A stretch of 56,175 nt of DNA from Sulfuricurvum sp. (GTDB lineage Bacteria; Campylobacterota; Campylobacteria; Campylobacterales; Sulfurimonadaceae): NCBI GenBank assembly GCA_022729795.1, contig DZBD01000003.1:1-56175 (forward strand), written 5' to 3'. A model generated the notes under the pieces. The model had not been told where the DNA came from. It did no database searches and saw nothing but the letters and a program-made list of their open reading frames with translations. This document shows, one piece after another, positions 1 through 56,175 of this stretch. The translations under genes and the position numbers were made by a program. Every line of letters starts with the position of its first letter. Within the stretch, counting starts at the first letter, position 1.

Positions 1-620
1 TGATGCTCATCGAATTTACTGCCAATCATTGCCAAAGGAAGAGATGTTCCATAAATCGGAAATTGCATCTCTTTATAAAGATACGGCATTGCACCGATAT
101 GATCCTCATGCGCATGTGTAATGACAACACCGACAATTTTATCTTTAATTTCACGAAGATAACTAAAATCAGGGATAAGAATATCCACGCCATGCATATC
201 TTCATCGGGAAAACTCATCCCTACGTCAATTAAAATTGCTTCTTTTTCTGTTTCAAAAACAGCAATATTTCCACCAATCTCACCGAGTCCGCCCAGTGGA
301 GTAATGCGTACTTTTGCATTCGAATTTAAATCGAGTTTATAGTGAGGATTGAGCCTTTGCTTATGTGCTTCTTGATTTTTTACGACAAAAGCCATTAAGT
401 TTTCATCCGTAGGGGTAGGCTGACGACGACGATTGCGATTAGCATTTTTATTTTTATTCTGAGTCGGTTTATTGGAAGTAGTTTTTTCAGTGCTATTTTC
501 AGCATCTGATACATTTTGACCGGCTGCCGGTTTACGATTGTTATTGTTTCTTCTATTATTATTTGGTCTGCGATTTTCCTGAGGGCTACTTGCTTGTATT
601 CCCTGATTCTCTTCTTCCAT
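1..620 (-). CDS. rnj: Ribonuclease J, N-terminal part (cut by window edge)
   Basis: Metallo-beta-lactamase-fold ribonuclease for RNA decay and processing. About 206 codons are visible; the rest lies beyond base 1. Residues 1 to about 70 form a low-complexity Asn/Arg-rich extension with runs such as NNNRRNNNN. The catalytic fold follows, with LGGLGEIGGNI and the zinc-binding motif THAHEDHIG (HxHxDH). An Asn/Arg-rich extension before the catalytic fold is known for Helicobacter RNase J. The ATG at 620-618 follows AAGGAG at a normal distance. The start lies 35 bases inside the 3' end of rsmA, so the two are probably co-transcribed. The same gene pair is neighbouring in Helicobacter. Confidence 0.93.
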   Translation of the reverse strand, partial: MEEENQGIQASSPQENRRPNNNRRNNNNRKPAAGQNVSDAENSTEKTTSNKPTQNKNKNANRNRRRQPTPTDENLMAFVVKNQEAHKQRLNPHYKLDLNSNAKVRITPLGGLGEIGGNIAVFETEKEAILIDVGMSFPDEDMHGVDILIPDFSYLREIKDKIVGVVITHAHEDHIGAMPYLYKEMQFPIYGTSLPLAMIGSKFDEH

Positions 621-1413
621 CCAAACTCCTTGTATTTGTTAATTTATAGAGTTGGTGATAGTCGTGTGTGGAAAGCTGATGAGGTCTGATTGTTAGTGTA
701 AGTTCCAGCTTTTCATAAGCTTCTTGAAGCAACTCTTTTTCATATACGCAAGAGAGATTTTTTAAAAGAGTCTTTCGAGGCTGCTTAAATGCAACTCTCA
801 GCATCTCCTCAAAATCTTCATCATTTCTATTTCTCTTCTTTTGTATTAAAAAAACAGCAGAATCTATTTTGGGCTGCGGATCAAATGCGGTTGGCGGGAC
901 TATCACTACAATGTGAGGCTCCCCTACACTTTGAGTAATAACACTCAAAGAACCAAAAACTTTTTCTCCGTGTGCAGCACAAAATTTTTCTGCAACTTCA
1001 AGCTGTACCATTACAAGTATATTTTTACACATTGGATCTGCGAGTGCTTTTAGGATGATATTTGTTGCTATATAATAAGGCAAATTTGCCACTAAATCAT
1101 ACGGCTCATCAACTAGGCTACTCTGCCAAGCTTGTAGAACATCCCCACAATGTACGTGGAGTCGCTTGGTGGCAATCTCTTTTTCAAATGTATCTTGTAA
1201 CAGTTTACACAAATCGGTATCTACCTCAAAAGCTTCTACACTTTTGACATCTACTAAATATTTAGTTAAATCACCTAAGCCAGGGCCAATCTCTACGATT
1301 TTATTATCGTTGTTGGGCATCGCTTCGACGATTTTTCTTAAAACTATCTCGTCTTTTAAGAAGTTTTGTCCGTATTTCTTTTTAGCTACAATGCTGTTTT
1401 TTTTCATAAGCAC
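586..1413 (-). CDS. rsmA: 16S rRNA dimethyladenosine transferase RsmA (KsgA)
   Basis: Dimethylates two adjacent adenines near the 3' end of 16S rRNA in late small-subunit assembly, using S-adenosylmethionine. The protein has the expected N-terminus KKKYGQNFLKD, the SAM-binding loop EIGPGLGDLT, and the catalytic NLPYYI motif. Length is 275 residues, usual for the family. Two starts compete: GTG at 1413, about 6 bases after GAGGT, and ATG at 1407, about 12 bases after it. Spacing favours GTG. The 3' end overlaps rnj by 35 bases. The gene is divergent from hisF. Confidence 0.95.
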   Translation of the reverse strand: MLMKKNSIVAKKKYGQNFLKDEIVLRKIVEAMPNNDNKIVEIGPGLGDLTKYLVDVKSVEAFEVDTDLCKLLQDTFEKEIATKRLHVHCGDVLQAWQSSLVDEPYDLVANLPYYIATNIILKALADPMCKNILVMVQLEVAEKFCAAHGEKVFGSLSVITQSVGEPHIVVIVPPTAFDPQPKIDSAVFLIQKKRNRNDEDFEEMLRVAFKQPRKTLLKNLSCVYEKELLQEAYEKLELTLTIRPHQLSTHDYHQLYKLTNTRSLDGRRESGNTSK

Positions 1414-1588
1414 GATACTACCTCATTTTTACTTATATAAAGGTTTATTTTTATACAAAATTTACAACTTGTCATAAAAATAACATTTACAATAAAATAA
1501 AAAACTATTTTCAACTTATGTAGGAATAACACATACAATATTACAAACCGGAACCCATTTCAATAAATAAAGGCAAAGCTAAAATATG

Positions 1589-1594
1589 TATAAT
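1589..1594 (+). promoter_or_regulatory. Candidate -10 box of hisF
   Basis: A perfect TATAAT lies 31 bases before the hisF ATG in an A/T-rich intergenic region. No clear -35 box is visible, which is common for sigma-70 promoters in this phylum. Inference from sequence only. Confidence 0.5.
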
Positions 1595-1624
1595 TACACT
1601 ATATTTACAGAGGCTTCAATAACT

Positions 1625-2383
1625 ATGAACTATTTCGCTAAAAGAATTATCCCGTGTCTAGACGTTAAAGACGGACGCGTTGTTAAAGGTGTTAATTTTG
1701 TGGGTTTAAAAGATGCGGGTGACCCTGTGGAAGTAGCAAGACGCTACAACGAAGAGGGTGCTGATGAGCTTACATTTTTAGACATTACGGCATCAAGTGA
1801 TAACAGAGATACGATTGTAGACATAGTGGCACAAGTCGCACGAGAGGTTTTTATTCCCCTTACAGTCGGTGGCGGAATACGAAAACTTGATGATATTTAT
1901 AAACTATTAAATGTAGGATGCGACAAAGTAAGCGTCAATTCAGCTGCAATTAAAAGACCTGAGCTTATCAATGAAGGAGCCAAAAGATTTGGCTCCCAGT
2001 GTATAGTAACCGCTATCGATGTTAAAAAAATCGGTAATAAATACCATGTATTTTTAAACGGCGGCAGAGTTGATACCGGACTTGATGCAGTGGAGTGGGC
2101 GAAAGAAGTTGTTGAGCGTGGAAGCGGTGAGATACTTTTAACCTCTATGGATACAGACGGTACCAAAGAAGGATTTGAGTTAAATATTACAGAACAAATT
2201 AGCAAAGCTGTCCATGTTCCTGTTATTGCCAGCGGTGGAGCCGGAACAATGGAACACATAAAAGAGGCCTTTCTTCACGGTGCAGATGCAGCACTTGCAG
2301 CGAGTATTTTTCATTATAAAGAGATTGATATTATGGATTTAAAACATTATCTTCACAAGAATAATATTCCTGTAAGACTGTAG
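1625..2383 (+). CDS. hisF: Imidazole glycerol phosphate synthase, cyclase subunit HisF
   Basis: Joins ammonia from HisH with PRFAR to form imidazole glycerol phosphate and AICAR in histidine synthesis. The (beta/alpha)8 barrel begins [18 protein letters not shown], with the catalytic Asp in CLDV, and has the second Asp region in [10 protein letters not shown]. Phosphate-binding loops VGGGIR and ASGGAG are intact. The start at 1625 gives 252 residues, typical of HisF. An upstream in-frame ATG at 1586 would place the likely -10 box inside the gene and is not chosen. No other his gene is adjacent. Confidence 0.96.
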
Positions 2384-2393
2384 TGATATATTT

Positions 2394-2936
2394 ATGATAA
2401 TTTGTGCCGGAAATAATGAAACATTTTCTTTTGCCCAACCAATGGGGGTGGGTCTTATAGAAACAGCTATGAATCTGACTCGTCTTTGTCTTTTTGATAA
2501 GCCGGAATTTTTGCTTTTTATCGGCAGTGCAGGAAGTTACGGTAATCACAAAATTTTTGACATAGTAGAGTCTAAAACTGCTTCCAATATTGAACTTGCA
2601 TTTTTAACAGGCGATGCTTATACGCCGCTTGACAATGTAATTTCGACAAATACGAACAACAAAAAAGATGTAATAGTAAACTCATCAAACTATATTTCCA
2701 CATGCCAAGAACTTTCTAAAAAGTTTTTGAACTTTGGGGTAGAAATAGAGAATATGGAATTTTTTTCTGTTTTAAAAATTGCACAAGAGTTTAATATACC
2801 GGCAGGCGGTGTTTTTTGTATAACAAACTACACAGATAAAAATGCTCATGAAGATTTTTTAAAAAACCATGAAAAAGCAAAAGAAATTTTGAGCCTCCAT
2901 GTGCTCAAAAGGGTAAAGGAACTTACACAAAAATGA
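2394..2936 (+). CDS. Nucleoside phosphorylase-superfamily protein, short form
   Basis: Resembles the PNP/MTA-SAH nucleosidase superfamily. Visible matches are IGSAGSYG (phosphate/ribose loop), VEIENMEFFSV (the MExxxV-type ribose-binding stretch) and TNYTDKNAHEDF (region of the catalytic Asp). It is only 180 residues, against about 230 in MTAN or futalosine hydrolase, and begins directly at IICAGNNETFSFAQPMG. The usual first beta strand is therefore reduced or absent. Substrate cannot be assigned. The stop overlaps the rlmN start by four bases (ATGA), suggesting translational coupling. It contains one copy of the dispersed TTCCACATGCCA word. Confidence 0.75.
   Translation: MIICAGNNETFSFAQPMGVGLIETAMNLTRLCLFDKPEFLLFIGSAGSYGNHKIFDIVESKTASNIELAFLTGDAYTPLDNVISTNTNNKKDVIVNSSNYISTCQELSKKFLNFGVEIENMEFFSVLKIAQEFNIPAGGVFCITNYTDKNAHEDFLKNHEKAKEILSLHVLKRVKELTQK
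2698..2707 (+). repeat. Dispersed word, full copy
   Basis: CCACATGCCA flanked TT/AGA; in the phosphorylase relative, encoding S-T-C-Q. Confidence 0.9.
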
Positions 2937-4009
2937 ATGAGCTCAAACCATCGCTGCTTGACTTCACAAAAGAAGAACTACTCTCGAAAATCAAGCCAAG
3001 TTTTAGAGTAAAGCAAATTTTTGGCTGGCTTTATCATAACTATGCAGAAACTTATGATGAGATGAAAAACATACCTAAAGCTTTGAAAGAGGAATTAGCT
3101 CAAGAGTATATTGTCAATCCTGTGAAAATAGCGAAAAAAGAGATATCTACTGATGGCACCGTAAAATATCTTCTTGAACTTCAAGATAAAAAAACAATAG
3201 AAGCAGTTTGGCTCAAGATGAAAGAAACACAACTCGATGAAAATGGAGAAGTTATCCAAGAAGCTAAATATACTATTTGTGTCTCTACCCAAGTTGGATG
3301 CAAAGTAGGGTGTTCTTTTTGTTTAACAGCCAAGGGAGGCTTCACAAGAGATTTAACTGCAGGAGAGATAGTAGCACAGGTGGTGACTTTAAAAAGAGAT
3401 AATAGTCATGAGCATAACAGAAAAATAAATATTGTTTATATGGGTATGGGCGAACCGCTAGACAACCTGAATAATCTAGCTAAAGCTATAGAGATCTTCA
3501 AAGACTCAGAGGGCTTATCTATATCCGGAAAACGCCAAACAGTTTCTACAAGCGGTTTGAGCACAAAAATAGATAAACTCGGAGAAATGGATTTGGGTGT
3601 GCATATCGCTATCTCTCTTCACGCTGTTGATGATGAACTTCGGTCTGAACTCATACCGATGAATAAAGCACATAATATCTCTTCTATTATAGAAGCCGTT
3701 AAAAGGTTTCCTATAGACACTAGAAAACGTGTCATGTTTGAATACCTTGTTATAAAAAATAAAAATGATGATCTAGGCTCTGCTAAAAAGCTCGTTAAGC
3801 TATTGAGTGGAATAAAAGCCAAAGTAAATCTAATCTATTTTAATCCATACCCAGGAACTGACTACGAGAGACCGACACGTGATGATATGGTCTCTTTTCA
3901 AGACTATTTAATCAACCATGGGCTTTTATGTACTATTCGTGATTCTAAAGGTATGGACATCAGTGCGGCATGTGGACAACTCAAAGAAAAAACACAAAAG
4001 GACTTATAA
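2933..4009 (+). CDS. rlmN: Dual-specificity 23S rRNA/tRNA adenine-C2 methyltransferase RlmN
   Basis: Radical-SAM enzyme that methylates C2 of adenosine in 23S rRNA (A2503) and in some tRNAs. The [4Fe-4S] cluster motif is CKVGCSFC (CxxxCxxC) near residue 125, followed by the SAM-binding stretch YMGMGEPLDN. A C-terminal catalytic Cys is in SAACGQL. Length 358 is typical. The start is coupled to the upstream phosphorylase relative, and the stop overlaps the next small reading frame by one base. A core copy of the dispersed word (3967-3975) encodes the AACG around the catalytic Cys. Confidence 0.96.
   Translation: MNELKPSLLDFTKEELLSKIKPSFRVKQIFGWLYHNYAETYDEMKNIPKALKEELAQEYIVNPVKIAKKEISTDGTVKYLLELQDKKTIEAVWLKMKETQLDENGEVIQEAKYTICVSTQVGCKVGCSFCLTAKGGFTRDLTAGEIVAQVVTLKRDNSHEHNRKINIVYMGMGEPLDNLNNLAKAIEIFKDSEGLSISGKRQTVSTSGLSTKIDKLGEMDLGVHIAISLHAVDDELRSELIPMNKAHNISSIIEAVKRFPIDTRKRVMFEYLVIKNKNDDLGSAKKLVKLLSGIKAKVNLIYFNPYPGTDYERPTRDDMVSFQDYLINHGLLCTIRDSKGMDISAACGQLKEKTQKDL
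3967..3975 (-). repeat. Dispersed word, 9-base core
   Basis: CCACATGCC core in rlmN, covering the AACG codons. Confidence 0.8.
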
Positions 4010-4104
4010 TGGATAGTATTGAAATATTTCAACTGATTTTTTTGATAATTGTTTTTGCTGTCGGGGTATTAGGATTTATAAAAGCTGCAACCAAAAATGA
4101 TTAA
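4009..4104 (+). CDS. Small single-pass membrane protein, 31 residues
   Basis: The reading frame starts at the ATG overlapping the last base of the rlmN stop and encodes MDSIEIFQLIFLIIVFAVG and a short tail ending KAATKND. Residues 7-25 form one strongly hydrophobic segment. The tight overlap with rlmN and the clean membrane-segment pattern suggest a real small gene. There are no recognisable motifs and function is unknown. Confidence 0.5.
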   Translation: MDSIEIFQLIFLIIVFAVGVLGFIKAATKND

Positions 4105-4217
4105 GAGTGTAGACGATCAACACACCAGGGAGACCGTCTATCAATGTAATAATACCGTAGTATTCTTATATAAATATAACACTCTACATGCAAAATATAT
4201 TTGCAAGAATACTTTTT
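4104..4217. ncRNA. Candidate structured RNA or 3' UTR fold
   Basis: Several nested inverted repeats lie just after the small membrane ORF. An outer stem pairs AGAGTGT (4104-4110) with ACACTCT (4179-4185). It encloses AGACG/CGTCT (4111-4115 with 4135-4139) and AATAC/GTATT around a CGTA loop (4151-4164). Next comes TGCAAA/TTTGCA (4189-4205), then a T run at 4213-4217. This may be a terminator-ending 3' UTR or a small RNA. No known RNA family is recognised, and stems this short can arise by chance. Confidence 0.3.
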
Positions 4218-4309
4218 AATCAAAATCAATTTCCATCTAAAGCTTCATTTTGACTCTTGAATCAAATATAAATTCTTCAATTTTTAAGCAAAAAAATTCA
4301 AATTGTGTA

Positions 4310-4539
4310 CTATTCACACAGTGTTCTAAAGTGTGAATAGTTCACAACTTTATCGAAAATAAATTTCAATATTTACACTTTTTTTAAGAAAAATTTAACA
4401 TAAACTGCAACTGAAACGTAACTTTTTTATACTTTAAAATATTCGATAAATCCCATATAGCAGGCTTTTCAAGTATTTTTGAAATATACAAAAGTATATC
4501 CAATGTTAGAGTTGTTCACAATGTATGAAGTTATTCACA
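4310..4539. promoter_or_regulatory. Cluster of DnaA-box-like sites far from dnaA
   Basis: Within 230 bases there are CTATTCACA (4310-4318) and its inverted copy (4332-4340), together a 10-base inverted repeat CTATTCACAC/GTGTGAATAG. There are also TAGTTCACA (4338-4346), TTGTTCACA (4512-4520) and an exact TTATTCACA (4531-4539). The same motif is clustered next to dnaA about 30 kb away. It could be a DnaA titration or reactivation site, or an operator. The remaining gene-free bases 4218-4309 and 4540-4611 are A/T-rich and show nothing I can name. Confidence 0.45.
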
Positions 4540-4611
4540 CAATGACTCTTTTGCTCTAAATAACCGGTTCTATCACTCTATAAATATTGCTTTATTTGCA
4601 AAAGTGGCAAT

Positions 4612-5514
4612 TTAAATTTCTATACTTTCAAAACAAATTTTTTCAAAGTCAATCTGACTTTTGCAGCTATAAGTAATTCCATATAATTCAAATTCCAATT
4701 CATTAGCATGAAGCAATAATCTGCTTGCTCCGCTATTTTTCATTCGATTTTTCCGGTCTAACTCTCTATCTAAAAATTTGATTATATTTTCTTCACTTTG
4801 TCCGTAAATAGGATCACCTACGATTGGATGTTCCACGTGAAACAAATGGACTCTAATTTGATGTTGTCGTCCGGTATGTGGCAAGCATTCGACTAAGGTC
4901 ATATTAGCTAAAGGAAAATACTTAAGAGGTCGAAATTCAGTTTTGGATGCTTTTCCCTTTGGATCTACTTTCACTACCATTCTTACTATAGCACTATCGT
5001 CCTCTGCTCTGAGAAGTGGAGCTTCTACGCACATCACTTCTTTGAACTCTCCATGAACCATTGCTAAATATTTTTTTTTCATGTCCCGCTCTTGGAACAT
5101 CATTTTTATCTCTCGTTCACTATCCTTATTTCTGGCACACAAAACAAGTCCACTCGTCTCCTGATCAATCCTGTGAGCAATGTTAGCATCTCTGCCAAAC
5201 TGATATTTAAGTTCATCAATAAGAGAATAGGGTGTATGTCTATTTTGTGGATGGATAAGAACTCCGCTAGGCTTATCAAAGAGCACAAATTCATCATGTA
5301 CGGCATGTGGAATTAAACCTCTGGTGATAGGTTCAAAATAGATAAATTCAAATGCTCCCTCTATCTCCCCTGCTGTTTTTGTCATTGCTATTCCATTGAC
5401 AAAAAGACGACCTTTGGCTATTAATCTTTGTGCTTCTTTTTGAGTATAACCCAATTCTTGTATCAAATATAAAAAAGCTTTTTGCTTTTTTTCTGCAAAC
5501 ATTTTTTTCATCAT
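4612..5514 (-). CDS. RluA-family RNA pseudouridine synthase with S4 domain
   Basis: Isomerises uridine to pseudouridine in rRNA or tRNA. An N-terminal S4 RNA-binding domain is seen at residues about 10-60 (KEAQRLIAKGRLFVNG). The catalytic motif AHRIDQETSGLVL carries the essential Asp. The later HTGRQHQIRVHL stretch is typical of RluA/RluD/RluC proteins. The start is placed at the ATG of MMKKMFAEKK (5514), giving 300 residues. Longer upstream readings would run into the purB start. Which RNA position it modifies cannot be told from sequence. It is divergent from purB. Confidence 0.88.
   Translation of the reverse strand: MMKKMFAEKKQKAFLYLIQELGYTQKEAQRLIAKGRLFVNGIAMTKTAGEIEGAFEFIYFEPITRGLIPHAVHDEFVLFDKPSGVLIHPQNRHTPYSLIDELKYQFGRDANIAHRIDQETSGLVLCARNKDSEREIKMMFQERDMKKKYLAMVHGEFKEVMCVEAPLLRAEDDSAIVRMVVKVDPKGKASKTEFRPLKYFPLANMTLVECLPHTGRQHQIRVHLFHVEHPIVGDPIYGQSEENIIKFLDRELDRKNRMKNSGASRLLLHANELEFELYGITYSCKSQIDFEKICFESIEI
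5302..5310 (-). repeat. Dispersed word, 9-base core
   Basis: TTCCACATGCC in the pseudouridine synthase gene, encoding I-P-H-A. Confidence 0.8.
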
Positions 5515-5634
5515 AAATGGCAAACTATAGTCCTTCTTTAAACATGTTTTTACTATACATTTAGTAAAATAAAAACTTCTATTAATGCGAATTCTAACAC
5601 AAAAACTAAGATAATAATCATAAGGATATTTTAT

Positions 5635-6963
5635 ATGGTAGAAAGATACTCTAGAGAAGAGATGAGTTCTAAATGGACAATGCAAGCGAAATATCAAGCT
5701 TGGTTAGATGTAGAAAAAGCTGTTGTTAAAGCGTGGAATAAACTAGGACTTATACCGGATGTGGATGCAGTTAAAATTGTTGATAATGCTCAGTTTGACA
5801 TAAAAAGAATTGATGAAATAGAGGCTGTAACTCGCCATGATCTTATCGCATTTACGACGAGCGTATCTGAATCTCTGGGTGAAGAGAGCAGATGGTTTCA
5901 CTATGGAATGACATCTTCAGATACAGTCGATACTGCCGTAGCACTTCAGATGAAATCTTCTTTAGAGTTAATTATAGAAGATGTAAAAATGCTTATGGAG
6001 TCTATTAAAAAAAGGGCGATAGAACATAAAATGACACTTATGGTCGGGCGCAGTCACGGAATCCATGGCGAGCCTATAACCTTTGGTTTAGTATTAGCTG
6101 TTTGGTATGATGAAATGGCTAGGCACTTGGAAAATTTAGAACAAACGCTAGTAGTTATAAGCGTTGGGCAGGTGAGCGGTGCAATGGGTAACTTTGCACA
6201 TGCCCCATTAGAGCTTGAAGAGTACGCTTGTGAAGAGCTAGGACTAAAACCGGCACCGGCATCGAATCAAGTCATACAACGCGACAGATACGCAAGACTT
6301 GCAACTGCATTGGCACTTATGGCTAGCAGTATTGAAAAGTTTGCGGTTCAAATTCGTCACTGGCAAAGAACAGAAGTGTATGAATGTGAAGAGTATTTTG
6401 CAAAAGGGCAAAAGGGCTCATCCGCAATGCCTCATAAACGCAATCCAATCCTAACAGAGAACATAACCGGTCTAGCTAGAATCATTAGAGCCTATGCAAT
6501 GCCTGCTATGGAGAATGTAGCACTTTGGCACGAAAGAGATATATCCCACTCTTCAACGGAGAGGTTTTGGTTACCGGACTCTTTTGTAACAACCGACTTT
6601 ATGTTACACCGTATGAATAACGTTATTGCCAACCTCACTGTATATCCTCAGAATATGATGAGAAATCTCAACTTAACAGGCGGATTGGTGTTTTCACAAA
6701 GAGTACTTTTAGAACTTCCAATCAAAGGTGTATCGCGTGAGGATGCCTATAGAATTGTTCAAAGAAATGCGATGAAAGTTTGGGAAGAGATTCAACAAGG
6801 GAAACCAACTACAAATGAGAAAGGTGAGAGCTTGTATCTCAACCATCTCTTAACAGACGAAGAGTTAAGAAACTCTCTAAGCGAAGAGGCGATTCGTGAG
6901 TGTTTCAACTTTGATTATTACACAAAAAATGTAGATAAAATTTTTGCAAGAGTTTTTAAATAG
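5635..6963 (+). CDS. purB: Adenylosuccinate lyase
   Basis: Catalyses two eliminations of fumarate in purine synthesis: SAICAR to AICAR and adenylosuccinate to AMP. The fumarase/aspartase superfamily signature GSSAMPHKRNP is intact near residue 262. The catalytic His region MVGRSHGIHGEP and the substrate-binding TSSDTVDTA are present. Length 442 is typical. It is followed after 8 bases by nrdA, the same order as in Campylobacter, so nucleotide synthesis genes are likely co-transcribed. Confidence 0.96.
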   Translation: MVERYSREEMSSKWTMQAKYQAWLDVEKAVVKAWNKLGLIPDVDAVKIVDNAQFDIKRIDEIEAVTRHDLIAFTTSVSESLGEESRWFHYGMTSSDTVDTAVALQMKSSLELIIEDVKMLMESIKKRAIEHKMTLMVGRSHGIHGEPITFGLVLAVWYDEMARHLENLEQTLVVISVGQVSGAMGNFAHAPLELEEYACEELGLKPAPASNQVIQRDRYARLATALALMASSIEKFAVQIRHWQRTEVYECEEYFAKGQKGSSAMPHKRNPILTENITGLARIIRAYAMPAMENVALWHERDISHSSTERFWLPDSFVTTDFMLHRMNNVIANLTVYPQNMMRNLNLTGGLVFSQRVLLELPIKGVSREDAYRIVQRNAMKVWEEIQQGKPTTNEKGESLYLNHLLTDEELRNSLSEEAIRECFNFDYYTKNVDKIFARVFK

Positions 6964-6971
6964 GATATGAA

Positions 6972-9338
6972 ATGATAACAATTATAAAAAGAAACGGCAG
7001 AACTGAACCGCTAGATATTAGTAAAATACAAAAATATACTTCTGCGGCAGTAAAGGGCTTAAGCAATGTATCTCAAAGTGAGTTGGAAGTAGATGCACAA
7101 ATTCATTTCCGTGATGGCATAACATCCAAAGAGATACAACAAACGCTTATCAAAACTGCAGTTGATAAGATAGATATAGATGCACCTAACTGGACTTTTG
7201 TTGCATCAAGACTTTTCTTGTTCAACCTCTATCATCAAGTCAATGGCTTCTCCGGATATAATTCACTTAAAAAATATTTTGAAAAAGGTGAAAAAGAGGG
7301 AAGAATTCTTTTAGGCTTAAAAGAAAAATATGATTTAGAGAGACTAGAAAAACATATAAAACCTGAGAGAGATTTTCTGTTTAACTATTTAGGTGTTAAA
7401 ACTTTGTATGACAGATATCTCATCAAAGATAGAAATTCTGATCCAATTGAACTACCACAGCATATGTTTATGGCGATTGCTATGTTTTTGGCACAACGTG
7501 AAGAGCAAAAAGAGGAGTGGGCTATTAAGTTCTACGACATGATTTCTCAGTTTCAAGTGATGCTTGCAACTCCGACACTTTCAAACGCAAGAACAACACG
7601 ACACCAACTCAGTTCTTGTTATATCGGTTCGACTCCAGACAATATAGAAGGTATTTTCGATGCTTATAAAGAGATGGCAATGCTCTCTAAATTTGGCGGC
7701 GGTATTGGCTGGGATTGGACGAGGGTTCGTTCAATGGGCTCGTTTATAGATGGACATAAAAATGCTGCCGGCGGTACGGTGCCATTTTTAAAAATAACAA
7801 ATGATATAGCCATAGCAGTAGATCAGTTAGGCACAAGAAAAGGTGCAATAGCAGTTTACTTAGAACCATGGCACATTGATATCAATGATTTTTTAGATTT
7901 GAAAAAAAATTCCGGTGAAGAGCGTCGCCGAGCGCATGACCTCTTTCCGTCACTATGGATTAATGATTTATTTATGCAGAGGGTTCAAGAAGATGGAATT
8001 TGGACACTGTTTGACCCATATGATTGTGAAGAACTCACAAGACTTTACGGCAAAGATTTTAATGCAAGATACATAGAACTTGAACAAAACGAAAGTATCA
8101 TACAAGAGAAACTCAAAGCCAAAGATTTATGGAAAAAAATATTAACATCTTACTTTGAAACCGGTAGCCCATTTTTATGTTTTAAAGATAATGCTAATAG
8201 AGCCAATCCAAATAATCATTACGGTGTTATTAGAAGTTCTAACCTTTGTACAGAAATTTTTCAAAATACGGAGCCTAACCACTATAAAATTAAATTTATT
8301 TTTGAAGACGGCAGCAGTGTGAGTTATGAAGAAGATGAACTCATCACGGTAGACAGCGGGATAACAAGACCTGCCAGAAAAGTTACTGCGCTTGATTCAA
8401 TAGGCGGCGTTCCGATTTATGTAGTGGAAAAAGAAAAGATTGACGGAGCAACGGCAGTGTGCAACTTGGCATCGGTGAATCTCTCTCGCATCCATACAAA
8501 AGAAGACATTGATAGAATTGTCCCTATTGCCGTACGTGCTCTTGACAATGTAATAGATTTAAATTTTTATCCTATTGAAAAAGTAAAGCGAACAAACATG
8601 AGAAGTCGCTCTATCGGACTTGGCGTTATGGGTGAAGCTCAGATGTTGGCAGAACAAGCCATAGCGTGGGGAAGTCAGGAACACTTTGATAAAATTGACG
8701 AAATTATGGAAGCCGTAAGTTATAACACAATTTCTGCCTCTTCCGATATCGCTCTTGAAAAAGGTGCATATCCCGAGTTTGAAGGCTCGAAATGGAGCAA
8801 AGGCATTATGCCGATGGATCATGCTAATGCGGAAGTAATCAATCTTGTAGACCGTGGCGGACTTTTTGCTTCAGCGTATGCTTGGGATGAACTCCGTGCA
8901 AAAGTAAAAAAACAAGGAATGAGAAACGGTTATTTGATGGCGATTGCACCAACAAGCTCCATCTCGATTCTTATAGGAACTACCCAAGCGATAGAACCTG
9001 TATTTAAGAGAAAATGGTTTGAAGAGAACCTTTCCGGGCTTATCCCCGTTGTTGTACCGAATCTCTCGCCACAGACATGGAGCTATTATACTCCGGCCTA
9101 TGATTTAGATCAGAGATTACTCATCAAAGCAGCGGCTATACGTCAAAAATGGCTCGACCAAGGTCAAAGCCTCAATATCTTTATATCGCTTGATAAAGCA
9201 AGCGGAAAGTACTTAAATGACATCTATATGCTGGCATGGAGACTTGGATTAAAATCTACCTATTATTTGCGTTCACAATCACCTGAGATGGCGAATGATG
9301 TTGAAGACAGATCTATGGAGTGTGTGGGTTGCCAATAG
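6972..9338 (+). CDS. nrdA: Class Ia ribonucleotide reductase, large subunit
   Basis: Reduces ribonucleoside diphosphates to deoxy forms with the radical supplied by NrdB. An N-terminal ATP-cone (about residues 1-90, IIKRNGRTEPLDISKI) marks allosteric control. Active-site residues are visible: Cys in LSSCYIG, Asn-Leu-Cys-Thr-Glu in SSNLCTEIF (Cys about 426) and Cys in AVCNLASVN (about 497). The C-terminus ECVGCQ carries the redox cysteine pair. The 71-residue spacing between Cys 426 and 497 is about 48 longer than in E. coli. I recall the same insertion in Helicobacter NrdA. The partner nrdB lies 36 kb away. Confidence 0.96.
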   Translation: MITIIKRNGRTEPLDISKIQKYTSAAVKGLSNVSQSELEVDAQIHFRDGITSKEIQQTLIKTAVDKIDIDAPNWTFVASRLFLFNLYHQVNGFSGYNSLKKYFEKGEKEGRILLGLKEKYDLERLEKHIKPERDFLFNYLGVKTLYDRYLIKDRNSDPIELPQHMFMAIAMFLAQREEQKEEWAIKFYDMISQFQVMLATPTLSNARTTRHQLSSCYIGSTPDNIEGIFDAYKEMAMLSKFGGGIGWDWTRVRSMGSFIDGHKNAAGGTVPFLKITNDIAIAVDQLGTRKGAIAVYLEPWHIDINDFLDLKKNSGEERRRAHDLFPSLWINDLFMQRVQEDGIWTLFDPYDCEELTRLYGKDFNARYIELEQNESIIQEKLKAKDLWKKILTSYFETGSPFLCFKDNANRANPNNHYGVIRSSNLCTEIFQNTEPNHYKIKFIFEDGSSVSYEEDELITVDSGITRPARKVTALDSIGGVPIYVVEKEKIDGATAVCNLASVNLSRIHTKEDIDRIVPIAVRALDNVIDLNFYPIEKVKRTNMRSRSIGLGVMGEAQMLAEQAIAWGSQEHFDKIDEIMEAVSYNTISASSDIALEKGAYPEFEGSKWSKGIMPMDHANAEVINLVDRGGLFASAYAWDELRAKVKKQGMRNGYLMAIAPTSSISILIGTTQAIEPVFKRKWFEENLSGLIPVVVPNLSPQTWSYYTPAYDLDQRLLIKAAAIRQKWLDQGQSLNIFISLDKASGKYLNDIYMLAWRLGLKSTYYLRSQSPEMANDVEDRSMECVGCQ

Positions 9339-9348
9339 GATATACAAA

Positions 9349-9714
9349 ATGAAACCCATTTTAGCTCAAGAGTTGGACATTTTTTTAAAAAGATTTGACA
9401 ACTTTAACGGGGGAGAATTTCGTTCTATCGAAATTCTTTCCCCTACAAATATCATCGTAACACTATCAGGACAAGACGGCGCAAGAGCATTTGACTGGGT
9501 AACTATCAAGCTTGAGCTTAACGGTGTTAGTGATGCAAAACTTTTGGAGGGTTCAAAACTATTTATGCTTGACATGAGCGATGGGATAAGCATCATAAAT
9601 GACAATAAACATTTTGCTTTTGGGATAGGAAAGTGCACTACTTTATCAAGTCTAAAAAATTCGATATGCTACATCATCTGCTCAAGTTTAAAATATCAAG
9701 AAGGTTCATTTTAA
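9349..9714 (+). CDS. Uncharacterised 121-residue protein
   Basis: Starts at ATG 9349, eight bases after TAGGA, eleven bases past the nrdA stop. An earlier in-frame start would overlap nrdA and lacks a binding site. The product is soluble, begins MKPILAQELDIFLKRF, and has mixed beta-strand composition with no Cys-rich or membrane segment. No family is recognised. Its position suggests co-transcription with purB-nrdA and the following thioredoxin. Confidence 0.7.
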   Translation: MKPILAQELDIFLKRFDNFNGGEFRSIEILSPTNIIVTLSGQDGARAFDWVTIKLELNGVSDAKLLEGSKLFMLDMSDGISIINDNKHFAFGIGKCTTLSSLKNSICYIICSSLKYQEGSF

Positions 9715-9736
9715 TCTATTTTATAAGGAGAATGTT

Positions 9737-10159
9737 ATGAGAATTATTTGCCCGCACTGTTTGAGTGTAAACAACGTCCCGCTAAGAGAGAGCTACAAAA
9801 AAGCCAACTGCGGAAAATGTAAAAATTCGTTACTCGACACAAAACCGATTGAACTGAATGCAAAGAACTTTGATGAGGTGCTTGTCAATAGTGAGATACC
9901 GGTAATAGTTGATTTTTGGGCACCTTGGTGTGGACCATGCAAGATGATGGGACCAAACTTTGAAAAAAGTGCCGCTAAATTTCCTCTCAAAATGCTTTTT
10001 ACAAAAGTCAATACAGAAAATGAACAAAATTTAGGTGGCAGATTTGGAATACGAAGCATCCCGACTTTGATGATTTTCAAAAATTCCAAAGAGGTGCATA
10101 GAGTTTCCGGTGCACTGGATGAAGCGAGTTTAACAAAACTTGTATCACAGTTTATTTAG
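9737..10159 (+). CDS. trxC: Thioredoxin 2-type protein with N-terminal zinc ribbon
   Basis: Protein disulfide reductase. The first 35 residues carry two CxxC pairs (CPHC and CGKC), the zinc-binding feature of thioredoxin 2. The thioredoxin fold follows with active site FWAPWCGPCKMMG and cis-Pro loop IRSIPTLM. Length 140 matches TrxC. A good AAGGAG lies before the ATG. Placement after nrdA fits a role in recycling the ribonucleotide reductase cysteines, though this is inference. Transcription probably ends at the inverted-repeat terminator just after the stop. Confidence 0.93.
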   Translation: MRIICPHCLSVNNVPLRESYKKANCGKCKNSLLDTKPIELNAKNFDEVLVNSEIPVIVDFWAPWCGPCKMMGPNFEKSAAKFPLKMLFTKVNTENEQNLGGRFGIRSIPTLMIFKNSKEVHRVSGALDEASLTKLVSQFI

Positions 10160-10164
10160 TATTT

Positions 10165-10173
10165 CCACATGCC
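10165..10173 (+). repeat. Dispersed word, 9-base core in inverted pair
   Basis: Left half of the trxC/ppnP terminator; flanked TTT. Confidence 0.9.
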
Positions 10174-10174
10174 G

Positions 10175-10184
10175 TGGCATGTGG
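10175..10184 (-). repeat. Dispersed word, full copy in inverted pair
   Basis: Right half of the trxC/ppnP terminator. Confidence 0.9.
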
Positions 10185-10193
10185 AAATTGTTT

Positions 10194-10505
10194 TTATTTT
10201 ATATATGAGCAGCAGTAATCTGTAACACTTTTAATTTTCAAATCAAAAGATGCATTTGCAGGAACGCTAAAAGTTTCCGGTACATTTAAGCTTTTCCACT
10301 CTTCATTTGGAAGCTTAACGTCCAATTCACCGCTCATAATTTCCATGATTTCTGCATCATTTGTACCGAAGGTATATTCTCCCGGCAACATAATTCCAAG
10401 TGATTTAATTGAGCCGTCTTCAAATTCAATCGTTCTGCTTGTTACTTTACCATCATAATAGATGTTCGCTTTTTTGACCACACTTACATTTTTAAAATTT
10501 GACAT
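10194..10505 (-). CDS. ppnP: Pyrimidine/purine nucleoside phosphorylase PpnP
   Basis: Small cupin-fold enzyme (formerly DUF1255/YaiE) that phosphorolyses several nucleosides to a free base and ribose-1-phosphate. Family matches are [29 protein letters not shown] and the C-terminal [12 protein letters not shown]. Length is 103 residues, usual for the family. It converges with trxC over a shared terminator. The ATG at 10505 is preceded on the minus strand by a purine-rich AAAGGAAAAAA stretch. Confidence 0.9.
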
Positions 10506-10544
10506 TTTTTTCCTTTAAATAAGATATGACATCATAACAAACAA

Positions 10545-11027
10545 CTATTTGTTTTCGCTGAATTTAATTCTCTGAGAATGGGTTATCGCAACCGCCATGG
10601 CGTCTGTAATGTCAAGAGGTTTAATCTCTTTTTTGATGTTCAATAAACTTTTAACCATAAAAGCAACTTGCTCTTTTCCTGCCTTTGCTTTTCCGGTAAG
10701 TGCTTTTTTCACCTGAAGCGCCGAATACTCGTTGAACTGTCCAAATTCTTGGAGCAATTTGAGCATTATCGCACCTCTAAACTGTGCCAGTTTTATGGTA
10801 GTAGCGGGATTGTGTGCATAAAAGATATCTTCCATAGCAACTTCATCAATAACATGATTTTTAAAAATATTATCAAAAGCTTCCACCATCTGAGGAATCT
10901 GAAATTGTAGCTCTTCTGCCTTTATTTTGATGAGTCCGGCCTCGATAAGCGAGATTTTTCCCTTCTCCAAAGAGATGAGTGCATAGCCCATATTTCTGGT
11001 TCCGGGATCAATTCCTAGTATAATCAT
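10545..11027 (-). CDS. ruvC: Holliday junction endonuclease RuvC
   Basis: Resolves Holliday junctions with RuvAB. The N-terminal [14 protein letters not shown] holds the first catalytic Asp; [12 protein letters not shown] holds the Glu; [13 protein letters not shown] holds the C-terminal acidic pair. The start is placed at the second of two adjacent ATGs (11027), about 5 bases after AGGA, giving 160 residues. A longer reading from 11081 would add about 18 residues unlike the family. A core copy of the dispersed word sits just upstream at 11052-11060. Confidence 0.94.
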
Positions 11028-11051
11028 CATATTCCTATTATTGCATATTAC

Positions 11052-11060
11052 GGCATGTGG
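11052..11060 (-). repeat. Dispersed word, 9-base core
   Basis: ATCCACATGCC just upstream of the ruvC start, non-coding under the chosen start. Confidence 0.8.
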
Positions 11061-11164
11061 ATTTGAGGGAACATTATACAAACATATTTACAAATGTCGT
11101 GTAAAATTGGGTATAGTTCTGTTGAAATGAAAGAGCCAAAAACTGCCTTCAAAGGTCAATATAA

Positions 11165-11187
11165 GCTTAATTATTAAGCATTTTTTT
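11165..11187 (+). terminator. Intrinsic terminator upstream of zwf
   Basis: GCTTAA (11165-11170) pairs with TTAAGC (11174-11179) over a TTA loop, followed by seven T residues. It points toward zwf although no gene ends here on the plus strand, because ruvC and zwf are divergent. It may end a short upstream transcript or act as a leader attenuator. Confidence 0.55.
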
Positions 11188-11214
11188 GTTTAAAATATGT
11201 AATAACTCTATAAA
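11187..11214 (+). promoter_or_regulatory. Candidate promoter of the zwf operon
   Basis: TTGTTT (11187-11192) and TATAAA (11209-11214) are spaced by 16 bases, 23 bases before the zwf ATG. The promoter begins where the T run of the upstream terminator ends. Confidence 0.45.
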
Positions 11215-11237
11215 ATAATACAAATAAAGGTTTTAGA

Positions 11238-12701
11238 ATGACTCAGCATAAAGCGTGTGATATTATCATTTTTGGCGGACACGGAGATTTGGCATTGCGC
11301 AAACTAATGCCGGCGCTCTATCATCTTTGTCTTGACGGCTATCTCTCGGGAGATACCAGAATTATCTCCGTATCACGTGATGAAGTATCTCATGAACAAC
11401 ACATAGATTTAATTGCAAATAAATTAAAAATAAATCTTAAAGAAAAAGATTTTGATGAGACATTTTTCAATTCTTTTAAAGAAAATCTTCATTATGTAAA
11501 AATTAACCTTACAGACACTTCTACTTACCAAGGTTTAGCCTCGCTTCTTCAAGAACATCCCGAGAGAGAACGTATTAATTATCTCTCAACCGCTCCCTCA
11601 CTCTATGGAATAATATGTAAGTCTCTTCATGATTATGATCTTATAACAGGGATTTCAAGAGTTGTGTTAGAAAAGCCGATTGGGCGGGATTTAATATCTT
11701 CACGTGTCATCAACGAAGAGGTAGCAAAATATTTTGATGAATCTGCTATATTTAGAATAGATCACTATCTTGGAAAAGATACCGTGCAAAACATTATGGC
11801 ACTTCGATTTTCCAATATGCTTTTTGCACCTATATGGAATGCTCAATATATTGATCATGTTCAGATAACCGTAGCAGAGAGCGTTGGTCTTGAGGGACGT
11901 TGGGCTTATTATAACGATTACGGCGCTATGCGAGACATGATACAAAATCATCTTATGCAGCTGCTTTGTCTTATCACCATGGAGCCACCTTGTTCGCTTG
12001 ACGGGAATAGCGTGAGGGATGAAAAACTCAAAGTGATTCGATCTTTGCGCACTATAGAGGGCGATGATTTGGCTATTAAAACCGTAAGAGGACAGTACGG
12101 CGCAGGAGCGATTGATAAAAAAGCTGTTTTGGGCTTCCTTGAAGAAGAGGGAGGCAATGCAAACAGTCATACGGAAACTTTTGCCGCTCTTCGAGTAGAT
12201 ATAGACAACTGGCGCTGGAACAATGTACCTTTTTATTTACGCACAGGAAAAAGAATGAGCAGAAGATACAGCGAAATCGTTATCGATTTCAAAGGCATCC
12301 CACATTCTATTTTTCCAAATCGCGGTTCTTGCATAGAAAGTAATAAACTCGTCATTCGTCTTCAGCCCGATGAGAGTATCTCTATGTTTATTATGAATAA
12401 AGTACCGGGGCTCACAGACGGAATGCGTCTTCAAAAAGTGAAACTTGATCTCAATATTCCAAAAAATGCACCTAGGTCACCCGATGCCTACGAACATCTT
12501 CTACTTGATGTGGTAAGAAACAATCCAACTTTATTTATGCGCCGTGATGAGGTAGAGGCAGCTTGGATATGGGCTGATAAAATTTTAAACGGTTGGGAAG
12601 AACAAGGGGTTAAAAATAAAAATTATCCGGCAGGCACAGACGGTCCCGCTTCTGCTGTTGCGATGATAGAAAGAGACGGCAGAAGCTGGTATGATGAATA
12701 A
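11238..12701 (+). CDS. zwf: Glucose-6-phosphate 1-dehydrogenase
   Basis: Oxidises glucose-6-phosphate to 6-phosphogluconolactone with NAD(P). The N-terminal nucleotide-binding loop reads GGHGDLALRKLMPALY. The catalytic motif RIDHYLGKDTVQN is intact, with His and Lys near residues 175-181. Length 487 is typical. It is first in a four-gene Entner-Doudoroff operon, and its stop overlaps the pgl start by 11 bases. The expected flow is from glycogen-derived glucose-6-phosphate to NADPH and pyruvate. Confidence 0.96.
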   Translation: MTQHKACDIIIFGGHGDLALRKLMPALYHLCLDGYLSGDTRIISVSRDEVSHEQHIDLIANKLKINLKEKDFDETFFNSFKENLHYVKINLTDTSTYQGLASLLQEHPERERINYLSTAPSLYGIICKSLHDYDLITGISRVVLEKPIGRDLISSRVINEEVAKYFDESAIFRIDHYLGKDTVQNIMALRFSNMLFAPIWNAQYIDHVQITVAESVGLEGRWAYYNDYGAMRDMIQNHLMQLLCLITMEPPCSLDGNSVRDEKLKVIRSLRTIEGDDLAIKTVRGQYGAGAIDKKAVLGFLEEEGGNANSHTETFAALRVDIDNWRWNNVPFYLRTGKRMSRRYSEIVIDFKGIPHSIFPNRGSCIESNKLVIRLQPDESISMFIMNKVPGLTDGMRLQKVKLDLNIPKNAPRSPDAYEHLLLDVVRNNPTLFMRRDEVEAAWIWADKILNGWEEQGVKNKNYPAGTDGPASAVAMIERDGRSWYDE

Positions 12702-13392
12702 CCCTTATCTTTTAAAATCATTTGAAAATTCGAATCTACTCGTTGAAAACTTAGCAGATAGAATTATCGGAGATTTAGAAACTGCAATAGCCGAAAAAGG
12801 CTTTGCAACACTGGCACTCTCGGGCGGTTCAACTCCAAAAAAACTTTTTTCCAAACTCTCGCAAATACCTTTTTCATGGGAAAAAGTACGAATAACTTTG
12901 GTAGATGAGAGATGGGTAGATACTAATAGCCAAGAGAGCAATGAAAAATTGGTTCGCGATACACTGCTTCAAAACTACGCTTCAAATGCCCTCTTTATAC
13001 CACTCAAAAACAGTACCGCATCTGCCAAAGAGGGTGAATCCACAACGCAAGAAAGTTTAAAAAAATATTTTGATACTTTAGATATTGTTGTTCTAGGGAT
13101 GGGAAGCGATGGACATACGGCTTCTTTTTTTCCACATGCCAAGGAGTTACAAAGAGCTTTTGATTCAGAAGATCTTTGCTGTGCAACAACCGCTACGGCA
13201 GAGCCCAAAGAGAGAATCACCTTAACACGCCCTTTCTTGCTTAAAGCTAAAAATCTTATCTTGCATATAGAGGGTGAGGACAAAAAAAATATTTTTAATA
13301 CCGCTGTAGAAAAAAAAGATCCGTTGCACATGCCAATCTACGCAATGATGCAACAAAACCATCCCATATTAGAGGTATACCATGCAAACTAA
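12691..13392 (+). CDS. pgl: 6-phosphogluconolactonase (DevB type)
   Basis: Hydrolyses 6-phosphogluconolactone to 6-phosphogluconate. Family motifs are LALSGGSTPKKLF, LVDERWV and GMGSDGHTASFFPHA. Length is 233 residues. Two consecutive ATGs (12691, 12694) are possible starts, both inside the end of zwf. The 3' end overlaps edd by 11 bases. One full copy of the dispersed word encodes the FPHAK stretch right after the conserved GHTAS motif. Confidence 0.94.
   Translation: MMNNPYLLKSFENSNLLVENLADRIIGDLETAIAEKGFATLALSGGSTPKKLFSKLSQIPFSWEKVRITLVDERWVDTNSQESNEKLVRDTLLQNYASNALFIPLKNSTASAKEGESTTQESLKKYFDTLDIVVLGMGSDGHTASFFPHAKELQRAFDSEDLCCATTATAEPKERITLTRPFLLKAKNLILHIEGEDKKNIFNTAVEKKDPLHMPIYAMMQQNHPILEVYHAN
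13132..13141 (+). repeat. Dispersed word, full copy
   Basis: TTCCACATGCCAAG in pgl, encoding F-P-H-A-K. Confidence 0.9.
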
Positions 13393-15223
13393 CAAACATG
13401 AAGTTCTAGTTAGTGTTACTAACAAGATTATAGAACGCTCCAAAAAAAGTCGTAAAATATATTTACAACGGATGGAGGAAGCGCATCACAAAACCGTTGA
13501 GCGTTCTCATTTAGGCTGCAGCAATCTTGCACATGCTATGGCTCCCTGTTCCGCACATGAAAAATCACAGCTAGAATCCATGAAGAGGGAAAATATTGCA
13601 ATAGTTTCTGCTTATAATGATATGCTCTCAGCGCATCAACCCTTTGTAAACTTTCCGCCTCTCATCAAACGCATCATCAATCTTCATGATGCCACGGCAC
13701 AATTTGCAGGTGGCGTACCTGCAATGTGTGACGGCGTAACACAGTCACAGCCGGGGATGGAACTCAGTCTTTTTAGCCGCGATACTATCGCAATGAGCAC
13801 AGCCGTAGCACTTTCACACAATATGTTTGATGGTGCTATTATGCTTGGTGTCTGCGATAAGATAGTTCCCGGTATGTTTATAGGAGCGATGAGTTTTGGG
13901 CATCTGCCCGTTATTTTTGCGCCTGCAGGTCCTATGCCCTCAGGAATAAGTAACTCCGAAAAAGCAGCTATTCGTCAAGAATTTGCACAAGGAAAAGTGG
14001 ACGAAAAAGCTCTTCTTCAAGCCGAAAGTGCTTCCTACCATTCTGCGGGGACATGTACATTTTATGGAACCGCAAACTCAAACCAGATGTTGATGGAGAT
14101 TATGGGCTTACATCTTGCAGGCAGTTCTTTTGTCAACGCAAACACACCCTTGCGAGATGCTCTCACCGAGGAAGCTGCTCTGAAACTTCTTGCCCTAAGT
14201 CCGCTGAGTGAGAAGTACATGCCCTTAGCAAAGCTGATTGATGAAAAAAGTTTTGTGAATGCAATAGTGGGTCTTATGGCAACGGGAGGCTCTTCAAATC
14301 ATACTATTCACATTATAGCTATGGCTCGTGCTTGCGGTATCGTGATAACATGGGATGATTTTGATGCCCTCTCTCAGGTTACACCGCTTTTGTGTAAAAT
14401 GTATCCAAACGGAAGTGCGGATGTCAACCATTTTCATAGCGCCGGCGGTATGGCAGTAGTTATTTCTGAATTACTCAAAGCCGGTTTATTGCACGAAGAT
14501 GTCAATACCGTAATGGGAAAAGGTTTGCATCACTACCTTCAAGTGCCTTACTTAGAAGAGGGGAAACTTCTCTATAGACAATCCACATGCCAAAGTTCTA
14601 ATAAAGATGTTATAGCAAGGCTAGAAACTCCATTCTCCCACGAAGGCGGTTTAAAAGTTCTGGAGGGAAATATAGGAAGAAGTGTTATTAAAACATCTGC
14701 ACTTAAGGCAAAAAATAGATTCATAACGGCACCTGCAAAAGTATTTTACTCCCAAGAAGCACTCAAAGATGCTTTTTCAAGAGGCGAGCTTGAGTGTGAT
14801 TTCGTAGCTGTTTTGCCGTATCAAGGTCCAAAATCCAACGGCATGCCGGAACTTCACGGACTGCTTCCCTCAATGGGAGCGCTGCAAGACAAGGGTTTTA
14901 ATGTAGCTATAGTAACCGATGGACGTATGTCGGGAGCATCGGGAAAAGTAGCCTCAGCAATACATCTTTGTCCCGAAGCAAAGGACGGCGGAATAATAGG
15001 TAAAATCAAAGACGGTGATATTATTACCCTTGATTGTGATAATGGAGCTCTTATTTTAGATGTCAATGCATCTGTTCTTCAAAACCGTATCATCCAAGGT
15101 GTAGATATAAGTGCAAACTTTCACGGTGTAGGAAGAGAGCTTTTTAGTATGATGCGCAAAAGTGTCAATAGCGCGGAAGAGGGAGCTTGCAGCTTTGCTT
15201 TAGCGGGAGAAGAATTATGCTAA
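13382..15223 (+). CDS. edd: 6-phosphogluconate dehydratase
   Basis: Iron-sulfur dehydratase of the Entner-Doudoroff pathway that makes KDPG from 6-phosphogluconate. It belongs to the IlvD/Edd family, with MCDGVTQSQPGMELS, GVCDKIVPGM and ATGGSSNHTIH, which include cluster-binding cysteines. Length 613 fits Edd, and neighbours zwf, pgl and eda separate it from IlvD. The ATG overlaps pgl; the stop overlaps the eda start by 7 bases. It contains one full copy of the dispersed word at 14583. Confidence 0.95.
   Translation: MQTNKHEVLVSVTNKIIERSKKSRKIYLQRMEEAHHKTVERSHLGCSNLAHAMAPCSAHEKSQLESMKRENIAIVSAYNDMLSAHQPFVNFPPLIKRIINLHDATAQFAGGVPAMCDGVTQSQPGMELSLFSRDTIAMSTAVALSHNMFDGAIMLGVCDKIVPGMFIGAMSFGHLPVIFAPAGPMPSGISNSEKAAIRQEFAQGKVDEKALLQAESASYHSAGTCTFYGTANSNQMLMEIMGLHLAGSSFVNANTPLRDALTEEAALKLLALSPLSEKYMPLAKLIDEKSFVNAIVGLMATGGSSNHTIHIIAMARACGIVITWDDFDALSQVTPLLCKMYPNGSADVNHFHSAGGMAVVISELLKAGLLHEDVNTVMGKGLHHYLQVPYLEEGKLLYRQSTCQSSNKDVIARLETPFSHEGGLKVLEGNIGRSVIKTSALKAKNRFITAPAKVFYSQEALKDAFSRGELECDFVAVLPYQGPKSNGMPELHGLLPSMGALQDKGFNVAIVTDGRMSGASGKVASAIHLCPEAKDGGIIGKIKDGDIITLDCDNGALILDVNASVLQNRIIQGVDISANFHGVGRELFSMMRKSVNSAEEGACSFALAGEELC
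14583..14592 (+). repeat. Dispersed word, full copy
   Basis: ATCCACATGCCAAA in edd, encoding S-T-C-Q. Confidence 0.9.
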
Positions 15224-15840
15224 GTGCACGTGAAGTGATGCGGGTATCAAAAATTATCCCTGTTATTAGTATCAACAGTGTTGATGAGATGCTGTATTTA
15301 GCAGAGGCTTTAATCGAAGGGGGCGTATCTATCTTTGAAATTACACTCAGAACTCCCGCGGCACTCGGTGCAATCCAAGAGGTGGCAAAAAGATTTCCAC
15401 ATGCCATGACCGGGGCAGGAACCGTACTGAACTCTGAGCAGTTTAAAAAGGTCGAAGATGCCGGAGCAAGCTTTGCTATTAGTCCGGGGCTTACGGCATC
15501 ATTAGCAATCTACAAAAGTTCAATTCCTTTACTTCCCGGAGTTGCAACTGCAAGTGAAATTATGCAGGGGATAGAATACGGTTTTGATGCTTTTAAGCTT
15601 TTTCCTGCAAATATCGTAGGGGGAATCGGGGCACTCAAAGCTTTTGGAGCACCATTTAAAGAGGTAGTTTTTTGCCCCACAGGTGGAATAAACGCTACGA
15701 ATGCAAAAGATTTTCTAGCACTAGAGAACGTACTGTGTATTGGCGGAAGCTGGATTGTCCCTGCCGAACTTATAGCAGCAAAAAGATTTGATGAGATTAC
15801 CAAGATAACAAAAGAGGCTATCTTGGCTTTAAACGCTTAA
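15217..15840 (+). CDS. eda: KDPG aldolase
   Basis: Cleaves 2-keto-3-deoxy-6-phosphogluconate to pyruvate and glyceraldehyde-3-phosphate. The class I aldolase barrel shows the Schiff-base Lys in FDAFKLFPAN, plus FEITLRTPAA and GAGTVL motifs. The start at 15217 (MLSAREVM) gives 207 residues and fits the family; a reading from 15187 would overlap edd more deeply. It is last in the operon. Its stop codon shares four bases with the stop of the convergent glgB. Confidence 0.95.
   Translation: MLSAREVMRVSKIIPVISINSVDEMLYLAEALIEGGVSIFEITLRTPAALGAIQEVAKRFPHAMTGAGTVLNSEQFKKVEDAGASFAISPGLTASLAIYKSSIPLLPGVATASEIMQGIEYGFDAFKLFPANIVGGIGALKAFGAPFKEVVFCPTGGINATNAKDFLALENVLCIGGSWIVPAELIAAKRFDEITKITKEAILALNA
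15397..15406 (+). repeat. Dispersed word, full copy
   Basis: TTCCACATGCCATG in eda, encoding F-P-H-A-M. Confidence 0.9.
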
Positions 15841-17759
15841 AGAGTCTTTTTTAAATAAATAACGCATAGCGGAGGCAAGGTTACTTCTAAAGTATATTTG
15901 CGTCCGTGTTGCTCTTTTTTCTTCGATTGAATAGGACTTTTATTTTGAATATTCCAGCCGTCAAAAATCTCTGATTGAGAGTTAAATATCTCTGTATATG
16001 TTCCCGCAGACGATAAACCGATAGGATAATCTACATGCGTTTTGTCGGAAAAATTACAAAGAACTATAATGGAATCTTCCTCTTTGTCCCCTTTTCTTAT
16101 AAATGAAATCACATTTGCTTTATAATCATTCTCATCAATCCACTCAAAACCTTCTACTTCAGTATCGTTGAGATGTAAAGCCGGCTCGTCTTGGTACAGT
16201 TTATTAAGTGTTTTGCAAAGTGTTTGAATTCCTTTATGTGGAGCATATTCTAAAAGGTGCCAATCTAAACTTTGCTGATAATTCCACTCTGCAAATTGAG
16301 CGAACTCTCCCCCCATAAAAAGAAGCTTTTTCCCGGGATGAGCAATCATCAGAGCAAAAAGAGCCCGCAAGTTTGCAAATTTTTGATTATTATCTCCGGG
16401 CATCTTGTTAATGAGAGAGCCTTTCATATGCACAACCTCATCATGACTCAAGGGAAGAAGATAATTTTCATTGTACATGTAGACAAAACTAAAAGTCAAG
16501 TCACTATGATGGTGCTGGCGGTATATAGGATCTTTTTTAAAGTATTTTAGGACATCGTGCATCCAGCCCATATTCCATTTAAAGCCAAATCCAAGTCCCC
16601 CTTTGTCAACGGGACGACTCACCATCGGATATGCGGTAGACTCCTCCGCAAACATGATAATATCGTTAAATGTACCGTATGTACTGTTGTTGAGCTGTTT
16701 TAAAAACTTGATTGCGCCTAAGTTTTTATTGCCGCCATACTCGTTTGCTATCCACTGCCCGTCTTTTCTTGCATAATCCAAATGAAGCATAGAAGCTACG
16801 GCATCTACCCGAATTCCGTCAAGATGATACTTATCAAGCCAAAACATTGCTGAGTTAATCAAAAAAGCGCGTACTTCGTTTCGCTCGTAATTAAAAATAG
16901 CGCTTCCCCACTCAGGGTGGTATCCTTGGCGAGGATCTTTATGTTCATACAAACATGTGCCGTCAAAATTCATCAGACCGTGCCCATCCGTGACAAAATG
17001 TGAGGGAACCCAGTCGAGAATAACGCCTATTCCATGCTCGTGCATAACGTCTACAAAATTCATAAACTCCTGCGGTGAACCATAGCGTGCAGTCGGCGCA
17101 AAATAACCGTTGACCTGATATCCCCATGAACCTTCGAAAGGATACTCCGTAATCGGGAGCAGTTCCACATGGGTAAAATGCATCTCTTTGGCATATTTTG
17201 CCAACTCGAGTGCTGCTTCTTTATATGTTAAAAAGCGATTGTCTTCCTCAACTTTACGTCTCCATGAGCCCAAATGTACCTCATAGATGGAGATAGGTGC
17301 TTTATGTGAGTTATTCTGATGGCGGGTATTCATCCATGTATCATCACTCCAATCATAGCTATCCAAACTCCAAACACGAGAAGCAGAGTGAGGCGCTACC
17401 TCGGCATAAAATGCGTAAGGATCGGCTTTATCGGGATTTGCATTATGATCATTCGTGATGATATGATATTTGTATGTTGAACCTTGTTCTACATTTTCAA
17501 TAAACCCCTCCCAAATTCCTGAATCAAAATCACGAAGTCTTAAAGGATGTGACTCCGTGTCATATTCATTAAAATCGCCACGCACGGTAACGCCCAAGGC
17601 ATTAGGAGCCCAAACTGAAAAGTACGTTCCCTGTTTGCTTTGGCGTTGCATCAGATGCGCACCGAAATGTTCATAAAGCTTCAAGTGTGTCCCTTCGCTA
17701 AAAAGATGCACATCAAAATCGCTAAAACGGCTTATGTCGTAGTGTATAGGATATTTCAT
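15837..17759 (-). CDS. glgB: 1,4-alpha-glucan branching enzyme
   Basis: GH13 enzyme that makes alpha-1,6 branches in glycogen. An N-terminal CBM48 domain (about residues 15-110, YFSVWAPNALGVTVRGDFN) precedes the barrel. The nucleophile Asp lies in GIRVDAVASMLHLDY, the acid/base Glu in IMFAEESTAYP, and LPLSHDEVVHMKGS is also present. Length 640 is usual for the shorter GlgB form. AGGGGT precedes the ATG. It is the last gene of the eleven-gene minus-strand glycogen run and is back-to-back with eda, with no room for a separate terminator. Confidence 0.96.
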   Translation of the reverse strand: MKYPIHYDISRFSDFDVHLFSEGTHLKLYEHFGAHLMQRQSKQGTYFSVWAPNALGVTVRGDFNEYDTESHPLRLRDFDSGIWEGFIENVEQGSTYKYHIITNDHNANPDKADPYAFYAEVAPHSASRVWSLDSYDWSDDTWMNTRHQNNSHKAPISIYEVHLGSWRRKVEEDNRFLTYKEAALELAKYAKEMHFTHVELLPITEYPFEGSWGYQVNGYFAPTARYGSPQEFMNFVDVMHEHGIGVILDWVPSHFVTDGHGLMNFDGTCLYEHKDPRQGYHPEWGSAIFNYERNEVRAFLINSAMFWLDKYHLDGIRVDAVASMLHLDYARKDGQWIANEYGGNKNLGAIKFLKQLNNSTYGTFNDIIMFAEESTAYPMVSRPVDKGGLGFGFKWNMGWMHDVLKYFKKDPIYRQHHHSDLTFSFVYMYNENYLLPLSHDEVVHMKGSLINKMPGDNNQKFANLRALFALMIAHPGKKLLFMGGEFAQFAEWNYQQSLDWHLLEYAPHKGIQTLCKTLNKLYQDEPALHLNDTEVEGFEWIDENDYKANVISFIRKGDKEEDSIIVLCNFSDKTHVDYPIGLSSAGTYTEIFNSQSEIFDGWNIQNKSPIQSKKKEQHGRKYTLEVTLPPLCVIYLKKTL

Positions 17760-17784
17760 AATTTGACCCCTATTATTTATATTT

Positions 17785-19254
17785 TTATGCGTTGTACTTC
17801 GAGATTATATGCTGATAAACTTCATTATACTCTTTTGCTGAATCATCCCAGCTAAAATGCATTTTCATTGCTCTTTCTTGCATTGCCTCAAATGCTTGTT
17901 TATTATTGTGATAAATATTGACAGCCCACATTACAGTGTTATAAAGTCCATCTTGTGTAGCAAAATCAAACTTAAAGCCATTACCCGTTCCCTCTGCTTC
18001 ATTGAAATTCTCTATCGTATCATCCAAACCACCCGTAGAGCGAACTATAGGCAATGTCCCATAACGCAGACTATATATCTGGTTCAATCCACAAGGCTCA
18101 AACAGAGACGGCATCAGAAAAAGATCACATCCTGCTTCTATCTGGTGTGCAAGTTTATCGCTGTAGCCTACATGTAAACCAAATTTTCCGCTATTGTGCG
18201 CACTCACCGTGCTAAAATAGTGTTCAGCCCACTTCTCTCCTGCACCAAGCATTACCACTTGAAGTTCTTGTTTTAAAAGTCCGTTAATCACGCCAGCAAC
18301 TAAGCCTATTCCCTTTTGTTCGGCAAAACGCCCTACAAATCCGATAAGCGGAACATCATCTCGTACTTCAAGTTTAAAATACTCCTGCATTGCACGCTTG
18401 CATGCTCTCTTACCATCCATATTTCCGATATCAAATCTTTCTTGTATATAAGAATCTACAGAGGGATTCCATTCATCATAATCCACCCCGTTTAATATTC
18501 CGAACAACTTTGATGCATGTGCCTGAATATGTCTCTCTAAGCCAAATCCAAACTCCGGGGTTTGAATCTCTTGTGCATAACGTTTTGAGACAGTTGTAAC
18601 TGCGTCGGCATATGCAATTCCCCCTTTAAGAAAATTAAGTCCGTCAAGGCTTTCAAGGGCATGTGGATTAAAATGACTCCATCCGATTTCCATAACATCT
18701 ACCGCGCCCTTAAAGAAATGTCCTTGATGCTGTAGATTATGAATCGTTAACACGGTAGCCGCATTTCTAAAATCATGCACATATCTTGTTTTACTTAAAA
18801 GAGGGAGAATCGCCGTATGCCAATCATTCGCATGAATAACATCGGGTGTAAAATGCAACATTTTACATAACTCTAATGATGCTTTAGAAAAAAAGATAAA
18901 GCGGTTGTCATTATCGCCGTATGCCTTACCGTTATCATCATAAAGTCCTCTACGCCCAAACATCTGTTCATGGTCTATAAAGTAGATAGAAACATCGCTA
19001 TCGGGAAGTTTCGTAGTATATACGCCTGCCCATAATGTCCCCATCGGTCCCATTGTAACACCCAAACTTCCATCAACATGCTCAAGCTTCGTTTTATCAA
19101 TCTGGTAATAACGCGGCATCACTACGATAATATTATGTCCAAGTTTGGCAAGCGCCTTTGGAAGAGCTCCTGCAACGTCTGCCAAGCCACCTGTTTTTGC
19201 AAATGGCACCACTTCGGCAGCCGTAAATAATATATTTAATTTTCTCTCACTCAT
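17785..19254 (-). CDS. glgA: Glycogen synthase, copy 1
   Basis: GT5 glucosyltransferase that extends alpha-1,4-glucan from a nucleotide-glucose donor. The donor-binding loop is PFAKTGGLADVAGALP near residue 20, and the C-terminal EPCGLNQIYSLRYGT holds the conserved Glu. Length 489 is typical. Its start overlaps the end of the second synthase gene by four bases. Donor preference (ADP- or UDP-glucose) cannot be read from the sequence. No glgC is present in the window, while galU is. Confidence 0.95.
   Translation of the reverse strand: MSERKLNILFTAAEVVPFAKTGGLADVAGALPKALAKLGHNIIVVMPRYYQIDKTKLEHVDGSLGVTMGPMGTLWAGVYTTKLPDSDVSIYFIDHEQMFGRRGLYDDNGKAYGDNDNRFIFFSKASLELCKMLHFTPDVIHANDWHTAILPLLSKTRYVHDFRNAATVLTIHNLQHQGHFFKGAVDVMEIGWSHFNPHALESLDGLNFLKGGIAYADAVTTVSKRYAQEIQTPEFGFGLERHIQAHASKLFGILNGVDYDEWNPSVDSYIQERFDIGNMDGKRACKRAMQEYFKLEVRDDVPLIGFVGRFAEQKGIGLVAGVINGLLKQELQVVMLGAGEKWAEHYFSTVSAHNSGKFGLHVGYSDKLAHQIEAGCDLFLMPSLFEPCGLNQIYSLRYGTLPIVRSTGGLDDTIENFNEAEGTGNGFKFDFATQDGLYNTVMWAVNIYHNNKQAFEAMQERAMKMHFSWDDSAKEYNEVYQHIISKYNA
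18658..18666 (-). repeat. Dispersed word, 9-base core
   Basis: ATCCACATGCC in glgA copy 1, encoding N-P-H-A-L. Confidence 0.8.
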
Positions 19255-20660
19255 TGTAACTCCTCAAATAAATTTTGATAATAATGAAAATAAACCTTAG
19301 CACTTTTGTCAAAGGAAAAATCACATTTCATATTAAAGTGGATAATTTCTTGCATCTTTTGTGTATTTTGATATAACTCCAATGCTCTCTCAATCGCTCC
19401 AAGCAAAGCTTTTTTTGTTGGCTCGAAAAATACGATACCTCTGCCGCATACACTCTCATCTTCATGTACCGTATCAAAAAGACCGCCTACTCCATGAACA
19501 ACAGGGACGGTTGCATAGCGCATTGCAATCATCTGATTTAATCCGCAAGGCTCAAATAACGAAGGCATCAGTAAAAAATCGGCAGATGCATAAATACGAT
19601 GCGAAAGCTCTTCGTCGTAGCCAAAAAGAAATGAAAAGTTATCATATTTCTTTGCAAACTCTTCTAGTTGTTCTTTGTAAGAGGCAGTACCCTCCACCAA
19701 CAAAAGTAAATGCAATTGTCGTGACAAAATAAGCTCTAAAGAACTAAGCAAAAGGTCAAAACCTTTTTGATGCGCCAAGCGGCTTATCATCGCAAAAAGG
19801 GGATTTTTGATACCCTCTTGAACCCCTATATTTTGAAAAAGTTCTTTTTTATTAAGATACTTCAACTCCAAATGTTCACTATCAAAAGGTGCGATAAGAG
19901 CCTTATCTGTTAGTGGACTAAACGTTGCCGTATCAATACCGTTAAGCACTCCAAAAAGCTTGCTAGAGTACTTTTGTAAAAATCCATCTAGCCCACAACC
20001 GAATGTATTACTCAAAATTTCCTCGGCATATCTAGGACTTACCGTAGTGACACAGTCGCTATAGGCAATACCCGCTTTCATGAGATTCACTTTTGAATGA
20101 AACTCTAAAGCGTCCATTGTAAAATATTTTTTATCTATTCCAAGACGTTGGAGTGAATCAAAACCAAAAACACCCTGATAAGCCAGATTATGAATAGTAA
20201 AAACTGTTTTGAGATTCAATTTTTTATCTTTGATGAACAAGGCACAAAGTGCACTATGCCAATCATTAAGATGCAAAATATCCACATGGAGTTGTACTGC
20301 CAACTCTACAGCCGCCGCACAAAAGATTCCAAATCGCAAATCGTTATTGGAATATTCTCCCTTTGCATCACCGTAAAGATTCTGAGTAAAACTCAAAAGA
20401 GGGGCATCAATAAAATATGTTTTTACCCCATCATTTTCTGACGTATAAAGTGAAATATTATAATAAATTCCACTAAGTTCAATACGAAAAGAGATTTCAC
20501 ATTTCTCAAGCAACTCCTTGTTCATAAACCCGTAAAGCGGCATGACTCTAGAAATATCAAGATATTTTTTCAAAGCACGAGGCAGGGCATGTGCAACATC
20601 GGCAAGACCCCCGCTCTTGGCATGTGGAAAAATTTCACTTGATACAAAAAGAAGTTTCAC
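19251..20660 (-). CDS. glgA: Glycogen synthase, copy 2
   Basis: A second GT5 synthase directly upstream of copy 1 and clearly diverged from it. The donor loop reads FPHAKSGGLADVAHALP and the C-terminal motif EPCGLNQMIAMRYAT is intact, so both copies look active. Length is 469. The DNA at the donor loop is a full copy of the dispersed word (20618-20627), which puts His where copy 1 has Phe. Paired GlgA proteins can differ in priming versus elongation, but which does what here is unknown. It overlaps galT by one base. Confidence 0.93.
   Translation of the reverse strand: MKLLFVSSEIFPHAKSGGLADVAHALPRALKKYLDISRVMPLYGFMNKELLEKCEISFRIELSGIYYNISLYTSENDGVKTYFIDAPLLSFTQNLYGDAKGEYSNNDLRFGIFCAAAVELAVQLHVDILHLNDWHSALCALFIKDKKLNLKTVFTIHNLAYQGVFGFDSLQRLGIDKKYFTMDALEFHSKVNLMKAGIAYSDCVTTVSPRYAEEILSNTFGCGLDGFLQKYSSKLFGVLNGIDTATFSPLTDKALIAPFDSEHLELKYLNKKELFQNIGVQEGIKNPLFAMISRLAHQKGFDLLLSSLELILSRQLHLLLLVEGTASYKEQLEEFAKKYDNFSFLFGYDEELSHRIYASADFLLMPSLFEPCGLNQMIAMRYATVPVVHGVGGLFDTVHEDESVCGRGIVFFEPTKKALLGAIERALELYQNTQKMQEIIHFNMKCDFSFDKSAKVYFHYYQNLFEELQ
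20618..20627 (-). repeat. Dispersed word, full copy
   Basis: TTCCACATGCCAAG in glgA copy 2, at the donor-binding loop F-P-H-A-K. Confidence 0.9.
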
Positions 20661-21679
20661 TAGATACTCTTAGAGTTTAAAAGCACGGCGGATTCTTCCG
20701 GAGAAACCGGATTAATCCCCATTCCCGTAGAAACTTCGAAGCCGCCGATTCTATAAATACGAGGAGTAATGCGGATAGTAAAACGGTAGTTGTTATGCAA
20801 ACTAGACATATACTGCTCATTTTCAAAATTGGTATTGAGCGGTGCTAATTTAAAATACAGATTGTAATCAAAATTGCCAAGCTGATTTGTCAATTTTGTA
20901 AATATACTTTTGATTAAAATCGAAAGATTAATAATATCATCACGACTACATTTTTCCAGACTCGAAAGATTGCGTTTGGGCGCAATCATAACTTCAAAGG
21001 GGAAGCTGCTGGCATAGGGGCAAAAGGCAACAAATATCCCAACTTCTTCCACGATACGCTCTTTTGCAGTAATCTCATTTTGTAGAATATCTTCTACCTT
21101 TCCCCGTCCGTGTCTTTTGTAATAGAGCATATTGTGCTCAAGAAAAATACGCTCGTTTTGCGGCATTACGGGAAGTGCCAAAATTTGAGTATGAGGGTGC
21201 TCTTGTGTTGCACCGGCATGTGCTCCGTAATTTTTAAAGATACTGAGATGAATTAAACGATGATCTTTTTTGAGATCATCTATACGAATAATCATACTAC
21301 GCAACCAATTCTCAATAGAGCGCACATCAAGCTTTTCAAGACCGCAATCATGGCAGGGAGAATCAATTAAAACTTCATGTGCACCCACTCCGGCAGTTAC
21401 TTCAAACATACCGAATCTCATTGATTTTTGTTCAAGTTCGACCTGAACAGCCTTATAGAGATTAGGCACAACACGTGTCTTCCATCCTGATTTATTTGCT
21501 TCATTGTCACGAATAGCATACACCTCCGGCGGAGTGAGTGCTTCATTTCCATTACAAAACGGGCATCTATGATTAGTCGGTTTCGTTATTTTTGTTTTTT
21601 GTATATCAGGACGATGAAGTCTTTCTTGTGCTATCAACACATACTGACCGTGAAGATGATCAAATCGAATCTCAGACAT
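20660..21679 (-). CDS. galT: Galactose-1-phosphate uridylyltransferase family protein
   Basis: HIT-superfamily nucleotidyltransferase moving UMP between hexose-1-phosphates. Zinc-site CPFCNGNE is near residue 40 and the catalytic HPHTQ motif is near residue 170. The start at 21679 (MSEIRFDHL) follows AGG by eight bases and gives 339 residues; it overlaps the end of the GH57 gene by eight bases. No galE or galK is nearby. In a glycogen operon it may act on glucose-1-phosphate with ADP or UDP sugars, which is inference. Confidence 0.88.
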   Translation of the reverse strand: MSEIRFDHLHGQYVLIAQERLHRPDIQKTKITKPTNHRCPFCNGNEALTPPEVYAIRDNEANKSGWKTRVVPNLYKAVQVELEQKSMRFGMFEVTAGVGAHEVLIDSPCHDCGLEKLDVRSIENWLRSMIIRIDDLKKDHRLIHLSIFKNYGAHAGATQEHPHTQILALPVMPQNERIFLEHNMLYYKRHGRGKVEDILQNEITAKERIVEEVGIFVAFCPYASSFPFEVMIAPKRNLSSLEKCSRDDIINLSILIKSIFTKLTNQLGNFDYNLYFKLAPLNTNFENEQYMSSLHNNYRFTIRITPRIYRIGGFEVSTGMGINPVSPEESAVLLNSKSI

Positions 21680-23717
21680 CCGATACACCTAAACATAACT
21701 CTAAGTTTAATTCTGATTTAAATCCACATGCCAAGACAAATGAAATTTGTTGGGCTACTCTATCAAAACCACTCTCGCTTTGTGAGATAGTATTGAGTAT
21801 AAAAGCGTGGATATTGCATTTTTCACTACTGGTGAGTGTAAGTTTCTTTTGTGTAAACGTATCCACAATCACAAAAGTATCCGTATCATACAAAGATAGA
21901 CCATCTTCTATCGACTTAGAATTGAGTGTTGCAAAATGGGGATGAGCCAAATGAAAATTGAATTCCATTCCATAAAACAGTTGCTCCGGATACTCTGTGG
22001 TAAAGCCCAAATCAAGTTTTACACTCTCATTCTCAAAACTATATTGTTTTTTGAGAGTACTGCCATACTGATGATTCGCATAATAAATTCCACCGTGTCG
22101 GGAAAATGTATTTGTCTTCGAATCAAGCTCAAAAGCTTGATTTGCGAAATCCCCAAGCTCATGAAATGAAACTTTTTTAAAATTTTCCAGCTCAAAAGAT
22201 GAGGCAGAAAAATGGTCAATAAAAGAGTATTTCGGATGCCAATCGTAAATTAAGTCATCTTTTAAAGTTTCATCTATCGTATCTGCATCGCTGTGGATAG
22301 TAGCTATTTCATCACTCTTTTGCGTTGACTCGAGATTGATTATTTCCACTATTTTAGGATGGAGTATTTTTTCATGATACGCTTCTTTGCGTCGCATAAG
22401 TGTATTTTGCCAATTGAAAAGTACTTCGAGTGAGCCAAATTCAACCATTTGCCCACCCCAACGGCTTGAGAAAACTATACTCAGAGCTTGAGAAAGAACT
22501 TTAAGATTTTGATATCCTGTTTTTTCTATATCTGCTACCTCGAATCCTATCTGCTCTTGCGCCGACTCTTTTTCTATCTCAAGCAAATAATGGTATGCAT
22601 TATCGCGTAAATTCGGCAAGTATAAACCACCGAATACTCCGTGCCATAAGACATCATTTGTTTGTAGTTTATAGAGACTCTCTAATGCGGATGAGGAAAA
22701 AGTTTCTTGATCTAAGGAGTGTGAGAGCATTCTTTTATGCAAATAATTACTTTCACTATATTTAATTAAAAAGTTTTTCCAGATACCGCCTTTAATAAAA
22801 GCGACACCCATCGTATCAAAATACTCTTTTCCAACTTTTTCTTTCAGTGCTTCAAGTGCTAAAGTCTGCTCACTTTGAAGACTCCATTCCCCCATCTCAA
22901 AGTAAGAAGTATTATTTAAATATGCCAAACCGCGAGAAGTGTTTTGTTCAAGATATTGGCTGTAATGTTTTGTCTGGATAGCCTCATTTTCTAAAATAGC
23001 TTCCACAAATTTTTCCAACCATTTTTTCTCATAAACCCATTCGTGTGTTTTTGGCCACAGACCGAATTTTTCGGCATCATCAAAGATAATCGCAGCAGAA
23101 TCTTCCTCTTTTGCGCAATCCAAGATAGCATCAATGGCACGTTGCACACTAAAAAATGGAAGTGCGTAGCGCAGAGACTGCGAAATTGGAAAAAGTGCCA
23201 AAGGATAGCCTCCCTCTTCAGTTTCGTAATATCCATCCATTTTTTTCGGATCAAATCCGCTACTCAAAAAATGATAATCATCTACTACGGCAAATTTAAT
23301 ATGAGATGCATACAAATCAGGCACAATAGAAGATTCCCAAACACGCTCCGTTAACCACAAGCCTTTAGCCTCGGATTTGAGATGTGTTTTTATATACTCA
23401 CTGAGTTTATTTACCTGTGCTTGCCTATCACGTGATGGGATAGCACTTAACACAGGTTCATAATAGCCTGCACTTATCCATTCAATAGCTCCTTTTTGCG
23501 TGAGCTTTTGCATATGAGAAAAGATGTTGGGATGCTTCGTTCGTATTTCATCCAACAGCCAGCCGCTACAGTGTACGGCAAATTTAAAATTTGGATACTT
23601 GCTCATCGTTTCAAAAAATGGACCATAACATAAAGCTATTGCTTCATCTACCGATTCTCCAAAATTATCCACAGGTTGATGCATATGAACTCCCAGCAAC
23701 AAAGAAACTTTTTTCAT
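21672..23717 (-). CDS. GH57 4-alpha-glucanotransferase-like enzyme
   Basis: Begins LLLGVHMHQPVDNFGES, closely like the GVHxHQPxGNF start of archaeal GH57 4-alpha-glucanotransferases. The nucleophile Glu is in WLTERVWES (about residue 124) and the acid/base Asp in IIFDDAEKFGLWP (about 213), matching the known positions in the Thermococcus enzyme. The C-terminal half fits the beta-sandwich domain of that group. Length is 681. A disproportionating role on linear glucan is likely; alpha-amylase activity is possible. It contains one full copy of the dispersed word near its 3' end. Confidence 0.87.
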   Translation of the reverse strand: MKKVSLLLGVHMHQPVDNFGESVDEAIALCYGPFFETMSKYPNFKFAVHCSGWLLDEIRTKHPNIFSHMQKLTQKGAIEWISAGYYEPVLSAIPSRDRQAQVNKLSEYIKTHLKSEAKGLWLTERVWESSIVPDLYASHIKFAVVDDYHFLSSGFDPKKMDGYYETEEGGYPLALFPISQSLRYALPFFSVQRAIDAILDCAKEEDSAAIIFDDAEKFGLWPKTHEWVYEKKWLEKFVEAILENEAIQTKHYSQYLEQNTSRGLAYLNNTSYFEMGEWSLQSEQTLALEALKEKVGKEYFDTMGVAFIKGGIWKNFLIKYSESNYLHKRMLSHSLDQETFSSSALESLYKLQTNDVLWHGVFGGLYLPNLRDNAYHYLLEIEKESAQEQIGFEVADIEKTGYQNLKVLSQALSIVFSSRWGGQMVEFGSLEVLFNWQNTLMRRKEAYHEKILHPKIVEIINLESTQKSDEIATIHSDADTIDETLKDDLIYDWHPKYSFIDHFSASSFELENFKKVSFHELGDFANQAFELDSKTNTFSRHGGIYYANHQYGSTLKKQYSFENESVKLDLGFTTEYPEQLFYGMEFNFHLAHPHFATLNSKSIEDGLSLYDTDTFVIVDTFTQKKLTLTSSEKCNIHAFILNTISQSESGFDRVAQQISFVLACGFKSELNLELCLGVSDV
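21724..21733 (+). repeat. Dispersed word, full copy
   Basis: ATCCACATGCCAAG in the first GH57 gene (antisense), encoding L-A-C-G. Confidence 0.9.
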
Positions 23718-23743
23718 TATTTATACTCCATAATAACTCTTTT

Positions 23744-25780
23744 CTAAACGAACCAATTTTCGCTGTAATCAGTGTTTAAGCTCATGGCTAATTCACCAAA
23801 TCCCGGTAAAGACTGCACAACTATATCGCCCTCGTAAAATTCAAAGCGTAGTTCTATATCATTGACTTTGATAGAGCTTTTATCTATGCGCATTTCAAGC
23901 CATGTTCCACAGGCAATTTCAATATTTACCTCTGCTAGGGTAACTTCAAAATGTATTTTTTTTGACGCTTGAAGTTCAATCATTTGATCAAAATTAAGAG
24001 GTTCGATAATTATGCGCAATGAATCACACGTGCACAACTTAGCCATATCTGCAGCAAAAGCAAAATAAACATTGAAATCGTCTTGCCCATATAATATTTT
24101 ACGTACAGGTCCACGCACCCTATCCATCGTTGAGAATAGCTTACTCTCATCAACAACACCTGATCCTATCCACTCAAAAAAAGAGTCATGAATTCCGTTA
24201 GTCGAAGGAGAAATACTCGATTGCGGACTGAGCCAGAAATTTTGTGAAGTCACATTTTCTAAAATAGGTTTAAAAAGTTCTGCCGGAGGAGTAATTTTCA
24301 TAAGGTCATATATAGAAATAAGGTGCACACGAAAGAGAGTATCAAACTCTTCCCCAAATTCAGTATAGTGATCATCTCCATACCACCAAAACCAGTCAGA
24401 ACATTCTGCGGCCAAGAAATGATCACTTATTCTAGCGATTGTTTCATTCTCCAAAGAAGGTTTATGATGCTCATAGTCACGTTTTGTAAGATATATCAAC
24501 TCCCAAGCACGTGTTTTTTCTTTATGTCCTACCCAAGTATTAAACTCACCGTGTATCCAACTTCCACATGCCAAGGTACTTAACGGCTTTGCTTCAAGTT
24601 TACTTACATTATCCATATGTACCGCATGGCACCAAGGAGTATTTTGAATTTTTGAATAAAGTGCATCAAAAAAATCAAATGCATTATTTTTAAAAAACTC
24701 CCAGGCATTTTCTCCATCTAATATAACAAAAACGGTATTATCCGTATTTGCGTTATTGATTGGCCCAAGCAAGCCCATAAAATGGTCTGCTGCCTTATGT
24801 GCATCCCAATATCTGTAAGTAAAGCCAATTAAATCACTTAATCCATGATCTCGAAAACCCATACAAATGCCATTGTAATTATATGGTGAATAAAGACTGC
24901 TTCTATCATTGTTTCCAAGTGATTTAAATAATATGCTCTCATCTGTTGCGATCCACTTTATGCCGCACTCTTTTAAAAGTGCAACACTTTTTGTATCAAC
25001 CGCTCCCTCTGCTGGCCAAAATCCCTGAGGTACAAAACCAAAAGTATCTATAAAAAGCTCTTTTGCTTTTTTGACTTGAAGTCTGGCGTCTTCTTCAAGG
25101 CAAACATGATGCTTAGGAACATGTGTTGACGGATTTGCTTCAAGAGCATTATTCATATCCATCAATAGCGGCAAAATCGGATGATTTAAAGGTGTTGTTG
25201 AGATAGATATGACATCTTCATTATGTAATTTTGTGTAATAGTCAAAAATAGTCTGAATAAACACTGAGAGTTCACGAAGCAAAAGTTGCTTATCTTCTTG
25301 AATATAATTTTGTCCTTTTTTAATTAGCATATTAATGACAGAATTTTCACTGCGTAAATATGCTCCACACCAAGAGAGAATAAAAAGTACCTGCATATCA
25401 AAAAGCTCATAGTTTTCATAATTATTTTTTTGATAGAGAGCTACATAAGACTTCAAAGGTGCTACCATCGTATCAAAAGGGGTACTTTTACATAGCTTTA
25501 TCATCCAGTTACGATCTGTTTGGTTGAGGTCGTGAAGATCTTGTATCCAAAGGTTCAAAAATTTATCATGCAAATGAGGCATCTCATAATAAAGCTTCAG
25601 TTGTGATATTAGCGGAGGAGTGATATTAAAGGTTGCTTTGAGTCCTTGGTGCCTTTGTAGCATCCAAGGCATATCATAGTAATCTTTAATGGCATGCAAA
25701 AAAACCCAAGGCATTTGCATAATGCCCGAGTTATCACGATAATCAGGCTGATGCATATGCCAAATGAAACTTAAATTCAA
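23744..25780 (-). CDS. GH57 glycoside hydrolase (amylase/amylopullulanase-like)
   Basis: Begins LSFIWHMHQPDYRD, the N-terminal signature of the amylopullulanase-like GH57 group. The likely nucleophile Glu is in GFWPAEGAVD (about residue 258) and the acid/base Asp in VILDGENAWEFF (about 354). There is no signal peptide, so it should act in the cytoplasm on stored glucan. Length is 678. It differs in subgroup from the neighbouring GH57 gene, so the two are not a recent duplication. It contains one full copy of the dispersed word. Confidence 0.85.
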   Translation of the reverse strand: MNLSFIWHMHQPDYRDNSGIMQMPWVFLHAIKDYYDMPWMLQRHQGLKATFNITPPLISQLKLYYEMPHLHDKFLNLWIQDLHDLNQTDRNWMIKLCKSTPFDTMVAPLKSYVALYQKNNYENYELFDMQVLFILSWCGAYLRSENSVINMLIKKGQNYIQEDKQLLLRELSVFIQTIFDYYTKLHNEDVISISTTPLNHPILPLLMDMNNALEANPSTHVPKHHVCLEEDARLQVKKAKELFIDTFGFVPQGFWPAEGAVDTKSVALLKECGIKWIATDESILFKSLGNNDRSSLYSPYNYNGICMGFRDHGLSDLIGFTYRYWDAHKAADHFMGLLGPINNANTDNTVFVILDGENAWEFFKNNAFDFFDALYSKIQNTPWCHAVHMDNVSKLEAKPLSTLACGSWIHGEFNTWVGHKEKTRAWELIYLTKRDYEHHKPSLENETIARISDHFLAAECSDWFWWYGDDHYTEFGEEFDTLFRVHLISIYDLMKITPPAELFKPILENVTSQNFWLSPQSSISPSTNGIHDSFFEWIGSGVVDESKLFSTMDRVRGPVRKILYGQDDFNVYFAFAADMAKLCTCDSLRIIIEPLNFDQMIELQASKKIHFEVTLAEVNIEIACGTWLEMRIDKSSIKVNDIELRFEFYEGDIVVQSLPGFGELAMSLNTDYSENWFV
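24564..24573 (+). repeat. Dispersed word, full copy
   Basis: TTCCACATGCCAAG in the second GH57 gene (antisense), encoding L-A-C-G. Confidence 0.9.
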
Positions 25781-25793
25781 GGCTTTATCCTCA

Positions 25794-28295
25794 TCAGAGA
25801 GACCATTTAGCTATTTTAGCACTGTATTTTTCATAAATTGTATCGCCGGCGTCTTTATTTTTTGCTTGAATGTAAATATTTAAATGATCACTGTATTCAC
25901 TAGGAATCATTAATATCCAATCTGTTTCGTTTTCCCAAATCTTCACACCGTCAACAGAAGATGATTTTTTATCTTTTGCATGTTCTAAAAATTTTCGCAT
26001 CATCTTACCTTTGAGAGATTGACTGCATTCAATCTTGAGAGCACGATAATCAAAGGAATCGATACGCTTGACTAATTCAGACAATTTAATATTATGGCAA
26101 CTCAAAAGCTCTATAATTTTCAAACTAGCATACATAGCATCTCTTGTCACACCAAATTCAGTAAAAGCAAAATTTCCGTCAACCGTGGCAATTAAATCAT
26201 ATTCTTTTAATTTTTCAGCTTTAAAATTCGAATATCTTCCACGTTCAATTTCAAGGTTTTCAAAATAAACGACATCCGGAGCCCAAGTTGGCAAAAATAC
26301 TCTTTTTTTCTTCTCTGAAGCGTCCATATTTAAAAGATGTAGTACAGCATAGAGACCATTTATTTTATCTAATACCTGACCTTCATCGGTTACAAGCAAA
26401 ACTTGCTGTGCATTAGGATAAATCATAACGCCCATTTCGTATTTTAAACTTTTCACTATTGCGGAAATATTTGCTTTAGAACGTTTTTCGAGCGCTTTGA
26501 TATTTGAGAGTTTTTTCTCGTCATAATAAGCATTTAAAACAATATTTTCTAAACCGACTTCATTAAGAATATTTGGAAAAATATCCGCAGTATTTCCGTG
26601 CATCAAATCCACTGCAACTCTAAAATTCCCACATTTAATAATATTTTGTTCAATACTTTTTTCAACTGCAATTTTGTAATCTATACACTCTTGGTTATGC
26701 ATGGTTTCATGAATTTCACCAATTTGTGAATAGTCTACACGACGAAATTTTTCAATAAAAAATGATTTTTCAATCCCTTTTATAGAATTAGAATCGATGC
26801 GCAAAGCATCTTCGTTAAAAAGTGTAATTTCTGAATTTGTCGGATCATTAATATCCTGTTTAAAATGTGCTCCGCCGATCAAGTGAGAATCTTTTGCAAG
26901 TGTGTGACGCAATACGGATGATGGTGTGCTTTTAAGATCTACAACATTAATGCCGGCTGACAAAAGTCCACCTAAAAATGCACGCTTAAGCATACGTGAG
27001 CTTTTATCATTATCACGTCCAACTACGACCTTAGAGCCTATCGGTAATTGTGCCGCGAATGCTTCTGCAAGTTTAGTGGCCATCTCACATGATAATTCAA
27101 CATTACTTTTCCCCGTAACACTACCGTTTTCAAAAATTGAATTCTTATATTTGCTTCCCCAAACAAGATTATGGCTAATAATAGATGCAGCTTCTATTTT
27201 TTTATCCGGCCAGATTGTAACGTCTTGTTCAAACGACGTCAACTCGCCGACATCACATCCTTGTGCCAATATAAGACCTGCTTTAGCGGTTACGTTTTTA
27301 TCTATAATATTATCATTACAAATGATACTGTTATCTAATTTTGCATTATTACCGACGCTTATATTTTCCCAAAACACTGTATTACGGATGTTGCAGCCGC
27401 TACCGATAGTAACGTTATCTCCAATTACAACATTGTTGAGTTTTACATCTTTTTTAATAGTAACATTTTTCCCAAGTACAACATTCCCGATTATCTCAAC
27501 ATGTTTTGGCAACTCGTAAGACGCATCGCTAGTATAAAGTATTCCATCAGGATACGTTTTTTTATGACCTGGGATTTTAAAATTAACACGATTACCGAGA
27601 ATATCTTCAAAAACTTCACGATAACTCTCAGGGTTACCGACATCACGCCAGTAACCTTCAAGATTATATCCCATAAGTTGAATGCCTTTATGCATCAAAA
27701 GTGGAAAAAGATCTTTTGCAAAATCAAAATTTTCACTACGAGGTATATAATTAAGAATTTCCGGCTCTATAATATAAATTCCGGTATTGATTGTATCGCT
27801 AAAAACTTCTCCCCAGCTTGGCTTTTCTAAAAATTTTTCTATTACATTGTCTTCATTAGCTATAACAACCCCAAATTGAAGCGGATTTTCAACGGATGTT
27901 AAGCCTATAGAGAGTTTCGCTTTTTTATTTTTATGAAAGTCAAAAATACGCTGTATATCAAAATCTGTAACCAAATCACCGCTGATAATAATAAAGTTTT
28001 CATCGCCGATATATTCTTCCGCCAATTTTACCGCACCTGCCGTGCCATAATCATCATCAGGAATAACATAAGTAATATTAATACCAAAATCACTGCCGTC
28101 TTTAAAATAGTCTTGAATTACTTCCGGCTTAAAATACAACAATACGATGAATTCTTTGATACCAAGATCTTTGAGCATCATCATCGTATGCTCCATCATC
28201 GGACGATTTACTATTGGCAACATTGGTTTTGGTCTAGAATTTGTAAGTGGCTGGATTCTTGTGCCGAATCCGCCTGCCATAACTACTGCTTTCAT
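25794..28295 (-). CDS. Sugar-phosphate nucleotidyltransferase fused to a degenerate phosphomannomutase domain
   Basis: Three parts are seen. Residues 1-230 are a nucleotidyltransferase (VVMAGGFGTRIQPLT, RPKPMLPIVN). Residues about 250-370 are a left-handed beta-helix with hexapeptide repeats such as GNVVLGKNVTIKKDV. Residues about 385-833 are an alpha-D-phosphohexomutase-like region. In that last region the phosphoserine loop expected as TASHNP reads GGAHFKQD (about 473-480), and the metal loop DxDxDR reads VDGNFAF (about 706), so mutase activity is unlikely. Similar fusions are annotated as mannose-1-phosphate guanylyltransferases; in this operon glucose-1-phosphate is also a possible substrate. 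Confidence 0.85.
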   Translation of the reverse strand: MKAVVMAGGFGTRIQPLTNSRPKPMLPIVNRPMMEHTMMMLKDLGIKEFIVLLYFKPEVIQDYFKDGSDFGINITYVIPDDDYGTAGAVKLAEEYIGDENFIIISGDLVTDFDIQRIFDFHKNKKAKLSIGLTSVENPLQFGVVIANEDNVIEKFLEKPSWGEVFSDTINTGIYIIEPEILNYIPRSENFDFAKDLFPLLMHKGIQLMGYNLEGYWRDVGNPESYREVFEDILGNRVNFKIPGHKKTYPDGILYTSDASYELPKHVEIIGNVVLGKNVTIKKDVKLNNVVIGDNVTIGSGCNIRNTVFWENISVGNNAKLDNSIICNDNIIDKNVTAKAGLILAQGCDVGELTSFEQDVTIWPDKKIEAASIISHNLVWGSKYKNSIFENGSVTGKSNVELSCEMATKLAEAFAAQLPIGSKVVVGRDNDKSSRMLKRAFLGGLLSAGINVVDLKSTPSSVLRHTLAKDSHLIGGAHFKQDINDPTNSEITLFNEDALRIDSNSIKGIEKSFFIEKFRRVDYSQIGEIHETMHNQECIDYKIAVEKSIEQNIIKCGNFRVAVDLMHGNTADIFPNILNEVGLENIVLNAYYDEKKLSNIKALEKRSKANISAIVKSLKYEMGVMIYPNAQQVLLVTDEGQVLDKINGLYAVLHLLNMDASEKKKRVFLPTWAPDVVYFENLEIERGRYSNFKAEKLKEYDLIATVDGNFAFTEFGVTRDAMYASLKIIELLSCHNIKLSELVKRIDSFDYRALKIECSQSLKGKMMRKFLEHAKDKKSSSVDGVKIWENETDWILMIPSEYSDHLNIYIQAKNKDAGDTIYEKYSAKIAKWSL

Positions 28296-28325
28296 AACAT
28301 GCTTTCCTTAAATAATATAATAAAA

Positions 28326-28604
28326 CTAAATTTTCAATAATGTATTTTGAGTACCAAACGGAGATGCTATAATTTCTAAATCATTATCACTTAGCCATTC
28401 ATTTTCATTTGTTCGATAGCCAAATTGGTAGTCACGACCTAACGGCAATATCTTTGTGATATAAAATTCACCACTTTTTTTAACCTTCATAGGTTCTTCA
28501 AGCCAATCATTCCATTCGCCACAGATAGAAATACCTTCACTATCCTTTGGCACAATAGTAAAAGTAACCCAAGCTTTATTCCCTTTTTTTGTGATTTTAA
28601 TCAT
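28326..28604 (-). CDS. Stand-alone glycogen-binding (CBM48/AMPK1-like) domain protein
   Basis: A 92-residue protein that is almost entirely one carbohydrate-binding module. KAWVTFTIVP, ISICGEWNDWLEEPMKV and GEFYITKILPLGRDYQFGYR match the CBM48/AMPK beta-subunit pattern, with Trp residues in the GEWNDW loop. No catalytic domain is attached. It may tether operon enzymes to glycogen or act as a regulatory partner, which is inference. Thirty bases separate it from the next gene in the run. Confidence 0.85.
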   Translation of the reverse strand: MIKITKKGNKAWVTFTIVPKDSEGISICGEWNDWLEEPMKVKKSGEFYITKILPLGRDYQFGYRTNENEWLSDNDLEIIASPFGTQNTLLKI

Positions 28605-28687
28605 GTTACAACTCCTTCCATAAGATTTTTTTGGTATTAAACATACTAAAACGTATCATAACATATGATAGTTCAAATGAGTGTTTT

Positions 28688-29902
28688 TTATTTCTCTACA
28701 CGGTTAAGGTTACTAAAACCCGGTAAAATTTTACCCTCTAGTAACTCCAAACTCGCTCCGCCGCCCGTAGATATAAAACTAAAATTTTCCGCTTCCGATG
28801 CCTTATCAACGGCATCCGCCGTATCACCGCCGCCAACAATAGTGTAGGCATAACAATCACCGATTGCATTAGCAATTTTAAAAGTACCTTTTGAGAATTT
28901 ATCAATCTCGTAAATTCCCATAGGACCGTTCCATATAATCGTATTTGAAAGTCCAATAGCTTCACTAAAAAGCTTGACGGTAGCCGGACCGATATCAACT
29001 GCCCTAAATCCATCCAATACATCTTGAGAAGGCACTACTTGAATATCTATGCTTTTTTCAATAGAATCAGTAATTACAACATCTACCGGAAGATAGACTT
29101 TCACTTGGTGTTCCTGCGCCTTTGCTAAAACATCACGAGCTGTTTGTATGTATTCTTCCTCATATAAAGACTCTTTCATATCATAACCCAGTGCTCTTAA
29201 AAATGTGTTACTCATGGCTCCACCGATTATTAACTTATCTATTTTTTCAAGAACTGCCTCAAGAAGTGTTATTTTTGAAGATATTTTAGCTCCTCCTACA
29301 ACCAGTGCTATTGGATGTACCGGATGTTCAAGCGCTTTATTAAAAGCTTCAATTTCACGCATCATCAAAAATCCGGCAACTTTAATCTCTACAAACTCCG
29401 TAATGCCATAAGTTGAAGCGTGTTTTCTATGAGATGTTCCGAATGCATCATTGATATAAACATCACAAATGGAAGCAAGTTTTTTTGAAAACTCTGCATC
29501 ATTTTGTTTTTCACCTTCATGAAAACGAATATTTTCAAGTAAAAAAACGCGTTCTAAAGAGCATGTAGCAATTTCATTTTGTGAGGATTCGAAATCTTCT
29601 ATAAATTCAACTTTTTTTTGCAATAAACGCTCAAGTCGCTTGCGGACATGTATAAGCGAATACTTTTCCTCATACCCACCTTTTGGATCTCCAAAATGAG
29701 AAACCAGAGTAATTGAACAAGCTCCATGATCAATACAATAATTAATAGTCGGTAGTGCCATTCTAATTCTGCGGTCATCCGTAATATTATTATGTGAATC
29801 TACCGGAACATTGAAATCAACACGGATAAGAACCCTTTTTCCGCTCACATCAATATCTTTTAAACTTTTAACCCCTTGCATATAAGAAATATTCGATATC
29901 AT
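28688..29902 (-). CDS. pgk: Phosphoglycerate kinase
   Basis: Transfers phosphate between 1,3-bisphosphoglycerate and ADP in lower glycolysis and gluconeogenesis. The N-terminal VLIRVDFNVP, VSHFGDP, and C-terminal GGGDTADAVDKA with STGGGASLELLEGK are intact. Length is 404. The start overlaps the glgP stop by four bases (ATGA). The family's own start may be the internal Met of MQGVKSLKDI, but the coupled ATG is well placed. Finding pgk between glgP and glycogen genes, not with gap or tpi, is unusual. Confidence 0.94.
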   Translation of the reverse strand: MISNISYMQGVKSLKDIDVSGKRVLIRVDFNVPVDSHNNITDDRRIRMALPTINYCIDHGACSITLVSHFGDPKGGYEEKYSLIHVRKRLERLLQKKVEFIEDFESSQNEIATCSLERVFLLENIRFHEGEKQNDAEFSKKLASICDVYINDAFGTSHRKHASTYGITEFVEIKVAGFLMMREIEAFNKALEHPVHPIALVVGGAKISSKITLLEAVLEKIDKLIIGGAMSNTFLRALGYDMKESLYEEEYIQTARDVLAKAQEHQVKVYLPVDVVITDSIEKSIDIQVVPSQDVLDGFRAVDIGPATVKLFSEAIGLSNTIIWNGPMGIYEIDKFSKGTFKIANAIGDCYAYTIVGGGDTADAVDKASEAENFSFISTGGGASLELLEGKILPGFSNLNRVEK

Positions 29903-31578
29903 ATTGTTTCCTCGCTATCATTCATTCTACGATCATGATTATTATACATTCGGTCATAATATTCAGCAGCCATACGTCCGGAGTCAAAATCAATCTCTAT
30001 GTCAGACATAGCGTTTTTCATGATTTCCAACCATTTAGTAGGATTATCGTAATACATAGGTATTATCGTATTTTCTAAAGTATCCATCATGTGTAGATTA
30101 TCTAAATGATCTTGTTCATGGATAGGGAGTTTGTGATCAAGTGCAGGTATCGTGAAAGCATTTTTCCCATCACGTGCAAACTCAGGATGCCATCCATCGT
30201 CAATAGAAAAATGTATAGAGCCGTTCATGCTTGCAGTCATGCCGCTTGTTCCGCTAGCCTCACGTGTTATGCGAGGAGTGTTTAGCCAAACATCACTACC
30301 TTGTTTTAGTAAACGTGAAAGAGTTATCTCGTACCCTATAAGAACAGCCATATTTTTATAATGATGACTCACTCGGACTAATTCATTAAATATTTCGGTA
30401 GCACCCTGATCTGTCGGATAAGGTTTTCCTGCCCAAATAATTTGAACGGGTCTTTCTTCATTTTTTATCAATTTAACAAAACGTTGGAAATCGTATTTGA
30501 GCAAGTCAGGACGCTTATATTCAGCAAAACGGCGTGCCCAAACTATAGTTAACACTTCAGGGTCAAACATTTTTCCTGTTTGGTCTGCAACAACATCAAA
30601 AAGAGCTTTCTTAAGATGCTTTTTTCTTGCTACAATTTCGTAATCTTCATGTTCATCAAGTGCACGAATTAGGGTCTTGTCTGTCCAAAATTTCTTATTT
30701 TGAGCATTTGTAATAGATATAATCTCGCATCTGTCAGCAATATGTGCCCACATCTCATTAGAAACAATTCCGTGAATTTTAGAAACGGCATTTGCAATTT
30801 TAGCACTACGTAAGGCACCTACTGTAAGTGAAAAACTATCTTCATTCTCATAGCCGCTTATTTTACGAACTGTATCAAGAGAAAGACCGGCAAAAAATCC
30901 CATTTCGTGTAAAAAATGAATATTGTGTTCTTCATTGCCTGCTTTTTCTGGAGTATGTGTTGTAAAAACTACATGCTTTTGTACTTCTTTCATGCTCTTA
31001 TATTTATTAAAAAGCTCATAAACTAAAGGTAAAGAATGCCCTTCATTCATGTGATAAATATCAACCGACTGATTCAGTGCCTCTAATATTTTTGTTCCGC
31101 CGATTCCTAAAACTATCTCTTGAGCTACACGAGTACGTTCATTACCATCATAGAGTTTGTGAGTAATTGTTCGTGATAAATAATCATTTTCATCCGTATC
31201 CGTAGAGAGTAAAATCATTGGTGCGGTACCGAAAATATCAGGACGAACAAGAAAAGCTTTTACAACGACGTTCTCATTATTAATATTAACCGTGACCTTA
31301 GTGTCAAGTTCTTCAAGAAAATAATAAAATTTTCTCGTAAATATAGGGTGAAGTGTTCTATCTTCGTTACGAGATTGATCATAATATCCAAAACTCCAAA
31401 GAAGACCGACCCCAATTACATTTTGTTTTAAATCATAGGCACTGCGCATATGAGATCCCGCAAGAAAACCTAAACCTCCAGAATATATCTTAAGAGCCTG
31501 ATCCACTGCAAATTCCATAGAGAAATAAGCGGACGCCGTACTGTACTTTTTGCTGATATCGTATGAGAATAAATTCAT
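29899..31578 (-). CDS. glgP: Alpha-glucan phosphorylase family protein with Thr at the PLP-lysine position
   Basis: GT35-type protein of the short phosphorylase group: AYFSMEFAVDQALKIYSGGL at the N-terminus, THTPEKAGNEEHN, RRFAEYKRPDLL and WAGKPYPTDQGA all fit. In glycogen phosphorylases the cofactor lysine lies in a motif like EASGTSGMK. Here it reads EASGTSGMTASMNG with codon ACT (30237-30235) for Thr448. Without that lysine PLP cannot be bound as a Schiff base. Length 559 is short for the family. It may be inactive, have changed chemistry, or play a regulatory role. The frame is intact, and its operon position argues that it is expressed. Confidence 0.83.
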   Translation of the reverse strand: MNLFSYDISKKYSTASAYFSMEFAVDQALKIYSGGLGFLAGSHMRSAYDLKQNVIGVGLLWSFGYYDQSRNEDRTLHPIFTRKFYYFLEELDTKVTVNINNENVVVKAFLVRPDIFGTAPMILLSTDTDENDYLSRTITHKLYDGNERTRVAQEIVLGIGGTKILEALNQSVDIYHMNEGHSLPLVYELFNKYKSMKEVQKHVVFTTHTPEKAGNEEHNIHFLHEMGFFAGLSLDTVRKISGYENEDSFSLTVGALRSAKIANAVSKIHGIVSNEMWAHIADRCEIISITNAQNKKFWTDKTLIRALDEHEDYEIVARKKHLKKALFDVVADQTGKMFDPEVLTIVWARRFAEYKRPDLLKYDFQRFVKLIKNEERPVQIIWAGKPYPTDQGATEIFNELVRVSHHYKNMAVLIGYEITLSRLLKQGSDVWLNTPRITREASGTSGMTASMNGSIHFSIDDGWHPEFARDGKNAFTIPALDHKLPIHEQDHLDNLHMMDTLENTIIPMYYDNPTKWLEIMKNAMSDIEIDFDSGRMAAEYYDRMYNNHDRRMNDSEETI

Positions 31579-31629
31579 ATTTACCCTTATTATTTTAAAT
31601 TTTGTTTACCGAATTTGGCACTAAATACT

Positions 31630-33255
31630 CTATATAACACTTAAAACTAAAGCTTTAGCCTCCTCTTGAATTCTGAATAAATGCTCTTTTGAGATGAAGC
31701 TCTCAGCATAAATTTTATATATATCCTCTGTTCCTGACGGGCGTGCAGCAAACCACCCATTTTTTGTTACAACCTTCAGTCCGCCTATCGGCTGATTATT
31801 TCCGGGTGCATTTGTAAAAACTGCAATAATCTCTTCACCCGCTAGGCTTTTAGAAGTAATATCGCTAGGTGAAAGTTTTTTAAGCTTTGCTTTTTGTTCA
31901 GCTGATGCCGGTGCGTCACTCCGTTCATAATAAGAAATCCCAAACTTTTTTTCCAACTCCGCATATATTACTGAAGGGTCTTTTTTAAGTCTCTCAGTAA
32001 TCTCAAAAGCAAGCAGATTTAATATAATTCCATCTTTGTCGCTTGAAAAAACTGACCCGTCTTGACGTAAAAAAGAAGCACCGGCACTCTCCTCTCCTCC
32101 AAAACCTATAGTTCCGTTACAAAGACCAGTTACAAACCACTTAAAACCAACCGGAACCTCTACAATCTCTTTGCCGATTGATGCTGCAACACGATCAATC
32201 ATAGAACTTGAAACTAATGTTTTTCCTATTTTGAGATTTTTATCCCAATTTTCACGATATTGAAACAAGTACCAAATTGCTACCGAAAGGTAGTGGTTAG
32301 GATTCATAAGTCCTGCACTTTTTGTAACTATTCCGTGACGGTCAAAGTCAGGATCATTTGCAAAAGCAAGATCAAATTGATTTTTAAGAGTAATGAGGGA
32401 TGTCATGGCATGTGGAGATGAACAGTCCATACGAACTTTTCCATCATGATCACAGCTCATAAAACTAAAAGTTGGATCTACATACTCATTTACAATTTCA
32501 AGTTTTAAGCCATAAATCTCATTAATTTTTTTATAAACTTCTATTCCCGAACCGCCAAGTGGATCAACTCCAACTTTAAGTTTGCTTGATTGAAGCAGTT
32601 TCATATCTATTATAGTACTCAATGCTTGAACATATGGGGTGATAAAGTCCATATAAATTACTTTATTTAAAGCTTCTTCTACACTTACATATTTCACACC
32701 GCGCAACTCATCTTCTATATATTGGTTGGCTTGCTTTTCTATAACAGAAGTCGCATCTGTGTCTGCCGGACCTCCGTGTGGTGGATTATATTTAAAGCCA
32801 CCGTCTTCGGGCGGATTATGTGAAGGGGTAATAACAACACCGTCACAAGAATATTCATATATTTTATTAGCTTCAATAACCGTAAATGAAAGAACGGGAG
32901 TAGGCGTATATCCATCATTCTTTGCAATAACACATTCTACACCGTTTGCTACACAAACCTGCAACGTTGTAAGTTGTGCAGGACTAGAAAGAGCATGGGT
33001 ATCCTTTGCAATAAAAAGTTTACCCTTAATGCCTTGAGATTTTCTATAATCACACATTGCCTGTGCAATAGCAAAAATATGTTTTTCATTAAAACTTTTT
33101 TTGAAAGAACAGCCACGATGCCCAGATGTTCCAAAAACAACCTTCTGCTCAGAGCAACTTATATCTGGATTAAGAGTATAATAAGAGGCAACAAGATTGG
33201 GTACATTTATCAACTTATCACGCTCTACTTGTTTTGCAGCACCTTCATGTAACAT
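31630..33255 (-). CDS. pgm: Alpha-D-glucose phosphate-specific phosphoglucomutase
   Basis: Interconverts glucose-1-phosphate and glucose-6-phosphate, linking glycogen to the Entner-Doudoroff operon. It has VFGTSGHRG at the N-terminus, the phosphoserine loop VITPSHNPPEDGG, the metal loop NDPDFDRHG and the C-terminal phosphate loop RPSGTEDIYKIYAES. Length 541 fits the bacterial Pgm type. It is first in the minus-strand run, with GGAG nine bases before the ATG. One full copy of the dispersed word (32406) encodes part of SSPHAMTS. Confidence 0.96.
   Translation of the reverse strand: MLHEGAAKQVERDKLINVPNLVASYYTLNPDISCSEQKVVFGTSGHRGCSFKKSFNEKHIFAIAQAMCDYRKSQGIKGKLFIAKDTHALSSPAQLTTLQVCVANGVECVIAKNDGYTPTPVLSFTVIEANKIYEYSCDGVVITPSHNPPEDGGFKYNPPHGGPADTDATSVIEKQANQYIEDELRGVKYVSVEEALNKVIYMDFITPYVQALSTIIDMKLLQSSKLKVGVDPLGGSGIEVYKKINEIYGLKLEIVNEYVDPTFSFMSCDHDGKVRMDCSSPHAMTSLITLKNQFDLAFANDPDFDRHGIVTKSAGLMNPNHYLSVAIWYLFQYRENWDKNLKIGKTLVSSSMIDRVAASIGKEIVEVPVGFKWFVTGLCNGTIGFGGEESAGASFLRQDGSVFSSDKDGIILNLLAFEITERLKKDPSVIYAELEKKFGISYYERSDAPASAEQKAKLKKLSPSDITSKSLAGEEIIAVFTNAPGNNQPIGGLKVVTKNGWFAARPSGTEDIYKIYAESFISKEHLFRIQEEAKALVLSVI
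32406..32415 (-). repeat. Dispersed word, full copy
   Basis: CTCCACATGCCATG in pgm, encoding S-P-H-A-M. Confidence 0.9.
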
Positions 33256-33300
33256 TTTGAAAACTCCTAAATTCTAATTTTTAAATTTATGTCTAAGGAC

Positions 33301-33306
33301 ATTATA
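33301..33306 (-). promoter_or_regulatory. Candidate -10 box of the pgm-glgB operon
   Basis: The minus strand reads TATAAT here, 46 bases before the pgm ATG, in the divergent region shared with galU. No clear -35 box is seen. Confidence 0.45.
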
Positions 33307-33390
33307 AAATTTAAGTGCTTAATGATTACTTTTTATTAAGTAAGTTGCTCTTATCACAAACAATATGCCTTAAATGTAATATAAAATAAA

Positions 33391-33402
33391 TATAATTATA
33401 AT
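33391..33402 (+). promoter_or_regulatory. Candidate -10 boxes of galU
   Basis: Two back-to-back TATAAT hexamers lie 34-45 bases before the galU ATG. AAAGGAAA just before the start is the ribosome-binding site. Confidence 0.5.
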
Positions 33403-33435
33403 CGTGAATTAAAATTAATCATAAAGGAAAATGTA

Positions 33436-34278
33436 ATGATCAAAAAATGTTTATTCCCCGCAGCAGGATACGGCACAAGATTTTTACCAGCAACAAAAGC
33501 GATGCCAAAAGAGATGTTACCTATTTTAACTAAGCCGCTTATTCAATACGGAGTTGAAGAAGCTTATGAAGCTGGTTGCGATGTAATATCAATTATTACC
33601 GGACGTGGAAAAAGGGCTATCACTGACCATTTTGATATAAGTTATGAGCTTGAACACCAGATACAAGGGACAGATAAAGAAAGTTTATTAATCGACATTC
33701 GTGCTCTTATGGAAAAGTGTACTTTCACTTATACTCCTCAAAATGAGATGAAGGGATTAGGAGACGCTATCTATAAAGGAAAGGCTTTAGTCGGTGATGA
33801 ATCTCCCTTTTGTGTAATATTAGCAGATGATTTATGTGTAAACCCCGGTGGTGATGGAGTAATGAAACAAATGGTAAAACTCTATGAAAAATATAGATGT
33901 TCAATTGTAGCTATTATGGAAGTTCCAAAAGATCAGGTTCATAAATACGGTGTCATTTCCGGTAAAGAGATTGAAAACGGAATTTATATGATTGATAATA
34001 TGGTAGAAAAACCTGATATTGATAAAGCACCTTCAAATTTAGCCATTATTGGTCGTTATATTTTAACTCCTGATATTTTTGAAATTATTAGCAATACAAA
34101 ACCCGGTAAAAATGGAGAACTACAAATTACAGATGCACTTCTTACACAAGCAAAAAAAGGGATGGTATTGGGATATAAATTTAAAGGCAAACGCTTTGAC
34201 TGCGGTAGTCTTGACGGTTTTGTTGAGGCAACAAACTATTATTACAACAATATAGAAAAAATAAAAAAAGTTAAATAA
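33436..34278 (+). CDS. galU: UTP-glucose-1-phosphate uridylyltransferase
   Basis: Makes UDP-glucose from UTP and glucose-1-phosphate. The N-terminus FPAAGYGTRFLPATKAMPKE holds the nucleotide-binding loop; VEKPDIDKAPSNLAIIGRY and the Lys region FKGKRFDCGSLDG fit GalU. Length is 280. It is divergent from the glycogen operon, and with no glgC in the window GalU is the only plain glucose-1-phosphate activating enzyme near the two glycogen synthases. It ends at a strong hairpin. Confidence 0.95.
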   Translation: MIKKCLFPAAGYGTRFLPATKAMPKEMLPILTKPLIQYGVEEAYEAGCDVISIITGRGKRAITDHFDISYELEHQIQGTDKESLLIDIRALMEKCTFTYTPQNEMKGLGDAIYKGKALVGDESPFCVILADDLCVNPGGDGVMKQMVKLYEKYRCSIVAIMEVPKDQVHKYGVISGKEIENGIYMIDNMVEKPDIDKAPSNLAIIGRYILTPDIFEIISNTKPGKNGELQITDALLTQAKKGMVLGYKFKGKRFDCGSLDGFVEATNYYYNNIEKIKKVK

Positions 34279-34295
34279 TAATTTACTACTTTTTA

Positions 34296-34334
34296 AATTC
34301 TGAAATGACGTTAAATAGCAGTCGTTTCAGAATT
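34296..34334 (+). terminator. Hairpin after galU
   Basis: Fourteen-base arms (34296-34309 and 34321-34334), beginning AATTCTGAAA, pair fully with one G-T wobble around an 11-base loop. Only a weak A/T tract follows. It separates galU from the origin region. Confidence 0.7.
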
Positions 34335-34344
34335 ATTAATTATA

Positions 34345-34482
34345 TCATTCACATTCTCTTCACTAATTATTACTAAGAACATAGCGCTTAAACTGGGATG
34401 CACTACAATATTCACAATTAAATATTGTAGTTATTCACATATTTTTAACTTTTTTTTATATTATAAATTGGTATTATTCACA
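34345..34482 (+). other. oriC: Likely oriC, part upstream of dnaA
   Basis: Four DnaA-box-like sites in one orientation: TCATTCACA (34345-34353), ATATTCACA (34408-34416), TTATTCACA (34431-34439) and TTATTCACA (34474-34482). A very A/T-rich stretch at 34440-34470 lies between the last two and could be the unwinding element. The position next to dnaA matches origins described in other Campylobacterota, where boxes of the TTATTCACA/TCATTCACA type are used. Confidence 0.7.
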
Positions 34483-34505
34483 TTTAATCAAATAAAGGTT
34501 TTTAA

Positions 34506-35813
34506 GTGAATGTTGGACAAGAAATATTACTACTGCTAAAAGAAGAAATTACAGAAATTGAATATAATCGATACATTAAACAATTAATATATGATTACAA
34601 AAAATCGACAAGCGATATGGCTGTATTTTATGCACCAAATGCTTTAGTATCCAACTGGATTAAAAACAAGTATACGGAAAAAATTGCTCATCTTTTTGAA
34701 ATAAAAAATAATTCAAAAGTAAGTGTAAAAATAACACTAAAAAATCAGATTGATAAAAATACAATACAACAAAAATCTGAACATAAAATACAACATTCAC
34801 TTTTAAATCCTTCACACACTTTTGATAATTTTATGGTAGGAGGATCCAATCAGTTTGCTTATGCTGCAGTAAAAAGTGTAAGTGAAAAAGCTGGTATTTT
34901 ATATAATCCTCTTTTTATCCATGGTGGTGTCGGTCTTGGCAAAACTCACTTAATGCAAGCGGCGGGAAATGTTTTTCAAAATCAGGGAAAAATTGTAATT
35001 TATACCACTGTTGAACAATTTTTAAATGATTTTATAAGACACGTAAGAAATAAGACTATGGATAGATTTCAAGAAAAATACCGTAAATGTGATGTTTTAC
35101 TCATTGATGATATACAATTTTTAAGCAATAAAGAAGGAATACAAGAAGAATTTTTTCATACCTTTGAGGCACTCAAAGGTCAAGGAAAACAAATTATTTT
35201 AACAGCTGATAAACATCCGAAAAAAATAGGCGGTCTTGAGAAACGGCTTCAAAGCCGTTTTGAACACGGGTTAATTGCTGATATACAACCTCCGGAACTT
35301 GAAACAAAAATAGCAATTATTGAAAAAAAATGTGAACTAAATAAAGTAAAACTTACAAAAGATATCATAAATTATATAGCTACGGTTATTGAAAGTAATG
35401 TCCGTGAAATAGAGGGCATACTTTCCAAACTTCATGCATATTCTCAACTAATGCATGTGGATATAACAATAGAATTTACTAAAAATGTATTAAAGGATCA
35501 ATTAAGAGAAAATCGTGCTAATCTTACCCTTGATATTATCACACAAAATGTTGCAAAAGATTTAAATATAAAACCAAGCGAAATTCGTTCAAAAGGTAGA
35601 AGTAAAAATTTAGTATATGCCAGAAGAATAGCTATTTATTTATGTCGTGAACTTACTCAAAATACTATGCCTCAGTTGGCTCAATATTTTGGAATGAAAG
35701 ATCATACTGCAATAAGTCACACACTTAAAAAAATTAATGAATTAATTGAAAATGATGAAGATTTTAAAGTAAAAATTGAAGAATTAACGAATAAAATAAC
35801 ATCATCTTCTTAA
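34506..35813 (+). CDS. dnaA: Chromosomal replication initiator DnaA
   Basis: Binds DnaA boxes and opens the origin. Domain III carries Walker A GGVGLGKTHLMQA and Walker B LLIDDIQFL. Domain IV ends with the helix-turn-helix signature KDHTAISHTLKK. The start is GTG at 34506 (NVGQEILLLLKEE), with AAAGG upstream; 435 residues is typical. Codons are more A/T-rich than in the metabolic genes on either side, as across the whole dnaA-gyrB block. Confidence 0.97.
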   Translation: MNVGQEILLLLKEEITEIEYNRYIKQLIYDYKKSTSDMAVFYAPNALVSNWIKNKYTEKIAHLFEIKNNSKVSVKITLKNQIDKNTIQQKSEHKIQHSLLNPSHTFDNFMVGGSNQFAYAAVKSVSEKAGILYNPLFIHGGVGLGKTHLMQAAGNVFQNQGKIVIYTTVEQFLNDFIRHVRNKTMDRFQEKYRKCDVLLIDDIQFLSNKEGIQEEFFHTFEALKGQGKQIILTADKHPKKIGGLEKRLQSRFEHGLIADIQPPELETKIAIIEKKCELNKVKLTKDIINYIATVIESNVREIEGILSKLHAYSQLMHVDITIEFTKNVLKDQLRENRANLTLDIITQNVAKDLNIKPSEIRSKGRSKNLVYARRIAIYLCRELTQNTMPQLAQYFGMKDHTAISHTLKKINELIENDEDFKVKIEELTNKITSSS

Positions 35814-35990
35814 ATAATATAAAAAAGTTCAAAAAAAAGATATAATTTTCAATGTGACTAGATGTGAATAGTTTTAATAAGCTTCGTCACATTGCTAAAG
35901 CTCTATATGTGGGACAAAAACTATGGTTTTCACATTATCACATATACCTACTACTACGTACTAAAATTATATAATAAATAGGGAATTTAT
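35814..35990. other. dnaA-dnaN intergenic region, possible second oriC part
   Basis: Contains TGTGAATAG (35863-35871), a reversed box, and weaker matches TGTGACTAG (35853-35861), TTCGTCACA (35883-35891), TTTTCACA (35927-35934) and TTATCACA (35935-35942). Split origins flanking dnaA are known in Campylobacterota. These matches are poorer than those upstream of dnaA, so the assignment is tentative. Confidence 0.4.
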
Positions 35991-37058
35991 ATGAAAATAA
36001 CTGTTTCAAAATCAATAATAGAAAATATTTTAATTCATTGCCAGCCATTTTTAGAAAAAAAAGATACTTCTCAAATTACGTCTCATGTAAGTTTAAATGC
36101 ATTAATTTCTAAACTTACGGTAAAAGCTACTGATTATGAAATAGGAATATCTATATCAACAAGTACAATTAAAATAATAGAAGAAGGCAGTGTCACTGCT
36201 AATGGAAAAAAATTTTTAGATATCGTTAAAATTCTAAAAGATGGAGAAATTAATTTAGAAGTGAAAAATGAAATGTTACACATATCACAATCACATTCTA
36301 AATTCAAATTGCCAACATTTTCATATAATGATTTTCCGGAATTTCCAAACTATAAAAACAAATCCCAAATATTAATAGAATCCCAAATATTGATAGAATC
36401 ACTTAAAAAAATTACCCCGGCAATTGATACAAATAATCCTAAATTTGAATTAAATGGTGCTTTAATGGATATTAAATTAAACAGTATTCATTTTGCTTCT
36501 ACAGATACTCGTCGCTTAGCAGTTGTAAATATTAATAATCAAAGTTCAAATGAACTATCGATTATTATTCCAAGAAAGGCAATAGTTGAAATTCAAAAAT
36601 TATTTTTTAATGATATAGAACTTTATTATGATGAAACTAATCTTATTATACATTCAGATCAATACACATTTTTTACAAAATTAATAAATGGAAAATTTCC
36701 TGAATATTCAAGAATTATTCCTAAAGAAATAACAAATACACTAATATTACCAAAATCAATGATGATTGATTCAATAAAACAAATAACAACAATTTCAACA
36801 GATGTAAAAATAACTTTTTTAAATGACACAATTACTTTTGAATCATTAAGTGATGATAATATTGAAGCAAAAACAGAAATAAATCATGACACAAACTTTA
36901 AAGAAGCTTTTTCAATTGCTATCAATAGTAAATATCTTTTAGATTTTTTAAATACTATCAATACTTCAGAATTTACAATAGGATTAAATGAGGGAAATCT
37001 TCCTTTTGTTTTAAGCGAAGGAAATTTTAAAACAGTAGTTATGCCAATAGTCATCTAA
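35991..37058 (+). CDS. dnaN: DNA polymerase III sliding clamp
   Basis: Ring clamp that holds replicative polymerase on DNA. Three-domain clamp pattern, with FPEFPNYK at the end of domain I, FELNGALMDI and DTRRLAVV in domain II, and NGKFPEYSRIIP in domain III. Length is 355. Residues 125-136 are a perfect tandem SQILIE-SQILIE encoded by an 18-base duplication at the junction of domains I and II. A hairpin terminator follows the stop. It lies between dnaA and gyrB as usual. Confidence 0.96.
   Translation: MKITVSKSIIENILIHCQPFLEKKDTSQITSHVSLNALISKLTVKATDYEIGISISTSTIKIIEEGSVTANGKKFLDIVKILKDGEINLEVKNEMLHISQSHSKFKLPTFSYNDFPEFPNYKNKSQILIESQILIESLKKITPAIDTNNPKFELNGALMDIKLNSIHFASTDTRRLAVVNINNQSSNELSIIIPRKAIVEIQKLFFNDIELYYDETNLIIHSDQYTFFTKLINGKFPEYSRIIPKEITNTLILPKSMMIDSIKQITTISTDVKITFLNDTITFESLSDDNIEAKTEINHDTNFKEAFSIAINSKYLLDFLNTINTSEFTIGLNEGNLPFVLSEGNFKTVVMPIVI
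36363..36398 (+). repeat. 18-base tandem duplication inside dnaN
   Basis: Two adjacent 18-base units (36363-36380 and 36381-36398) differ at one base, TTAATAGAA versus TTGATAGAA. Each encodes SQILIE in frame, adding six residues at the domain I/II junction of the clamp. Confidence 0.9.
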
Positions 37059-37070
37059 TTATTCTTTTGT

Positions 37071-37105
37071 ATTTCACTCACTTTAAAATTGAGTGAAATG
37101 TTTTT
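37071..37105 (+). terminator. Terminator between dnaN and gyrB
   Basis: Ten-base arms ATTTCACTCA (37071-37080) and TGAGTGAAAT (37090-37099), a nine-base loop, then G and five T residues. Confidence 0.8.
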
Positions 37106-37144
37106 AAATTCTCTCAAAACTTCCTTTTAGAAAAGTTTAGATAA

Positions 37145-39493
<2,349 letters not shown>

Positions 39494-39499
39494 ATTTAA

Positions 39500-40903
39500 A
39501 TGCTACTTCCGGAGACCAAAGAAAGAGAATACCGTTTTAAGTTAGCACTTAGAATGGGTCTTCCTATTTTTGCTCTTGTTATTCTTCTCATATCAAATAC
39601 ACTTTTCACTACCTACGAAAGCTTACATGTAACATTTTATTTCGAATCTATTTTAATATTAGCCTTTAGCATCTATTTCATTTTATATCTTATTTATAAT
39701 GGTTTTGACGAAAAAATAACAGAAGCAGTTACTAAAACATTTACAAGAGAATATCTTTATAAATATTTAAATAAAGAGATTCAAAAAGAAAAAGAATATA
39801 CTTTAATATTGATAAGTATTGATAATTTAAATGACATAAATATACGTTATGGGATAAAAAATGGAGATAAGACACTTTATAAAGTAGCACAGTGGATTGG
39901 GAATTATTTTAAGAGTAAAGACATAAATAACTTTCCTCTTGGACACATAAAAGGCGGCGATTTTGTAGTAGGACTAAAAGGAAATAAAAATCAATATAGC
40001 GTTATTTTAGAATTAATGTGTTTAAAAGCAAGTGAATTTAAAATTGATGAGATAGAAATAAAAATATCTGGAGCCATTACGGATACTTTTTTTTCAAAAG
40101 AACTTGAATATTTGATAGAAAATTTATTTGAACTACAAGAAGAAAATAAAAATTTAAGATTAGTTTCTAAAACTTTAGAGATAAATCCAGGCGAATTAGA
40201 ATATGCCGTTATAAAAGCAGTAAAAAACAAATCATTGATAGTTACGTATCAAAATGTATATGAAAATAGAAAAGTTGTAATAAAAGAATGTCTTGTGAAA
40301 TTAAAAACAACAGAAAATAAGCTTATACATCAAAAAAATTATATGAAAATTATAAATAAATTAGGACTAATTAGTGATTTTGATTTAATGGTATTGGAAA
40401 AAATTACTTTAAATTTAGCTCAAACAGATGATATTATTTTTGCTTTTTTCTTATCTCCGACATCACTACGAAATTCAATCTTTTTATCAAAATTAAAAGA
40501 ACATATATTTCAAAATCCGAGTGTAAAAAATAGAATAATGTTTATATTAAATGAGTCAGAATACTACTCTCAGATTGAAAAATACAATACTATTTTGAAA
40601 TCAATAAGAGATATAGGGATTTTGATAGCTATAGATAGGCTCGGCTCTATTCAAACTAGTTTTTTGTACCTTAGAGATTTAGATATTGATGTGGTCAGAT
40701 TTGATTCTTTTTATACCAAAGAGCTAAAAGAAAGAAAATATAATAGTATAATTAACGGTTTTAATGTTATGGCACATGAAAATAATGTGAAAACATGGAT
40801 AAAAAATATAGAAGATGAAGAAACAAATGAGATAGCTGAAGAATTGAGTATAAATTATATTCAAGGTAAGTATTTGTCACCCTTAGAAAAAAAAATATTA
40901 TAG
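39500..40903 (+). CDS. Membrane protein with degenerate GGDEF and EAL domains
   Basis: Two hydrophobic segments at about residues 20-40 and 47-70 are followed by a GGDEF-like domain and an EAL-like domain. The GGDEF site reads KGGDFVVGL (about residue 152), so the catalytic Glu pair is altered. The EAL site reads KECLVKL, and the later Asp motif is FDSFYTK. Both enzyme sites look incomplete. A c-di-GMP binding or signalling-scaffold role is plausible; enzyme activity is doubtful. It starts 6 bases after gyrB and is followed by queF 8 bases later. Confidence 0.75.
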   Translation: MLLPETKEREYRFKLALRMGLPIFALVILLISNTLFTTYESLHVTFYFESILILAFSIYFILYLIYNGFDEKITEAVTKTFTREYLYKYLNKEIQKEKEYTLILISIDNLNDINIRYGIKNGDKTLYKVAQWIGNYFKSKDINNFPLGHIKGGDFVVGLKGNKNQYSVILELMCLKASEFKIDEIEIKISGAITDTFFSKELEYLIENLFELQEENKNLRLVSKTLEINPGELEYAVIKAVKNKSLIVTYQNVYENRKVVIKECLVKLKTTENKLIHQKNYMKIINKLGLISDFDLMVLEKITLNLAQTDDIIFAFFLSPTSLRNSIFLSKLKEHIFQNPSVKNRIMFILNESEYYSQIEKYNTILKSIRDIGILIAIDRLGSIQTSFLYLRDLDIDVVRFDSFYTKELKERKYNSIINGFNVMAHENNVKTWIKNIEDEETNEIAEELSINYIQGKYLSPLEKKIL

Positions 40904-40911
40904 GAAAAAAC

Positions 40912-41298
40912 ATGAAATACGGAGAAAAAATTATTAATGAATTTGATGTAGAAAAAGATTTAGAAATTTGGCCTAATGATTATAAAAGAAATTATTTAAT
41001 AAAAATGACTTTACCTGAATTTTCTTCCCTTTGTCCAAGAAGCGGATATCCTGATTTTGCAACTATTTATTTAGAATATACACCTGATGAATGGGTTGTC
41101 GAACTTAAGGCAATAAAACTTTACATTAATTCATTTCGTGAAAGACACATATCACATGAAAATTCTGCAAATGAGATATATGAAGTCTTGGAAAAAAAAT
41201 TAAAACCCAAATATCTCAAAATTGTTGCAGATTATAATCCAAGAGGAAATGTACACACTATCGTGGAAATTGATAGCTTGAAAGTTAACAGAGATTGA
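40912..41298 (+). CDS. queF: NADPH-dependent 7-cyano-7-deazaguanine reductase
   Basis: Reduces preQ0 to preQ1 in queuosine synthesis. The catalytic Cys is in FSSLCPRSGYPDFATI and the QueF motif reads VVELKAIKLYINSFRERHIS. At 128 residues it is the short single-domain form. It sits in a short plus-strand run after gyrB; no other queuosine gene is in the window. Confidence 0.95.
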   Translation: MKYGEKIINEFDVEKDLEIWPNDYKRNYLIKMTLPEFSSLCPRSGYPDFATIYLEYTPDEWVVELKAIKLYINSFRERHISHENSANEIYEVLEKKLKPKYLKIVADYNPRGNVHTIVEIDSLKVNRD

Positions 41299-41299
41299 T

Positions 41300-41773
41300 A
41301 TGTTTTCAAAATTTTTAGGTAAAAGCAAAGATAAATCTTCACAGGAAGCCAAGTCGAATGCAGAATTAAAATTCAAAATATCTAAAATGAATTTAACTGA
41401 TATGAGAACATATATAAATAATAGAATTTCTGATTTAGAAGTCAATGAAAATGGATTATTTGATATTATGGTTAAACTTACCGTTACAGATGATCAAACA
41501 TCACAAAAATATCTTAAAATAGATGATATGGACAGTAAGATTAAAAAAGCTCTTGAATTAGTATTAAGTATTGCTAAGCACAAAAAAATTACAATTTTTA
41601 CCGTGGAGCTCATTCAAGAATTTATAAGTACTTACGACGATATTATTTTGAAATATGATACCGAGAATAAGCAAATATATGCTTCAAAACTTAGAAATTC
41701 TCTTGATGTAGCCATTCATAATCTAAATGAAATGGCTGAGCTTAAAAGAAGGATGAATATTGTAGGTGAGTAA
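41300..41773 (+). CDS. Uncharacterised 157-residue protein
   Basis: Starts one base after the queF stop codon. The product has a Lys/Ser-rich N-terminus (FSKFLGKSKDKSSQ), a predicted mainly alpha-helical body with heptad-like stretches, and no signal peptide or membrane segment. No known domain is recognised. It converges with cca and is probably co-transcribed with queF. Confidence 0.7.
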   Translation: MFSKFLGKSKDKSSQEAKSNAELKFKISKMNLTDMRTYINNRISDLEVNENGLFDIMVKLTVTDDQTSQKYLKIDDMDSKIKKALELVLSIAKHKKITIFTVELIQEFISTYDDIILKYDTENKQIYASKLRNSLDVAIHNLNEMAELKRRMNIVGE

Positions 41774-41786
41774 AGGTAGAAAAATT

Positions 41787-43085
41787 CTATTTAAAATGCT
41801 TTTTAAGGTATTCACCAAACCATATGACAGCTTCTTCGTGAGACCTAAATTTTCCATGCATTTGTGCTTCATAAGCAATATCAAGTATGGAAGAGAATTC
41901 TTTTGAAGGTTTTATTGTTAATCCCATAGACTTTCCACATGCCAAGATATCTTTTCCTCTCAAAATGGGAGGGATTTTGTGATTTAAAATATTTAGCTCT
42001 CTTGCTTTTACAGAGAGAATTTTTGCTGCTTCACAGAAATGGGTTTTATTTTTGGCAAAATATATTGTTTGATATAAGAGAAGTAATTCTTCTATATTGA
42101 CTTTCGTTGCTAATTTATAAAGTAAATAATCTCTTATGTTGTTTGAAAGTATATTATTAATTTCGGGAAGATTATTGATTAAAGTTAAAACTTTATTTAA
42201 TAATTCTTTTTCATTATCTAAAGAATTTATTAATTTTTTTATTGACTGACTTTGAAGGCTGTTGCATAGAGCTGCTAACATCAAAATAATATTTGTTTTA
42301 TTGTTTGATGATTTGAATTTACTCATTTCATCTAAGGTAATCATTGTTATATTCCATGAATATTCATTTAAATTGTTTAATTCAGGAAAATATTTTAATC
42401 CACCTATATTTTTTAAAAGTTTAAAACCGATAGAGGGTTGAAAAGCCTTTAACAAAAGTTTTTTTATCTCTTGAAATATTCTTTCTTTTGAGAGCTCACT
42501 AAGCATATTTTTTTCAACCATTTTTTTGCACAGCTGAAACAATTCCTTATCAATTGCTAAATTATACCTTGCGCAAAATTGTACAGCTCTTAAAACACGC
42601 AATGGGTCTTCTATAAAAGATTTCGGATTGACAGCTTTTAAAATTTTATTATTTAAATCCTCAACACCGCCAAAAGGATCTAATATTTTATGAGTTATAA
42701 CATCGTATCCTATTGCATTTATAGTAAAGTCTCTTCTTGAAGCAGCACAAGAAAAATCTAAATTAGATTGAATTTCTATAATAAAACCCTGATGTCCCGA
42801 CGCCACTTTATTATCAATTCTGGGTAGAGTAAAATCAAGCTCAATTTCATCAAGAGTAAGCTTACAGACTCCAAAGCTCTTTCCGACACTATTTACGCTG
42901 CCGAATTCTTGTAAAAGTTCTTCAAGTATTTTGAATGAGGAGACATGATACACTTCAATATCGATATCCTTGGACGCAATACCAAGAAGAGTATCGCGAA
43001 TATAGCCACCGACAATGATGGGTTGAGCACCATATTTTTGAAGTTTGTTAAAGAGAGAATTTAATATATTCGGATAATGAATCAT
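41787..43085 (-). CDS. cca: tRNA nucleotidyltransferase / poly(A) polymerase family protein
   Basis: Class II nucleotidyltransferase that adds or repairs the 3' CCA of tRNA. Visible motifs are IVGGYIRDTLLG, the metal pair in KDIDIEVYHV, RRDFTINAIGYD, and DPLRVLRAVQFCARY. Length is 432. Whether it adds CCA, CC or A cannot be told. No strong ribosome-binding site is seen before the ATG. It contains one full copy of the dispersed word at 41935, encoding LACGK. Confidence 0.9.
   Translation of the reverse strand: MIHYPNILNSLFNKLQKYGAQPIIVGGYIRDTLLGIASKDIDIEVYHVSSFKILEELLQEFGSVNSVGKSFGVCKLTLDEIELDFTLPRIDNKVASGHQGFIIEIQSNLDFSCAASRRDFTINAIGYDVITHKILDPFGGVEDLNNKILKAVNPKSFIEDPLRVLRAVQFCARYNLAIDKELFQLCKKMVEKNMLSELSKERIFQEIKKLLLKAFQPSIGFKLLKNIGGLKYFPELNNLNEYSWNITMITLDEMSKFKSSNNKTNIILMLAALCNSLQSQSIKKLINSLDNEKELLNKVLTLINNLPEINNILSNNIRDYLLYKLATKVNIEELLLLYQTIYFAKNKTHFCEAAKILSVKARELNILNHKIPPILRGKDILACGKSMGLTIKPSKEFSSILDIAYEAQMHGKFRSHEEAVIWFGEYLKKHFK
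41935..41944 (+). repeat. Dispersed word, full copy
   Basis: TTCCACATGCCAAG in cca (antisense), encoding L-A-C-G-K. Confidence 0.9.
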
Positions 43086-43135
43086 TGTTAACTTTCTATT
43101 AGGGAAAATAATTTTGCTAGAACTTATGGGTGAAG

Positions 43136-43168
43136 CTTAAGTATTAACATTTAATGTTAATACTTAAG
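43136..43168. repeat. Perfect 33-base inverted repeat in the cca-typA divergent region
   Basis: Arms of 15 bases, CTTAAGTATTAACAT (43136-43150) and its exact reverse complement (43154-43168), around TTA. It lies 51 bases before the cca start and about 60 bases upstream of the typA -10 box, so it is more likely an operator or cruciform than a terminator. Confidence 0.9.
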
Positions 43169-43226
43169 AATTTGGTTTTGCCATAAGTATATCACGTCTT
43201 TTACGAATTTATAACATTTATTTTGG

Positions 43227-43232
43227 TATAAT
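43227..43232 (+). promoter_or_regulatory. Candidate -10 box of typA
   Basis: Perfect TATAAT preceded by TTTTGG, 56 bases before the typA start. Confidence 0.5.
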
Positions 43233-43288
43233 CGCGAAAATTTTTACCATAAGTTTCAGAACACACAGAAACTGAAAAAGGAATCCAC

Positions 43289-45091
43289 TTGCAAAAGATT
43301 AGAAATATTGCAGTTATCGCACACGTTGACCACGGTAAAACTACACTAGTTGATGGTTTACTAGAGCAATCGGGAACATACGGTGCCCATGAGCAACACG
43401 ATGAAAGAGCTATGGACAGCAATGATTTAGAAAAAGAACGCGGTATCACGATTCTTTCTAAAAATACGGCTATCCGTTATAAAGACTATAAAATTAATAT
43501 TATTGACACTCCGGGTCACGCTGACTTCGGTGGAGAAGTTGAGCGTGTTCTTAAGATGGTTGACGGTGTTTTAGTTCTTGTTGATGCTTATGAAGGTGTT
43601 ATGCCTCAAACAAAGTTTGTTGTTAAAAAGATGCTTGCACTTGGTAAAAAACCGATTGTTGTTATAAATAAAATTGACAAACCTTCAGCAGATCCTGAGC
43701 GTGTCGTGGATGAGATGTTTGACCTTTTTGCGGCTATGGGTGCAACGGATGATCAACAAGATTTTCCAATAATTTATGCAGCAGCTCGTGATGGTATAGC
43801 CAAACTTGACATGAGTGAAGAGGGTGGAGATTTTCAATGCATTTTCGAAACTATTTTAAAGCACATTCCTGAGCCTGAAGGCGATAGAGAAAACTCTACT
43901 CAGGCACAAGTGTTTACTCTTGACTATGATAATTATGTCGGTAAAATAGGAATTTCCCGTATTTTTAACGGTGTTATTAGAAAAGGTGACAACATTATGC
44001 TTGCAAAGGCAGATGGAGAACTTGTAAAAGGTAAAATTACAAAACTTATCGGTTTTCACGGTTTGAACCGTATGGAGATTAATGAAGCTGAAGCGGGAGA
44101 TATCGTAGCTTTTGCCGGTCTTGAGACTGTGGATGTCGGAGATACTGTTTGTGATCCTAAAAATCCTATGCCACTTGATCCAATGCACATCGAAGAACCT
44201 ACTTTAACGGTTGTATTTTCCGTAAATGATTCTCCTCTTGCCGGTCAAGAAGGGAAACACGTAACATCAAATAAACTTAAAGAGCGTTTAGAATTTGAGA
44301 TGACGACAAATGTTGCAATGAAGCTAGAAGTTGTCGGAGAAGGTAAATTTAAAGTTTCAGGTCGTGGTGAGCTTCAGATCACAATTCTTGCAGAAAATAT
44401 GCGTCGTGAAAACTTCGAGTTTGGCGTAAGTCGTCCGGAAGTTATCGTAAGAGAAATCGAAGGTATTAAATGTGAACCGTTTGAACACCTAGTGATTGAC
44501 GTTCCTGAAGAATTAAGCGGTTCCGTAATTGAGCGTCTTGGTAAAAGAAAAGCAGAGATGAAAGCAATGGTTCCAATGGGGCAGGGCTTCCAAAGAATTG
44601 AGTTTGAAATTCCTGCGCGTGCGCTTATCGGTTTTCGTGGACAATTCTTGACAGATACAAAAGGCGAGGGTATTATGAACCATTCGTTTTTAGAGTTCCG
44701 TCCTTATAGCGGTTCAGTTGAGTCAAGAAGTTACGGTGCACTTATATCTATGGAAAATGGTGATACATTAGCGTATTCACTATTTAATATTCAAGATCGC
44801 GGTGTTCTTTTTATTGGGCCACAAACAAAAGTTTATGAGGGTATGATTGTTGGTGAACATTCTCGTTCAAACGATTTAGTTGTGAATCCGATTAAAGGTA
44901 AAGCGCAGTCAAACGTTCGTTCTTCAGGTGCAGATGAGGCTATTAAGCTTATTCCGCCTCGTGATATGTCACTAGAGCGTGCTTTAGAGTGGATTGAGGA
45001 TGATGAGCTTCTTGAGGTAACACCTAAATCTATCCGTATTCGTAAAAAACACTTAACTGAAGCAGAAAGAAAAAGATATTCTCGTAAATAA
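43289..45091 (+). CDS. typA: Ribosome-associated GTPase TypA/BipA
   Basis: Translational GTPase involved in ribosome assembly and stress growth. G1 is [10 protein letters not shown]3 is [10 protein letters not shown]4 is NKID. The C-terminal BipA-specific region includes [16 protein letters not shown]. Start is TTG at 43289 (residues [14 protein letters not shown]), about 8 bases after AAAAGGA; no ATG or GTG gives the full G domain. Length 600 is typical. The gene is followed by an inverted-word hairpin. Confidence 0.96.
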
Positions 45092-45099
45092 TTCTACTA

Positions 45100-45126
45100 C
45101 TTTCCACATGCTTGGCATGTGGAAAG
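45100..45126 (+). terminator. Hairpin after typA built from the dispersed word
   Basis: Twelve-base perfect arms CTTTCCACATGC (45100-45111) and GCATGTGGAAAG (45115-45126) with a TTG loop. The right arm is part of a full copy of the word on the minus strand and the left arm is a partial copy on the plus strand. Only a weak T tract follows. Confidence 0.75.
45113..45122 (-). repeat. Dispersed word, full copy in inverted pair
   Basis: TTCCACATGCCAAG in the hairpin after typA. Confidence 0.9.
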
Positions 45127-45188
45127 TTAGCTTTTAAAACTTTATAGATTCCCCCTCTTTTTTTAGAATAATCACAAGAACCCCAAGC

Positions 45189-45194
45189 TATAAT
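45189..45194 (+). promoter_or_regulatory. Candidate -10 box of nrdB
   Basis: TATAAT 27 bases before the nrdB ATG, after the typA hairpin. Confidence 0.45.
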
Positions 45195-45221
45195 CACAGA
45201 CTATAAAAAATGGAGTACGTT

Positions 45222-46244
45222 ATGAAAAGAAAAGATATATACAATCCGGATTCCAACGAAAATGTGAATGATAGAAAAATATTCGGTGGTAATCCAACGG
45301 GTATCTTTGAATTAAATAATATAAAATATCAGTGGGCGTATAACCTTTGGGAGATGATGCTCAACAACACGTGGTTTCCAAAAGAAGTTGATATGACTCG
45401 GGATGTCAATGATTACAAAAATCTTACTCCAGCCGAAAAAACGGCATATGATAAAGCACTGTCACAACTTATTTTTATGGATTCACTGCAAACAAACAAT
45501 ATTATAGATAATATCAATCCTTATATAACAGCTCCTGAAGTAAATCTTATTTTTGTTCGTCAGGCATTTGAAGAGGCACTTCATTCTCAAAGTTATGCCG
45601 TCATGGTGGATAGTATTTCTCAAAATTCTGCAGAAATTTATGACCTTTGGCGACGTGATATGATGCTAAAAAGTAAAAATGATGCTATTGCCGCTGTCTA
45701 TACGGAACTTTCTAAAAACCCATCTGAGCATAATCTTGTGAAAGCATTTTTTGCTAATCAAATTTTAGAAGGGATTTATTTTTACAGCGGATTTACTTAT
45801 ATATATACCTTGGCACGTTCGGGTAAGATGCTTGGCAGTGCTCAGATGATCCGTTTTATTCAAAGAGATGAAGTGATGCACTTGGTATTATTTCAAAACA
45901 TTATAAATACGATGAAAAAGGAGAGACCGGATCTTTTTACGGAGAAGCTTAAACAAGAAGTGATAGCGATGTTTAAACAGGCTGTTGAACTTGAAGTTGC
46001 ATGGGGAAAATATATTACTCAAGGGCAGATTTTGGGTTTAACAGACGATATAGTAGAACAATATATTCAATATCTTGCGGATGACCGCCTCTCTGCGGTT
46101 GGATTTGAAAAAATTTATAATGTTACAAATCCTATTAAATGGGTAAATGATTTTGCCAAGTTTAATGATCAAAAAACGAACTTCTTTGAAGGAACCGTGA
46201 CAAACTATTCAAAAGGAAGTCTAAGTTTCGGCGATGATTTCTGA
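45222..46244 (+). CDS. nrdB: Class Ia ribonucleotide reductase, small subunit
   Basis: Houses the diiron-tyrosyl radical cofactor that activates NrdA. The motif [14 protein letters not shown] gives Glu and His iron ligands and the radical Tyr in the usual ExxHxxxY spacing. A second ligand set appears in [12 protein letters not shown] and [10 protein letters not shown]. The ATG at 45222 is six bases after GGAG, better placed than the ATG at 45210. Length is 340. It is 36 kb from nrdA, on the other side of the origin. Confidence 0.95.
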
Positions 46245-46256
46245 TTATTAGAAATA

Positions 46257-46976
46257 ATGTATAAACTTTGTTCACTCTCTTTTTTGACAACTAGTAATTA
46301 TGATATGAATTTAAAAACCTTACTCACACTCATTGAGCAAACACCGGAAAATTCACTGATTGTAGCTCCTGAAGTCTGTTTAACAGGTTTTGATTATGCG
46401 AACCGGGATAAAGTTTTTGACTTCTTTGCACATGCCATAGATGCAATTAAAAAAGTCTCTTGGAATAAAATTATTATTCTAACTATCATTGAAAAAAAAA
46501 GCGGTGAAGTTTTTAATATGGCAAAGGTTTTTCATAACGGAGCTATCATTCACGAACGTGCCAAGGCAAAGCTTTTTAGATTCGGCGGGGAACATAACTT
46601 TTTTACACAAGGCAATTCTCGGCATGTGGAAATTATAGAAGTAGCCGGGATGAAGATAGGCATTCTTATCTGTTTTGAGCTTCGTTTTAAAGATTTGTGG
46701 AAAAAACTTGAAGGTGCGGACATTATTGCAGTGCCGGCATGGTGGGGAGTTTTAAGAACCGAGCATTTTAAAATACTCACGCAGGCACTAGCTGTTATTA
46801 ATCAATGCTACGTGGTTGCAAGTGATAGCTTGAATGAAGAATGTACAAAAATGAGCGGAATCATTACTCCCAACGGGGATGTTTTTCGTAATGGGAATGT
46901 ACTTTGCTTAGAAGCTAGTTATGATAAAAAAGAGATTGCCCTAATAAGGCGATATATGGATGTAGGAATTGGATAG
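46257..46976 (+). CDS. Carbon-nitrogen hydrolase (nitrilase superfamily)
   Basis: The Glu-Lys-Cys triad is visible as VAPEVCLTG, HERAKAKLFR and ILICFELRF. At 239 residues it is a short amidase-type member; substrate is unknown. It starts 12 bases after nrdB and overlaps pcm by 8 bases. A core copy of the dispersed word lies at 46621-46629. Confidence 0.85.
   Translation: MYKLCSLSFLTTSNYDMNLKTLLTLIEQTPENSLIVAPEVCLTGFDYANRDKVFDFFAHAIDAIKKVSWNKIIILTIIEKKSGEVFNMAKVFHNGAIIHERAKAKLFRFGGEHNFFTQGNSRHVEIIEVAGMKIGILICFELRFKDLWKKLEGADIIAVPAWWGVLRTEHFKILTQALAVINQCYVVASDSLNEECTKMSGIITPNGDVFRNGNVLCLEASYDKKEIALIRRYMDVGIG
46621..46629 (-). repeat. Dispersed word, 9-base core
   Basis: TTCCACATGCC antisense in the nitrilase-superfamily gene, covering S-R-H-V-E. 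Confidence 0.8.
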
Positions 46977-47607
46977 AATTACAGCTACAAAAACAGCACG
47001 TTTGGCAGAAGAGTGCCATAAAAAATTTTCACTCAGTGATGAAGTGAAAAATGCAATAGCTCAAACAAACAGAGAGGCTTTTGTGCCAATCGGTTTTAAA
47101 CATAATGCCTATAAGCTTGATGCCTTGCCTATGGGTTCAGCGCAATGGATAAGTTCACCTTTAACGGTGGCAAAAATGACTCAATATTTGGAACCTCGCG
47201 GTGCAGACAGGGTTTTGGAGATAGGTTGTGGAAGCGGGTATCAGGCTGCGGTCTTGTCACATCTATTTCGGGGAGTTTTTACTATTGAGAGGATAGAATC
47301 TCTTATGGCTGAAGCCAAAATACGTTTTAGAGAACTTGGCATTCAAAATATTCATACAAGAACCGATGACGGGCAAAACGGCTGGTCGCAATATGCTCCC
47401 TTTGATAGAATTCTTTTTTCAGCTTCAGCCAAAAAAATTCCGAAGATACTGTTTGATCAGTTGCGTGACGGGGGAGTCCTAGTCGCTCCTATGGAAAAAG
47501 GCTCAAAGCAAATAATTACCCGCTTCAAGAAAAACGGGTATTCCATGGAAATTTCAGAGCTTGAAGTCTGTGATTTTGTCCCTATTTTAGACGGTATACA
47601 AAAATAA
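46969..47607 (+). CDS. pcm: Protein-L-isoaspartate O-methyltransferase
   Basis: Repairs isoaspartyl residues in aged proteins. The SAM-binding motif is LEIGCGSGYQAAVL, preceded by GSAQWISSPLTVAKM, where the family has Q-ISxP-xVA. The start is TTG at 46969, overlapping the upstream gene by eight bases; 212 residues is typical. It converges with the next gene with only 10 bases between stops. Confidence 0.92.
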   Translation: MDRITATKTARLAEECHKKFSLSDEVKNAIAQTNREAFVPIGFKHNAYKLDALPMGSAQWISSPLTVAKMTQYLEPRGADRVLEIGCGSGYQAAVLSHLFRGVFTIERIESLMAEAKIRFRELGIQNIHTRTDDGQNGWSQYAPFDRILFSASAKKIPKILFDQLRDGGVLVAPMEKGSKQIITRFKKNGYSMEISELEVCDFVPILDGIQK

Positions 47608-47617
47608 CTTCTAATTA

Positions 47618-48304
47618 TTAACTATATGGCACCAGTAATTCAAGCTGTGATTTAATTTTATAACTCAATGGTTTTACTTTGTTGACATTGCTGTATTGTG
47701 CACTGCTGTAAGCGGAGTTCATCTCTTTAAAATATGCTTTGTAATTATTGAGATAAGCGAATAAAGGCTCTTCCATTTCGTCATCAAGATAGAGCTCTGT
47801 TATTGTAATGACAACAACAGACCATTTTTCATCAAACTCTTTTTCCAACTGTTGGCTTGGCTTTTTTACAAAACGATTTTTTATTGTGCTGAGTTCTTGC
47901 CAATTTTCTGATAATTCGGATAAGCCGATACTTGATATTTTTTTATTAAAATTATTTAAACCATTTATTATTGTGAGATGGTGATCGTGAAGTTTTGGTG
48001 CTTTTTCTTGTAATTTAGTTCTAATATTGTTGACAAGAGTAACATAGGAATTGATATCGTTTTGAAGTTCTTCTTTATTTTTTTCGGGAATATCAAGTAG
48101 CTCAATTTGTCTAATAATAGATGAAACATCGGATTCATATTTAGCAACTTTATTGTATTCACCTCTTTTTAATATTGCATTCATATCGCTTACATTTTCT
48201 CGAAAGTTTTTATGAATCTCTTTTTTTGATCCTTTCTCATCTTCAAATGCACTTGCACCTAAGCCCCATACAGTCAAAAGTATCATAACAATATGTTTTA
48301 TCAT
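47618..48304 (-). CDS. Putative periplasmic protein, 228 residues
   Basis: The ATG at 48304 follows AAGGAG at seven bases and opens with a signal peptide, MIKHIVMILLTVWGLGASA, with likely cleavage after ASA. The mature part is Lys/Glu-rich and predicted mostly helical, possibly coiled-coil. An upstream reading to 48442 would add 46 residues and lose the signal peptide at the N-terminus. No domain is recognised. Confidence 0.75.
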   Translation of the reverse strand: MIKHIVMILLTVWGLGASAFEDEKGSKKEIHKNFRENVSDMNAILKRGEYNKVAKYESDVSSIIRQIELLDIPEKNKEELQNDINSYVTLVNNIRTKLQEKAPKLHDHHLTIINGLNNFNKKISSIGLSELSENWQELSTIKNRFVKKPSQQLEKEFDEKWSVVVITITELYLDDEMEEPLFAYLNNYKAYFKEMNSAYSSAQYSNVNKVKPLSYKIKSQLELLVPYS

Positions 48305-48460
48305 AGTATTCTCCTTAAATTTAAAAACGGGATTATAAAGCCTTCTTATTACATAAATATTACGGACAAATAGAGTGAGAGAGGTATTGTTCCCATCTTG
48401 AAACAAATCAAGTTTATTTATTGTAAAATTATAAGAAATCAAACAGGCAGAGGCGGAGAT

Positions 48461-49294
48461 ATGAGAGAGATGTATGGCATTGAGTATTCACAGCCTAAGG
48501 TGGTTTTGTTGCAAGATACCGGTATCGGTGTAGCTGAGGCTGCCGCAAGGACTTGTTATGATTCATTCGAAAACAGCGAAAATGAAGCCATCCAGTACAT
48601 AGAAAACCACATGCCAAACGAAGAGATGTGTCATGAGATTAATGAAATAGAGGATTCTAATCTTTTAAATGATTTGGCTTGGACCTATTTTCATCATTCT
48701 ATTTTAGAACATGCTAACCTTAGTTTTTTGGTCAGAGGAACTTCAAGAGGTGTTTTACAAGAGCATGCTCGCCACCGTATTCAGGCAATATCCGTACGGA
48801 GCACTCGTTATACAATGGGTTCTATCATTAATGCTTTTGTGGCTTCTAAACACGGCGGAGACAAGAATTTTTTTATCGACAAAGTATTAGATTTTGACAT
48901 GTTCGTGACTGTTGATAAAGAGTATAATAAAATAGAAATCGGTGCTATCTATGATAAATTGAATTATCAATCACAAACGGTTGAGGATTTTCACTCTATT
49001 GCAGTTGCAAAAAGCTCTTTGGAGTTTATTGAGAGATTTCAAGGAGATGCACCTGCACTTTTTGAAGCTTTGCAGAGCGGTAAAAAAAAGAGAAATGTCG
49101 GAGACGCATTCAAACATATTATCAGCGACAATGTAAAAGTGGATATGGTAGTTACTTTTAATTTAAGAAGTTTAAAAAATTACTTTACCCTCAGAGATAG
49201 TGGCGCTGCATATTTTCAAATACGCTGGCTGGCTCAGGAGATGATGAGGGCTACCCCTTCAAAATATTTAGATTTAATTGTAAAAAAGAAATAA
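48461..49294 (+). CDS. thyX: Flavin-dependent thymidylate synthase ThyX
   Basis: Makes dTMP from dUMP using FAD and methylene-tetrahydrofolate. The ThyX motif is complete as RHRIQAISVRSTRY, and HHSILEHANLSF precedes it. Start at 48461, seven bases after AGAGG; 277 residues is slightly long for the family. Typical of Campylobacterota in place of ThyA. A full copy of the dispersed word at 48607 encodes the HMP of ENHMPNEE. Confidence 0.95.
   Translation: MREMYGIEYSQPKVVLLQDTGIGVAEAAARTCYDSFENSENEAIQYIENHMPNEEMCHEINEIEDSNLLNDLAWTYFHHSILEHANLSFLVRGTSRGVLQEHARHRIQAISVRSTRYTMGSIINAFVASKHGGDKNFFIDKVLDFDMFVTVDKEYNKIEIGAIYDKLNYQSQTVEDFHSIAVAKSSLEFIERFQGDAPALFEALQSGKKKRNVGDAFKHIISDNVKVDMVVTFNLRSLKNYFTLRDSGAAYFQIRWLAQEMMRATPSKYLDLIVKKK
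48607..48616 (+). repeat. Dispersed word, full copy
   Basis: AACCACATGCCAAA in thyX, encoding N-H-M-P. Confidence 0.9.
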
Positions 49295-49307
49295 AAGGAC
49301 AGTAAAG

Positions 49308-49538
49308 ATGTTAAAAAAAATAATATTTTGGAATTTTTTAGTTGTGGGCGTATTTATGTTGGGTGGATGTTCTTATTTTACATTCAATGCTGCAATATGT
49401 GACCAGATAGCTTCAGATCCACATGCCACGATTCCAAAAGAGTGCAGAAACTATAATGAAAAAGATGCCGAAAAAGCGTTTAATAAACCGAGTCATAAAC
49501 TTGATATCAACGACACTATTGAGTTTAACAATAACTAA
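49308..49538 (+). CDS. Small lipoprotein, 76 residues
   Basis: The signal sequence IIFWNFLVVGVFMLGGCSYF has the lipobox LGGC, so lipidation of Cys about 21 and anchoring to a membrane are expected. Two more Cys residues follow in the mature part (ICDQ, ECRN). Function unknown. It lies 13 bases after thyX and 19 before argB. One full copy of the dispersed word at 49419 encodes DPHA. Confidence 0.8.
   Translation: MLKKIIFWNFLVVGVFMLGGCSYFTFNAAICDQIASDPHATIPKECRNYNEKDAEKAFNKPSHKLDINDTIEFNNN
49419..49428 (+). repeat. Dispersed word, full copy
   Basis: ATCCACATGCCACG in the small lipoprotein gene, encoding D-P-H-A. Confidence 0.9.
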
Positions 49539-49557
49539 ATTTTAGAGAGGATTCTAT

Positions 49558-50412
49558 ATGAAAGCAAAGATTGATAAAGCAAAAACACTTCTTGAGGCAC
49601 TTCCGTATATTAAAAAGTATTCGAATGAAACTTTTGTTATTAAGTATGGGGGTTCAGCGCAGATAAATCCTGAACTCAAAGAGAAGTTCGCACAAGATAT
49701 TATTCTTCTTTATCTCGTAGGAATTAAGCCTGTGATTGTGCACGGCGGTGGTAATAAAATTAACGAGATGCTTGATAGATTACAAATAAAAAGTGAATTT
49801 GTTGATGGTATGAGAGTGACAGATGCACAGGTTATGGAAGTAGTGGAGATGGTCTTGGGCGGTAATATCAACAAAGAGATAACAACACTGCTTAACATGC
49901 ATGGAGCAAAAGCCTTAGGTATGACGGGAAAAGATGCAAACTTTATTACTGCTATTGCAAAAGACGATGGAAAATATGGTCTGGTAGGCGAAATAGTTAA
50001 TGTTGACAGCAAAGTGATTGAAAAACTTTTAGCTGAAAAATTCATCCCTGTAATTGCTCCTATCGCATCTGCAAATGAAATAAATCATCCGGGATATAAT
50101 ATCAATGCAGACTTGGCAGCGAGCAAGATTGCAGCTAGTCTAAAAGCAAGAAAAATAATATTTATGACAGATATCGCAGGTGTAATGGATAAAGAAAAAA
50201 ACTTGCTTAGCACACTGACTGAGCAAGAGATAAAGGGCTACAAGGCAGACGGCACGATATTTGGCGGCATGATTCCAAAAGTGGATGCATGTCTTGAAGC
50301 GGTAAACGGCGGAGTTGAAATGGCGCATATTATTGATGGGAGAGTGGATCATTCTATTCTTTTGGAAATCTTTACCAGTGAAGGTATCGGAACAGTGATT
50401 AAGAAAAATTAA
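49558..50412 (+). CDS. argB: Acetylglutamate kinase
   Basis: Second step of arginine synthesis: phosphorylates N-acetylglutamate. Amino-acid kinase fold with FVIKYGGSAQ, VIVHGGGNKI, DLAASKIAASL and FMTDIAGVMD. Length 284 is typical. GAGAGG lies before the ATG. No other arg gene is adjacent. Confidence 0.96.
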   Translation: MKAKIDKAKTLLEALPYIKKYSNETFVIKYGGSAQINPELKEKFAQDIILLYLVGIKPVIVHGGGNKINEMLDRLQIKSEFVDGMRVTDAQVMEVVEMVLGGNINKEITTLLNMHGAKALGMTGKDANFITAIAKDDGKYGLVGEIVNVDSKVIEKLLAEKFIPVIAPIASANEINHPGYNINADLAASKIAASLKARKIIFMTDIAGVMDKEKNLLSTLTEQEIKGYKADGTIFGGMIPKVDACLEAVNGGVEMAHIIDGRVDHSILLEIFTSEGIGTVIKKN

Positions 50413-50444
50413 TAAAAACAAAAAATGAATTAAAGGTAATATTT

Positions 50445-51002
50445 ATGAGCGTAGAAAAAGAATTAGCGGTCAGAAGCGGTGGTATATGTGAGCTTTGCGG
50501 TAGCAGTGAAGGTCTTGGAGTTTTAGCAGTCGCTCCATCGGATGGAAGTGCTGATCAGTCTATATTTGCATGTTCCACATGCCAAGATCAAATTAATAAC
50601 CCTGATACTATGGATGAAAATCATTTTAACTGTTTAAATGACAGTATGTGGAGTGAAGTTTCTGCGATAAAAGTAATCTCTTATATTTTATTGAATAAGC
50701 TCGGGCGTCAAGATTTGGTAGAGACGATGTATTTAGAAGAGGATGAGCAAAAATGGGGCGACTCGGCTTTGAATGCATCTGCAAATAAGATAGTTCATAA
50801 AGATGCAAACGGTGTTGTTCTTCAAGCTGGAGATAGCGTGGTTATTTTAAAAGACTTAGAGGTCAAAGGTGCAGGTTTTACGGCAAAAAGGGGAACAACA
50901 GTGACTCGTATAGCACTTTCCGCAGATATTGACGACCACATAGAAGGAAGAGTCAACGGCACTAAAATCTTCCTCAAAACAGAATTTTTGAAAAAAGTAT
51001 AA
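50445..51002 (+). CDS. PhnA-domain protein with zinc ribbon
   Basis: N-terminal zinc ribbon CELCGSSEGLG and CSTCQDQ (two CxxC pairs), then a C-terminal beta-barrel ending DDHIEGRVNGTKIFLKTEF, as in PhnA/YjdM proteins. Despite the family name, a role in phosphonate use is not supported here. Length is 185. The stop overlaps the dgt start by one base. A full copy of the dispersed word at 50575 encodes STCQ, including the second zinc Cys. Confidence 0.85.
   Translation: MSVEKELAVRSGGICELCGSSEGLGVLAVAPSDGSADQSIFACSTCQDQINNPDTMDENHFNCLNDSMWSEVSAIKVISYILLNKLGRQDLVETMYLEEDEQKWGDSALNASANKIVHKDANGVVLQAGDSVVILKDLEVKGAGFTAKRGTTVTRIALSADIDDHIEGRVNGTKIFLKTEFLKKV
50575..50584 (+). repeat. Dispersed word, full copy
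   Basis: TTCCACATGCCAAG in the PhnA-domain gene, encoding C-S-T-C-Q. Confidence 0.9.
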
Positions 51003-52099
51003 TGAAAGCATATGAACGTTTTTTTGCCATAGACGATGACTTTCGCTCTCCCTATGCCAGAGATAGAGACAGAATCATCCATTCGGGGAGTTTTAGAAAG
51101 CTTGAGTATAAAACACAGGTCTTTTTAAATCAGGAAGGAGATTTTTTTCGTACCCGTCTTACCCATTCTATAGAAGTATCTCAGATCGCCCGCTCTATTA
51201 CATCGAGCCTTGGACTCAATGAATCTTTGGCAGAAGCGATTGCATTGGCGCACGATTTAGGACATACCCCTTTTGGGCATGTGGGCGGTGATTCTTTGGA
51301 TGAATGTTTGAGGGCAGACGGTTTTCATTTTGGATTCGAGCATAATTTTCAAAGCTTTAGAGTTGTGACACTTTTGGAGAAGAGATATAGAGGTTTTAAT
51401 GGACTTAACCTCACTTTTGCTACTTTAGAGGGGATTTTAAAGCACTCTTATCCGTACAAAAAAAGCTTTTTGCCAAAGATAATCGATAAAGATTTTAACT
51501 TAAATACTCATCCTTCTGTCGAAGCAATGATTGTGGACCGTGCAGATGAGATAGCCTATCTGAGCCATGATATAGATGATGGAGTCAACTCTGGACTTAT
51601 AAGATTTGAAGATTTGAAGGAGAGTTCGCTCATATGTGAAATTTTGGATAAGGTCTCCCATGAGGGAACCACACAAGAAAATGATGAGATGTTTCGTTAC
51701 CGATTTAGCTCCCATCTCATTAATCATCTTGTATATTCACTTTTGGAATTTTCAAGGGACAAAATTGACTCGACAGATGTGTTAACTGCAACATTGGACT
51801 CAAAATTGGAGTTGCCGATAGGTTTTGAGCCACTCTTAGAGACACAGATTAAAAAGCTCAAAAAAATACTTTTTGCCAAATTGTACCAGCATAAGGATAT
51901 TGTTAGAAAAATGTATGCAGGTAAACAAGCTATAAAAGGTTTATATGAAGGGCTTATGGAAGAGGAAAAAATGCTTCCGGATTTTTATTACAAACAACTT
52001 GGAACACGAAATAAACATAGAGTTATAGCCGATTATATCGCTTCTATGAGTGATAGATATGCACTTAGCTTTTATAATGAAATGTATGGAAAATTGTAA
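51002..52099 (+). CDS. dgt: Deoxyguanosinetriphosphate triphosphohydrolase-like protein
   Basis: HD-domain dNTP triphosphohydrolase that splits dNTPs into nucleoside and tripolyphosphate. The HD motif is seen as RLTHSIEVSQIARS and AHDLGHTPFGHVGGD, with the later metal Asp in SHDIDDGV. Length 365 matches the short Dgt form. It is the last clear chromosomal gene before the integrated element; the recombinase begins 245 bases after its stop. Confidence 0.93.
   Translation: MKAYERFFAIDDDFRSPYARDRDRIIHSGSFRKLEYKTQVFLNQEGDFFRTRLTHSIEVSQIARSITSSLGLNESLAEAIALAHDLGHTPFGHVGGDSLDECLRADGFHFGFEHNFQSFRVVTLLEKRYRGFNGLNLTFATLEGILKHSYPYKKSFLPKIIDKDFNLNTHPSVEAMIVDRADEIAYLSHDIDDGVNSGLIRFEDLKESSLICEILDKVSHEGTTQENDEMFRYRFSSHLINHLVYSLLEFSRDKIDSTDVLTATLDSKLELPIGFEPLLETQIKKLKKILFAKLYQHKDIVRKMYAGKQAIKGLYEGLMEEEKMLPDFYYKQLGTRNKHRVIADYIASMSDRYALSFYNEMYGKL
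51276..51284 (-). repeat. Dispersed word, 9-base core (may be protein-driven)
   Basis: CCACATGCC antisense within the conserved HD-motif segment G-H-V-G-G of dgt, with non-consensus flanks; coincidence is possible. Confidence 0.4.
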
Positions 52100-52132
52100 A
52101 AAAGAAGAGAAAAAATTCGTTGAGGTAATAAT

Positions 52133-52150
52133 CAAAGCCCGAAGGCTTTG
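52133..52150 (+). terminator. Hairpin after dgt
   Basis: CAAAGCC (52133-52139) and GGCTTTG (52144-52150) pair around a CGAA tetraloop, 34 bases after the dgt stop. No T run follows directly. Confidence 0.5.
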
Positions 52151-52193
52151 GCTATTATAGGCGTGATTCGTAACGTCTCATCATAGGCTTTTT

Positions 52194-52284
52194 TCAAGTT
52201 TCTTAAAGTATGTAAAAACTTCATTCAAGCCCCTTTACATGGGGCTTTTAACATTGTATAATATATCTCAAGTTTATTCAAGTT
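52194..52284 (+). repeat. TCAAGTT direct repeats upstream of the recombinase
   Basis: TCAAGTT occurs at 52194-52200, 52268-52274 and 52278-52284. The last two are exactly 10 bases apart, one helical turn. They are candidate arm-type recombinase or excisionase binding sites. Confidence 0.35.
52227..52249 (+). terminator. Intrinsic terminator at the element edge
   Basis: AAGCCCC (52227-52233) and GGGGCTT (52241-52247) pair around TTTACAT and end in a four-T run. It would block read-through from dgt into the recombinase gene. Confidence 0.6.
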
Positions 52285-52285
52285 A

Positions 52286-52314
52286 TTGCTACTTTTTACA
52301 CCTGCAGGTATAAA
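52286..52314 (+). promoter_or_regulatory. Candidate recombinase promoter with palindromic operator
   Basis: TTGCTA (52286-52291) and TATAAA (52309-52314) are spaced by 17 bases. A perfect 10-base palindrome ACCTGCAGGT (52300-52309) lies in the spacer and touches the -10 box, where a bound repressor would block polymerase. The recombinase ATG follows 29 bases later. Confidence 0.45.
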
Positions 52315-52343
52315 TAGGGTAGAAATCAAAAGGGCTTTTTACA

Positions 52344-53441
52344 ATGGTTAAAACCGCAAAAACAGGCGTTTATTATAACCTTTTAGAGGACGGGGACAAA
52401 GTTTTTTATTTTTCATACAATGATATTAATGATAATAAAAAAAAGAAATGGGTTAAAGTTGGTAAATATTCAGACGGAATAAGAGAGATTAACGCCTTTA
52501 ATCTAAGAGCCGAACAGCTATCAAAAATGTTACACGGTGAAGATATAACCGTCATTGCTACCAAAAAGAAAAAAGAGATAGTTACCTTTGATGATTTAGC
52601 CCAAACGTATTTTAAAGATATGAACAGCACTACAGGTAGAAAGAGCCGTTACAATATCCACATCAAAGATATTATCGGTAATAAAGATATTCACAAAATT
52701 ACAAAAGAGACCATAGCAATACTACTCAAAGATGTTGAAGCAACAGGCAAAGCGAATCAAACACTAAAGAGTATTAAAGAGCTAATAAGCACGATATACA
52801 ATCACAGTATCAAGAAGCACGACTTAGAGATAGTCAATCCTTGTATCGCAGTAAAAAGCTACAAAGTGGATAATGATAGACAGCGATATTTATCACTTGC
52901 TGAAATTAAACACCTCAAAGAGGTTATGAAAGATAATTTTTTAGTGAGTCTTTTTATAGATTTATCGCTCCAAACAGGTGGACGTTTTGAAACAATCCTA
53001 CACATACAAAAAAAAGATATTAATTTAGCGAGTGGAACGGTTACGCTCAAGAACCTCAAAACAAAAAGCACTTATACAGGACACCCACAAAAAGAATTTT
53101 TAGAATCAATAAAAGAATATTTGCAGAACCTCAACATAAATGATTATGTAGTAAGTTTTGAAGATGCACACGATACGAAATTAACACAGCGACAAATACA
53201 GCATAGAATCAAGCCGTTATTAGATAGATTGTTTAACAAAGGACTTGATACAAAAGACGCAAAGAATAGAGCCGTTATTCATACCTTTAGGCACACCTTC
53301 GCCTCACACCTTGCAATCAATGGAGTGCCTATTTTTACAATCAAAGAGCTTATGAATCACGCAAAAATAGAACAGACCATAAGATACGCAAAACTAAGCC
53401 CAGAGAATGGTAAAAATGCGGTGCAGGGGCTTTATAGATGA
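52344..53441 (+). CDS. int: Tyrosine recombinase (integrase)
   Basis: Site-specific recombinase for integration and excision. The C-terminal catalytic set is visible: Arg in QTGGRFETIL, Lys in the TLKNLKTKSTYTGHP hairpin, HxxR in IHTFRHTFASHL, His in LMNHAKIEQT and the nucleophile Tyr in TIRYAKLSPE. The middle part (about 75-165) fits the SAM-like core-binding domain. Length is 365 and looks intact. Its stop overlaps the next gene by four bases. Confidence 0.93.
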   Translation: MVKTAKTGVYYNLLEDGDKVFYFSYNDINDNKKKKWVKVGKYSDGIREINAFNLRAEQLSKMLHGEDITVIATKKKKEIVTFDDLAQTYFKDMNSTTGRKSRYNIHIKDIIGNKDIHKITKETIAILLKDVEATGKANQTLKSIKELISTIYNHSIKKHDLEIVNPCIAVKSYKVDNDRQRYLSLAEIKHLKEVMKDNFLVSLFIDLSLQTGGRFETILHIQKKDINLASGTVTLKNLKTKSTYTGHPQKEFLESIKEYLQNLNINDYVVSFEDAHDTKLTQRQIQHRIKPLLDRLFNKGLDTKDAKNRAVIHTFRHTFASHLAINGVPIFTIKELMNHAKIEQTIRYAKLSPENGKNAVQGLYR

Positions 53442-54148
53442 TGATTGCAGAATGGTTACAAGCTAAAAAACAAGAATTAGAGGAATATTTAGAAACTTTA
53501 GAACCCTCAAAAAAATTAGATGCAAAGTGTAAAACAGAAAATCACTTTACACTAAGTATTAATCTTGAATATATAAAAGCTATGAAAATATCTAAAGAAA
53601 ATGATGTGCTTTTAATGGACTGGATTAATCAAAGAAAAAATATTCAGATGGGAGTTATTTACAAAATTTTAGAGGCGTGTGATGATGTAAGAAGATGTGA
53701 AATAATAGGGATAGTAAACCCTAAGAATGAAAACGCTTTTAAAAAAAAATTACAAACACTAAACAAAGCAAAACAACAAATTTCTATCTTAGAAAAAACG
53801 CCACTTATTCCACTTATAAGCATACAAAGCCCCGCTACTACTTTGAAAATATTAGAAGATTTTTTAAGAAATGGTTGTTATCTCACTCTAAATCAAGATG
53901 ATTTAAATGTTATAAGAGAATTTGTTTTAAGAGGTTATGCGAAAGAGTATATGCAAACAGACAAAGACGAAAATAAAACATATACATACAAAATAAGAAG
54001 CGAGGATAAGACTACACAGCGACATATCAGAAAATCAAAAGAACTGAATATGAGAATAATGCACAAAGAAACCTATAACTTTGTAAGAGAAAATGACGAC
54101 CCTCAAATTGTTTACTTAGAACCTTTTAAACTACTAAATGACTTATAA
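53438..54148 (+). CDS. Unknown element-encoded protein, 236 residues
   Basis: Start overlaps the recombinase stop, so the two are translationally coupled. The product is charged and helical at the N-terminus (EWLQAKKQELEEYLETLE), soluble, with no membrane segment and no motif I recognise. It ends at a good intrinsic terminator. Confidence 0.7.
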   Translation: MMIAEWLQAKKQELEEYLETLEPSKKLDAKCKTENHFTLSINLEYIKAMKISKENDVLLMDWINQRKNIQMGVIYKILEACDDVRRCEIIGIVNPKNENAFKKKLQTLNKAKQQISILEKTPLIPLISIQSPATTLKILEDFLRNGCYLTLNQDDLNVIREFVLRGYAKEYMQTDKDENKTYTYKIRSEDKTTQRHIRKSKELNMRIMHKETYNFVRENDDPQIVYLEPFKLLNDL

Positions 54149-54167
54149 AATTTAAGTCGTTTTTTTT
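54140..54167 (+). terminator. Intrinsic terminator overlapping the stop codon
   Basis: GACTTA (54140-54145) pairs with TAAGTC (54153-54158) and is followed by eight T residues (54160-54167). It ends the int operon. Confidence 0.8.
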
Positions 54168-54313
54168 AACGAGTTAACCTACATACAAAAAAACCCATAT
54201 TAAATAAAATCCATTCATAACAAGTCAAGCACTTTAAAGTATAAATTTAACAGTTTATAGCTTGATTGTTTAGAGGTTGCAATCTCATAACTTAATCCTT
54301 AAAGGACAAAATT

Positions 54314-54568
54314 ATGAGTAATAAATTACTTACAGACGAACAAAAAGAGCTTTATAGTTTGATGCTACCCGTATATGGAGCAGTCTTAAATCAAAACGAT
54401 GTAACTAAGTGCTTAAAAAAATCACTACCTACACTTTACAGAATGAGAGAGCAGGGAATCGGTCCGAGCTATAAAAAGCTTGATAGTAAATCTAAAAACG
54501 GCACGGTGGTATATCCACTTCAAGAGATTGTTAGATACTTGACTGAATCTAATGTGAAAACGGCTTGA
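54314..54568 (+). CDS. Excisionase/AlpA-like helix-turn-helix protein
   Basis: An 84-residue protein with the layout of small excisionase or AlpA-type regulators: a helix-turn-helix in CLKKSLPTLYRMREQGIGP followed by a basic wing and a C-terminal YPLQEIVRYL helix. AAAGGA lies before the ATG. It starts a second operon after the int terminator. It probably controls excision or element genes. Confidence 0.6.
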   Translation: MSNKLLTDEQKELYSLMLPVYGAVLNQNDVTKCLKKSLPTLYRMREQGIGPSYKKLDSKSKNGTVVYPLQEIVRYLTESNVKTA

Positions 54569-54577
54569 GGTGGTACT

Positions 54578-54800
54578 ATGAAATTTGAAAAACGAATCAA
54601 GCACATAGTAGCCAACACGGTGGAAGATTTTTATAACGGTTTGAGAAGTACAAACGAAAGCCCCGAAAGCCCCCGAAAATTGTAAGCGTAATAAAGCGAA
54701 TGGGTTAAAAGGTGGGAGACCTAACCCAAATAAACCGACTGGGTTAAAGTCGAACCCAAATAACCCTGATAAAGATAAAGATAAAGATAAAGATATTTAA
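54578..54800 (+). pseudogene. Small element gene with an apparent +1 frameshift
   Basis: ATG 54578 opens 35 codons ending at TAA 54683-54685. If the C5 run at 54670-54674 had four C residues, the frame would continue through KRNKANGLKGGRPNPNKPTG and a DKDKDKDKDI tail to a stop at 54798-54800, about 74 residues. This tail style is common in phage and plasmid replication proteins. Either a real frameshift, a slippage site, or a sequence error. AGGTGG precedes the ATG. Confidence 0.5.
54768..54794 (+). repeat. GATAAA tandem repeat
   Basis: Four full GATAAA units plus GAT (54768-54794), encoding Asp-Lys repeats in the shifted frame of the small gene. A possible site of copy-number change. Confidence 0.85.
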
Positions 54801-54810
54801 GGGACTTAAT

Positions 54811-55245
54811 ATGAAAAAAACAGACTATGTAATCATCAACGGTAAATCCTCAAAGATTATTTACAATCAATCAAAGGCTAAGGAGTGGAGCTTAGAAGAT
54901 GCGAGTTTCGACACACTCAAGGTATTAGATGAACTCTTGAAGTTTAAAGACAGTAGCGTGAAATATTCGAGCGGTATAACCGTAATCAATGCAGTTGATA
55001 CAATCAGTTTAGTATCGAGATTGAATATAAGCCGTCCAAGTAATCACATAGGTATTATAAGAAGTGAACTACAAGCGAATACACTTCTTACTTACAGAAC
55101 TAAAAACGAGCGTGATACTTATGCGATAATCAAAAGTGATGAGAGTATCAAGCGTGTTGAAGCTTTAAGAGAGAGGCTTTTAAAAGTTATTGAGAGTAAA
55201 GATGTAGAACTCTCAAAAGCTTATGAAGATAATCGGAAAAATTGA
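54811..55245 (+). CDS. Unknown element-encoded protein, 144 residues
   Basis: AAGGGA lies before the ATG. The C-terminal third (RVEALRERLLKVIESKDVEL) is likely a coiled coil. The middle carries a Ser/Thr-rich stretch without a recognised domain. It overlaps the Rep-like gene by 23 bases, suggesting a functional link or shared translation. Confidence 0.7.
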   Translation: MKKTDYVIINGKSSKIIYNQSKAKEWSLEDASFDTLKVLDELLKFKDSSVKYSSGITVINAVDTISLVSRLNISRPSNHIGIIRSELQANTLLTYRTKNERDTYAIIKSDESIKRVEALRERLLKVIESKDVELSKAYEDNRKN

Positions 55246-55903
55246 CTCTATAAGCCTAAGAAGTGATGATTTTTCACGGTTGTTTACAAGTGAAGATTAT
55301 ATCATAGAGGTAGTCAAAAGTGTTGGAATATTTGAGCCAAACTTGTGGATAGAGACTTTTAAAAAAGGACTTACTAAAAGCATACTCGAGGCAAAAATAC
55401 TCCACACCTCAGCAGGTTTAACGATACCACTCAAACGCTACAATAGAAGCCCTACAAAGCAAAGTTTAGATATTGCAGGGCTTCGAGGCTATGATGATAA
55501 ATCGGAGCTTTTAAAGAACTTCTTTGAGGCTCACTTCTTAGAGTTTATGGAGTGCGAACTCAAGCGGATAGATATTTGTTTTGATTTTGTGAAAGTGCCG
55601 AATAGGATTATAAAAAGGTTATGCGAGAAACGAGAGCCTTTTAAATTTAGAAACACTACTTACTATAAAACAGCGAAAGAAAAAAAAATTAATGATACGC
55701 TTGATATAAAACGATACGACAAACAAAAAGAGGCGAAACTACCCGAACCATTAGAGCGGATAGAATTTTGTTTTAAAGGTGCTTATTTTCCAAAAGGTAT
55801 GAAGCTCAAAGACTTAGATAAAAAGTTTCTATCCAAAATGGAAAAAACTATCTTCAACTTTAGTGGAATAAATGCGAAAATAATCCCTATAAGTTACACT
55901 TAG
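55223..55903 (+). CDS. Replication initiation factor-like protein
   Basis: Has the pattern of the phage/plasmid replication initiation factor family: an Asp-rich strand LKRIDICFDFVKV, a YDKQKE motif with Tyr and Lys, and RIEFCFKG soon after. Length 226 is short for the family, which commonly reaches 300 or more, so the C-terminal part may be reduced. The assignment is by motif only. If right, the element can replicate by rolling circle after excision. Confidence 0.5.
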   Translation: MKIIGKIDSISLRSDDFSRLFTSEDYIIEVVKSVGIFEPNLWIETFKKGLTKSILEAKILHTSAGLTIPLKRYNRSPTKQSLDIAGLRGYDDKSELLKNFFEAHFLEFMECELKRIDICFDFVKVPNRIIKRLCEKREPFKFRNTTYYKTAKEKKINDTLDIKRYDKQKEAKLPEPLERIEFCFKGAYFPKGMKLKDLDKKFLSKMEKTIFNFSGINAKIIPISYT

Positions 55904-55920
55904 TAAATTTTCAGAAATAC

Positions 55921-55946
55921 CCCGTGCAAACTCCATACAGCACGGG
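55921..55946. terminator. Hairpin after the Rep-like gene
   Basis: CCCGTGC (55921-55927) and GCACGGG (55940-55946) pair with a 12-base loop. No T run follows, so it may be a weak terminator or a replication signal. Confidence 0.35.
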
Positions 55947-56060
55947 CTTAAATGCACTTCTTTAACTTCGCTGAAAGTGTAGCTATTTTCAGACACAAAA
56001 CCGCTCATATTTTTATTACGATATACTATCATTACAATACAACGAAATGAAAGGATATTG

Positions 56061-56175
56061 ATGAGATTAACACTCACAGATGATGAGGTAATGGAGCTGA
56101 TGAAATCAATCGCAAAATCAAACTATCCTCTTTACTCCAAGATACAAAAGCAATATAACGATGATATAAGCAGAG
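56061..56175 (+). CDS. Unknown element gene, 5' end only
   Basis: AAAGGA precedes the ATG, and 38 codons run off the window, beginning MRLTLTDDEVMELMKSI. Too short for assignment. Confidence 0.55.
   Translation, partial: MRLTLTDDEVMELMKSIAKSNYPLYSKIQKQYNDDISR

Follow-up and report, generated by a model that had tools for sequence, protein, structure and literature searches.

Glycogen phosphorylases are the textbook case of PLP being used for its phosphate and not for its aldehyde. To our knowledge, all phosphorylases of the GT35 family are assumed to require this cofactor. In the GT-B enzymes that use nucleotide sugars, the residue eight positions after the catalytic glutamate (the EX7E register) lies at the ribose of the nucleotide. 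A literature search for GT35 members without the PLP lysine found no report, such absence being weak evidence. The phosphate of PLP acts as an acid/base beside the substrate phosphate (PMC6411801; PMC9081730). One review suggests that, in a proto-GT35 dependent on NDP-sugars, PLP took the place of a nucleoside monophosphate (PMC11046441). Described enzymes with which a GT35 protein of the TIGR02094 subfamily can be compared include the 852 aa glycogen phosphorylase of Segatella copri (PDB 9l6i, 20yr), short Lys-type TIGR02094 proteins of about 555–580 aa, the classical GlgP/MalP enzymes (TIGR02093) and the ADP-glucose-dependent GT5 synthase GlgA, from which PLP is absent.

The window, a stretch of 56,175 nucleotides from a Sulfuricurvum sp. 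assembly, encodes a short TIGR02094 protein, P0001, with threonine in place of the PLP lysine. Its gene (29899–31578, minus strand; read from 31578 to 29899) encodes 559 aa and has no internal stops. P0001 scores 450.7 bits against TIGR02094, above the curated cut-off of 191.7, and falls below the cut-offs for classical glycogen phosphorylase (TIGR02093, 51.5 against 552.9 bits) and GT5 glycogen/starch synthase (TIGR02095, 39.7 against 328.45 bits). The Pfam Phosphorylase family PF00343 is also hit, and relatives are annotated as glgP or alpha-glucan family phosphorylase. By translation and alignment, the catalytic loop EASGTSGMT spans Glu440 to Thr448 (30235–30261, minus strand). The codon for residue 448, read directly from the window at 30235–30237, is AGT on the plus strand and ACT on the minus strand that carries the gene. 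The TIGR02094 motif EA[SC]GT[SG]x[MEI]K ends in the lysine to which PLP is bound as a Schiff base, and P0001 departs from it at Thr448. This residue, which we take to be the counterpart of Lys680 in rabbit glycogen phosphorylase (GP), stands exactly at the cofactor site, since the Segatella enzyme reads EASGTSGEK at the equivalent place. It also aligns with the PLP lysine of E. coli MalP, Lys646 (PMC11046441). Serine or threonine here makes an aldimine with PLP impossible. P0001 has the TIGR02094 profile but not the cofactor residue that defines it, and classing it among the PLP phosphorylases should therefore be avoided. The threonine had been pointed out in a preliminary description of this DNA, together with the motifs RRFAEYKR and AGKPYP, and both motifs are present. 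The first (residues 349–356; 30511–30534, minus strand; translation and alignment) contributes the phosphate-site Arg/Lys residues, presumably the equivalents of rabbit GP K568/R569/K574. The second (residues 383–388; 30415–30432, minus strand) aligns with AGKAHP of Lys-type proteins.

The same description placed the open frame in a busy operon, and the gene is indeed the second of 11 closely spaced minus-strand genes of glycogen metabolism and glycolysis. The operon opens with a phosphoglucomutase gene (pgm, 31630–33255; TIGR01132, above cut-off). Downstream of P0001 lies phosphoglycerate kinase (28688–29902), assigned from its sequence and as a conserved neighbour, the start of which overlaps the GT35 stop by 4 bases. 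There follows a stand-alone glycogen-binding protein of 92 aa (28326–28604), AMPK1_CBM/CBM48-like at 25.2 bits, just below the Pfam gathering threshold of 26.8; this AMPK-type protein is conserved in several relatives. An 833-aa fusion of sugar-nucleotidyltransferase and phosphohexomutase-like parts (25794–28295, minus strand), assigned from profile and motifs, keeps GGFGTR intact in its nucleotidyltransferase half. Its mutase half looks degenerate, because it has GGAHFKQDINDP in place of the expected phosphoserine loop, TASHNP. The remaining genes encode a GH57 glycosidase/glucanotransferase (23744–25780), a GH57 protein of the 4-alpha-glucanotransferase/alpha-amylase type (21672–23717), a GalT-family nucleotidyltransferase with an intact HPH motif (20660–21688), two copies of GT5 glycogen synthase GlgA (the second at 19251–20660, the first at 17785–19254) and the branching enzyme GlgB (15837–17759), all on the minus strand and all assigned by profile, with the motif as further evidence for GalT. 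The tandem GlgAs (17785–20660) are divergent and occur together in many Campylobacterota loci, and one of them may have a different role. Convergent with the operon is a phosphogluconate dehydratase gene (edd, 13382–15223, plus strand), suggesting an Entner–Doudoroff gene set beside the glycogen operon. P0001 is the only GT35 protein in this genome, a draft of 140 contigs.

Orthologues were collected from 60 related genomes and 80 loci, and Bacteroidota and plasmid members were then added. Lysine in close orthologues would have pointed to an error; across the 60 genomes and 80 loci every one has Thr or Ser. Some of these genomes, or of their relatives, also encode longer paralogues, and these read EACGTSGMK. 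When distinct proteins were compared with no residue presupposed, position 448 held Thr in 98, Ser in 27 and Lys in 44, and no other residue. The clade is represented by 124 full-length distinct members, drawn from Campylobacterota and Bacteroidota, of which 98 carry Thr and the other 26 Ser. Lys is invariant among the 44 Lys-type or classical sequences gathered, paralogues from related genomes among them; so clean a separation lies far beyond chance. The two hydroxyl residues interchange repeatedly (nine changes over the 45 tips of the tree), as if a hydroxyl at 448 were selected across two phyla. A sequencing error or decaying gene, which the draft state of the assembly might suggest, deserves scarcely any credence and is rejected: 124 distinct relatives share the residue, the frame is intact, and the step from ACT to AAA or AAG needs two base changes, which rules out a single-base error. 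One clade member comes from a record titled Halopseudomonas xinjiangensis MAG (L104 / G064) and labelled Pseudomonadota. It groups with Bacteroidota, and no clade member was found in the 199 other genomes of the Pseudomonadota sample; horizontal transfer, or a mislabelled or mixed assembly, would account for it.

In a tree built without the GT5 root, the Ser/Thr proteins form a single group (SH-aLRT 100) on a long stem. The nearest Lys-type protein, sister to the clade in the best tree, is a Lys-bearing sequence of 575 aa from a genome of the Bacteroidota sample (L172, in G300). An alternative tree with all Lys-type TIGR02094 sequences together is not rejected (p-AU 0.42), which leaves more than one placement of the clade within TIGR02094 compatible with the data. 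Lysine occurs in the classical branches and in the remaining TIGR02094 branches alike; the covalent anchor was therefore most simply lost once, and a relict ancestral state is not favoured. Comparison of 98 Ser/Thr sequences with 16 Lys-type sequences revealed about ten pocket positions that are altered in the clade along with the PLP lysine. The following are fixed or nearly so, with the Lys-type state in brackets: S42 (D), A292-Q293-N294 (G-V-H), V346-W347 (G-F), P386-Y387 (A-H), G415 (D/N), S421 (A) and K425 (V/I). L172 has the clade-type state at none of these sites; it is Lys-type throughout except for Gly at 421, where Ala is usual, and Thr at 425, and it already has W61, K30 and D300 in common with the clade. 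Since L172 keeps the old states, pocket and lysine were altered together. The short Lys-type proteins in general (among them L172 and the Simkania and Methylophaga plasmid glgP products) match P0001 in length and overall fold but retain Lys, D42, G346, F347 (Tyr in one), A386 and H387. The Segatella enzyme shares with P0001 its subfamily, the GT-B fold, EASGTSG and the phosphate-site Arg/Lys residues, and differs in its own PLP lysine, its extra N- and C-terminal parts and its Lys-type pocket.

Sugar- and phosphate-contacting residues have fared differently from the pocket. Eighteen of them were mapped by alignment to phosphorylase sites, which we take to be E88, G134, G135, L136, D339, H341, H377, N484, W491, K568, R569, Y573, K574, Y648, E672, S674, G675 and T676 in rabbit numbering. 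All 18 are at least 97% conserved in the 124 clade members, a level reached by 142 of 536 positions overall (hypergeometric p ~2e-11). None of Glu440, Arg350, Lys355, His208, Asn291 and the glycine loop varies in these sequences, and purifying selection on the catalytic residues is strong. The preliminary description had called the rest of the substrate site intact. This holds for the sugar- and phosphate-contact residues and not for AGKPYP, cited there as an example, which is itself a clade-specific change. The pattern is unlike that of a decayed pseudoenzyme, and a conserved glucan-binding role might also produce it. A catalytically dead sensor, scaffold or allosteric partner of the glycogen enzymes would explain why the family-defining cofactor residue could be lost, why intact GlgA, GlgB and GH57 enzymes accompany the protein in the closest genomes, and why it adjoins an intact Lys-type phosphorylase in some. 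We regard such a protein as rather improbable, given the invariant catalytic set, which typical pseudoenzymes do not keep, and the absence of a Lys-type partner from most carriers. For the same want of a partner, an obligate inactive subunit of Lys-type phosphorylase, one of three roles raised at the outset, is rejected as a general role. The glucan sensor, another of the three, keeps a small share of the probability. Altered chemistry, the third, is the best supported, by the conserved catalytic residues, the glycogen/glycolysis operon and the position of P0001 as sole GT35 in its genome.

Altered chemistry need not mean that PLP has gone. P0001 could still be a phosphorylase. It might hold PLP by non-covalent contacts or by a lysine elsewhere, or some other small phosphate might serve as acid/base. 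In phosphorylase the chemistry belongs to the phosphate of PLP, the lysine being no more than an anchor (PMC6411801). The clade keeps R349, R350, K355, W298 and Y416, of which W298, Y416 and R349 are pocket features used for PLP and would count against a PLP-free reading. P0001 also stands alone as a GT35 beside phosphoglucomutase. Further support comes from Bacteroidota, where the clade occurs in 26 of 247 genomes, each hit scoring at least 815 bits (Lys-type TIGR02094 proteins reach at most 471). Not one of the 247 genomes has both types, against about 15 expected if taxonomic clustering is ignored, as if the two replaced each other; nor was a classical phosphorylase found alongside a clade member in the 148 Bacteroidota genomes checked. 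Against a phosphorylase of this kind stand the aldimine that Ser/Thr cannot form and the pocket positions that changed in concert. A search by conservation for an alternative PLP lysine gave no good candidate: K83, K319 and K425, invariant and specific to the clade, are outside the catalytic loop, and K30 lies in a low-confidence loop of the model and is not invariant. One Campylobacterota operon (G053, L188 12423–19052, minus strand), which holds a Lys-type and a Ser/Thr-type GT35 with pgm and pgi between them, speaks against plain redundancy; the two types also occur together in a few more Campylobacterota genomes. A phosphorylase in any of these forms is the main rival reading and is judged unlikely.

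An AlphaFold model of P0001 (51-sequence alignment A1, mean pLDDT 87.9, pTM 0.85; active-site loop 21–40 of low confidence) has a GT-B fold, and its best match among solved structures is a GT35 phosphorylase, 9l6i (Z 31.9, rmsd 3.1, 535 residues aligned, 32% identity). No more than about 1.5 Z behind come GT5 glycogen synthases holding ADP (2qzs, Z 30.3; 3cop, Z 30.4), level with MalP (Z 30.1). With the classical GlgP/MalP enzymes (fold Z ~28–30) the protein shares the equivalent catalytic Glu, Arg, Lys, His and glycine loop, and is set apart by the missing lysine and its low TIGR02093 score. With GT5 GlgA it shares the near-equal fold (E. coli GS with ADP), the GY motif and the lack of a PLP lysine, and is set apart by the GT35-specific EASGTSG, R349 and GK motif and by its low TIGR02095 score. 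G415-Y416 of the clade restores the GY found in the GT5 GlgAs of the window. Position 448 is +8 after Glu440; this residue is Tyr or Ile in those GlgAs and Thr in P0001. The median GT5-profile score is 17.7 bits for the clade against 7.4, overlapping the short Lys-type forms, and the majority of the changed pocket residues do not match those of GT5, so that a simple reversion to GT5 is a weak candidate.

On balance, we favour an alpha-glucan glucosyltransferase that is still active although it has given up the PLP anchor and rebuilt its pocket; the version we put first has a nucleotide-type ligand. The clade would have lost the covalent anchor and remodelled its surroundings while retaining the whole sugar- and phosphate-binding apparatus. 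P0001 itself is probably active without covalent PLP, as a retaining alpha-1,4-glucan glucosyltransferase within the glycogen/glycolysis pathway. The kept glycine loop, R349, R350, K355 and T444 could still accommodate one or two phosphates, and the changed residues, judged from the alignment, probably line the former place of the PLP ring. The vacated site may then take another phosphate-bearing ligand. That this is the nucleotide of NDP-glucose as donor, or NDP as acceptor, as in the GT-B glycogen synthases, is a tentative suggestion by analogy, drawn from the +8/ribose register, the restored GY and the proto-GT35 proposal. A GT35 lineage using nucleotide-activated glucose or an NDP acceptor without PLP might, more speculatively, be the reverse of the proto-GT35 step or a model for it. 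Two questions can be put to the clade as a natural system: does a GT35 active site function when PLP is not covalently held, and did the cofactor take over from a nucleotide during evolution? Clade members, found in two phyla, are automatically annotated glgP yet unable to form the PLP aldimine, so that glycogen breakdown has in many cases been predicted from genomes on the strength of an uncharacterized enzyme.

Gene context links the clade to glycogen in Campylobacterota more firmly than in Bacteroidota. Among 60 Campylobacterales genomes, a full GlgA is present in 21 of the 22 carriers and in 4 of the 38 non-carriers (Fisher p 3e-11, kinship ignored). In 67 Campylobacterota loci the upstream neighbour is mostly PGI or GlgB and the downstream one PGK, PFK or a nucleotidyltransferase, with GAPDH nearby. 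Bacteroidota carriers showed no conserved neighbourhood, only a GH13 cyclomaltodextrinase near the gene in some Hymenobacter. GT5 GlgA is missing from 11 of the 26, six of which also lack GlgB, so the protein is not everywhere tied to glycogen made by GlgA. These gaps and the lack of a conserved Bacteroidota context count against the favoured glucosyltransferase. ROK-family sugar kinases, here glucokinases, are fused in frame to the Ser/Thr-type GT35 in two different, divergent Campylobacterota assemblies (L010/L209:8608–11169, minus strand, in G057; L093:2–2119, plus strand), the two fusions being 68% identical over their shared part. A separate ROK gene lies directly upstream in three further loci (L014, L027, L083), tying the clade protein to glucose phosphorylation. 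A divergent pyruvate-kinase-like protein of about 480–500 aa also adjoins the Ser/Thr-type gene (L072:7654–9090 and L102:5483–6970, both minus strand), in Sulfuricurvum and also in Bacteroidota.
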